A DNA stretch of 36,724 bases from positions 1 to 36,724 of IMG/VR virus record IMGVR_UViG_3300033153_012499, one strand, 5' to 3'. The notes under the pieces are model-generated. The model saw nothing but the letters and a program-made list of their open reading frames with translations. It had not been told where the DNA came from and did no database searches. Below are positions 1 to 36,724 of this stretch, in pieces; positions within the stretch are counted from its first letter, which is position 1; every line of letters begins with the position of its first letter. This stretch comes from a virus. Both the position numbers and the translations under genes were made by a program.

Positions 1-114
1 CCTCATCGGCGCAAATGTGGCGGCTTCGCAAGCGAATCTCGTGACATTGTTGGCTGCACCCGGGACAACAACGGCAACCGGCGTAGCTGTCTCGTCCGCA
101 GACCAAGAAACACT
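1..114. repeat. Terminal overlap, left copy
   Basis: This stretch is identical to 36611-36724 over all 114 bases. The capsid reading frame continues without a break from the right end into base 2, so this is the overlap of a circular or circularly permuted assembly. It is not a gene duplication. The unique genome is about 36,610 bp. Confidence 0.95.
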
Positions 115-415
115 CTTGGCAGCGCAAGTCGCTTTGGGTGCTTTCTCCTCAAATGTGGCTGCGCTCACGGCAAACACGACTTTGGTGCTTTCCGAAACAT
201 TCACGGACGGAACTGACGCGTGGGGAACATCTGCTAAAAAACTTCTCGCGATGGATCGGGGCGCGTGTAATATCGTAAAACAGCTCGACCAACGAGACAT
301 CCGACAATCCGTCACAGGTTTCAACTTCAATATGATTAACGAGTTTATTTTTGGAGGCGCAGTCTTGGCAGACAACGGAAAAGCAATCACAACAGCCGAA
401 GTGGCAATTGTATAG
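1..415 (+). CDS. Major capsid protein, C-terminal part (continues from right end)
   Basis: This is the 3' part of the coat protein gene that starts at 35856. Frame: codons run from 2 (CTC) to the TAG at 413-415. Joined to 35856-36610 it encodes 389 aa. The GTG at 17 is an internal codon, not a start. The segment holds most of a Thr/Ala/Val-rich insertion, residues about 225-320, which contains the GGVTFTYVTSIGTAAGNV and GANVAASQANLV stretches, and then the C-terminal core ending FIFGGAVLADNGKAITTAEV. The insertion looks like a surface domain on an HK97-type fold, comparable in position to coat insertion domains of P22-like phages. That comparison is inference. The product assembles the procapsid shell with the scaffold encoded at 34918-35808. 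Confidence 0.85.
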   Translation, partial: LIGANVAASQANLVTLLAAPGTTTATGVAVSSADQETLLAAQVALGAFSSNVAALTANTTLVLSETFTDGTDAWGTSAKKLLAMDRGACNIVKQLDQRDIRQSVTGFNFNMINEFIFGGAVLADNGKAITTAEVAIV

Positions 416-425
416 GCTTCGAACT

Positions 426-449
426 TCTATCCCTTTTTGGAGGGATAGA
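426..449 (+). other. Perfect hairpin after the capsid gene
   Basis: TCTATCCC (426-433) pairs perfectly with GGGATAGA (442-449) across an 8-base loop. It lies 11 bases past the capsid stop. No T-run follows, so it is not a textbook rho-independent terminator. It more likely attenuates read-through or protects the 3' end of the highly expressed capsid message. Confidence 0.6.
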
Positions 450-475
450 GTTTGCAACTTATAACCCCAATCAAA

Positions 476-703
476 ATGTCCAAAGAACTACTCCACCAAA
501 ACGGTGATCTCATACTTGACAAAAAGTATGACAAAAAGTTCGTCTTTGACGAAATGCAACACGGCGCAGTTTTAAAGAAACTCCCCGCTCGTTTTGAAAA
601 CCTTGATCTTCCGAGCAGAGCCGAAAAGTCACCAAAGGCTAAAAAAGCGAAAGTCGAGGAAAAAAAGGACGACGCGCCTAAAACAGAGGAAAAAGCTGAA
701 TAA
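476..703 (+). CDS. Small charged protein behind the capsid
   Basis: Predicted product is 75 aa and begins MSKELLHQNGDLILDKKYDKK. The ATG at 476 is preferred over an upstream in-frame TTG at 452, because the DNA before 476 carries the recurring start motif (ataaccccaatcaaaATG). The first 45 residues look folded. The C-terminal 30 are a Lys/Glu/Ala-rich low-complexity tail, probably disordered. Its place between coat protein and another small virion-type gene suggests a head decoration, head completion or assembly helper protein, but I recognise no family. Coding quality is good, because frame and codon use match its neighbours. Confidence 0.75.
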   Translation: MSKELLHQNGDLILDKKYDKKFVFDEMQHGAVLKKLPARFENLDLPSRAEKSPKAKKAKVEEKKDDAPKTEEKAE

Positions 704-721
704 CAATCTAACCCCATTCCA

Positions 722-1063
722 ATGTCGTCAGGATTAATCCCCCACAAGTTGCCGAATGCGGCTGGCTCACAACTCACCCTGTCCACGACTGCGGTGAAGT
801 TGCGAGATGCCATTCGGACAGCTTCAAGCGATGCCACTTTTGCTTTTCAGTCGGGTGCAAACGCGCTCAATATTCAAGCGGAAGATGGCGATATTCGCTA
901 TCTCCGCGACGGAAATGTCCCAACAACCAGCGTGGGAATGTTCATCCAAACAGGCGTGTTGGACAATACGATTCGAGGCGGAAGCCTTGACGATATTTGG
1001 CTGATCGCTACATCCGGAACTCCAAAAGTGAATATTACAATCGGAGAAACAATCAAAGGCTAA
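722..1063 (+). CDS. Small virion protein, possibly head decoration
   Basis: Predicted product is 113 aa, begins MSSGLIPHKLPNAAGSQ and contains beta-strand-rich sequence with NALNIQAEDGDIRYLRDGNVP and VGMFIQTGVLD. The start is preceded by ctaaccccattccaATG. Many phages have a short beta-rich protein of this kind soon after the coat gene, acting as a decoration or head-tail joining protein. I cannot place it in a named family, so the role is inferred from position. The stop TAA at 1061-1063 is also the first part of the start motif of the next gene (taacctctttcaaATG), so the two are tightly coupled. Confidence 0.75.
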   Translation: MSSGLIPHKLPNAAGSQLTLSTTAVKLRDAIRTASSDATFAFQSGANALNIQAEDGDIRYLRDGNVPTTSVGMFIQTGVLDNTIRGGSLDDIWLIATSGTPKVNITIGETIKG

Positions 1064-1073
1064 CCTCTTTCAA

Positions 1074-4000
1074 ATGTTCAAAAAACTCAAACGCTTCCTC
1101 GCCGGAGTCACAGTCGCGACATTGCTTGCGGCAAGCACATTGTTTGTAGCACCTGACGCCAACGCATTGGGTCAAACGACTGCCACATTTTGGACAAGAG
1201 CCATCGGTTCAATTGAGGTTCTTCTTCGGAGTGCCTCTTACCATATTGGGAGTGCGGCTCAACCAATCGCAAAAGGTTGGTTCACTGATGTTGATGTCGC
1301 TGGAACTATCTCTGGCGCCGGTATTCCTCCGGTCGACGCGACTTACATCACGCAAACCGCTGACGCGACACTCACCGGCGAACAGGCGATGGGCGCGCTC
1401 GCGACCGGCATCGTGAAAAATACGACGACGACCGGGGTGCAGAGCATCGCGGCGGAGGGAACGGATTATTACGGCGTGGGCGCGACGGATGTCGCGATCG
1501 CCGATGGGGGAACAGGCGCGAGCACCGCGACTGCCGGATTTGACGCACTTTCTCCGCTCACCACGATTGGCGATTTACTTTTTGGCGGCGCGAGCGGGAC
1601 AGGGTCGCGGCTCGGAGGAAATACCGCGGCGACTAATTTATTCCTCCGCTCGCTCGGGACTGGTGCGGCGGCGCAAGCTCCGACTTGGTCGGCAGTCACG
1701 AAAGCAGATGTCGGGCTGGGGAATGTGAGCAATGTCGCGACGGACGACACGGCATACGACGCGACTTCGTGGGATGCGAACACCGATTCATCGACGAAAA
1801 ATGCCATCCGCGACAAAATTGAAACGATGCTCACGGCGATCGGGCTGAACACGGCGAAGGTGACGGAAAGCACGACGGCAACTTCTCCGTTGGTAAAAAC
1901 CACTTACGATATTTCGATTCCCGCCGCGACCAATGCCGCGGCAGGACACGCGACCGCCGCACACATTTCCGCGATTGAAGCGAACACCGCGAAAGACACG
2001 AATGTCTCAACCGCGTTGAGCATAGGAACAACCACTGCTACTACTGTTGCCATTACAAGCGATGGTGGGGCGGATGATGTAGTAATTCCTGCCGCCATCA
2101 ATGGGACAGCAGGATTACTTACAGACGCTAAATGGGACGAAATCGTGGCGAACACGGGGAAAACAACGAATGCCACCCACACGGGAGATGTGACGGGTGC
2201 TACAGAGCTCACAATCGGCGCGGGTAAAGTTTTGGAAAGCCATTTAAAATGCATAAATGAACCGACGGATGAATATTATTTAACTTACGAAGAGACAACG
2301 GGAGATTTTGAATGGCAGACTGCCGCGGGTGGCGGTGATGTCTCAAAAGTCGGCACACCAGTAGATAATCAAATCGGAGTGTGGACAGGCGATGGGACGA
2401 TTGAAGGCGATGCTGATTTTATTTGGGACAGCTCCTCGCTTTCAGTTGCTCGCGCGGCAATCGGCACGGCACAAACAGTCGGCTCATCTCTCGTCAATGC
2501 CACTGCCGCGGCATCGGCGGCGCAACAATTTTCACCCGTTTTCGAACTCGAAGGGCAGGGGTGGAAAACAGATGCGACAGCCGCAACAGTGGAAGTGAAA
2601 TGGGGATTGCAAACTCGTCCGGTCGAAGGGGCAGCAGCTCCGACAGGAATTTTGGACTTTCTTTCGAGCATCGGCGGCGGCGCATTCTCCTCAAAAGCGA
2701 ATCTCACGAGCGCGGGAGTTTTGACCGCGACGACTTTTGTCGGAGCTTTGACCGGACAAGCCGACACCGTCGCCACAATCACCGGACTCGCACCCGACAC
2801 CGCGACCACGCAAGCCACACAGGCGGCGATCACCTCCGCGGCGAATCTCGCGACAGTGGGGACGATCGGCACGGGAACTTGGGAGGCAACCGATGTCGCA
2901 GTCCTCCACGGCGGAACTGGTGCGAGCACGGCTTCGGCGGCGCGCACAAATCTCGGAGTCTCAATCGGATCGAATGTGCAAGCGTTCGGTGCAGTCCTCG
3001 ACGATCTCAACACTCTCGGCGCACCCGCTTCGGACGGACAATTTATCGTCGCGACCGCCGCGGGGGTTTTCGCATACGAATCCGGCGCGACTGCGCTGAC
3101 CTCGATCGGGGGGATCGGTGCGGCAACGACGGACACGCTCACGAATAAAACTTTTGACGCGAATGCGACTGGGAATAGTTTGTCGAATATTGATGTCGCC
3201 GACCTCGCGAATGGAACGGATGGCGAATTGATAACTTGGAGCGCGGATGGAGTCGCGACGACAGTGGGGGTGGGAACAGCCGACCAAGTCCTCACCTCGA
3301 ATGGAGCGGGAGCAGCTCCGACTTTTCAAGCGGTTGGAAGTTCAAGCGTAGAAGCGACTCAAACATCCTTCACTCTCGGTGAAACTTTTGCGGAGGGAGA
3401 GGCTGGGTACATAGCTCCGGCGAGCGATTACGATTTATTGAACGCGAGCTACGCCAGTAAAACATTTAGTGCGGCTAGCGAAACCACTTTACCGCAGGAT
3501 TTATGGATAAGTGCTGATGGAACGAAAATGTATGTACTCGGAGCAGGCGACGCTACCATTTATCAGTACACGCTATCCACACCGTACGACGCGAGTACTG
3601 GAACTTACGCAAGTAAATCAAAAGATGTGTCGGCGGAGGACTCGGCTATTCGCGGAATGGCGATGAGTGCCGACGGAACTAAAATGTACATTGTCGGGGC
3701 TGGGGAGCAAAAGATTTTCCAATACACATTATCAACCGCGTGGGATGTTTCTACCGCTAGTTATGCGAGCAAGTGGAAACAGACTTCATCTGAAGAAACT
3801 GCCCCGTACGGTGTCGATTTCAGTGCCGATGGAACGAAAATGTATGTCGTCGGGACAACAAGCCGGATTGTTTTTCAGTACACACTATCATCGGCGTGGG
3901 ATGTTTCTACCGCTAGTTATGCGTCAAAATCAATGTTAGTTAATTCCGAAGACACTTCGTCGCAGTCAATAGCTATTAGTCACGACGGGACTAAAATTAT

Positions 4001-4481
4001 AATTAACGGCTCCGCAAACAAAACCCTTTATCGGTACACGCTTTCGACCCCGTGGGATGTTTCTACTGGAAGTTATGACAGCAGTTATTTTTTGCTGACT
4101 TCGGAGGACACTGCTCCGTACGGAATAGTTTTTGATTCTACCGGATTAAGAATGTACACAACAGGGACGACAAACGACTCTGTTTATCAGTATTCGTCGG
4201 GAATCTCCGATGACCTCGTATTTCTCACCGATGCAAGCGGAAGCGGTGACGAACTCAAGCCGATTGGCTACGCAAATGCCGCAGGAAGTGCAGGCAATAC
4301 AATCGCCTTCAACACAGCAGGAGTTGCGACAGTCTCACCAACAGATTCACCAGCAATCGGGGACATCATGTATCTCTCCAACACCGCAGGAGAAGTTCAG
4401 ACTTCTGCAGGAACGACGAGCGTAAAAGTCGGACGGATGATTTCTGCAACTAAAATGTTGATAATCCCACCACCATTATGA
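1074..4481 (+). CDS. Giant fibre/adhesin with signal-like N-terminus and beta-propeller
   Basis: The product is 1135 aa. Residues 1-33 look like a signal peptide or membrane anchor: MFKKLKR, then a hydrophobic stretch LAGVTVATLLAASTLFVA ending ANALG. Residues about 60-790 are Thr/Ala/Gly-rich fibre sequence with repeated GGTGAST motifs and a VGLGNVSN element typical of phage tail fibres. Residues about 785-1040 hold five repeats of roughly 49 aa of the type SADGTKMYVxG...YQYTLSTxWDVSTASYASK, which should form NHL/YVTN-like beta-propeller blades. A short C-terminal domain follows (GYANAAGSAGNTIAFNTAG and VGRMISATKMLII). It probably binds the host surface. A signal peptide on a virion fibre is odd. 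Alternatives are a phage-encoded secreted adhesin or a virion anchor. Confidence 0.8.
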   Translation: MFKKLKRFLAGVTVATLLAASTLFVAPDANALGQTTATFWTRAIGSIEVLLRSASYHIGSAAQPIAKGWFTDVDVAGTISGAGIPPVDATYITQTADATLTGEQAMGALATGIVKNTTTTGVQSIAAEGTDYYGVGATDVAIADGGTGASTATAGFDALSPLTTIGDLLFGGASGTGSRLGGNTAATNLFLRSLGTGAAAQAPTWSAVTKADVGLGNVSNVATDDTAYDATSWDANTDSSTKNAIRDKIETMLTAIGLNTAKVTESTTATSPLVKTTYDISIPAATNAAAGHATAAHISAIEANTAKDTNVSTALSIGTTTATTVAITSDGGADDVVIPAAINGTAGLLTDAKWDEIVANTGKTTNATHTGDVTGATELTIGAGKVLESHLKCINEPTDEYYLTYEETTGDFEWQTAAGGGDVSKVGTPVDNQIGVWTGDGTIEGDADFIWDSSSLSVARAAIGTAQTVGSSLVNATAAASAAQQFSPVFELEGQGWKTDATAATVEVKWGLQTRPVEGAAAPTGILDFLSSIGGGAFSSKANLTSAGVLTATTFVGALTGQADTVATITGLAPDTATTQATQAAITSAANLATVGTIGTGTWEATDVAVLHGGTGASTASAARTNLGVSIGSNVQAFGAVLDDLNTLGAPASDGQFIVATAAGVFAYESGATALTSIGGIGAATTDTLTNKTFDANATGNSLSNIDVADLANGTDGELITWSADGVATTVGVGTADQVLTSNGAGAAPTFQAVGSSSVEATQTSFTLGETFAEGEAGYIAPASDYDLLNASYASKTFSAASETTLPQDLWISADGTKMYVLGAGDATIYQYTLSTPYDASTGTYASKSKDVSAEDSAIRGMAMSADGTKMYIVGAGEQKIFQYTLSTAWDVSTASYASKWKQTSSEETAPYGVDFSADGTKMYVVGTTSRIVFQYTLSSAWDVSTASYASKSMLVNSEDTSSQSIAISHDGTKIIINGSANKTLYRYTLSTPWDVSTGSYDSSYFLLTSEDTAPYGIVFDSTGLRMYTTGTTNDSVYQYSSGISDDLVFLTDASGSGDELKPIGYANAAGSAGNTIAFNTAGVATVSPTDSPAIGDIMYLSNTAGEVQTSAGTTSVKVGRMISATKMLIIPPPL

Positions 4482-4501
4482 GTCTAATTAACTTTTTTAA
4501 A

Positions 4502-4741
4502 ATGAAAAAATCTACCAAAGCAATCATCACGACAGGAATAGTCGTCGCCGGACTCGCAACCGGCACGGCATTTTTGCCCGAAAAAACGCCCGAGGAAATT
4601 GAACCTCCGCAAATCGAGTGTCTCACCCCCGACTGCGAAATTGAAAAACTCAAACTCGAATTAAAAGTAAAAGAAAGTCGAGGCGAGGGACTGACGCGAA
4701 CGATTCAAAAGATCGAGGAACTCAAACGCCAACTCAAATGA
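4502..4741 (+). CDS. Small membrane-anchored coiled-coil protein
   Basis: The product is 79 aa. I start it at ATG 4502, which follows the start motif ttaacttttttaaaATG. An in-frame ATG at 4478 overlaps the previous stop and is an alternative. Residues 5-25 form one hydrophobic segment (AIITTGIVVAGLATGTAFL). A linker with two cysteines follows (ECLTPDCEIE), then a Lys/Glu-rich coiled coil to the end. One N-terminal membrane segment plus coiled coil resembles an inner-membrane spanin or an accessory to the holin genes just downstream. No family was recognised. It overlaps the next gene by 4 bp. Confidence 0.65.
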   Translation: MKKSTKAIITTGIVVAGLATGTAFLPEKTPEEIEPPQIECLTPDCEIEKLKLELKVKESRGEGLTRTIQKIEELKRQLK

Positions 4742-4989
4742 CCATTTTTTTTGAAAATCGCGAAGTCCAAATAATCAACGGCTCGGAAAAGAATTTCGCG
4801 GAGATCCAAAAAATCGCAGAGGAACTCCCCGAAGTAAAAGAAATTTGCCGACAGGGGATTTTGATTTGCTACGAAAATTCGAGGGAGGATATTGTTCAAA
4901 TAGAAGAATTGGTATTCGCGGAAACAGTATTTCAAAACGACATCCAACCGATCACTTGTGCCGCAGAAAAAGGATACCGAGAATCTTAA
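4738..4989 (+). CDS. Hypothetical acidic protein
   Basis: The product is 83 aa and begins MTIFFENREVQIINGSEKN. The ATG overlaps the stop of the preceding gene (ATGA), so translation is coupled. Predicted mixed alpha/beta, rich in Glu and Ile (IQKIAEELPEVKEICRQG), with no membrane segment. It lies inside a group of membrane and coiled-coil genes, but nothing in its sequence shows a lysis role. Function unknown. Confidence 0.6.
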   Translation: MTIFFENREVQIINGSEKNFAEIQKIAEELPEVKEICRQGILICYENSREDIVQIEELVFAETVFQNDIQPITCAAEKGYRES

Positions 4990-5003
4990 ATAACCCCCTT
5001 AAA

Positions 5004-5201
5004 ATGCAAAAAATATTAGAACTACTTTCTCAACGCCGCGTGTGGGCTGGAATAGTCAGCGTTTTAGCTTTCTTTCTCCCGAGCGTTGGGATCGACATAC
5101 CGGTTTTGACTGATTTACTCACTTCTTTTGGTGGGGCGATAGCGAGTCTCGCCGTCGCCGGTCTTTCTCTTTGGTCTTATTTTAAACCCAAAAATGCCTG
5201 A
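5004..5201 (+). CDS. Holin-like two-helix membrane protein
   Basis: The product is 65 aa and begins MQKILELLSQRRVWAGIVSV. The start at 5004 follows ataacccccttaaaATG. Two hydrophobic helices are visible, about residues 14-31 (GIVSVLAFFLPSVGIDI) and 37-58 (LLTSFGGAIASLAVAGLSLWSY), with a charged N-terminus and a short basic tail. Size and topology fit a class II holin, which would permeabilise the membrane for the endolysins encoded elsewhere (23558-24235 and 24458-25033). It overlaps the next membrane gene by 8 bp. I do not recognise a specific holin family, so the call rests on topology and context. Confidence 0.6.
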   Translation: MQKILELLSQRRVWAGIVSVLAFFLPSVGIDIPVLTDLLTSFGGAIASLAVAGLSLWSYFKPKNA

Positions 5202-5463
5202 AATAATCCGCAATCATTTCGTCAAAATAACCATCGGAACGATCGTCGCTTGCTTGCTGTTCGCGATTAACACGACTTGGAAAGTCGCAACCGCAAAAGC
5301 CATTGGTGATGCGACAGACGCGGCGCAGGATTATAGAATATCGTCGCTCGAAACAGCAGTAAATGATTTCAATATCGAAGTGAAATCAATCAATAAATCA
5401 CTTGCCGAAATAAGCACAGTCCTCGGAATGTCAGATGTAAAAAAAAGCTCATTTAATAAATAA
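5194..5463 (+). CDS. Membrane-anchored coiled-coil protein (spanin or XhlA-like candidate)
   Basis: The product is 89 aa. Residues about 9-27 are one membrane helix (FVKITIGTIVACLLFAINTTW). The rest is a heptad-patterned helix (RISSLETAVNDFNIEVKSINKSLAEISTVLG). This architecture matches small lysis accessory proteins such as XhlA-type proteins or i-spanins. It starts inside the end of the holin-like gene and its last base begins the next ATG, so the group is translationally linked. The function is inferred from architecture only. Confidence 0.6.
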   Translation: MPEIIRNHFVKITIGTIVACLLFAINTTWKVATAKAIGDATDAAQDYRISSLETAVNDFNIEVKSINKSLAEISTVLGMSDVKKSSFNK

Positions 5464-5624
5464 TGAATCTACAAATAAATGTCGGATCAAAAGCTCCTCG
5501 AATTGAGGTCGGAAAGTTTGCGCCACGAATCGAGGTCGGCTCAAAAGTTTTCCGCAGAAAAGTCAAAGATATTAAAAACAAATTTCACCTCAACCGAGAT
5601 CAAAGAAAAGGCAACATATCTTAA
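5463..5624 (+). CDS. Basic 53-aa peptide with an internal repeat
   Basis: The frame runs from ATG 5463 to TAA 5622-5624. It begins MNLQINVGSKAPRIEVGKF and contains APRIEVG twice, ten residues apart. The C-terminal half is very basic (FRRKVKDIKNKFHLNRDQRK). The ATG shares its first base with the last base of the preceding stop. The duplicated heptapeptide and tight packing argue for real coding. No family recognised. Confidence 0.5.
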   Translation: MNLQINVGSKAPRIEVGKFAPRIEVGSKVFRRKVKDIKNKFHLNRDQRKGNIS

Positions 5625-5627
5625 ATT

Positions 5628-6257
5628 ATGTCAAACTTAACAGAAGAAGAATGTCGAGCATTATTAGACCGAGATCAAAGCTTTCGCTCTGATACTGGCG
5701 ATTTTGACGAAGAACTTTATTTGGACATTTTGAACGAAATGGAGGATGAGTTTTTTGATTTGGCGATTCGCGCCGCACCGAAAAAGTTTCTCACCGCTCA
5801 AACGCTCAACTCCGGCACGCTCACTCACAACATCGCAACGCTTTATTCGATGGATGTTCTCGGATCGTGGGTGTTCAAAACTGACAACGACGGAAACATC
5901 ACCACTCAAAAACTCCCCAAAACTCAACCCGGATCAAGCGAGACCGGCTGGTATTTGGACGAATCGATTGACGGAGGCGGGGATATTAAATTTACTCCGC
6001 TCACAATTCCGGCAGATGATTACATCGCGAAATATGTAGTCGAGCGGACTGTTTTGGTGTCGGGCGCGACGACGCTTTTCCCCAAAACAAAAGCCCGGAC
6101 TGTCAAAAGAGGATTGCTTCGGCTTTATCAGATTTGGCGCAAAAACCCCGACGCTCGAACACAAGACGCGCTTTACCAAAAATACCTCCTCGATCTCGTC
6201 AGCAATTTCTCTATTGATCCCGCCGCCGGATTGGGTTCAAGTAATGTCGCTTTTTAA
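5628..6257 (+). CDS. Head-tail connector / adaptor-like protein
   Basis: The product is 209 aa. The N-terminus is acidic (MSNLTEEECRALLDRDQSF), followed by a central beta-rich region (NIATLYSMDVLGSWVFKTDNDGN) and a helical C-terminus (ALYQKYLLDLVSNFSIDP). It is directly followed, with stop and start adjacent, by the 615-aa nozzle-like gene. In podovirus-type genomes the gene before the nozzle or stabilisation protein usually encodes the adaptor that docks under the portal. I recognise no catalytic motif. The role is inferred from order, and another tail-tip component is possible. Confidence 0.55.
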   Translation: MSNLTEEECRALLDRDQSFRSDTGDFDEELYLDILNEMEDEFFDLAIRAAPKKFLTAQTLNSGTLTHNIATLYSMDVLGSWVFKTDNDGNITTQKLPKTQPGSSETGWYLDESIDGGGDIKFTPLTIPADDYIAKYVVERTVLVSGATTLFPKTKARTVKRGLLRLYQIWRKNPDARTQDALYQKYLLDLVSNFSIDPAAGLGSSNVAF

Positions 6258-8105
6258 ATGCCATTTGCAGCCGTTCTTCCCGATGTCGCCCCGCCTCGCA
6301 CAAAAGCGAATGTTTCCTCCGACCGCGCCGGGCTGAACCAAAGAGATTTTTTGCAATTATTAAAAAAGGCTTTTGTCAAACTTGATAATTATTGGAAACC
6401 CGGACTCGGACGATTTAAAAAAGCTCCCGGTCTTGATCTGCAATTTGAAATCACAACCGGGACGGACGCTGGTAAATCTGCGGCGATGTGGAAAGAGTGG
6501 TTTCCCGGCTATCAAGTCGAAGCTCACGGAAAAACTCTGAAAGTCCGCGATACAATTTCCGAAACTACAATCGATGTCAAAGACGACTTCACAAAAGATG
6601 TCACCGACGGACAACCATACGGCGGATATTTTTATGTCGCCGACGATATTGACGGAGATAATATTGGATATTTGTCCGCCACGCTCGCTTACGACGCGCA
6701 AACAGCCAACTTTACAGTCGGAAAAATTTTGACTGGTGGAGATAGCGAAGCAAAAGCCCTGATCCTCGCCGACGCTGATAGTGGAACGACAGGAACATTG
6801 ACTTTGAAGATAATCGCCGGGTCATTTCAAGACGATGAGGCGATCACAGACAGCGCGACCGGCGTAGCGGTGGTAAATGGCACTCTCGCCGTGTCGTGGA
6901 CGGAAATAACCGGTGCGGATGTCCCCAAAGCCAAACGGATTAGTTTGAGCAACAGCAACCGCCTGATCGTGGGGAATACAGACGAAAAAGGCTCTCAAAC
7001 CCACACTTCGCGAGTCGCACAAGGCACAATACCATTTTCAGCCAACGATGATTGGGTGACGACCGGAAGCGATCCTGATGATTCCTTCACGACCGAATTC
7101 GACAACGCTGGAACGGTCAATGGATTTGGAAAACTCGGAAAGCAAACGATCGTCATTCTCGACAACGGAAAAATGGGATTTCGGATCGGTCAAATTGATG
7201 TCTCGGGAACTGGGCTTGTCCTCGATACCCCGATTGATTTTGACAATGTTGATTTTGGCGGATCACGCGCAATCAGAACGACAAGTCGTGGAATATTTTA
7301 TGTCAACGAAGCGGGGATATTTTCGATGTTGTCCGGCGGTGAACGCCACACGCCATTTACGGCAGTCGATGCAAAACTATCTGAACAATTTGGTGAGAAT
7401 TTTACAAAGAATTTTGACCTGACTGATGCAGATTTGGAAGTGGACGATCTTCGAGATTTACTTTTGGTCTCGGTGCGAGATGACGCTTCTTTCAATAATG
7501 TTGTTTTGGTTTATCATTTGAAAAAAGATTTGCGAGGTTGGGCGATTTGGGACAAAAATGTCGCTCGCTTTCTCAAACTCAACGACGAGATTTGGGTCGC
7601 CGATTCAACCGAGACGAGCTTTCACAAATTGGATTTCGAACTTGGAGCAGATAACAACAAAGAAATTCCAACCGAACTAACAATCGAGCCGGTCGTCGGT
7701 TCTCCCCACGAAGTCAGCATCGCAACTGAAATCGCAATCGCGGGGGAAATTGGAAGTGGGACTGACATCGAAATAACTGTCGATAAATACGACCGCGAGT
7801 GGAATTTGTTTAGGAGAATAAAACTCAACGGAAGCGGAGATAATTCCTACCATTTCACAAAATCCGGCGTAGCGGCTAAAATACCGGGTGTTGGAGATGC
7901 GATGCGAGAAGTCGGATTGGGCGGACGCGGGATCGGCGAAAGCCTGACGATGCCAGCCTACGGACAAAGAGCAATCGCAATTTCTGACTTTTTGAGAATC
8001 AGAATCAGGGCAGAGTCTTTTGACCTTTATCCCCACGAAATTAACTTATTCACTATTTTTACAGAATCGCAAGGAGTGGTCGAAACTCAAAATCTAACTT
8101 CATAA
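6258..8105 (+). CDS. Tail nozzle / DNA-stabilisation-like protein
   Basis: The product is 615 aa and begins MPFAAVLPDVAPPRTKANVS. The opening, with a Pro-rich start, a Leu-rich helix and then strand-rich sequence, resembles phage proteins that plug the tail after packaging. Residues about 145-215 are a Gly/Thr-rich repeat module (FTVGKILTGGDSEAKALIL and FQDDEAITDSATGVAVVNG) common as an insertion in virion proteins. Residues about 225-480 look like a beta-propeller with repeated strand pairs (RLIVGNTDEKGSQTHTSR and SRAIRTTSRGIFYVNEAGI). The C-terminal part is Ig-like. It sits between the connector-like gene and a fibre gene. Confidence 0.6.
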   Translation: MPFAAVLPDVAPPRTKANVSSDRAGLNQRDFLQLLKKAFVKLDNYWKPGLGRFKKAPGLDLQFEITTGTDAGKSAAMWKEWFPGYQVEAHGKTLKVRDTISETTIDVKDDFTKDVTDGQPYGGYFYVADDIDGDNIGYLSATLAYDAQTANFTVGKILTGGDSEAKALILADADSGTTGTLTLKIIAGSFQDDEAITDSATGVAVVNGTLAVSWTEITGADVPKAKRISLSNSNRLIVGNTDEKGSQTHTSRVAQGTIPFSANDDWVTTGSDPDDSFTTEFDNAGTVNGFGKLGKQTIVILDNGKMGFRIGQIDVSGTGLVLDTPIDFDNVDFGGSRAIRTTSRGIFYVNEAGIFSMLSGGERHTPFTAVDAKLSEQFGENFTKNFDLTDADLEVDDLRDLLLVSVRDDASFNNVVLVYHLKKDLRGWAIWDKNVARFLKLNDEIWVADSTETSFHKLDFELGADNNKEIPTELTIEPVVGSPHEVSIATEIAIAGEIGSGTDIEITVDKYDREWNLFRRIKLNGSGDNSYHFTKSGVAAKIPGVGDAMREVGLGGRGIGESLTMPAYGQRAIAISDFLRIRIRAESFDLYPHEINLFTIFTESQGVVETQNLTS

Positions 8106-8106
8106 A

Positions 8107-9855
8107 ATGTCCACACCGACTAAAATCACGAACTTCAAATTCGCACATTGGTTCAATGTAGCGACGATTGAAAATGTAAACGCCAAAAGTGTAGTGTTTG
8201 GAATAAAGGTTTCGGATGCTCTCGTGGACGAAAACGGCGATGTGATCACCGGAAACTTTTTTATGAATGTTTATGATCCGACGACCAAACAAGTCGAGCG
8301 GATTTTCGTGCCGACAAGCGGGACATCTGCCGACGGTCTCACAATCGGAGTGCAAACAACCGGAGAGGTGACGCGTGGACTCGTGCCTTCGGGAATGGAT
8401 CCGCTCGATGGAGATGATGATTACGCGATGAAGTTAAAACCCGGAATGGTCGTCGCTTATAGTATGGATCCGATTATTCTCAACGAATTTCAAGCGGCTC
8501 TCCTCGGAAATATCGCAACCGGTGGAGTGGTCTTGATCGGCGGAAACGAAACTGATTCAAACTTCACCCTCCAACATTTGACATCGGGGACAACTCTCGG
8601 ATTTCTCCGCAAAAATGTCTCGACTTCAAAAGTCCAATTCTCAAACGACGGATCGGCGTGGGTCAATCTCGACAACGCCGGAGTCGGAACAATAACTTGG
8701 GGAGACGGACTCAATGGCGGATCGGGAAGCGCAAATCCTTTCGTGGAATTGGATAATGATGCCGCCTTTTTGACTGGCGGATCGAGCGCACAAAGCACAC
8801 CCGCAACTTGGGCGGCTGTCACGGATGGTTCATTTCGAATCACAATCAACGGAACAGCCTATAATATAGACGCGATAAACTTCACCGGAAACGCCTCGAT
8901 GGCTGTCGTCGCCGCAACAATTCAATCTGCACTTCGCAACGCAACCGGCGGACTCGAAACTGTCGCGTGGGATACCGATCATTTTGTAATCACTTCGGTA
9001 GATTTCACTTCGACAAGCGAGGTCAGCGTGACCGAAACTTCAACCGGAACTGTCGGAACTGACATCTCGGGCGCTGGAGCGGCTGATTGGATGGATTGTG
9101 ATAGTGGAAACGGAACGGCAACTGCATTTGTGGAAAATGCTGGTTTAATTATTTTGAATAATAAACTGAGGGTAAACAGCGTAAAGGTTTCCAGCGGAGC
9201 AGCTGATGAAAATAAAGTGCCAGTCTGTAATGCGACTGGTGATATTGGAGTATTCGTGCCTAAAACTTCCGACGCGGAAGCAGCGGCTGGAGCAAATGAC
9301 ACATCTTTTACAACCGTCGCAAAAGTCGTCCACCTCCTCGGGAATCTCGCGAGCGGGATCGCGACTTTTTTCACCTCGACACGGACGGCGAAAACAACGC
9401 CAGTTCTCGCCGACACCGTTGTTGTCGGAGATTCAGCGGCGAGCAACGCCGACAAAAAAAGCACCGTCCAGCAAATTCACAACGCGATTAACAATGTCAA
9501 AGTCGGAGTAGACAACTGGTCTCCGACCGCGGTTTCACAGACAAAAACCATCACACATAATCTCGGGCGAGTCCCAAAAAGAATAAAAATTACCGCGTAT
9601 GGACCGACGAATGAGGATATGCAGGAAAGCGTCGGCGCGTATGACGGATCGACGAACGCGTGCGCCGGTCGAGGGGTGCAGGGAACAGGGACAGGGTACC
9701 CGTTCACCTCGTCGAAAATAATCGATATGGCAACCGATGCATCAACGGCGGATTGGACGGCTGTCGTCAGCGACAACTCGGCGGACAGCTTCACTCTGAA
9801 TTGCGATGCGTTCACGACAGGCGGCAATGCCGCATTCCTTTGGGAAGTTGAATAA
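8107..9855 (+). CDS. Second tail fibre / virion surface protein
   Basis: The product is 582 aa and starts one base after the preceding stop. The N-terminal 130 residues look like a virion-attachment domain (MSTPTKITNFKFAHWFNV and MKLKPGMVVAYSMDP). The centre is Ser/Gly/Thr-rich and holds a module DGSFRITINGTAYNID...AATIQSALRNATGG of the kind inserted in many phage tail proteins. The C-terminal 110 residues (TKTITHNLGRVPKRIKITAY, ending in a Trp-containing strand) resemble the tip domain of short fibres. Together with the 1135-aa fibre it probably forms the host-binding apparatus. The two fibre genes share no obvious long stretch. Confidence 0.65.
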   Translation: MSTPTKITNFKFAHWFNVATIENVNAKSVVFGIKVSDALVDENGDVITGNFFMNVYDPTTKQVERIFVPTSGTSADGLTIGVQTTGEVTRGLVPSGMDPLDGDDDYAMKLKPGMVVAYSMDPIILNEFQAALLGNIATGGVVLIGGNETDSNFTLQHLTSGTTLGFLRKNVSTSKVQFSNDGSAWVNLDNAGVGTITWGDGLNGGSGSANPFVELDNDAAFLTGGSSAQSTPATWAAVTDGSFRITINGTAYNIDAINFTGNASMAVVAATIQSALRNATGGLETVAWDTDHFVITSVDFTSTSEVSVTETSTGTVGTDISGAGAADWMDCDSGNGTATAFVENAGLIILNNKLRVNSVKVSSGAADENKVPVCNATGDIGVFVPKTSDAEAAAGANDTSFTTVAKVVHLLGNLASGIATFFTSTRTAKTTPVLADTVVVGDSAASNADKKSTVQQIHNAINNVKVGVDNWSPTAVSQTKTITHNLGRVPKRIKITAYGPTNEDMQESVGAYDGSTNACAGRGVQGTGTGYPFTSSKIIDMATDASTADWTAVVSDNSADSFTLNCDAFTTGGNAAFLWEVE

Positions 9856-9951
9856 TTAAAAATGCTCTCACTCCGCGGACTTTACGAAATCGCTAAAAAT
9901 TAAATTTAAATGATCCTCCAAAAAAAGTTTTACAAAATCTAAACACAACAA

Positions 9952-12540
9952 ATGAACCTATTCAAAGAAAATCGCGTAATCTACCAAACCGACCCACTCG
10001 ATTTAGATCGGGAGTCCCGCAAACTCAAAATCCAAGCTGGAAATATAATCGGGGAAAAACTCGCCGGAGCGGGAACTTTTGAGGGTAAAACTGCCGGAGC
10101 AATCGCAAATATAACAGCCGCCAATCAGCCGACAACAATCGACATCGCAGTCGCAGCAGCCGAAAAGCCATTCACACCAACCCGCCGAACAGACGCTCGC
10201 GGTGATGTTTGGGAGACAATCGAGGGAAGACCCGGAACGGAAAAACTCGTCGAGAAAGGCGCACGAACTCCAACCGAGGCATCGAAAGAAAGAGCCGACG
10301 AAATAAGAGGACTTTTGAGCGGAAGAGAAGTTCCAGGAGAAAGAAAAGCACTCGAAGAAAAATTGGCATCAACTGCAAACCAAGCAGAAAAAGACGCGAT
10401 ACAGGCAGAAATTGATGGACTCGGCAAAGGAATAACCGACGCAGGCACGAGAGATATTTTAAATGCAGAATTGAGATCACTCAATCAAAATATTTTTGAC
10501 GCGACGACAGGGTTAGATGTCCGTGAACAAGACATTGCACAGGGCAAGAAAGACACACTCGCGGCAATGCAAAAAAGAAAAGATGACATAAGAACAAAAG
10601 AGGGCGAAGCTGGACGAAAAATCGAAAGAGAAATCGGCGCGGTTCTTTCTCGATTCACCGCCGGGGCAGAGGGTGCGGCATCATCGACAGACAAAGGCGT
10701 AATCGAGGGATTCAAAGCCGGTGGAGAAAAAAGACTCCAAGCCGCGATCGCCGCCGATCCCGAACTCGCAAACCTCCGATCGAGGCTCACCCAATTATCG
10801 ACAGGCGAAAGAAATATCGAGAAATTTAAAAAAGAAACGAGTAGTAAAGAATTTGAGTCTTTGATGAATTTCTTCACGGATGCCGACGCAAAACTCGATG
10901 CCGCCGCAAAAGAAAATCTAAAATTTTTGACCGACAACCCCGGCGCACTCGCTTCCGCCTCGGTCGCAAGTGTCGAAGCGGCTCTCACAAAAGCCGGACG
11001 AGACCCCTCGGTTGCCTCGGGTTGGATCGCCGAAGCCAAACTGGCATCACAACTCAAAGGAATCGAACGCGAACAAGCCGAAGCCGATCTCGCCGCCAGT
11101 ATCGCCAAAGCCGAGCAAGCCGCGCTGTCCGATTCCGCCAAAGCTATTGCAGATTTTGATAACCTCCAAGCCGCTCTCAACGCAGGAGAAATTTCACAAG
11201 CATTTTTCGATCGAGAAACGCTGGGGGTTGATCCGACAAAACCAGTTTCGAGATTGGATAAATTAAAAGCCGACCAAATCGAAATAGAAAATCAGATATT
11301 ACAAGCGGAAAGAGATGCAGACCGAGCAGAACTGGAAGCTGCTGAACCAGCCACCCCGAGCGGAGAAATTGTCACGACAAGTTTTGAGAACGGGAGAAAT
11401 ATTAAGATCGACGCGGTAGCGAATCCTTCTCTCAACGCAATCGACCAATCGGCAGCTGGTCAGGAAATTGGAATCAATGGTCAAACTGGACTCGTAACGG
11501 CGGCGATAAAAACAAGCGGATTCAGAAGTAGGGAAACACAGGCGCAACTTTATCAGGAGTTTTTAAATGGTGGAGCACTCGCGGCGGCTCCGGGGACTTC
11601 TCTCCACGAAAAAGGATTGGCAATCGACTTATTTAATGTTGGTCCCGATGCGATGGCATACATCGAGAAAATGAAGCCCATAATGAATTCCAACGGATGG
11701 TTTCAAAATCCTGATATTGTTAAAGACGATCCGAGTCATTTTGAGTTTAAGGGCAATGTAGAGAAGAAGATAGATCAAGAAGTAGAAGACAAAGTTAATT
11801 CAATTTTAAGATCAACAGGTCAAACAACAAGTGGTATTTCGACTAAAGATGATCTTCGAAGTAGGGTAGAAACAAGACTTTCAGAGAAACAAGATGAACT
11901 CAGGGCGGAGGGAGACATCAGGGGAGTCTTGGCTGCTAGTGCTGGAGGTAGCAAGGTTGATTCTTCTTTTTTGCAAAGATTTTCGAAAGGCAAGGTAGTT
12001 GTAAATCAGCTCGATGAACTAACACGCGCACTAACTTCAAATCAAGATGTTGATGACATAGAAGACTTGGAAGACGATGAGGGAAATAAAATATTTGATT
12101 TTAGTCCGATTACTGGATGGGTTAGAAGTAAAAATCCTTGGGATGCTAATGCCCAAGAAATAAACGCTATTATCCAAGGGGCTATTCCTAATCTCGCTCG
12201 TGGTGTGTTTGGGGAGGTCGGTGTTTTGACAGATCACGATGTTGAACTTTATCGAAAAACTCTCCCGACACTTAATCAAACAGACGAAGTTAAAAAATTA
12301 GTAGCTGGACTAACGATGAGGGTTGTAAGAAATTCGCTAGAAGAATCATTGCTTACATATGCCGATAATGGAAGAAATGTAAGCGGCAATATTCGCTATC
12401 TTGATGATCTTGACAGAAAAATAGCCTCAATAGAGTCGCAATTAGGAATAGCAGAAGCTGAATTCGACCTCGACGCACTATTCCAAGAAGCTGAAACCGA
12501 AACCCCCGGAGAATTTAATTCATTTTTTGAAAATTTATAA
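9952..12540 (+). CDS. Large internal virion protein with M15 peptidase domain
   Basis: The product is 862 aa. Residues about 1-460 are almost all charged helix (Ala/Glu/Lys rich) and probably form long coiled coils. Residues about 475-610 hold a D-Ala-D-Ala/L-Ala-D-Glu peptidase of the M15 type: SGFRSRETQAQLY, then SLHEKGLAIDLF (the SxHxxGxAxD zinc site) and DPSHFEFKG (third zinc His). The remainder is helical and acidic. A helical ejection protein carrying a wall-cleaving domain fits a virion peptidoglycan hydrolase that opens the wall during DNA entry. It overlaps the next virion gene by one base. Two tiny frames before it (9862-9903 and 9910-9942) are not called. Confidence 0.7.
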   Translation: MNLFKENRVIYQTDPLDLDRESRKLKIQAGNIIGEKLAGAGTFEGKTAGAIANITAANQPTTIDIAVAAAEKPFTPTRRTDARGDVWETIEGRPGTEKLVEKGARTPTEASKERADEIRGLLSGREVPGERKALEEKLASTANQAEKDAIQAEIDGLGKGITDAGTRDILNAELRSLNQNIFDATTGLDVREQDIAQGKKDTLAAMQKRKDDIRTKEGEAGRKIEREIGAVLSRFTAGAEGAASSTDKGVIEGFKAGGEKRLQAAIAADPELANLRSRLTQLSTGERNIEKFKKETSSKEFESLMNFFTDADAKLDAAAKENLKFLTDNPGALASASVASVEAALTKAGRDPSVASGWIAEAKLASQLKGIEREQAEADLAASIAKAEQAALSDSAKAIADFDNLQAALNAGEISQAFFDRETLGVDPTKPVSRLDKLKADQIEIENQILQAERDADRAELEAAEPATPSGEIVTTSFENGRNIKIDAVANPSLNAIDQSAAGQEIGINGQTGLVTAAIKTSGFRSRETQAQLYQEFLNGGALAAAPGTSLHEKGLAIDLFNVGPDAMAYIEKMKPIMNSNGWFQNPDIVKDDPSHFEFKGNVEKKIDQEVEDKVNSILRSTGQTTSGISTKDDLRSRVETRLSEKQDELRAEGDIRGVLAASAGGSKVDSSFLQRFSKGKVVVNQLDELTRALTSNQDVDDIEDLEDDEGNKIFDFSPITGWVRSKNPWDANAQEINAIIQGAIPNLARGVFGEVGVLTDHDVELYRKTLPTLNQTDEVKKLVAGLTMRVVRNSLEESLLTYADNGRNVSGNIRYLDDLDRKIASIESQLGIAEAEFDLDALFQEAETETPGEFNSFFENL

Positions 12541-14648
12541 TGCCACCTTTTGACCCAAATTCGCTCAACGAAACTGAAATTAGTTTTTTGAAAAAAGCTA
12601 AAGCGGCTGGTGCGAGTGCCGACCAAGCTTTCCAGTTTTTGCAGAAAAAACGAGGAGTTGAACAAGCTCCCGAAGCACCTGCCCAAACACTCCTCGGCAA
12701 ACCAGCCGTGGGAGCCGTGGCAAAATTTATGGGAAAGACACAGCCGATTATTAGTGAAAAAGGAATTAGAGAGAACATCGCCGAAGCCCCGGGAGGATTC
12801 ACTGCCCGCGCAGTTGAAAGAGGCGGGAGGATTCAAGAGTTTGCTCGGCAAGAAGAAGCCGGAGAGATCGGAAAAACACGACAAGTTGTAAAAAGTCTCG
12901 GGGAGGGTGGATCGCAAGTAACTGACACATTCATTACTGGATTTGGAAAGGTTTTGGGACTCGGAGTAGACATCGCCACTGTTGGACGAGGAAAAGAGCT
13001 CGCAAAAGATTTTATGGAGAAAGAATCAGTCAAAAAAAGTCTGTCCTTTGTTGCCGAACAAGCTGGGAAAGGAGTAGACATTACAGCTGATTTTATTTCA
13101 AAACTTCCGGGAATGAAACAAATAGTTGATAAATACGACGCACTTTCCCCCGAAGATAAAAAACTGGTGTTGGAAGACCTCCACGCAGTCGGTGGAATCA
13201 CCGAAGGGCTTTCTGTCGTTCTCCCGGTCGTAGAGATAGCACCAGCGGCGGCAATGCTCGCAGGGAGGGTCGGAGCAGGGGCGGCGAAGACTGGAGGCGA
13301 GGTTGTTGAGGCGTTCATTACAAGAAAGCCAAGAGCTGCGATAAAAAACTTACCATCAAACATAAATGAAGCTATCAACAGGGGTGTCAAGCCGTCGGTC
13401 GGTCAAGTAAAGGCGGCAGGCGGTCAAGAAAAATATTTAGAAAAAGCTCGCCAGGCAGTTGGTGAAATTACAAACAATAAAAAAAATCTAAAACTTTTTG
13501 ACAAAGCTGGTGACGAAATTACCGGAGAGCTTCCAAAAACAGTCCAACAGTTTGAAGACTCAATCAAGCAAACTAAAAAATCTATTTTTGGAGAATACAA
13601 CGCGCTATCGAAAGAGGCTGGTGAAACAGGCGTGCTACTCGACACTAAAAAAACAGCTAATGAATTAAGTAGTTTTTTAGATGATCCAATCACGAAAGAT
13701 TTAAAACCCGAAATAGCAAAATATGCCGAAGTTAGAGCAGAAGCTTTATTTAAGCGTGGATCATACACTCCTGAACAAGCAGAGCAGGCAATAGCCAGCC
13801 TCAACAACAGCTTGAAAGCATTCTATCGTAATCCGACTTTCGACTCTGCTTCAAAAGCGGCTGTCGACTCAATGATCGCCAATAATTTTAGACAAAATCT
13901 CGATGAAATCATAACTGGATCAACTGGTGCTCAATATCAAGAATTAAAAAATGCATACGGATCTTTAAAAACAATCGAAAAAGATGTAGCTCAACGCGCA
14001 ATCGTAGAGGGAAGAAAAGCAGCGAAAGGATTGATCGACTTCACAGATATTTTTTCAGCTGGTGATTTAGCAGCAGGATTGGCAACAATGGAGCCAGTAT
14101 TTTTTGCAAAAGCCGCTACTCAAAAGGCAGTAAAAGAATGGTTTAAATGGAAGAACACACCTGATAATATTATAAAAAAGATGTTTGGTCAGGCGGATGA
14201 GGCAATAAATGTAGCACCGCAAAAAATACGAGCTACGAGTAAAACCGCCGATACTCCAAATAGCCTAGTAGTGCCCCGATCGCGACAACAAGTAGCAATG
14301 TCATCGAAAAAAAGTATACCACAAGAGACAGATGAAATCCCAATGCCGTGGGATTTAAAACAATCAGTTCTCGCAGAAGTCGCAGCAGATGCCGGAGGAA
14401 GCCAATTTACCGACCTCGTCAAAAAGATAGCAGCTGATCTAAAAAAGAGTGGATCATCAAAATTAGACGGTCTTGATTATCCCTCAACGGTTAAATTTCT
14501 CGAAAAAACCGGACGCGCACCTAAATTACTCGAAAGATTAAAAAACCTCGAACGAGAAGTCCAGCAAATCGGAACTGCAACAGGTCAAGACATTTCAGTC
14601 GACGAGGTTTTTAGTGAGGCAATGGAGCTTTTTAGGGTAAGAAAGTAA
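12540..14648 (+). CDS. Second large helical virion protein
   Basis: The product is 702 aa. The ATG uses the last base of the previous TAA (TAATG). The sequence is mainly helical. Residues about 215-260 contain a Gly/Ala-rich hydrophobic stretch (LPVVEIAPAAAMLAGRVGAGAAK) that could insert into a membrane. A second one is near residues 500-520 (DIFSAGDLAAGLATMEPVFF). The N-terminus has a short motif, FLKKAKAAGASADQAFQFL, resembling a small helical pair. It probably works with the preceding peptidase-bearing protein as an ejection or internal core protein. No named family recognised. Confidence 0.6.
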   Translation: MPPFDPNSLNETEISFLKKAKAAGASADQAFQFLQKKRGVEQAPEAPAQTLLGKPAVGAVAKFMGKTQPIISEKGIRENIAEAPGGFTARAVERGGRIQEFARQEEAGEIGKTRQVVKSLGEGGSQVTDTFITGFGKVLGLGVDIATVGRGKELAKDFMEKESVKKSLSFVAEQAGKGVDITADFISKLPGMKQIVDKYDALSPEDKKLVLEDLHAVGGITEGLSVVLPVVEIAPAAAMLAGRVGAGAAKTGGEVVEAFITRKPRAAIKNLPSNINEAINRGVKPSVGQVKAAGGQEKYLEKARQAVGEITNNKKNLKLFDKAGDEITGELPKTVQQFEDSIKQTKKSIFGEYNALSKEAGETGVLLDTKKTANELSSFLDDPITKDLKPEIAKYAEVRAEALFKRGSYTPEQAEQAIASLNNSLKAFYRNPTFDSASKAAVDSMIANNFRQNLDEIITGSTGAQYQELKNAYGSLKTIEKDVAQRAIVEGRKAAKGLIDFTDIFSAGDLAAGLATMEPVFFAKAATQKAVKEWFKWKNTPDNIIKKMFGQADEAINVAPQKIRATSKTADTPNSLVVPRSRQQVAMSSKKSIPQETDEIPMPWDLKQSVLAEVAADAGGSQFTDLVKKIAADLKKSGSSKLDGLDYPSTVKFLEKTGRAPKLLERLKNLEREVQQIGTATGQDISVDEVFSEAMELFRVRK

Positions 14649-14736
14649 CCCCCTATTCTATCACAAGCACTAAAAGGCTACCAATATTATTAACAAAATT
14701 ATTAAAAGCCGCGAGAACACCAAGCTCCCTTTCAAA

Positions 14737-14862
14737 ATGAGAATCGAAATGACAGACCGAAAAATTGAGATATTGTGTTATGCCGCGATAGCTGTTTCTT
14801 TTTTAGTGATGCCTGTATTCACGATTTTTATTTTGGTTTGGAAATTTCTTTTTAGGAAATAA
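14737..14862 (+). CDS. 41-aa membrane peptide, holin candidate
   Basis: The frame runs ATG 14737 to TAA 14860-14862. It begins MRIEMTDRKIEILCYAAIAV and continues with one long hydrophobic helix (AAIAVSFLVMPVFTIFILVW) and a basic tail ending KFLFRK. The start is preceded by agctccctttcaaaATG, a weak form of the genome's pyrimidine start motif. It is the last gene of the plus-strand late region before the convergent minus-strand operon. It could be a small holin, a pinholin or an unrelated membrane peptide. Confidence 0.5.
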   Translation: MRIEMTDRKIEILCYAAIAVSFLVMPVFTIFILVWKFLFRK

Positions 14863-14931
14863 ACTTCCAGTCAAGACGATACAACTTAAACAATCTTTCA
14901 TACTCAAACTTTATCACAAATTATAAAAATG

Positions 14932-15378
14932 TCAAACCGCCCACGGCTTAATTCCCAACTGCCGATTTAGCTCGTTTGGAAAAGTAAGATCAATCCCCAA
15001 TTTAGCCGAGAAATTTCTTTGGATTATTTCCGCGATCTCTCCGACTTCTTTTGTGTCTAATTTTGTGGTCGAAGTTTTGCCGCAATGAGCTTGCATAATC
15101 GGTCGCCACAAAAGCAACTTCACCATTTCACTATTCCATTCCGTCTCAAAATCCTTTTTGAAAAAGTCTCGGCTGAAAAGTTTCCCCTTTTCGTTCAAAC
15201 TTTCAGCCATCCAAGTGAATAGGAGGTGCAATGAGCGATTTTGGAGGCTCGTGCGCGTCTTTTTCTTGATCGAGACCACAAACTCCCCATCGCGCTGTTT
15301 TTTCTCCCACGAAGCAAATGCTGGCTGATTTGTGAAGAGTAATTTGCCATTCGCGATTTGGGCTGAAAAGTCAGTCAT
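14932..15378 (-). CDS. NinB-like recombination protein
   Basis: The product is 148 aa from the ATG at 15378. A GTG eight codons upstream would add MDWTYFFE. Characteristic sequence: TRTSLQNRSLHLLFTWMAESLN, then VKLLLWRPIMQAHCGKTSTTKL and IDLTFPNELN. This pattern (polar LQNR, helix, WRPIQ, KTSTTEL, a PFPS-like end) is shared by phage proteins found in recombination regions beside RecT or exonuclease genes, sometimes annotated as NinB-like. It ends the minus-strand operon and overlaps the small membrane ORF upstream by 4 bp. The exact biochemical role is not shown by the sequence. Confidence 0.55.
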   Translation of the reverse strand: MTDFSAQIANGKLLFTNQPAFASWEKKQRDGEFVVSIKKKTRTSLQNRSLHLLFTWMAESLNEKGKLFSRDFFKKDFETEWNSEMVKLLLWRPIMQAHCGKTSTTKLDTKEVGEIAEIIQRNFSAKLGIDLTFPNELNRQLGIKPWAV

Positions 15379-15467
15379 TTCAAAAAAATATGTCCAATCC
15401 ACATTATCACAACCGATGTGATCTCTCCGGCGATGAAACTGTAAGCGAAAATTTCAAATTTGCTCAT
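15375..15467 (-). CDS. 30-aa single-helix membrane peptide
   Basis: The frame runs from ATG 15467 and begins MSKFEIFAYSFIAG. The middle is one hydrophobic helix (ITSVVIMWIGHIFL). Both ends use 4-bp ATGA overlaps: the start with the stop of the winged-helix gene and the stop with the ATG of the NinB-like gene. This double coupling, repeated all along the operon, supports coding despite the size. Function unknown. Confidence 0.5.
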   Translation of the reverse strand: MSKFEIFAYSFIAGEITSVVIMWIGHIFLK

Positions 15468-15685
15468 AATAAATTAGGTTGAGCTGGTTTTATTCTCCAC
15501 TTCTTATAATTACTGACATTAATCGTATCAAAATCATCAGCGTGTTCCCTCATTCTTCTACTCACAGAAGCAGAGGAACAGGAGATACCATCAGCACGGA
15601 GGGCGAGATACACATCATCCTGTGTGCAGTAGAGATTGTCGTTTTCTTTAAAAAAGCGCGTGATGTGGTCGATTAATTTTTTCAT
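15464..15685 (-). CDS. Small winged-helix DNA-binding protein
   Basis: The product is 73 aa and begins MKKLIDHITRFFKENDNLYC. Residues about 20-50 (TQDDVYLALRADGISCSSASVSRRMREH) have the spacing of a helix-turn-helix with a Ser-rich recognition helix. KKWRI could form the wing. It is probably a regulator or a DNA-binding accessory of the recombination operon. The start follows attcccctaaaaaATG. It overlaps the downstream membrane peptide by 4 bp. No named family recognised. Confidence 0.55.
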   Translation of the reverse strand: MKKLIDHITRFFKENDNLYCTQDDVYLALRADGISCSSASVSRRMREHADDFDTINVSNYKKWRIKPAQPNLL

Positions 15686-15697
15686 TTTTTAGGGGAA

Positions 15698-15961
15698 TTA
15701 TTTATAAAATTCTTTTAAATCAACTCCGGTTTTTTCTAAAACAAATTGGTGTATTTCCTCTCCGGTTTTAAATCCAACATTTTTGTCGTGGCTGATCTTT
15801 CGATTGAACATCGATTCAAAAATAATTTTGAGAAAAATCTTCGTTGCCGAGGCAATGTCTTCGTCGCTCCAATCGTTCGGATATTTTTTTAGATCGTTCT
15901 CCCAAAAGGTATCGTGGATTTCTTTTAGGATTGGCGAGATTTTTTTTTGAAAGTTTTTCAT
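15698..15961 (-). CDS. Hypothetical protein
   Basis: The product is 87 aa, mostly helical with aromatic residues (MKNFQKKISPILKEIHDTFW), then a Trp/Asp-containing middle (NDWSDEDIASATKIFLKIIFES) and a Lys-rich end. The start follows ttaactcctctaaaaaATG, a clear copy of the genome's start motif. It lies between the methyltransferase and the winged-helix gene. I do not recognise it. Confidence 0.6.
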   Translation of the reverse strand: MKNFQKKISPILKEIHDTFWENDLKKYPNDWSDEDIASATKIFLKIIFESMFNRKISHDKNVGFKTGEEIHQFVLEKTGVDLKEFYK

Positions 15962-15999
15962 TTTTTAGAGGAGTTAATTTGAAAGTGAATTAAACTGTT

Positions 16000-18186
16000 T
16001 CATTCAAAAATCGTTTTTTGCGCGAGCCGTTTTTTCGCGACTTCGACAAAATCGGGATTGAGTTCGATCCCGATGTATTTCCGCCCGGCTTTTTGGGCGA
16101 CCAGTCCGGTCGTCCCGCTTCCAAAAAACGGGTCCAAAATCGTGTCGCCCTCCCGCGACCCGGCTTTGATGCAAATCTCGGGGATTTTTTCGGGAAAAAC
16201 TGCGAAGTGGCTTGATTTCTCGGTTTTGATTGTGTAGTGTTGGCACGATGAACAAAAAGATTTGCCAACATTGCGAAACGGAATTTTATCCAATAAACGA
16301 GCGTCCAAGCCATCCAGCGAAATTTTGTTCCCGTGCGTGCCGAGATAAAGCGCGGACAACAAAAGTCCGTCTCGTGTGTCGTCAATGCGGGAAAGAATTT
16401 TCACGAAAGAATTATATGAAAGATTGGTCAAAAGATCGTGGACCGTTTTGCGGTTTTCGTTGCTATGGATTGTGGCAGAAAAAAAATGTGAGAGGAGCGA
16501 AGAACCCGAATTTTGTTGCTTCCAGTAATAAACGAGCTTCCGGGCAGTGGGAGAGAAGCCGGATACTTGTTCTTGCGAGAGATGGGAATCAATGCGTTCA
16601 ATGCGGCTCAACAAATCGTCTTCACATTCACCACAAACATCACTGGAAACCGAATCAAAAAAATCCGCATCGTTTGGACAATTTGGAAACACTATGCGCT
16701 TCGTGTCATCGGAAACTTCATCCTGTTCCGCACGAAAAAGACGGGAAGTTTCGATGCCCATAGAAAATGGTTGCGTCGCGATCTCCCAAACGCTCCGTTT
16801 ATTTCGCGCCGGACATCCGTCGAGCTCGACAAATCTTTTTGTGCCGTCGGCGTTGAAATATCCCGAGTGCGCTTTTTCGCCCGGGCGCAACTCTTGAATT
16901 TTTTCGAGTTTGTTCGGCCATCGCTCGTGTCCTTTTTTCGCGACTGTTTGCGGGGACGAGTTCGGGACGAATCCGTTTTGGTATTTCTCGCTCCCCTTCA
17001 TTTTTGTGTCTTTCCGACCGTCGAAATTTGCCGGTTCCATAATTGCCTCGTGATCGTAAAAATATCGCGGGGATTTCGTGAGTAAAAAAATCGACTCGTG
17101 GGACTTCGTGCATCGTCCCGCAGAGAGAGTAAAAATAAATCCGTTTTGGTTTTCGCATTTATAACAACCGGGGCATTCTATTTTTTCTTTGGCATCCACC
17201 CTATTTTGTCCCTTTTTGTGCAATTGCATTTGCGGCAAGCTGGCACTACGTTCTCTGGCAAGTTTTTCCCTCCTTTGCTCAACGGGATCACGTGGTCGAG
17301 AGTCATTTTCAAACTTCTCCGGTTGCAGTAGAAACAACGATAATTGTGGCGGTCCAGAATGTCCATCCAGTCCTGTGCTGTCACGACCCCCTCCGCACTC
17401 CGAAGTCGTGCTCGATAATTCGCCGAGCGTTTCTGCGAGTTTGCCCGACCCTTTGGTGTCGCCAAATATTTTTTTTTGTTCAGTTTGGCCTGTGCTGTCG
17501 CCGAATATCGGTTTCGTTTTTCTATTACTTTCGGTCTTTGTTCTCTTGCTCTCGCAGTTGCCATTCCCTTCGGGCTTTTCTGATAACGCCGTTTTACTAT
17601 TAGATATTTTTCTCTCCGACAAACTGGGCAGGTTGCCGGACCCGTCTTGGTTTGGACTTTTTGTCGGCCACATTCTCTGCAATTTCTCATACTCTTCTAT
17701 TGTAACCCGATGCCTGTAAAAATGCGAACCTTGAACCGATTCCGGCATCGGGTTCGGCTTCGACCAGATTATTTCCTGCCGGAGATACCAACCGTCGGAT
17801 TGGAGCGCGAACGCGACGCGCCACGGAATTCCGACCAAATCTTTCGGCTTTAAGTTTGCGCTATTCTTCGCTTTCGCCGTAATCGCTCCGGCGCTTGTGC
17901 TTTGTTTAGGAGAGTTTTTTTGATATTTTACTGCCCCCGTCCCGTTGTAAGAATCTCCCAAATTCAACCAAAGCGTGCCATCATTTTTCAAAACGCGCTT
18001 CACCTCACGAAAAACCGCGACGAGATTTTTAACAAATTCCTCCGGTGTTTTTTCGAGTCCGAGTTGCCCGCGAACTCCGTAATCTCTCAATCCCCAATAC
18101 GGCGGACTCGTCACGCAACATTGCACGGACTTGTCCGGAAGCCCGCGGAGATTTTCGATTGCGTCGCCGGTCAAAATTTTGTTCAT
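16000..18186 (-). CDS. DNA methyltransferase carrying two long in-frame insertions
   Basis: The product is 728 aa from ATG 18186, which overlaps the VRR-NUC stop (ATGA). It is a beta-type amino-methyltransferase modifying adenine-N6 or cytosine-N4: the catalytic motif TSPPYW is at residues 26-31, WLNLGDSY at 73-80 and the AdoMet motif DPFFGSGTTG at 685-694. Typical relatives are about 300-400 aa. The extra length is residues about 166-336 (low complexity) and 476-658. Those two stretches coincide exactly with HNH genes in other frames (17690-17178 on the same strand and 16248-16763 antisense). The methylase frame stays open through both, and the conserved blocks on each side (PMPESV..RCTKSHE and IATQPFS..HFAVFPEK) are intact. 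It likely protects phage DNA from restriction. Confidence 0.85.
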   Translation of the reverse strand: MNKILTGDAIENLRGLPDKSVQCCVTSPPYWGLRDYGVRGQLGLEKTPEEFVKNLVAVFREVKRVLKNDGTLWLNLGDSYNGTGAVKYQKNSPKQSTSAGAITAKAKNSANLKPKDLVGIPWRVAFALQSDGWYLRQEIIWSKPNPMPESVQGSHFYRHRVTIEEYEKLQRMWPTKSPNQDGSGNLPSLSERKISNSKTALSEKPEGNGNCESKRTKTESNRKTKPIFGDSTGQTEQKKIFGDTKGSGKLAETLGELSSTTSECGGGRDSTGLDGHSGPPQLSLFLLQPEKFENDSRPRDPVEQRREKLARERSASLPQMQLHKKGQNRVDAKEKIECPGCYKCENQNGFIFTLSAGRCTKSHESIFLLTKSPRYFYDHEAIMEPANFDGRKDTKMKGSEKYQNGFVPNSSPQTVAKKGHERWPNKLEKIQELRPGEKAHSGYFNADGTKRFVELDGCPARNKRSVWEIATQPFSMGIETSRLFRAEQDEVSDDTKRIVFPNCPNDADFFDSVSSDVCGECEDDLLSRIERIDSHLSQEQVSGFSPTARKLVYYWKQQNSGSSLLSHFFSATIHSNENRKTVHDLLTNLSYNSFVKILSRIDDTRDGLLLSALYLGTHGNKISLDGLDARLLDKIPFRNVGKSFCSSCQHYTIKTEKSSHFAVFPEKIPEICIKAGSREGDTILDPFFGSGTTGLVAQKAGRKYIGIELNPDFVEVAKKRLAQKTIFE
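16248..16763 (+). CDS. HNH homing-type endonuclease antisense inside the methyltransferase
   Basis: The product is 171 aa from ATG 16248. The N-terminal half has zinc-finger-like cysteine pairs (CQHC at 6-9, FCSRACRD and CRQCGKEF). The C-terminal half is a standard HNH nuclease: CVQC at 116-119, LHIHHKHHW near 125-133, DNLETLC and ASCHRKLH. It runs on the opposite strand to the methyltransferase gene and fits inside its second insertion. A possible promoter (TTGATT, 17 bases, TAGTGT) ends 7 bases before the ATG. Free-standing HNH proteins of this type usually promote spread of their own gene. Being antisense, it can be expressed only from its own promoter. Confidence 0.8.
   Translation: MNKKICQHCETEFYPINERPSHPAKFCSRACRDKARTTKVRLVCRQCGKEFSRKNYMKDWSKDRGPFCGFRCYGLWQKKNVRGAKNPNFVASSNKRASGQWERSRILVLARDGNQCVQCGSTNRLHIHHKHHWKPNQKNPHRLDNLETLCASCHRKLHPVPHEKDGKFRCP
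17178..17690 (-). CDS. HNH homing-type endonuclease nested in the methyltransferase, other frame
   Basis: The product is 170 aa from ATG 17690. N-terminal zinc motif: CRECGR at 4-9 with CPVCRREK at 21-28. A basic linker with a KSPKG/TPKGR repeat follows, a DNA-binding spacer often seen in phage HNH proteins. The C-terminal HNH domain has CFYC at 119-122, LDHVIPLSKGGKNLPENVV (the DH and N positions) and ACRKCN at 151-156. It lies on the same strand as the methyltransferase but one frame over, covering methylase residues 166-336. It could be translated from the methyltransferase message by internal initiation. Confidence 0.8.
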   Translation of the reverse strand: MRNCRECGRQKVQTKTGPATCPVCRREKYLIVKRRYQKSPKGMATARAREQRPKVIEKRNRYSATAQAKLNKKKYLATPKGRANSQKRSANYRARLRSAEGVVTAQDWMDILDRHNYRCFYCNRRSLKMTLDHVIPLSKGGKNLPENVVPACRKCNCTKRDKIGWMPKKK

Positions 18187-18455
18187 CTCGTGCGCGGTAA
18201 ATATTCCTCGACAAATTCGATCGCCTCTCCCGCGCCGCGGCAAATTTTCGCGACGACACCGGGGCGGCAATCTTCGAGCGCGGCGATCCACGCGCGCTGG
18301 TCGTCGCTCGTCGTCGAGCCTCGAATCCGTTTCATCTCAATCGCGACGAGGTGTCCGGCGGCGGTGACGACAAAAAAGTCCGGCACTCCGGGGCGGACTC
18401 CCGCCGCATAATTTTTGCCGTGGCGAGCGCGGAATGACCAGCTGTGTTTTTTCAT
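18183..18455 (-). CDS. VRR-NUC domain nuclease
   Basis: The product is 90 aa. The VRR-NUC fold is visible: GVRPGVPDFFVV (catalytic Asp), then VAIEMKR (the ExK pair) and a DDQRAW helix followed by CRGAGEAIEFVEEYL. The length matches the compact stand-alone phage form. This family cuts branched or structured DNA and often sits beside replication or recombination genes, as here. The start follows aaaacccctaaaaaATG. It overlaps both neighbours by 4 bp, coupling it to the methyltransferase. Confidence 0.85.
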   Translation of the reverse strand: MKKHSWSFRARHGKNYAAGVRPGVPDFFVVTAAGHLVAIEMKRIRGSTTSDDQRAWIAALEDCRPGVVAKICRGAGEAIEFVEEYLPRTR

Positions 18456-18760
18456 TTTTTAGGGGTTTTGAGTTGCCTAATTCTTTGAATAAGATCATCG
18501 AGGGTGGCATTGCATAATTCACCTGCACTGCCTGCTTTTTCTTTTTTTTTCCATTTTTTTACTCCTATGATTTGAATAATAAAATCCAATGTGAAATCCA
18601 ATGTGTCGTTCCTCACTTGACGAATAAACTTTCTCAATTTGGAAACATCGAAGACTTGAATTCGCGCGCCATTGCGCATTCCGACCTCCGAATGAAATCG
18701 TTTATCATCCATTCCTTCTTGTAATTCTTTCTCCCAGTCGTGATGTTTTTTGGTGGTCAT
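18452..18760 (-). CDS. Hypothetical helical protein
   Basis: The product is 102 aa and begins MTTKKHHDWEKELQEGMDD. The middle contains a hydrophobic helix (DTLDFTLDFIIQIIGVKKW) flanked by lysines, and a helical C-terminus (LCNATLDDLIQRIRQLK). The start carries ttaacttctgaaaaATG. It overlaps the VRR-NUC gene by 4 bp. No domain recognised. Confidence 0.6.
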   Translation of the reverse strand: MTTKKHHDWEKELQEGMDDKRFHSEVGMRNGARIQVFDVSKLRKFIRQVRNDTLDFTLDFIIQIIGVKKWKKKEKAGSAGELCNATLDDLIQRIRQLKTPKK

Positions 18761-18763
18761 TTT

Positions 18764-19387
18764 TCAGAAGTTAAGATTTTCCAATAAATATTTTTCAGCT
18801 TCTTTTTTTTTTTTTTTTTTTTGCAAGTTAAAAATGTTCAGAAGATGATATGACATTGTTTTTTCCCTTTTTAAAAAAGGCGCAAAATTCTCTGTGCCAA
18901 ATGCTCCTACATTATCCCTCATATCGTAATAGTGATGCCAATAAGCACCACCCGACACAGATGGCTCACGATCATATTCCATAATACATCCCAATAGCTT
19001 ATCTTTTCCGTAATCCCTGTCTACGAAAATACATAAATCTCCGCGCTCTATCCCCTTTTCATAAGCCTTTTTTCCGTTGTCTGGAAAAATATTATCTTCA
19101 TAATATTCCCACTCATCAAAATAATCGCCTGCCTCATAATTACATTTTCCGAAAAAGAATTCAGCGTGTTCGCAGCAAATTTCATTGAGGATGTCGTAGG
19201 CAGGATAATCGATGAATTGTCCATTATTGTTATCATCCCAATCGAATTCTCCTAATTCTAATTTGTATATATGGTCTGGATCATCTCTCCATTGTGCTTT
19301 ACTTTTCGGTAGTTCCACCCCCGCCTTGTCAGCTCTTTTTTTGAGTTCTTGCGCGGTTTTTAGCGTGATGTATTTTTGTTCAATCAT
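18764..19387 (-). CDS. Hypothetical acidic protein with an A20 tract
   Basis: The product is 207 aa and begins MIEQKYITLKTAQELKKRAD. The middle is acidic and aromatic (LELGEFDWDDNNNG, YFDEWEYYEDNIFPDN). YWHHYYDMRDNVGAFG follows, and then a Lys-rich end. An uninterrupted run of 20 A on the coding strand (bases 18803-18822) encodes a string of lysines near residue 190. Slippage there would change the last 15 or so residues. The N-terminal 30 residues resemble domains seen in small phage proteins of unknown function. The start follows ttaacttctgaaaaATG. I cannot assign a role. Confidence 0.6.
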   Translation of the reverse strand: MIEQKYITLKTAQELKKRADKAGVELPKSKAQWRDDPDHIYKLELGEFDWDDNNNGQFIDYPAYDILNEICCEHAEFFFGKCNYEAGDYFDEWEYYEDNIFPDNGKKAYEKGIERGDLCIFVDRDYGKDKLLGCIMEYDREPSVSGGAYWHHYYDMRDNVGAFGTENFAPFLKREKTMSYHLLNIFNLQKKKKKKEAEKYLLENLNF

Positions 19388-19414
19388 TTTTCAGAAGTTA
19401 ATAATTAGTAATTT

Positions 19415-19588
19415 TCACTCGTGCGATTCGAAGAACGTCGTGGTTGTCGGGATATTTTTCTCGGATTTTTTTTCGAGGGTTTTTTTTACTCGCTCGATTA
19501 ATCTAACCGATCCGTTATCGTTGACAGCACAGAATGCAGTCACGCTCTTCGCGATTCGTCCGCGCTGGATAGGTTTGGGGTTGGTCAT
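19415..19588 (-). CDS. 57-aa hypothetical protein
   Basis: The frame runs ATG 19588 to TGA 19415-19417. It begins MTNPKPIQRGRIAKSVTAFC. The body is basic (VRLIERVKKTLEKKSEKN) and the end Thr-rich. The ATG overlaps the stop of the zinc-ribbon gene upstream and follows ttaatttctaaaaaATG. Coding is supported by the overlap chain and codon use. Function unknown. Confidence 0.6.
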   Translation of the reverse strand: MTNPKPIQRGRIAKSVTAFCAVNDNGSVRLIERVKKTLEKKSEKNIPTTTTFFESHE

Positions 19589-19755
19589 TTTTTAGAAATT
19601 AAGTTAAGCTCTGGTCTGTGGTTGTCGCACGTAAAAGCAACACACACCGCACAATCTCCGCAAAATAATTTGCCACACACAGGACATTCATATTCGGCTT
19701 TTTTTCTGCACTTTTTACATCTTTTTCTTTTCGGGATTTCAGTTTTTGAGTTCAT
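19585..19755 (-). CDS. Small zinc-ribbon protein
   Basis: The product is 56 aa. After a basic start (MNSKTEIPKRKRCKKCRKK) it has CxxC pairs at 13-16, 24-27 (CPVC) and 32-35 (CGDC), followed by a further Cys and CDNH at 43-46. This pattern resembles a HIT-type or cross-braced zinc finger. The start overlaps the stop of the lectin-fold gene (ATGA), and the shared bases are the start motif ttaacttctaaaaaATGA. Probably a nucleic-acid or protein adaptor. No specific partner is evident. Confidence 0.65.
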   Translation of the reverse strand: MNSKTEIPKRKRCKKCRKKAEYECPVCGKLFCGDCAVCVAFTCDNHRPELNLISKK

Positions 19756-20300
19756 TTTTTAGAAGTTAAAATACTTTTTTTAAATTTTTCCCATTCACGG
19801 ATTTCTTTGTCCGCGAGCGCGATCATTTCTTTTTTTGCACGGGAGAATTTTGGAGGAGGAGATTCTTTGAGGCAACGAACGGAAAAGCCGTACGCCTTAT
19901 TGTGGGTGTCCCGGTAGGTCGTGGAGTAACCAGAGTACAAGTGTCGTGTCCATGCATTAGTGCCAGACTCGCTGGATGACCAGAGGAGCGTGCTGACGCC
20001 ACGACTGTAGAATGTACCATTAGTGTACCGGTACCCAGTCAGCACGAGATTCGGAATATCACTTTTCGTTTTCATCAGCTCTGTCATCTCGTCATCGGTT
20101 GGCATTCTTTTCTTTTGCTTTTTAGCTTCTCTGATTGCCGCGTCCCAAGTGAATAACTGTTCGCCTGCCTCGTCGCCTCCGATAATTTCCCAAATATCTC
20201 CCGAGGGAGAGACGAGAAGCTCCTTATCTTTGGGCGAGACTTTCCACTTTTTAGCGTGTTCAACGCGGAAGTTGTGTGGTTCGAGTTGGAGGGTTTTCAT
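19752..20300 (-). CDS. C-type-lectin-fold protein resembling DGR target proteins
   Basis: The product is 182 aa and begins MKTLQLEPHNFRVEHAKKWK. Residues about 85-145 match the variable domain of FISUMP-like/CLec proteins diversified by retroelements: GYRYTNGTFYSRGVSTLLWSSSESG, then NAWTRHLYSG and YGFSVRCLKE. The Trp-Ser-Ser and GFSVRCL anchors are the usual landmarks. The residues between them (Asn, Tyr, Thr, Arg, His, Ser) are the type produced by adenine mutagenesis of AAY codons. No reverse transcriptase or template repeat was found in the window, so active diversification is not shown. It lies in the early operon rather than with the virion genes. The start follows aataacccccacacaATG. 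Confidence 0.65.
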   Translation of the reverse strand: MKTLQLEPHNFRVEHAKKWKVSPKDKELLVSPSGDIWEIIGGDEAGEQLFTWDAAIREAKKQKKRMPTDDEMTELMKTKSDIPNLVLTGYRYTNGTFYSRGVSTLLWSSSESGTNAWTRHLYSGYSTTYRDTHNKAYGFSVRCLKESPPPKFSRAKKEMIALADKEIREWEKFKKSILTSKK

Positions 20301-20381
20301 TGTGTGGGGGTTATTGCGGTGGGAGACGAAATCATTTTAATATCTGCGTTTTCTCCACTGACGGAGGAGATTTTTTAGAAT

Positions 20382-20675
20382 TCATTTTAGGTTTTTTAAA
20401 GCTTCGTTTATTTTTTCGTTTAGTAATTTCTTTCCGACGAGTTCGTGGTAGGCAAGATACAGGTCAGACTTTTTCAAAAGTTTTGACCCATTTTTTGTGA
20501 TCGTGATTATTTTTTTCCGACCGATTTTTTCTCGTTCGAGGAGATTCTTGGCTTCGAGATATTTCAGGTTTTCGGAAATCAAGCCTTTGCTCCCCGAGAT
20601 GTATCCCCGGATCGACGCAACGCTGCTGTTTTTTTCTTTGACGAGCCAAAGAATGATGAGTTTTGTGGAGTTCAT
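20382..20675 (-). CDS. Winged-helix transcription regulator
   Basis: The product is 97 aa. Helix-turn-helix sequence SSVASIRGYISGSKGLISENLKYLEAKNLLERE is followed by a wing (KIGRKKIITITKNGSKLL) and a C-terminal helix. This is the pattern of MarR/ArsR/PadR-like regulators with helix 3 around ISENLKYLE. It probably controls the early operon or the divergent promoters at 23377-23463. The ATG overlaps the exonuclease stop by 4 bp. Confidence 0.7.
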   Translation of the reverse strand: MNSTKLIILWLVKEKNSSVASIRGYISGSKGLISENLKYLEAKNLLEREKIGRKKIITITKNGSKLLKKSDLYLAYHELVGKKLLNEKINEALKNLK

Positions 20676-21265
20676 TTTATAATTTGGTTAATTTCTTGGA
20701 TTCGTTTTTTGCCGATCGCAAAACCTTTTTCCAGCCGTTCGAATTTTTCTTTGTCGGGAGTGATTCTGAAAATTATTGGAGACTGCGAAAAATTCGGAGA
20801 ATAAAATAAAAGATCGACCCATTTTCTTTGAGCGACGAGCATCTGCATTTGGCACTGCCACAAATATTTCGAGTCAATCGCTTTTTCTCCAAAAACAATA
20901 ATCTTAAAAAAGTTGTCGTCATTCGGGCATTTGACTTCGAGCATTCCGTCTTCCTCGACAAGCCCATCGGGAGAACAAGAAACGATCTCGTCCATCTCGA
21001 TTCCGCCGACTTGCTCGACTTCCACCCCGCTTTCGAGTGAATAAATTTCGCGAGCTTGATCTTCGAGTTCTTTTCCGCGCTCCAAATCTACATTTGAATA
21101 TTGCTCTTTTTCGGCGGATGAAGATAATTCTGCCATCGTTTTGATGAGAGTTTCGAGACCTTTTCCACAACTCGCAATCGCTTGCGCTGAACTTGCCGTG
21201 AGGCGACCGGATCGCCACTTAAACCACGCCTCCGAATTTTGTTCGAGATTTTTATGAATTTTCAT
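20672..21265 (-). CDS. YqaJ/lambda-exonuclease-type recombinase
   Basis: The product is 197 aa from ATG 21265; the frame is open further upstream but that part is not needed. Hallmarks: WFKWRSGRLTASSA (YqaJ N-terminus, WxxxRxGxxTAS), LERGKELEDQAREIY, then the catalytic core CSPDGLV followed by MLEVKCPNDD (Asp...Glu-x-Lys) and YLWQCQMQMLV (the QxQ motif). It is a 5'-3' double-strand exonuclease that would feed 3' ends to the RecT-like protein encoded just upstream, forming a Red-like recombination pair. Confidence 0.88.
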   Translation of the reverse strand: MKIHKNLEQNSEAWFKWRSGRLTASSAQAIASCGKGLETLIKTMAELSSSAEKEQYSNVDLERGKELEDQAREIYSLESGVEVEQVGGIEMDEIVSCSPDGLVEEDGMLEVKCPNDDNFFKIIVFGEKAIDSKYLWQCQMQMLVAQRKWVDLLFYSPNFSQSPIIFRITPDKEKFERLEKGFAIGKKRIQEINQIIK

Positions 21266-21404
21266 TTTTGAATATTTCTTTAAATTTATAAGGAATATAT
21301 CCGAGCTGCTCAATCGCAATCGCGAGTTCTAATTTTCTCGCTTTTCCAGCCCTCCAAAAATCAATTAAGTGAACGACTCGGTGTTTTTGTGAAATTAAAA
21401 TCAT
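21252..21404 (-). CDS. 50-aa hypothetical protein between RecT and exonuclease
   Basis: The frame runs from ATG 21404, overlapping the RecT-like stop (ATGA), to TAA at 21252, inside the start of the exonuclease gene. It begins MILISQKHRVVHLIDFWRAG and continues KARKLELAIAIEQLGYIPYK. It is basic and helical. Its exact fit between two coupled genes is the main evidence. Function unknown. Confidence 0.55.
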   Translation of the reverse strand: MILISQKHRVVHLIDFWRAGKARKLELAIAIEQLGYIPYKFKEIFKNENS

Positions 21405-22453
21405 TGGATTAAGTCTTTTAATGGTTTCTGCCAGTTGGGACAATCTTTGTCGTGAACCCCGCCGGATGGAGCATCGCATTTCGGACAAGTTTTTGGGGGA
21501 AAGCCTTTGCCTTTTAAATCTTTTCCGTCGCCGAGATTGTCTTCGATTTCTTGTGCAGTGTCTTTCGGGAGCGACTCTTTTTGAGCACCCCCTTTTTTCT
21601 CATCTGCAAGCGGTTTCTCTTCTTTTTTGGGTTGTTTTTCGTCTTTTTTTGCGCACCCTTTTTCGAGCGATTTCTTCAATTCAGCTTTTTTCTTCGTGAC
21701 ATATTTATCAAACGATTTTCCTTTGCCTTTATTTTTCAGATAATAATCTTTGAGGTCGTCGATAGTTTCAATCTCGTCAATTTCCTGTTTGAATTTCAGA
21801 TCAAGATCAAGAGGATTTTCGACATCGTAATTTTCGTTGTCGGTCGTCTCCATCGACTGAAAAATATCACGAAAGTGAAGACCGCAGGCTTTTTTAATCA
21901 CTGTTTTCATCACCATTTCTTTATACCATTGCTGCCAAATATTGTCGGTCTTGGCTACTTTTCGGTGCTTTTCGATTTCTAATCGTGTGAGTGTCGTCAA
22001 AAATTCCCCGCGCTTGTTTTTAATTATGCAGTAAGCACCTTTTATTTCTGAATCATCATTGTCGAAAGGATCGGAAACTGTGTGAGTGTAGAAAACTTTT
22101 CCGTCTTTTTTCGCGAACTCGTATTCGTCTTTCCTATAAACAACGCTGACATCAATCGTGCTTTCGGGATACGAGATCAGCATTTTGTTTTTGAATGCTT
22201 TGTAGTTGTAGCTGACCCCTGTTTTTTGGAGCGTGATGTCAACTCCGTCAAAAACCAACCCTTCTTTATCGACATTTTTAAACATCGTCGCCAGTTTTTC
22301 GTCTTTAATAAAATTCATCCACGGATTTTTGATCACCCAATTATTGCCTTCTTTTTTCTTTGCAGTTTCGAGTTTGTGGCAATAGGCAACAAAATTTTCG
22401 ACGAGTTGTTGGTCGAAGTCTTTGAGTAGCGATGAAAGATTTTGTTGGTTCAT
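21401..22453 (-). CDS. RecT-family single-strand annealing protein
   Basis: The product is 350 aa. The core resembles phage RecT: GAYCIIKNKRGEFLTTLTRLEIEK, then WQQWYKEMVMKTVIKKAC (RecT signature helix ending KxxIKxxC). An acidic linker and a Lys-rich disordered region follow (residues about 255-310). The C-terminus is a zinc knuckle, CPKCDAPSGGVHDKDCPNW. It anneals complementary DNA after resection by the YqaJ-type exonuclease downstream. The extra zinc-binding tail is a variation on the usual RecT length (about 270-300 aa). Confidence 0.8.
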   Translation of the reverse strand: MNQQNLSSLLKDFDQQLVENFVAYCHKLETAKKKEGNNWVIKNPWMNFIKDEKLATMFKNVDKEGLVFDGVDITLQKTGVSYNYKAFKNKMLISYPESTIDVSVVYRKDEYEFAKKDGKVFYTHTVSDPFDNDDSEIKGAYCIIKNKRGEFLTTLTRLEIEKHRKVAKTDNIWQQWYKEMVMKTVIKKACGLHFRDIFQSMETTDNENYDVENPLDLDLKFKQEIDEIETIDDLKDYYLKNKGKGKSFDKYVTKKKAELKKSLEKGCAKKDEKQPKKEEKPLADEKKGGAQKESLPKDTAQEIEDNLGDGKDLKGKGFPPKTCPKCDAPSGGVHDKDCPNWQKPLKDLIQ

Positions 22454-22461
22454 TGAATAAA

Positions 22462-22719
22462 TTAAATTCTACCTTCCGCTTTTCTCAAAGCGTCTTCCTG
22501 TTCGTCGATTTCGGATGGTGTGTTCTCTTCAATATAATCGTCCAGCTTTGCAAGTGCCTCTATTGCCTCCTCTTTGATAACCTCCAATGTTTCTTTCCAA
22601 ATTTCAAGTTCTTTGTCGTTTTTGTCATCCACGAATCCCTTTGCGTTTTCGAGCGCGACTGCAACATCGCAAATCGAATCTCCGCAGTGTTTTCGAGCTT
22701 TATTAATTAGTTCAGACAT
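22462..22719 (-). CDS. Hypothetical acidic coiled-coil protein
   Basis: The product is 85 aa, nearly all helix: MSELINKARKHCGDSICDVA, then NAKGFVDDKNDKELEIWKETL and a long acidic helix. It lies directly upstream of the RecT-like gene. No family recognised. The start lacks both a Shine-Dalgarno sequence and the pyrimidine motif. Confidence 0.6.
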   Translation of the reverse strand: MSELINKARKHCGDSICDVAVALENAKGFVDDKNDKELEIWKETLEVIKEEAIEALAKLDDYIEENTPSEIDEQEDALRKAEGRI

Positions 22720-22817
22720 CGTTTAAAGAATTTAGGTGTATTGTCAATTTTCCTTTTTCGGAAGACCGGTGCGCCGACGAATTTTTTAACGAGATTTTTT
22801 ATCAGTTTTTCTTGCAT
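22707..22817 (-). CDS. 36-aa basic peptide (tentative)
   Basis: The frame runs ATG 22817 to TAA 22707-22709. It begins MQEKLIKNLVKKFVGAPVFR and is strongly basic. It overlaps the zinc-ribbon ORF upstream by 32 bases and the next gene downstream by 13. Evidence is limited to position and start. It may be chance. Confidence 0.35.
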   Translation of the reverse strand: MQEKLIKNLVKKFVGAPVFRKRKIDNTPKFFKRCLN

Positions 22818-22899
22818 TGATTATTTTTCTACATTCCTTGCATTTGAATTTTTTGCCTTTGAGCTTTTTAAATCTTCGTGATCCGCAACTACAAATCAT
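22786..22899 (-). CDS. 37-aa zinc-ribbon peptide
   Basis: The frame runs from ATG 22899 and begins MICSCGSRRFKKLKGKKFKC. Cysteine pairs CSC and CKEC are spaced as in a minimal zinc ribbon, with a basic tail. The ATG overlaps the stop of the membrane gene upstream (ATGA). Probably a nucleic-acid-binding miniprotein. Confidence 0.55.
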   Translation of the reverse strand: MICSCGSRRFKKLKGKKFKCKECRKIINARKTDKKSR

Positions 22900-23147
22900 A
22901 ATGTGTCAAGAAAAACATTAATAACAAACAACACAAGCAACATCAAGACCAGTGCTATACACAAGACAAGACCAATATTTAAAACATAATCCCAAAACCC
23001 ACTTGGTATCGAGTGGGTTGTCCCATCGCAAATATTTGTGTAAATTGTTTCGCTAAAACGATTTGTTTCTTTCAGGCACTCTTGAAGAAGATTCAGAGAA
23101 CCTTCTATCGGTGGCACCTGTTGACCTGTTACGATTGCTGTATCCAT
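22896..23147 (-). CDS. Small membrane protein
   Basis: The product is 83 aa. A polar N-terminus with two cysteines (LLQECLKE...TNICDGTTH) is followed by a C-terminal membrane helix, residues about 55-80 (VLNIGLVLCIALVLMLLVLFVI). The start follows taaccccctttaaaATG, one of the clearest copies of the start motif. As an early membrane protein it could affect the host envelope or superinfection, but nothing in the sequence shows this. Confidence 0.6.
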   Translation of the reverse strand: MDTAIVTGQQVPPIEGSLNLLQECLKETNRFSETIYTNICDGTTHSIPSGFWDYVLNIGLVLCIALVLMLLVLFVINVFLDTL

Positions 23148-23158
23148 TTTAAAGGGGG

Positions 23159-23317
23159 TTAGAAATCATTAATTTTGCAGGTAATAACGAGTGTCATCAT
23201 CACGATCTCGTCGAGTTGCCGATTGAGCCTCCAAGCGAGATGTTTGAGTTGGCGTTTCATCGAAGTCATTCTCACCCGCAAAATCCGATCAGTCAAATAA
23301 GTTCTATTGCTAAACAT
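23159..23317 (-). CDS. First gene of the minus-strand operon, basic 52-aa protein
   Basis: From ATG 23317 the product begins MFSNRTYLTDRILRVRMTSM and is rich in Arg and Leu. An in-frame TTG at 23362 would add 15 residues. It is the gene nearest the minus-strand promoter at 23377-23405. Small basic helical first genes are common in early operons, but I recognise no family. Confidence 0.5.
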   Translation of the reverse strand: MFSNRTYLTDRILRVRMTSMKRQLKHLAWRLNRQLDEIVMMTLVITCKINDF

Positions 23318-23376
23318 TAAAAAGTCTGTTGATATAACTTTAACTTTTTTTAAAACACTCAAAACAAAGCTAAATT

Positions 23377-23405
23377 GTTAAAATCGGTTTTACAAAAAAG
23401 GTCAA
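23377..23405 (-). promoter_or_regulatory. Promoter of the minus-strand early operon
   Basis: On the minus strand TTGACC (23405-23400) is followed after 17 bases by TTTAAC (23382-23377). It faces away from the plus-strand promoter at 23435, making a compact divergent control region with no gene between. The -10 is imperfect. Confidence 0.5.
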
Positions 23406-23434
23406 TACGCGACCAAAACATTGTTTGTTTTTAC

Positions 23435-23463
23435 TTGACTTTCGGTTTTTGATTTGCTAAAAT
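23435..23463 (+). promoter_or_regulatory. Strong sigma70-type promoter for the lysis genes
   Basis: TTGACT (23435-23440), 17-base spacer and TAAAAT (23458-23463), with a TG at -15/-14 that makes an extended -10. It is the best promoter in the window. The transcript would have a leader of about 90 bases before ATG 23558, containing a GGCGGGGGAGG tract. Confidence 0.75.
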
Positions 23464-23557
23464 GTAGTCAAATAATTGCTCCTTGAAATCTTGTTCAAAT
23501 TTATCGGCGGGGGAGGTTCACTATTAAAATAGCCGAAGCAGCTTTTTAATTTAATTT

Positions 23558-24235
23558 ATGAATTATGCAAAACCCCCAAAGTCTCGGAAACCCGAGCAAA
23601 CACAAAACCATCTTCGCCAACACAACAGCGGCGGTCGTGGTGTCTTCTATTATTTTAGCCTTTTTGTTTCTGTTTTTATGCTCATCGTTTTGGTCGCCTC
23701 GTTCAGGATTCCAAATATTGGCGGACAAGGAAGCGAGAGCTTTATCGGAAATATCCACCTCACTCGCGAAATTAGCGGAGGAGGAAATCAATCTCTCGAA
23801 TTGGCGGAGCTATCGAGGGGAGATCGAGCAAGCGCAAAACAAATTAGCGCACGAACGAGAAAGTTTAGTGCTACAAAATCAAATGTCGACGACGACACAA
23901 ACGAACTAATTTCCTACGCCTACGATCAATGCGGAAAAGATTTCGTCCTCACCATCGAGGGAGAAAACGGATTGTGGAAGTGGGATCGTCGATCAATAGT
24001 AAAAGGAGCCGGAGGATATTATGCCTACGGAATTTGCCAGTTTTACGACAAATACCATCACGATTTTATTTTCAACACCGACGGAAGTTTCACAGAGGAA
24101 TTCAAAGACTCATACAAACAAATTGATAGGTGTTGCGGAGTTTACAAAAACGCAGAATCTCGCGGGATTCTCAACACTACATTTTATGCCTATCCTCATC
24201 GGTATAAAAATGCAAAACTCTACACATTCAATTAA
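23558..24235 (+). CDS. Membrane-anchored lysozyme-like endolysin
   Basis: The product is 225 aa if translated from ATG 23558. Residues about 31-50 form a membrane helix (FYYFSLFVSVFMLIVLVASF). Residues 51-110 are a polar linker overlapping another gene. From about residue 114 comes a lysozyme or transglycosylase-like domain: ELISYAYDQCGKDFVLTIEG, NGLWKWDRRS and YYAYGICQFYDKYHHDF. The Glu in LTIEGENGLW is the probable catalytic acid. The first third of the frame coincides with a second ORF (23565-23909) that has better coding character there, so the N-terminus is uncertain. No internal ATG lies close to the lysozyme domain. Confidence 0.65.
   Translation: MNYAKPPKSRKPEQTQNHLRQHNSGGRGVFYYFSLFVSVFMLIVLVASFRIPNIGGQGSESFIGNIHLTREISGGGNQSLELAELSRGDRASAKQISARTRKFSATKSNVDDDTNELISYAYDQCGKDFVLTIEGENGLWKWDRRSIVKGAGGYYAYGICQFYDKYHHDFIFNTDGSFTEEFKDSYKQIDRCCGVYKNAESRGILNTTFYAYPHRYKNAKLYTFN
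23565..23909 (+). CDS. Membrane/coiled-coil protein overlapping the lysozyme gene (spanin candidate)
   Basis: The product is 114 aa, starting 7 bases after the lysozyme ATG in another frame. It has one N-terminal membrane helix (AAVVVSSIILAFLFLFLCSSF), then a clean coiled coil (EARALSEISTSLAKLAEEEIN and EIEQAQNKLAHERESL). This is the layout of an inner-membrane spanin. Codon use is natural for this genome. The whole gene lies within the lysozyme ORF, and its stop falls where the lysozyme domain begins. Expression could be by choice between the two starts or by a -1 shift. Confidence 0.6.
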   Translation: MQNPQSLGNPSKHKTIFANTTAAVVVSSIILAFLFLFLCSSFWSPRSGFQILADKEARALSEISTSLAKLAEEEINLSNWRSYRGEIEQAQNKLAHERESLVLQNQMSTTTQTN

Positions 24236-24277
24236 AATCAAAACAAACTCGCTCGTCGATAAATTTAAACAATCCAA

Positions 24278-24454
24278 ATGATCTGCCCAAAATGTAAAGG
24301 CTCGGGGGAATTGTGCGACCTACTCGTTTCCGAGTCAGGAGGGGGTGCTGGGTGGACGAATTTTAGAAAGTGCGACCGGTGCCGGGGAAAAGGAAAAGTC
24401 CCCGATATTTCAAAAAAAACATCACTTGAAAAGCTTTTCGCAAAGTGCAGTTGA
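24278..24454 (+). CDS. DnaJ-type zinc-finger miniprotein
   Basis: The product is 58 aa, ATG 24278 to TGA 24452-24454. It has two CxxCxGxG-type motifs, CPKCKGSG at 3-10 and CDRCRGKG at 32-39, the arrangement of a minimal DnaJ-like zinc domain. The tail is basic. It ends 3 bases from the convergent M15 endolysin gene. It could be an adaptor for nucleic acid or for the host chaperone machinery. Confidence 0.7.
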   Translation: MICPKCKGSGELCDLLVSESGGGAGWTNFRKCDRCRGKGKVPDISKKTSLEKLFAKCS

Positions 24455-24457
24455 GAA

Positions 24458-25033
24458 CTATCCGTTCCGCGCAGTCTCGGCGAGGGCGTGAGCGCGGTTT
24501 TTCAACTCCACGCTTTTCTCGATCATCCGTTCGCCTTCTTTCGCAATCTTGTCGGCTTCCACCCACAGCTCTTTCGCGATTTTTTCTGATTCATCCATAA
24601 TTTGAAGTTTTAAATCGTATTTTTTGGAGTGCTGTAAATGCACTGATTCCCGAGGATAAAGTGATTCGAGTTTGTGCTTTTTCCCGAGTTCGCGCAACTT
24701 TTTCCAGTCGCCATACCACGAATATCCATCGCCGTAATCAAAGCAAAAATCCACAGCGTCGCCGAGAATGTGGAGCGAGCGCGTTGTCCAAGTTATGGTC
24801 GGTGATTTCGGAGACGAATAACCCCACCACGCAGAATCAAACGGATATGCCCACATCATTTGCAACCTATTGCGACCCTTTCCGTAAAGATAAGCCTGTC
24901 TTTCTTTGGTGCGGCGAGTTTCAAAAATTACAAGATTCGGTAGCTCGGTTTTCGCTTCGTCTAAAAGTGCCAAAACTTTTCGCTGGCACATCGGTGAGAG
25001 TTGATACACATCGAAGTTTCTGCCGACTGACAT
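24458..25033 (-). CDS. M15-family peptidase endolysin
   Basis: The product is 191 aa. Zinc peptidase motifs: FETRRTKERQAYLYGKGR (substrate-binding start of the fold), TRSLHILGDAVDFCFDYG (SxHxxGxAxD) and RESVHLQHS (third His). Family members cut the L-Ala-D-Glu or D-Ala cross-link of peptidoglycan. Residues about 145-191 add a helical tail (SEKIAKELWVEADKIAKEGE) that may bind the wall or a partner. It has its own promoter with a perfect TTGACA, and an almost leaderless start. It is a second lytic enzyme beside the lysozyme-like protein. Confidence 0.85.
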   Translation of the reverse strand: MSVGRNFDVYQLSPMCQRKVLALLDEAKTELPNLVIFETRRTKERQAYLYGKGRNRLQMMWAYPFDSAWWGYSSPKSPTITWTTRSLHILGDAVDFCFDYGDGYSWYGDWKKLRELGKKHKLESLYPRESVHLQHSKKYDLKLQIMDESEKIAKELWVEADKIAKEGERMIEKSVELKNRAHALAETARNG

Positions 25034-25040
25034 AACTTAA

Positions 25041-25068
25041 TTTTTATACATCGCGCGAAGTTTGTCAA
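25041..25068 (-). promoter_or_regulatory. Promoter of the M15 endolysin gene
   Basis: Minus strand: TTGACA (25068-25063), 16 bases, then TAAAAA (25046-25041). The ATG begins 7 bases past the -10, so transcription should start at or within a base or two of the start codon (leaderless or nearly so). Confidence 0.65.
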
Positions 25069-25134
25069 TCGTTTTTTGTCGCTTTTTTTTGGGGGGGGTG
25101 TAAGATTGGGCGCAGATGACTTCACTTCTCACAA

Positions 25135-25320
25135 ATGCCTGACGAAAATAAAATCTCAAAAGAACAAATCCTCACCGCGATCACTGCGTGGTATTTTGAC
25201 GATTTACCTTTTATTGAGCGGGTGAACGACATAACCTTTCACCAAAAAAGAAAACTCCAAGCCATAAAAGGCGGAAAACTTGACTACACTTCTAACCCCA
25301 CTAATAATGGCAAAAATTAG
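25135..25320 (+). CDS. Hypothetical 61-aa protein before the replication initiator
   Basis: It begins MPDENKISKEQILTAITAWY and continues FDDLPFIERVNDITFHQKRKL, a helical pattern. The upstream DNA has a run of T then G and a possible weak promoter (TTGTCG at 25076, TAAGAT at 25101; the 19-base spacer is long). It overlaps the initiator start by 14 bases. Possibly a small regulator of replication. No family recognised. Confidence 0.55.
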   Translation: MPDENKISKEQILTAITAWYFDDLPFIERVNDITFHQKRKLQAIKGGKLDYTSNPTNNGKN

Positions 25321-26074
25321 AGCAATTAAACCTGAATTTTGGAGCGACGACGAACTCGCCGACTGCACTCCGTTTGCGCGTTTGTTTTTTATTGGACTGT
25401 GGAATTTCGCTGATGACAACGGAGTTTTTAAATGGAGACCTCGAAAATTAAAAGCGCAGATTCTCCCATTTGACAAAATAGACGAAAACAAGCTGTTGTC
25501 TGAATTATTAAAGAGCGGACATATTAAAAAGTTTGAATTTGAAGAACAGTTTTTTGGAATTATTAAAAATCTCACGATTCACCAAAGAATCGACCAAAGG
25601 TATTTTAAAGAAATCATAAATGGCTTTAACAAGCTGAAAAATAAGCTACTCGACGAGCACCCCGCGTGTGCTCTGCGTGCACCCTCCACTGATGGTGATG
25701 GTGATGGTGATGGTGATGGTGATGGTGATGGTGAACTCGTCGCTACCGCGACGAGCGACGAACCCAAAATTATAAAACCGAAAAAAGGAAAAAATACTGA
25801 AATTGAAAAACTCTTTTCTTTTATTGAAAAGAAAACAGGACTACCTCCGGTGGCAGGTGTGAAGTCTCGGCAATTCGCGTGGAACTTAATCCGCCAATTC
25901 CAAAAAAACTATCCCGATCAAAATCCCGCCGACCTCGCTTGCCGAATTGTTGAGCTCGCGACAAAACTAAACGACGGCTGGCATTCCACAAAAGCGCACG
26001 ATCCAAAACACTTATTTTATAATTGGCAAGAAATTTTGCAAAAATCGAAAGGCAAAACACCTGTTTCATTTTAA
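25307..26074 (+). CDS. Replication initiator-like protein
   Basis: The product is 255 aa from ATG 25307, which follows tctaaccccactaataATG; an upstream in-frame ATG at 25280 lacks this. The N-terminus (KIRAIKPEFWSDDELADCTPFARLFFIGLWNFADDNG) is typical of phage replication proteins with a winged-helix DNA-binding domain. A linker of seven Asp-Gly pairs divides it from a C-terminal helical domain (FSFIEKKTGLPPV and AHDPKHLFYNWQEILQ), the kind of region that contacts the helicase. It precedes the DnaB-type helicase with one small gene between, the usual O-P or DnaD-DnaB order. It likely opens the origin and loads the helicase. Confidence 0.75.
   Translation: MAKIRAIKPEFWSDDELADCTPFARLFFIGLWNFADDNGVFKWRPRKLKAQILPFDKIDENKLLSELLKSGHIKKFEFEEQFFGIIKNLTIHQRIDQRYFKEIINGFNKLKNKLLDEHPACALRAPSTDGDGDGDGDGDGDGELVATATSDEPKIIKPKKGKNTEIEKLFSFIEKKTGLPPVAGVKSRQFAWNLIRQFQKNYPDQNPADLACRIVELATKLNDGWHSTKAHDPKHLFYNWQEILQKSKGKTPVSF
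25691..25732 (+). repeat. Seven tandem GATGGT hexamers inside the initiator gene
   Basis: Seven uninterrupted copies of GATGGT (42 bases) encode an Asp-Gly linker. The run lies between the two domains of the replication protein, comparable in position to the iterons of the lambda origin within gene O. It may be an origin element, a slippage-prone linker, or both. Confidence 0.9.
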
Positions 26075-26084
26075 TTTTTATTTT

Positions 26085-26315
26085 ATGACCCAAATCCAAA
26101 AATTCGAGCCACGGCTTGAAATCACAACGAAAGACGGGAAAGTCTTTCACACGCCGGTAAAAAATAAAAGCGCGCTGTTCGCGCATTTAAATTCCGATAA
26201 ATTTATCGAGATAGATGGTGTGATCCTTTCGAGTTTTAATATCATCCGCGTGGAAGAGGAGAACAGAAAACAACCACCACGCAAAAAAGACGAGGACGGA
26301 ATTTTTTATACTTAA
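26085..26315 (+). CDS. Hypothetical 76-aa protein
   Basis: It begins MTQIQKFEPRLEITTKDGKV and has alternating strand-like sequence (HTPVKNKSALFAHLNSDKF, IDGVILSSFNIIRVEEE) with a basic tail. It is a small beta-type domain between initiator and helicase genes. Such a position suits a helicase loader accessory, but the sequence does not show it. Confidence 0.6.
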   Translation: MTQIQKFEPRLEITTKDGKVFHTPVKNKSALFAHLNSDKFIEIDGVILSSFNIIRVEEENRKQPPRKKDEDGIFYT

Positions 26316-26322
26316 TTTTATT

Positions 26323-27522
26323 ATGTTTTTCGAATCTACCGACAACGAAACAAATCTAATTGCGAGCCTCTTGCTCGATCCGGCGAAAACCGCGGACGCG
26401 ATTGACGGCGGAATTTCGGCTGAATCATTCGACAGCCCGCAACTTCGCACAATTTACGAAACACTGCTTGAACTTTTTACCCGCAATGGCGATTTTGATT
26501 TACCGCTCGTCGCGAACGAACTAAAATCGAAAGGAAAATTAAAAGAAATTGGCGGGCGTGGAGCGATCCTCGTGATCATTGACAGTATCTCGACGGCAAG
26601 TTTCGCGCACGAATATATTACAAAAATTCGCCACGCGGAAAAAGTAAAAAATGCTAAAAAATTTGGCACGCAACTCGCCGCCGCCAAAAGCTCGTCAGAG
26701 GTTGAGAAGATTTTTAGTGAGCTTTCGCAAAAAAAAGGGAACACCGAACTCGGCGAAAAAAGTTTTGAGGAATATTTGAATTTAGTTTTGCTCGAAGAGT
26801 CCGAGGGCAGAGCGCGGGGGATCAACACCGGCATCGGGAATCTCGACAGAATGACGGTCGGACTGCGCGCCGGACATTTTTGGGTAATCGGCGGATTATA
26901 CGGCACAGGCAAAACAACACTCGCACTCGAAATTTTGCGGAATATTTCGAAAGAAAATAAAGTCTTTTTTTACTCGCTCGAAATGGCGGGCGAGGAACTT
27001 TTAAAAAAAATCCGGTGGATGTATTTACAGAATCTCGGAAATAAAAACTCCGCGACCGACGCGACCGCGAAACTTAAAAACAATGTGGGGATTTTCACAA
27101 AAAAACAAAGCCTCGCGCAAATCGAAACGCACTTGCTCGCGCAAAAAGAAAAACCGAAAGTTGTATTTGTTGATTATATTCAGCTCATAGAGACCGGAGA
27201 CAAGGACGAATACCAGCGGACGACCAATGTGGCACGAGGGCTGAAAAATCTCGCCCAGCGGCTTGAAATCGCCATTGTGGGCGTTTCACAAGTGAGCCAC
27301 GAGTCGGCGAACAAGAAATTAAAAACGATCGGCTTTCGTGGCGGCGGAGAAATCGCCGCCGCGGTCGATGTGGGGATCATCCTTACCCGCGACGCTGAAT
27401 CAGAGAGCGGGCGGGAAGTTGTTCCGCTCACAGTCGATATTCGAAAAAATCGGCACGGCAGGAGCGGGGGGTTTGATTTGGGATTTAATACAAAAAATGG
27501 AATGATCTTGTTTGAAACATAA
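26323..27522 (+). CDS. dnaB: DnaB-family replicative helicase
   Basis: The product is 399 aa. The short N-terminal domain (ETNLIASLLLDP, then FDSPQLRTIYETLLELF) is the DnaB N-domain. The RecA-like motor has Walker A GLYGTGKT at 191-198, a FYSLEMAGEEL segment, Walker B KVVFVDYIQLI near 279-289, and VSQVSHES and RGGGEIAAAVDVGIIL in the place of the motif 4 and arginine-finger region. It is shorter than bacterial DnaB (about 470 aa), as often in phages. It unwinds the fork after loading by the initiator encoded upstream. Confidence 0.92.
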   Translation: MFFESTDNETNLIASLLLDPAKTADAIDGGISAESFDSPQLRTIYETLLELFTRNGDFDLPLVANELKSKGKLKEIGGRGAILVIIDSISTASFAHEYITKIRHAEKVKNAKKFGTQLAAAKSSSEVEKIFSELSQKKGNTELGEKSFEEYLNLVLLEESEGRARGINTGIGNLDRMTVGLRAGHFWVIGGLYGTGKTTLALEILRNISKENKVFFYSLEMAGEELLKKIRWMYLQNLGNKNSATDATAKLKNNVGIFTKKQSLAQIETHLLAQKEKPKVVFVDYIQLIETGDKDEYQRTTNVARGLKNLAQRLEIAIVGVSQVSHESANKKLKTIGFRGGGEIAAAVDVGIILTRDAESESGREVVPLTVDIRKNRHGRSGGFDLGFNTKNGMILFET

Positions 27523-27526
27523 ACTA

Positions 27527-27556
27527 TTGACTTTCTATTTTAATTCAAAAAATACA
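27527..27556 (+). promoter_or_regulatory. Possible promoter before the guide-RNA-like segment
   Basis: A consensus-type -35, TTGACT (27527-27532), lies just after the helicase stop. The -10 (AAATAC or AATACA, near 27550) is weak. It would begin transcription a few bases before the structured segment at 27592. Confidence 0.35.
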
Positions 27557-27680
27557 GTTGGTGATTAAAGAACTCAAATATCGAATATATGCACCCACGG
27601 GGAGTGGGGGTGAGCCTGTGGAGTTGCCGACAGCAGTCGGGGCTGTGAAGCAGGAAACAAATTAGTTTGTGTGCTGTGCG
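27531..27680 (+). pseudogene. Remnant of a TnpB 3' end with omega-RNA-like hairpins
   Basis: One frame, open from a stop at 27528 to TAG 27663-27665, ends GSGGEPVELPTAVGAVKQE, a tail I recognise as typical of IS200/IS605 TnpB proteins. The rest of tnpB is absent. In these elements the last part of tnpB and the bases after it form the guide (omega) RNA. Here hairpins are visible at CACCC/GGGTG (27592-27596 with 27608-27612), CCGAC-AGCA-GTCGG (27627-27640) and ACAAA-TTAG-TTTGT (27657-27670). It may be a decayed insertion or a retained stand-alone RNA. The match comes from memory and was not checked by search. Confidence 0.5.
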
Positions 27681-27695
27681 ATTTAAAACTCAACA

Positions 27696-27896
27696 ATGAC
27701 TGACCGAAAAAATGTCGAAAAGTTTTTTGAATCCATCGTCTCAAAAATTGTCAAAGCAGAATTGACGATCGAAACGATTGAAGAGATGGAAGATGAACTC
27801 ATCGAAATAACTGGAAAATATTTTGCAATAATGCAAGCCATCAAGAAGAAAATAATCGAACTTGAACCCCCACCCACAGATAAACATAATCAATGA
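27696..27896 (+). CDS. Hypothetical 66-aa coiled-coil protein
   Basis: It begins MTDRKNVEKFFESIVSKIVK and is acidic and helical (ELTIETIEEMEDELIEITG), with a proline-rich end. It overlaps the next membrane peptide by 4 bp. No family recognised. Confidence 0.6.
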   Translation: MTDRKNVEKFFESIVSKIVKAELTIETIEEMEDELIEITGKYFAIMQAIKKKIIELEPPPTDKHNQ

Positions 27897-27997
27897 CCAC
27901 ACCACAAAATCTCGCAATTACCGATCAGATAATTTCCGCTTCTGAAATAATTTGGCTATTCTGCGTGATTGTGGCAGTAATTTTTATTTTAAAATGA
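27893..27997 (+). CDS. 34-aa membrane peptide
   Basis: The frame runs from ATG 27893 and begins MTTPQNLAITDQIISAS. A single hydrophobic helix (IIWLFCVIVAVIFIL) reaches the C-terminus. ATGA overlaps on both sides connect it to the coiled-coil gene and the HNH gene. Function unknown. Confidence 0.5.
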   Translation: MTTPQNLAITDQIISASEIIWLFCVIVAVIFILK

Positions 27998-28257
27998 AAA
28001 AGCATCAAAAAGTTTATCTCGAACATTTCAAAATAATCGAAGGCGAAATAGTCTTTTGCGAAAATTGTGCTAAAATTGCGGTGGATATTCACCACATCGA
28101 ACCGAGATCAAAATTCGGATCAAAAAGAAAAGGCGAGCAAGACAAAATAGAAAATCTTGTTGCTTTGTGCCGATCTTGCCATAACAGAGCGCACGGAATA
28201 AGACAACCAAAACTATCGGGAGAAGATTGGAAAAAGATGCACCGATGCAAGAATTAA
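27994..28257 (+). CDS. Small HNH endonuclease
   Basis: The product is 87 aa from ATG 27994, which overlaps the membrane peptide's stop. HNH core: CENC at 24-27, VDIHHIEPRSKFG, IENLVALCRSCHNRAH. It is a minimal HNH domain without extra DNA-binding fingers. It may be a recombination or packaging nuclease or a homing protein. Packaging is less likely, since the terminase genes are 2.5 kb away. Confidence 0.8.
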   Translation: MKKHQKVYLEHFKIIEGEIVFCENCAKIAVDIHHIEPRSKFGSKRKGEQDKIENLVALCRSCHNRAHGIRQPKLSGEDWKKMHRCKN

Positions 28258-28574
28258 AAATCAAACCATTTAGCATAAATTCAGCTTGGCGCGGCGGACG
28301 GAGATTCCGCACGAACGAATATAATGCCTTCATCGAGGAGATCGGGTGGCTGACAAAAGGTCATCCAAAATTCACCGGAAAGAAAATGCTCACCCTCGAA
28401 ATTAAAATTTTCCTCAACTCAATCGTAAAATCAGATGTCGATAATTTTATAAAAACACTTGTTGATTCTCTCGTAAAAAACGGTATAATTGAAGACGACC
28501 GATATATCAAAAAAATAGTGATTGAAAAATTCAGGAGTGATTACGAGTGCATCCAATATAAATTATCTGAATGA
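28245..28574 (+). CDS. rusA: RusA-family Holliday junction resolvase
   Basis: The product is 109 aa from ATG 28245. Diagnostic sequence: KSDVDNFIKTLVDSLVKNGIIEDDRYIKKI, containing the acidic residues of RusA (D in SDVDN and the DD before RY). It cuts four-way junctions formed during replication and recombination. It overlaps the HNH gene by 13 bases and the next gene by 4. Confidence 0.88.
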   Translation: MQELKIKPFSINSAWRGGRRFRTNEYNAFIEEIGWLTKGHPKFTGKKMLTLEIKIFLNSIVKSDVDNFIKTLVDSLVKNGIIEDDRYIKKIVIEKFRSDYECIQYKLSE

Positions 28575-28891
28575 CAAATCGAGCAAAAGAACGCAGAAAA
28601 CAACGCCTCTGGGAAAGAGGTCTCAATCATCAGTTTGAATGGATGCGGACGCTTTTTCTCCGATGGTCAAAAGGAAAAAAACTAAAAGAAATGAAAAAAA
28701 ACTTGGACGAATTTTTCGAGAATGTCAAAGATGAATTCACCCCCGAAGCCCTCGAACTTGGAAGAAAACAAGTCGAAGAAACAATCGACGAGCAAATCAA
28801 AAAAACAATCGACATTAAATTCATCAAAGGGAATGCGAAAAAAACTAAAAGTACGAAAAGCGATTTGCCGAGGGTGCGGGAAGAAGTTTAA
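28571..28891 (+). CDS. Hypothetical basic helical protein
   Basis: The product is 106 aa. It has a very basic N-terminus (MTNRAKERRKQRLWERGLN), an aromatic helix (FEWMRTLFLRWSKG) and a coiled-coil-like rest. It follows rusA with an ATGA overlap. Its 3' end overlaps the zinc-finger ORF. No domain recognised. Confidence 0.55.
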   Translation: MTNRAKERRKQRLWERGLNHQFEWMRTLFLRWSKGKKLKEMKKNLDEFFENVKDEFTPEALELGRKQVEETIDEQIKKTIDIKFIKGNAKKTKSTKSDLPRVREEV

Positions 28892-28973
28892 ATATAATCC
28901 GTCGTCCGAATATCAAATCAGAAATACTTGCTCCGACGAGTGCAGAAAATCAATCAACTCTAAATTTATTTAA
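28833..28973 (+). CDS. 46-aa zinc-finger protein
   Basis: From ATG 28833 the product begins MRKKLKVRKAICRGCGKKFK. The cysteines CRGC at 12-15 and CSDEC at 33-37 fit a treble-clef or FCS-like finger. It overlaps the preceding gene by 59 bases in another frame. Its stop TAA is part of the next gene's start motif. Confidence 0.55.
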   Translation: MRKKLKVRKAICRGCGKKFKYNPSSEYQIRNTCSDECRKSINSKFI

Positions 28974-28983
28974 CCCCTTTATT

Positions 28984-29346
28984 ATGTCTGAACAAGACAC
29001 ACCAGCTACTCCGGTTGCAGCAGGAGAACCAACCACTATGTCTAGCACACAGGCAAAAGTGGAGACTGGATTAAGTCCAGTTGACCCGGCGGAATATCAA
29101 CCGCAGGACGCGATCACCAATAAAGTTTTCACGCTTCGGGATGAAATCAAGGTTGCGGCAAATGGGACAAAAGCACTTGCCAGAAATCTCAAAAGAGGTG
29201 ATTTCGCTTGTCCTCTCGATGGAGCAGATGTTGACGAAATGATCGAAAACTCGATCATCGCTTTTCGCCACCTCGAAGATGCCGCGATGCGTCTCGGAAA
29301 AGTGATGCAAGCCAAAAATGGCGGCGTTTCGATTTTATCTAAATAA
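28984..29346 (+). CDS. Helical-hairpin protein, possible Acb2/Tad1-type nucleotide sponge
   Basis: The product is 120 aa. The N-terminal 35 residues are Pro/Thr-rich and probably disordered. The body is two helices: KVFTLRDEIKVAANGTKALA, then DVDEMIENSIIAFRHLEDAAMRLGKVMQA, ending in GGVSI. Phage proteins with this type of C-terminal helix form the hairpin group to which the cyclic-nucleotide sponges Acb2 and Tad1 belong. My match is from general resemblance only. It is adjacent to tad2 and has a matching start region (ttaacccctttattATG), so the two look like a cassette. Confidence 0.5.
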   Translation: MSEQDTPATPVAAGEPTTMSSTQAKVETGLSPVDPAEYQPQDAITNKVFTLRDEIKVAANGTKALARNLKRGDFACPLDGADVDEMIENSIIAFRHLEDAAMRLGKVMQAKNGGVSILSK

Positions 29347-29364
29347 TTTTTAACCCCTTATTTT

Positions 29365-29679
29365 ATGTCTGATAAAGACAAAACAGCCACTCCGGCTGAA
29401 ATAGGAGAGGAGGCAGGGATTCTTAAAAACATTGGTTTCTCAAAAGCACTGGAAGTGCTGAAACGAGGCGGAACAGTAGCTCGCGCAGGTTGGAACGGCA
29501 AAGGTATGTTCATCAAGATTCAAACACCCGATGAAAATAGCAAGATGGGTTTGCCCTACATCTACATTTCGACTGTGGATGGAAAACTCGTTCCGTGGCT
29601 CGCAAGCCAAACCGATCTCCTCGCGGAAGAAGATTGGGTTGTTTTGACCGATCCATCTTACAGCATCGACGGCGAGTAG
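29365..29679 (+). CDS. tad2: Thoeris anti-defence protein Tad2 (DUF2829)
   Basis: The product is 104 aa. The DUF2829 signature is complete: FSKALEVLKRGGTVARAGWNGKGMFI, then GLPYIYISTVDGKLVPWLAS and LLAEEDWVVL. Tad2 proteins bind cyclic ADP-ribose signal molecules made by Thoeris TIR proteins and so block the NADase effector. Here an extra N-terminal stretch of about 20 residues precedes the domain (MSDKDKTATPAEIGEEAG), similar in style to the start of the neighbouring gene. It carries the start motif ttaaccccttattttATG. Confidence 0.85.
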   Translation: MSDKDKTATPAEIGEEAGILKNIGFSKALEVLKRGGTVARAGWNGKGMFIKIQTPDENSKMGLPYIYISTVDGKLVPWLASQTDLLAEEDWVVLTDPSYSIDGE

Positions 29680-29710
29680 CCGCTCGATTGCTCGCGAAAA
29701 ATTATATCCA

Positions 29711-29836
29711 ATGAAAAAAACTGAAAAAATCACGATGACGGGAAAAGAGTTTGTTAAATCTCTCCAATCTGTCTGTCGAGAATTAAAAAAACAGATCCGA
29801 GAAGACAAAAAGAAAATCGAAGGAATTTATTTTTAA
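29711..29836 (+). CDS. 41-aa basic peptide after tad2
   Basis: The frame runs ATG 29711 to TAA 29834-29836. It begins MKKTEKITMTGKEFVKSLQS and is a Lys-rich helix with one Cys, ending in GIYF. It lies between tad2 and the pseudoknotted RNA. The composition looks real, but no family is known to me. Confidence 0.45.
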   Translation: MKKTEKITMTGKEFVKSLQSVCRELKKQIREDKKKIEGIYF

Positions 29837-29839
29837 ATT

Positions 29840-29995
29840 TCGCCTCTCTCCACCGGTGGGTTTCATACATTGTGCTGGGATTAACACCGAGTAGATAGAA
29901 TGAGCTGGCACAGGGCGAATTGGGTGCCACCGGCTTGGAAACTCACCCGTTCGGGAAGTTAATCTCATTCTATCGCGGGGCTTTATGCCCCCTCG
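29840..29995 (+). ncRNA. Structured RNA with pseudoknot
   Basis: Strong pairings are present. GATAGAATGAG (29894-29904) pairs with CTCATTCTATC (29964-29974), 11 perfect bp. TGGCAC (29906-29911) pairs with GTGCCA (29924-29929). CCCG-TT-CGGG is at 29946-29955 and GGGGC-TTTAT-GCCCC at 29977-29991. GGTGGGTTT (29855-29863) pairs with AAACTCACC (29939-29947, one G-U), which crosses the long stem and makes a pseudoknot. GGGATTAA (29878-29885) can also pair with TTAATCTC (29959-29966). No good ORF covers the region. Size and complexity recall the HEARO/omega RNAs of IscB elements, but no IscB gene is present. Confidence 0.7.
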
Positions 29996-30011
29996 GCGGA
30001 GGAACACGAAA

Positions 30012-30167
30012 ATGAAATGTAAAAAATGTAAGATCGATCTACCAATCCTCACCCTCCAAAGAGGACGCTGGTATTGCAAAGATTGTCTCGATCCAAAGCC
30101 AAACAATTCTCCGTTTAATTTTATTCCGAAAAAAGGATGCGCTAAATTCGATTTAAAAAATGACTGA
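30012..30167 (+). CDS. 51-aa zinc-ribbon protein
   Basis: From ATG 30012 the product begins MKCKKCKIDLPILTLQRGRW. The pairs CKKC (3-6) and CKDC (22-25) form a classic ribbon, followed by a Pro/Asn-rich tail. The start lies 21 bases after the last hairpin of the structured RNA, so the RNA may act as its leader. Confidence 0.6.
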   Translation: MKCKKCKIDLPILTLQRGRWYCKDCLDPKPNNSPFNFIPKKGCAKFDLKND

Positions 30168-30336
30168 TAATGAAAAAATCGCGAGATGTAAAAAGAGAGG
30201 AATTAAGTTAACGCGCTCACAGCGTAAGACATTTTTTGAAAAGGTTATTAAACTACCAAAAGATACTTGGATTTTTATAGGCGCAACATTGTTTGTGTTC
30301 GCCGAGAATTCTGCATTGTGTTTTAGCCACACTTGA
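30160..30336 (+). CDS. 58-aa hypothetical protein
   Basis: The frame runs from ATG 30160, overlapping the zinc-ribbon stop by 8 bases. The first half (MTDNEKIARCKKRGIKLTRS) is basic and plausible. The second half, from about residue 36, has a hydrophobic, Cys-containing composition unlike the rest (WIFIGATLFVFAENSALC). It may be a small membrane protein or a gene fused to non-coding sequence. Confidence 0.4.
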   Translation: MTDNEKIARCKKRGIKLTRSQRKTFFEKVIKLPKDTWIFIGATLFVFAENSALCFSHT

Positions 30337-30473
30337 CGCCAAGGTTGACCACCTGCGTTTTATTTCGGAACAGACTACGGATGCCAATGCCTCGCGCTGG
30401 ACGAAGTAGAGTAAAATCCGATCGGTCAAACAAAACAACCGAATCTAAAACATTTGTCAAGATAGGGTAAAAC
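30337..30473. other. Unassigned stretch before the terminase genes
   Basis: No supported gene. One plus-strand frame, open from 30281 to TAG 30416-30418, lacks a standard start but ends in protein-like sequence (DAKVDHLRFISEQTTDANAS), possibly a decayed gene end. An 8-bp palindrome, CCGATCGG, is at 30418-30425. The terminase promoter follows. The stretch could contain the packaging (cos/pac) site, but no landmark proves it. Confidence 0.4.
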
Positions 30474-30501
30474 TTGCCAAAGTGGGTTGATGGGTTATTA
30501 T
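30474..30501 (+). promoter_or_regulatory. Promoter of the terminase operon, nearly leaderless
   Basis: TTGCCA (30474-30479), 16 bases, TATTAT (30496-30501). The terminase ATG at 30508 begins 6 bases after the -10, so the message should start at or very near the start codon. Confidence 0.55.
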
Positions 30502-30507
30502 ACAGAT

Positions 30508-30873
30508 ATGGAATCAAAGCAAACAGTCGCGAACAGAGAGAATGGAAAACTCGGAGGAAGACCAACCGGGTCAATCAGTAAAAGCCGACAAATCGCAAAT
30601 GATTTTAAAGAGTATGTCGCCAAAAGAATCAAAGCAAAAAGAAAACCAATTATCGATGCGTTGATTAAAAAATCCGAAGATGGAGATGTCGCCGCCGCAA
30701 AAGAATTATTCGATCGAGGTTTTGGGAGAACAGCAGTTCCAATCGAAGACGCGCCGCCGCCACCACCAAACATTCTCACAATAATTCTCCAAAAAATAGA
30801 TGGACAAACAGCTCGACTCGAATGCGAAAAAAGTCCTGAAATTATTGAAGGACAGGGAGTGGAGGCTCAATAA
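30508..30873 (+). CDS. terS: Terminase small subunit (probable)
   Basis: The product is 121 aa from ATG 30508. An in-frame ATG at 30487 lies upstream of the promoter's -10 and is therefore unlikely. The N-terminus GGRPTGSISKSRQIANDFKEYVAKR has the helix-turn-helix-like opening common in small terminases. Then comes EDGDVAAAKELFDRGFGRT, a motif frequent in this family (xKELxDRxxGK), and a Pro-rich linker. It overlaps the large subunit gene by 74 bases. It recognises phage DNA for packaging. Confidence 0.7.
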   Translation: MESKQTVANRENGKLGGRPTGSISKSRQIANDFKEYVAKRIKAKRKPIIDALIKKSEDGDVAAAKELFDRGFGRTAVPIEDAPPPPPNILTIILQKIDGQTARLECEKSPEIIEGQGVEAQ

Positions 30874-32350
30874 TCTTTATTGGATCGTAAATAAGCGCGG
30901 AGAGAAAATTCGATTCAAACTGAATTGGGCGCAAAAACTCCTCCTTGATAATTTATGGTTCTTAAATATTATTCTGAAAGCTCGGCAGCTCGGGATGTCA
31001 ACATTCATTTCAATATTCTTTTTGGATGTTTGCCTTTTCAATTCAAACCAAACTTGCGGTCAGATTTGCGACACACTCACAAACGCAAAAGCTTTTTTGG
31101 AAGACAAAATAAAACACGCTTACGATTCGATGGACGACTGGATAAAACCAAGCATCCCGAAAATAACAAAATATTCAAAATCAAGTGATGATGCTGGGAT
31201 TTGGTTTTCGAACGGATCAAGTATTCGTGTCGGGACGAGTTTTCGATCGGGGACGCTTCAATTTCTCCACGTGTCGGAACACGCGAAGATTTGTAGCAGT
31301 AGACCAGATAAAGCTCGTGAGATAAAAAACGGCGCGCTCAACACAGTGCAAGCCGGTCAATTTGTTTTTATTGAGTCAACCGCCGAAGACAAAGATGGTG
31401 ATTTTTACACAATGACAAAACGCGCCGAGGAAAACCAACTGGCTGGTGCTGAATTGTCCGAACTTGATTATCGTTTTCAGTTTTTCACTTGGCATCGTCA
31501 GCCCGAATACCGATTGAGTCCGCCTGATGATTTTAAATTTAGCATCAAGTCGAGGGAATATTTCGACTCGCTTCCTTTTAAGATGGATGACGAGCAAAAG
31601 TATTGGTATGTGAAAAAGAAAGAAACTCTCGGCGACGATATGTTTCAAGAATACCCGAGCATCCCCGAGGAGGCGTTTGAGCAAACAAATGAGGGCAGAT
31701 ATTTCCACACGAAGATTCAAAAACTGATCAATGACGGTCGCTATTCAGAGTTTGGAATTGAGGAGGGAATTTTGATTGATACCTTTTGGGATTTAGGGAT
31801 GAATGATTATATGAGTATTTGGTTTGTGCAATTTATTAACAAAGAAATTCGAATCGTGGACTTTTTGGAGGGAAGTGGCGAGGGGCTGGCGTATTATGCC
31901 GAGAGACTAAAAGAAAAAGGCAGACCGATAACTGACGGCGGGCTGGGATACAAATACGGGAGGCACACCGCTCCTCACGACATCAAAGTGCGGGAACTGA
32001 CTGGATCAGGTGAATCAAGACAAGAATACGCGAAAAAACTTGGAATCAATTTTGAGATCGCGCCGAATTTATCTTTCGAAGACGGGATCGATGCGGCACG
32101 AAGGATCATAAATAATTGCTGGTTTCGTAAATCAACAACCGAGGACGGATTCAAACATCTGCAAAAATACTCGAAGAAGTGGAGCGAGGCTCTCGGATGC
32201 TACACCGGCGAAAAGCACGATCAACACTCTCACGCATCGGCGGCGTTTCGTTATCTCGCCGTGTCGAGCGGTCTGAACCACAAAGACGATGATGATGTTC
32301 GCGCACTCAAAGCAAAAGCAAGAATGAGTTTCAAACCGCAAGGTGATTGA
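30800..32350 (+). CDS. terL: Terminase large subunit
   Basis: The product is 516 aa. The ATPase has the Walker A-like KARQLGMST at 60-68, a Walker B ending at the acidic pair FLHVSEHA (155-162, catalytic Glu160) and a C motif near FIESTAE. The nuclease has DTFWDLGMND (Asp331), TAPHDIKVREL (Asp394) and HDQHSHASAAFRYLA (Asp474). The opening RLNNLYWIVNKRGEKIRF is also typical of the family. It translocates DNA into the prohead and cuts it at the end of packaging. All key residues are present. Confidence 0.93.
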   Translation: MDKQLDSNAKKVLKLLKDREWRLNNLYWIVNKRGEKIRFKLNWAQKLLLDNLWFLNIILKARQLGMSTFISIFFLDVCLFNSNQTCGQICDTLTNAKAFLEDKIKHAYDSMDDWIKPSIPKITKYSKSSDDAGIWFSNGSSIRVGTSFRSGTLQFLHVSEHAKICSSRPDKAREIKNGALNTVQAGQFVFIESTAEDKDGDFYTMTKRAEENQLAGAELSELDYRFQFFTWHRQPEYRLSPPDDFKFSIKSREYFDSLPFKMDDEQKYWYVKKKETLGDDMFQEYPSIPEEAFEQTNEGRYFHTKIQKLINDGRYSEFGIEEGILIDTFWDLGMNDYMSIWFVQFINKEIRIVDFLEGSGEGLAYYAERLKEKGRPITDGGLGYKYGRHTAPHDIKVRELTGSGESRQEYAKKLGINFEIAPNLSFEDGIDAARRIINNCWFRKSTTEDGFKHLQKYSKKWSEALGCYTGEKHDQHSHASAAFRYLAVSSGLNHKDDDDVRALKAKARMSFKPQGD

Positions 32351-32366
32351 TGTGGTAGAATAAACC

Positions 32367-32574
32367 AGCCTAAGTCGGACGTTCCATACTTCAACGGACA
32401 GAGAGCCGTATGATTCGAAGAGTTACGCGTTTAGCGTTCGATTTCGACTCAAGAATCAAGAGGGAAGCAGTTGGTTGCGTGATTCGTTTCAGGTAGTCAG
32501 TAGTGCTATGTTAGTTGCGGCGGTAACGACCCCTCTACTGTATAACCAGCTTGGTATGGCATCCGACTTAGGCT
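32367..32574 (+). ncRNA. 208-nt structured RNA between terminase and portal
   Basis: A perfect 13-bp stem, AGCCTAAGTCGGA (32367-32379) with TCCGACTTAGGCT (32562-32574), closes the element. Inside are TGATTC/GAATCA (32411-32416 with 32453-32458) enclosing GAGT/ACTC and an ACGC-GTTTA-GCGT hairpin. CATAC/GTATG lies near 32385-32412. CAGTAG/CTACTG (32498-32503 with 32535-32540) encloses GTTGC/GTAAC, and ACCA-GCT-TGGT comes near the 3' end. No ORF fits. A strong promoter for the portal gene follows 20 bases later. It does not fit a tRNA, tmRNA or intron that I know. Packaging RNA is an inference from position. Confidence 0.75.
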
Positions 32575-32594
32575 TCTAAAAACATTACTGCGGA

Positions 32595-32622
32595 TTGACT
32601 TTTATTTTTTATTTTGTATATT
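32595..32622 (+). promoter_or_regulatory. Strong promoter at the portal gene
   Basis: TTGACT (32595-32600), 16 bases of AT-rich DNA, TATATT (32617-32622). The portal ATG begins 8 bases later, so the transcript is predicted to be leaderless. It probably drives the whole structural operon. Confidence 0.7.
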
Positions 32623-32630
32623 GGTGGGTA

Positions 32631-34400
32631 ATGGCTGATTCTTACGACGCACCGATTCCAGCGGCGAAAACTGGCGACTCCGAAAAGCCTATTGCCCAAA
32701 AAATAGCGGAAATAATCAAAGACAGCGATAATTTATACGCCACAGAATACGATATTCGCGAGACACTTCGGATCGTGAAAGAATCAATTTTTGACACAAA
32801 AGACCCGACAAACTTGACTCGACGAGTTGAGGCTTTTATGCCATACCTCGCATTCTTGAAAATGTATCAGCAGTTTCAGTTGCCCGATATTACTTTGGAG
32901 TGCGCCGCAGTGTCCCCGAACAAACTGGCGACAGTTCAAGCTCTTTTTGAAGACGCGCTCGAACAATCAAACTGGCGCAATGTCTTGACCGGCACGAACG
33001 GAGCGCAAGCAAAAATGATCGGCTACGGCGATGCTTTCCCGAGCTTTGGTCGCCGCCCCGAATACGATGAACTCGGAACAGGATTTCCTTTTAGCTATCG
33101 ACTTGAAAATACCGCACGAATCAAGTTCCCGAAAAATGCGGTTAAACTTTGGAATCCCGGCGACGAACGAGAGTGCCGACAGCTCGTGATCCTACGCGAA
33201 AAAGATTTGGATCAGGCGTGGGAAGACGATCCAATTTTAAAACGAAACGGAATCAGCGGGAAAATTCTGATGGAGATCGACGAAAAGATGAACACCCAAA
33301 CCGACGAGCAAGAGAACCGAGAGGAAAGAATAGTCGAGACGGCAGAATTTATCGACTTGAACAAACGCCTTTCGGTCAAAATGAGCGGAGCGACAAACTT
33401 CCTCCACGATGAATTTAAAGGCGATGAATTTCCGCACATTGATAGAAATAACCAAGCTCGCTTCCCAATGATGCACCTCGTGGCTTATGAGCGCGAGCAG
33501 GGGATGCTCAACTTCGGACTGCTCCACGCCACCTATCGATTTGCAATTATTATTCGGATTTTGCAGAATAAAAAAATCGAGTGGACGATCTCCAACACAA
33601 ATCCAGTCCGAATTGTCGCTCTCGGAGATATGAGCCAAACGGACTTCGTGGGACGGCACACCGATGCGATCGAAGACCAAAAGGTCGGCAAGACCGGCGT
33701 TATTTACACAAAAGGCTCTGAAAAAGCCACAATCGGGCATCTCGGAACTCCCGGCAACGCCCTGATAAATGCCGCCAACGAATCAATCGCGGAAATGGAA
33801 AAGAACATCCAAAGACTCGGCGTGAATATCGACGACATCACAATCGACACAGCCGAGAAACTCGGACAAACAGAATTAGCATTCGAATCACAAACAGCCG
33901 CCGCTCGCTCAATCCAAAAACAGAATGCAGATGAATATCAACGCGGAGCTGAATTTCTCCAAGACGCGATTATTATGGACATCGACGACGATAACGATGT
34001 GCCACTTCGTGCCAAGAATAAGATTCGAGATGATTCAGGAAACCTCGTCGCCGTCCCCGGAATTCCAGTCGAAAACGAAGATGGTGTGGTCGAGACAGTC
34101 AGTTTTACTTTAGGAGATTTGGCTTCCGAACTTAAAGCCAACGATTACCGGATTAAGATTTCTGGTGGAATTGTGAATCCACGCACGAGAATTCGCCGAA
34201 TTGAGAGAGACTTGCAACGAGACTTGATTATGCTCGCCAACCTCGGAGACCAAAAAGCCGCTCGTGCTTTGTCTGATCTCACAGCAAACAAATTTGAATC
34301 AGAGGGCATTCCGTTTCGATTTGATGATGTTCCCGAGACATCGCTACCTGAAAATTTGAGAGCGATTGCTACACCCGAAGCAGAAGAAATACCAGTTTAA
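32631..34400 (+). CDS. Portal protein
   Basis: The product is 589 aa from ATG 32631; the frame upstream to 32595 overlaps the promoter and gives an unlikely hydrophobic start. It follows terL and precedes scaffold and capsid, the canonical place for the portal. Sequence features: an early segment MPYLAFLKMYQQFQLPDI, NWRNVLTGTNGAQAKMIGYGDAFPSFG, LLHATYRFAIIIRILQNKKIEW and a long C-terminal helix region (FESQTAAARSIQKQNADEYQR). The length is typical for portals. It forms the ring through which DNA enters and leaves. Confidence 0.7.
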   Translation: MADSYDAPIPAAKTGDSEKPIAQKIAEIIKDSDNLYATEYDIRETLRIVKESIFDTKDPTNLTRRVEAFMPYLAFLKMYQQFQLPDITLECAAVSPNKLATVQALFEDALEQSNWRNVLTGTNGAQAKMIGYGDAFPSFGRRPEYDELGTGFPFSYRLENTARIKFPKNAVKLWNPGDERECRQLVILREKDLDQAWEDDPILKRNGISGKILMEIDEKMNTQTDEQENREERIVETAEFIDLNKRLSVKMSGATNFLHDEFKGDEFPHIDRNNQARFPMMHLVAYEREQGMLNFGLLHATYRFAIIIRILQNKKIEWTISNTNPVRIVALGDMSQTDFVGRHTDAIEDQKVGKTGVIYTKGSEKATIGHLGTPGNALINAANESIAEMEKNIQRLGVNIDDITIDTAEKLGQTELAFESQTAAARSIQKQNADEYQRGAEFLQDAIIMDIDDDNDVPLRAKNKIRDDSGNLVAVPGIPVENEDGVVETVSFTLGDLASELKANDYRIKISGGIVNPRTRIRRIERDLQRDLIMLANLGDQKAARALSDLTANKFESEGIPFRFDDVPETSLPENLRAIATPEAEEIPV

Positions 34401-34417
34401 AATAGCTTGCAAAAATT

Positions 34418-34831
34418 ATGAAACTATTTTTTAAAAATATCTTCCCGAGAATTAGACTGATAGGAAAAAGTTTGAGCGTCAGATATAAGGCAATTCAGTT
34501 TATCTATCAAAATAGGCTTTATATTCAATCTGATGTCCTCGAAATAACAAGTGGCGAGGTTTGGAGAGACAAATTGGCTACTTTTTATCGACAAAATTCA
34601 GCAATGATTTTAAGCGTAAATGAATGTTTGACATATCGTGATGAACTCTCTATCTTGAAACCTGAACTCATCGAGCAACATCGAAAAAGCTCAAAAATAT
34701 TTATTAATTTTATGCAGGAGTGCGTGAGACACCAATCCAAAGGTGAAACTCGCATCGATCTCGAAAAGGCAATCTCCGAACAGCAAGCAGTCATTCGCGA
34801 GGAACGCCGAGGAAAACCACTTTACTGCTAA
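34418..34831 (+). CDS. Hypothetical protein between portal and scaffold
   Basis: The product is 137 aa. The N-terminus is basic (MKLFFKNIFPRIRLIGKSLS), followed by helical sequence (WRDKLATFYRQNSAMILSVN and LIEQHRKSSKIFINFMQECVRH) and a C-terminal helix. Codon use is slightly more AT-rich than in flanking genes, which may indicate a later acquisition. Possible head-assembly helper or accessory gene. No family recognised. Confidence 0.55.
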   Translation: MKLFFKNIFPRIRLIGKSLSVRYKAIQFIYQNRLYIQSDVLEITSGEVWRDKLATFYRQNSAMILSVNECLTYRDELSILKPELIEQHRKSSKIFINFMQECVRHQSKGETRIDLEKAISEQQAVIREERRGKPLYC

Positions 34832-34842
34832 AAATTGGATGT

Positions 34843-34892
34843 CCGGTTAGCTCGCCAAAACTTGGAAAACTAACTGGGTTTCCAAACGGAAA
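34843..34892 (+). promoter_or_regulatory. Two-hairpin leader before the scaffold gene
   Basis: CCGGTTAG (34843-34850) pairs with CTAACTGG (34870-34877, one G-U), enclosing CCAA-AAC-TTGG (34855-34865). A second hairpin TTTCC-AAAC-GGAAA lies at 34879-34892. They end 25 bases before the scaffold ATG and may tune expression or stabilise processed mRNA. Confidence 0.5.
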
Positions 34893-34917
34893 TTCCTTTA
34901 CATTTCACCCCACTCCT

Positions 34918-35808
34918 ATGTCTGATGACACCCCCAATGGAGGTTCCGAGCTAAATGCCGGTTCCAAAGAGGCGGCGCCAACAACGCCTGCCGCGCCAAT
35001 CGCTGGTGATGATCCAGCAACGCCCGAGCAAGAGGAAACCCCGGCAACCGAGGAATCTTCTTCTGACGAAGAACTTCTCGCGGAAATAACTGCCGAGGAA
35101 ACACCACCCCCAACCGCGCCCGACCCGGCGAAAGTTGAGGCTGAAAAAGCCGAACGCCGAAAGGAGGCGAAAGCCGACTTTAAGTTAAAGCTTACGAACT
35201 TCGTGGCGCAAGTCACCGAAGCTCGTGCAGATGGTAAATCTCTCGATGACGCACTCGAAGGTATCCCTGATAGCTTCAAAGGCAAAATTCGAAAGATAGC
35301 CACCAATCAAGCCACAATTTCCGAAGAAGTCGAAAACGAAGGAGGTAGTGAAGCTCCCAAAACGCTGGGGGCTAAACCCGAAATGACTCCGATGCAAGCT
35401 GCCGAAGCGGTGGCTGACAAAAAGGAGGCAAATGGGTTGATGCTCGAAATTGTTAAAGCATCCGGTTTGAATAAGAAAACTGCCCACGCAATAAGTGGCA
35501 GAAAAAAATTCAAAGCAGATGTCGAACAATTTGCAAAAGCAATGCCACGCAGCAAAGCGGTGGAAGCGGCTGCGGCTACCAACGGACTACTCGACAAAGT
35601 AGCTCTCGCGAAAGCAAAAAAACAAGTCACCCGAGAAAGAGGCACAGCACTCGCTCCGGCTGGCAATCCACCAATCTCTCCTGATAAGCACCAATACACG
35701 GCAGCGGAGCTGTCGCAACTACCAAAACCAGTTTATAACAAAGTAATGGCGAAAGTAGATAAAGGAGAGGTAAAAATTGTCTCACCAAAGACAACACCAG
35801 TAGCTTGA
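34918..35808 (+). CDS. Capsid scaffold protein
   Basis: The product is 296 aa. The N-terminal third is acidic and Pro/Glu-rich (disordered). The middle is helical (KVEAEKAERRKEAKADFKLK, NFVAQVTEARADGKSLD). The C-terminal part is Lys/Ala-rich with a basic end. Composition, length and place immediately before the coat gene fit a scaffolding protein that shapes the procapsid and then leaves. No protease motif is visible. The start follows catttcaccccactcctATG. Confidence 0.7.
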   Translation: MSDDTPNGGSELNAGSKEAAPTTPAAPIAGDDPATPEQEETPATEESSSDEELLAEITAEETPPPTAPDPAKVEAEKAERRKEAKADFKLKLTNFVAQVTEARADGKSLDDALEGIPDSFKGKIRKIATNQATISEEVENEGGSEAPKTLGAKPEMTPMQAAEAVADKKEANGLMLEIVKASGLNKKTAHAISGRKKFKADVEQFAKAMPRSKAVEAAAATNGLLDKVALAKAKKQVTRERGTALAPAGNPPISPDKHQYTAAELSQLPKPVYNKVMAKVDKGEVKIVSPKTTPVA

Positions 35809-35855
35809 CACTCATTGATAACGGGTGATCAAGTTCCCTTTCACCCCCCTATCAA

Positions 35856-36724
35856 ATGAGTAATACTCTTGTCCTCAAAGACATTCTCCAAAAGGAGACC
35901 TCCCGAAAATTCGACAACGCAGTCAGAATTTTCCCTTGGGCTAATCGTCAATTTGAGGGTCAGCTGAAAAAGAAAGGTGATACAGTCACAGTTCAAACCG
36001 TCCCCAACACGACATACAAACGAAATGTCACGGCGGGCGCGGATCAAACCGGGTCTGATTTCACAATTACTTCCAGCGACCTCACAGTTGATCAAGTTGC
36101 CCAGTTCATCCGCAATATTAAAGATATTGAGGAAATTCAAAACAATTTCAGCCTCACGGCTAAATTCGCCGAGCGTGATGCTACGGCTGCCGCGATCTTA
36201 ATGGATCGTTTCACCGCTTTCACCGCGCAGGCAGGTGCTGATTCCGGCAACATCTTGGACGCTGGCGCACCAACAACCCTCACGAAAGACAACATTGTTC
36301 CCCTCATCGAGGAGATGCGAAAAGCTCTTTCGGAAAACAACGCAATCGACAACGCTGCTCTCTTTGTCAATCCAAACGCGATGAGTTTCATTCGACAGAG
36401 TGATCTCTTCACCGGATTTGCCGAAGGTCTTTCACAGCGTCGCTCGATGGGTTCGGGCACAATCTCCGGCTTTACAGTCATCGAAACAAACGACCTTCCT
36501 TTTGCCGCTGATCTTCAAATGGCGACAAACCCAACAGCAACCGACACCATCGTAATCGGTGGAGTGACTTTCACTTATGTGACTTCGATTGGAACTGCTG
36601 CTGGGAATGTCCTCATCGGCGCAAATGTGGCGGCTTCGCAAGCGAATCTCGTGACATTGTTGGCTGCACCCGGGACAACAACGGCAACCGGCGTAGCTGT
36701 CTCGTCCGCAGACCAAGAAACACT
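35856..36724 (+). CDS. Major capsid protein, N-terminal part (continues at base 2)
   Basis: The reading frame starts at ATG 35856 (motif tttcacccccctatcaaATG) and runs off the window end. It continues at bases 2-415 for a total of 389 aa. It begins MSNTLVLKDILQKETSRKFD. The segments FPWANRQFEGQLKKKGDTV, VDQVAQFIRNIKDIEEIQNN and LFVNPNAMSFIRQSDLF are the usual pattern of P22-type/HK97-fold coat proteins (N-arm, spine helix, then an FVNPxxxxxL strand). A beta-rich insertion begins near residue 225 (PTATDTIVIGGVTFTYV). No N-terminal delta domain is needed, because the scaffold is a separate protein. Confidence 0.85.
   Translation, partial: MSNTLVLKDILQKETSRKFDNAVRIFPWANRQFEGQLKKKGDTVTVQTVPNTTYKRNVTAGADQTGSDFTITSSDLTVDQVAQFIRNIKDIEEIQNNFSLTAKFAERDATAAAILMDRFTAFTAQAGADSGNILDAGAPTTLTKDNIVPLIEEMRKALSENNAIDNAALFVNPNAMSFIRQSDLFTGFAEGLSQRRSMGSGTISGFTVIETNDLPFAADLQMATNPTATDTIVIGGVTFTYVTSIGTAAGNVLIGANVAASQANLVTLLAAPGTTTATGVAVSSADQET
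36611..36724. repeat. Terminal overlap, right copy
   Basis: This copy is identical to bases 1-114. It lies within the capsid coding sequence and preserves the frame across the join. Confidence 0.95.

Follow-up and report, generated by a model that had tools for sequence, protein, structure and literature searches.

The window analyzed here is a stretch of 36,724 nucleotides that makes up the entire IMG/VR virus record IMGVR_UViG_3300033153_012499. Its first 114 bp recur at its end as a perfect direct repeat (1-114 = 36611-36724), and since this repeat lies within the major head protein gene it resembles the overlap of a circular assembly. The genome is probably complete and circular, with a length of ~36,610 bp. 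In the late operon, terL is followed, after a gap, by the genes for a 589-aa protein and an acidic protein, with a small ORF between them, and then by the gene for the major head protein. TerL, the large subunit of the terminase (516 aa, 30800-32350, + strand), was assigned by tblastn, by a match to the terminase family phrog_2 (E 1.6e-19), and by motif. It is 42% identical over 92% to the TerL of Cronobacter phage phiES15 (tblastn), and its nuclease-type WDLG.ND motif is conserved among relatives; these matches point to a TerL of the ordinary kind, resembling those of ordinary siphophages. The best TerL relative in viral contigs (locus L031) is only 48% identical, which makes this phage a lone lineage in the collections. 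A small ORF upstream of terL and overlapping its start (about 30511-30873) is a candidate TerS by position.

Downstream of terL, the 589-aa protein (32631-34400, + strand) occupies the position expected of a portal. Searches of Pfam, PHROGs, NCBIfam, and PDB and comparisons with hhalign gave no trustworthy family match for this protein, and its structure model was of no use (mean pLDDT 37), leaving a portal identity that is suggested by position only. The initial annotation had placed a structured RNA between terminase and portal genes; the terminase side of that description is confirmed, while no family search confirmed the portal side. The acidic, low-complexity 296-aa protein (34918-35808, + strand), recognized as an ORF and by its sequence, stands in the scaffold position, which is the basis for its putative function, and a search for a family match found none. 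The major head protein gene (phrog_267, E 6e-19, + strand) runs from 35856 to 36724 and continues past the circular junction as far as about base 415. A 45-residue segment of its product (36513-36650) is 60% identical to positions 6001-6132 of L111, an otherwise unrelated viral contig, and is possibly a swapped domain. Between terL and the 589-aa protein gene is a gap of 280 nt (32351-32630), which, as the initial annotation had noted for the packaging operon, is the sole sizeable one from terL to the major capsid gene. Similar-sized gaps are present elsewhere in the genome.

The remainder of the genome includes a replication module with a DnaB helicase, RecT, a YqaJ-type nuclease, RusA, and HNH, and a DNA methyltransferase is also encoded. 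The latter is CcrM-like (16000-18186, - strand), with conserved halves that lie several hundred residues apart. A sheath-like DUF3383 protein is suggestive of a contractile tail. The 1135-aa protein at 1074-4481 (+ strand) has an N-terminus resembling a signal peptide, which is odd for a tail-module protein, and contains four 52-residue repeats at a spacing of 156 nt (about 3510-4079). A late protein of 862 aa (9952-12540, + strand) contains a VanY-type peptidase domain and is possibly a virion-associated lysin. A Tad2-like protein, which would act against Thoeris defence, is encoded at 29365-29679 (+ strand; Pfam E 5e-23). At 19752-20300 (- strand) a match to Fib_succ_major / Lcl_C is weak, falling short of the curated cut-off at E 7e-7, and could hint at the host lineage. 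Shine-Dalgarno sequences are absent at start codons, and many of these are preceded instead by a recurring leader such as TTAACTTCTGAAAAATG or TAACCCCTTTATTATG (for example at 15678-15705, 15954-15981, 18757-18779, 19384-19406, and 28984). This leader may be a sign of an unusual host or of nonstandard initiation signaling.

The gap contains a candidate structured noncoding RNA of 208 bases (32367-32574, + strand). It is closed by the helix P1, in which the 5' arm AGCCTAAGTCGGA (32367-32379) pairs with the 3' arm TCCGACTTAGGCT (32562-32574) through 13 perfect Watson-Crick pairs at a mean probability of 0.99, so that the closing stem described in the initial annotation is present exactly where it had been placed. 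An internal loop separates P1 from P2, a 7-bp helix (32384-32390 with 32553-32559, mean probability 0.96) that closes a multibranch core, and P1 and P2 together form a near-continuous duplex of ~20 bp. Four elements leave the multibranch junction. P3 (32394-32409) is a 4-bp hairpin with the loop ACAGAGAG and a mean probability of 0.96. P4 (32411-32458) is an arm in three parts (6 + 5 + 4 bp) that contains an 8-nt bulge and a GUUUA loop (mean probabilities 0.79-0.99). P5 (32459-32536) is a three-way arm whose 6-bp stem AGAGGG/CCCUCU bears P5a (32466-32507) and P5b (32510-32530, loop GGCG), with mean probabilities of 0.67-0.99. P6 (32538-32549) is a weak 3-bp hairpin with a mean probability of 0.89. 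The prediction of three or more nested helices is thus borne out, with mean pair probabilities of 0.67-0.99 for the helices inside P1. When a larger region is folded, a possible outer helix is added around P1.

Both the closing stem and the overall stability of the fold are exceptional. When the 280-nt gap was dinucleotide-shuffled 400 times, no shuffle produced a 13-bp inverted repeat with a span of 150 nt or more, the longest in each being 5-10 bp, and the whole genome has just two other places with a perfect 12-bp inverted repeat within 400 nt. The minimum free energy (MFE) of 32366-32576 is -78.1 kcal/mol (z -4.7), and none of 200 shuffles was as good. In a genome-wide ranking by regression of MFE against GC, this region is the most over-stable of 1,828 segments of 211 nt on both strands, a rank that is mildly flattered because the register was chosen. 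The second most over-stable fold in the genome lies where the acidic protein gene meets that of the major head protein (35721-35970, - strand). The thermodynamic excess comes mostly from P1 alone, with the interior without P1 giving z values of -1.6 to -1.8 and 29 of 400 shuffles being as stable. What distinguishes the interior is how definite its fold is: its ensemble diversity is 14 versus a shuffle mean of 43, and only 4 of 400 shuffles were as definite. The antisense strand folded alone is also over-stable (z -4.2) because the inverted repeat sits on both strands. The sense strand stands out more, at 3.2 standard deviations below the genome-wide regression versus 1.6 for the antisense.

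Across 32340-32579, each of the six frames has a codon-usage score that is below zero or close to it, while in-frame scores are positive as far as the end of terL and again from the start of the downstream gene. One plus-strand frame runs without a stop for 71 codons (32364-32576). We rejected a coding gene within the element since no start codon lies close to where this frame opens, its codon usage is not that of the phage, and a search for a relative found none. The open frame could also be read as a trace of a decayed small gene, with the gap holding leftover noncoding sequence in which the inverted repeat arose fortuitously, and both the presence of small genes at the same junction in several relatives and the weakly unusual stability of the interior alone are in keeping with such a relic. 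The non-phage codon usage and lack of relatives of the frame argue against this, as does a 13-bp closing repeat that shuffling never produced, and we consider a chance or relic origin decidedly improbable.

Signals resembling promoters, recognized by their match to consensus and not by measurement, flank the element. One of them, TGGTAGAAT (32353-32361, + strand), is an extended -10 box between the terL stop (32350) and P1. The start predicted from this box, 6-7 nt further on, falls at 32367/32368, the first bases of P1. There is no good -35 sequence for this box. The pattern TGNTANNAT has only 9 occurrences on both strands of the genome (73 kb), one of them at a strong promoter-like site (23435-23463, TTGACT-17-TAAAAT), and its occurrence there suggests that this form may be used by the phage. 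By density, the chance of a box being placed within one base of this position is ~4e-4, before allowing for other acceptable promoter forms. A second promoter-like site, TTGACT-16-TATATT (32595-32622, + strand), matches 10 of 12 consensus bases within a T-rich stretch on the 3' side of the element and ends 8 nt before the next start codon; one site of this type was found versus 0.4 expected in the 500-nt region. A search for intrinsic terminators, defined as a GC-rich hairpin followed directly by a T run, found none in 32200-32700 and thus none after P1. With a promoter-like box at its first base, an improbable stem, a definite fold, and no coding potential, the element is a strong candidate for the large structured RNA that had been proposed here, and these 208 bases are very likely to form an RNA fold that is closed and branched and is preceded by a start signal of its own.

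The same arrangement of signals bears on whether such an RNA would be a separate unit. The structure could instead be part of a terL-to-head-gene transcript, acting in cis to set the downstream gene independently of terL, for example if the P1/P2 duplex were cut by RNase III or blocked exonucleases, or if a head protein bound the folded leader. An intercistronic element of this kind would account well for a location directly between two same-strand genes and 56 nt before the next start codon, for the near-continuous duplex of P1 and P2, and for the possible outer helix in the larger fold. The presence of promoter-like sites both at the first base of the structure and downstream of it suggests separate units, however, and neither a recognizable terminator within the gap nor a comparable element in the TerL relatives, which manage without one, was found. 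We regard this cis-acting role as possible, though somewhat unlikely.

Comparison with known RNA families and with related genomes yielded no counterpart. ARAGORN and Rfam gave no tRNA or tmRNA match, and the Rfam covariance scan that the initial annotation had proposed returned no family at gathering level among 4227, including group I and group II introns, 6S, RNase P, GOLLD, and ROOL. The statement that the element is not a tRNA, tmRNA, or recognizable intron therefore holds, with just two chance-level matches below gathering (E 2.6 and 8.1). We also built a covariance model, R1, from the single sequence; it scores itself at 265 bits and reaches only fairly close homologs. R1 found nothing else credible in about 77 loci (63 + 15), nearly all around related terL genes, in 25 whole viral records with a related TerL, or in 3 + 388 + 395 bacterial genomes (about 780, a few counted twice). 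The sets of 388 and 395 represent two arbitrary bacterial phyla drawn blindly with respect to the host, so that their emptiness means little. A blastn search of the region against phages and plasmids returned nothing credible, and a pattern of the P1 arms and their spacer had no match in viral contigs. This failure to find a homolog is absence of evidence, and without a homolog there is no covariation or conservation to draw on. In TerL relatives the same junction holds small ORFs, short spacers, or nothing, with the closest relatives carrying small genes or little. A few of the other TerL-to-portal gaps fold into mildly stable structures (z down to -2.8), and R1 matches none of them.

This variable content at the junction in the closest TerL relatives is what would be expected of an insertion-prone site, and the element might be a nonautonomous, MITE-like insertion after terL, with the 13-bp arms as its terminal repeats and the RNA fold as a by-product. 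Such an origin would fit a noncoding block that is bordered on each side by perfect terminal inverted repeats, and the stability of the antisense fold alone also agrees with it. Against it, the edges lack a target-site duplication (left ...AAACC, right TCTAA...), the element is single copy in the genome and was found in no plasmid, phage, or viral contig searched, and the interior fold is unusually well defined. An insertion of this type appears improbable.

Two other classes of element with long inverted repeats were considered and rejected. The arms of integron attC sites end in AAC/GTT. The arms here end in AAG/CTT, which is inconsistent with an attC-like site. In retrons, a long inverted repeat closes the folded msr-msd RNA of roughly 200 nt, and the present element is similar in having a long inverted repeat around a ~200-nt fold. 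It differs in that no reverse transcriptase was found among the proteins scanned (Pfam), its neighbors are TerL and a head-module protein, and no branching-G context was observed where the 5' arm ends.

The pRNA of phi29 is a known packaging RNA against which this element can be set, and the initial annotation had raised a packaging-motor RNA or a pac site as possible roles, alongside a regulatory RNA, which the element may be. Like the candidate described here, phi29 pRNA is a phage-encoded structured RNA in which the 5' and 3' ends pair; it forms multimers through complementary loops and is carried on the prohead while DNA is packaged. The pRNA is described as peculiar to phi29-like phages and is 174 nt in length, a size of the same order as the present element, and it is encoded near the left genome end at positions 147-320 (PMC11476376). 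The element here adjoins a motor gene, lying between the motor ATPase gene and the gene in the portal position, whereas the phi29 gene is not located between terminase and portal genes. The packaging ATPase of phi29 has only a vestigial nuclease domain (PMC7672431), in contrast to the TerL here, which is ordinary and retains a nuclease-type domain and motif. There is no match to the pRNA family RF00044, either at the gathering threshold or up to E 10, and no homolog in the 25 records with related genes. The phage itself, with its DnaB helicase, RecT, and sheath-like DUF3383 protein, is not phi29-like. We found no positive evidence for a DNA pac site, and a packaging function of either kind, whether as a motor part comparable with pRNA or as a pac site, is suggested by position only and seems very unlikely. 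It is also very unlikely that the element is an independently evolved packaging or head-assembly RNA working with a conventional nuclease-bearing terminase; if this were true, phages outside the phi29 group would also have RNA parts in their packaging motors.

Other phage RNAs offer looser parallels. Phages express abundant intergenic RNAs without known role, such as sRNA1 and sRNA2 of PAK_P3 late in infection and the band C/D RNAs of T4, which like the present element are noncoding and lie outside coding genes (PMC4933390). Expression has been demonstrated for those RNAs, of which the PAK_P3 pair measure ~100 nt and derive from other loci, while the RNA described here is a candidate from sequence. 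GOLLD and ROOL are likewise elaborate noncoding RNAs with links to phages (PMC12286853), but they are much larger, and there was no Rfam match to either here.

The most economical reading is that this locus encodes a stand-alone structured noncoding RNA of ~210 nt, made by the phage from between terL and the next head gene, to which we assign a probability of roughly 50%. Such an RNA is the likely reading, with the cis element of a late transcript as a close second and its main rival. We infer that host RNA polymerase would start at the extended -10 box, so that the RNA would begin at the first base of P1. P1 would zip the 5' and 3' ends together and shield them from nucleases, which would stabilize the RNA, and P2 and the branched core would present five hairpin loops. 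The RNA would be expressed together with the late genes and would act in trans on any target, by binding a protein or by pairing with mRNA. Transcription of the next head gene would begin at a promoter of its own or reach it by read-through.

In the literature searched, no RNA has been described at the junction of terL and the gene in the portal position. If it is expressed, the element would add to the orphan structured RNAs of tailed phages. Pending a transcript or a relative, it amounts to a single well-folded sequence from a single genome, and its main use would be as a concrete candidate for testing roles of RNA in head assembly and packaging outside the phi29 group.
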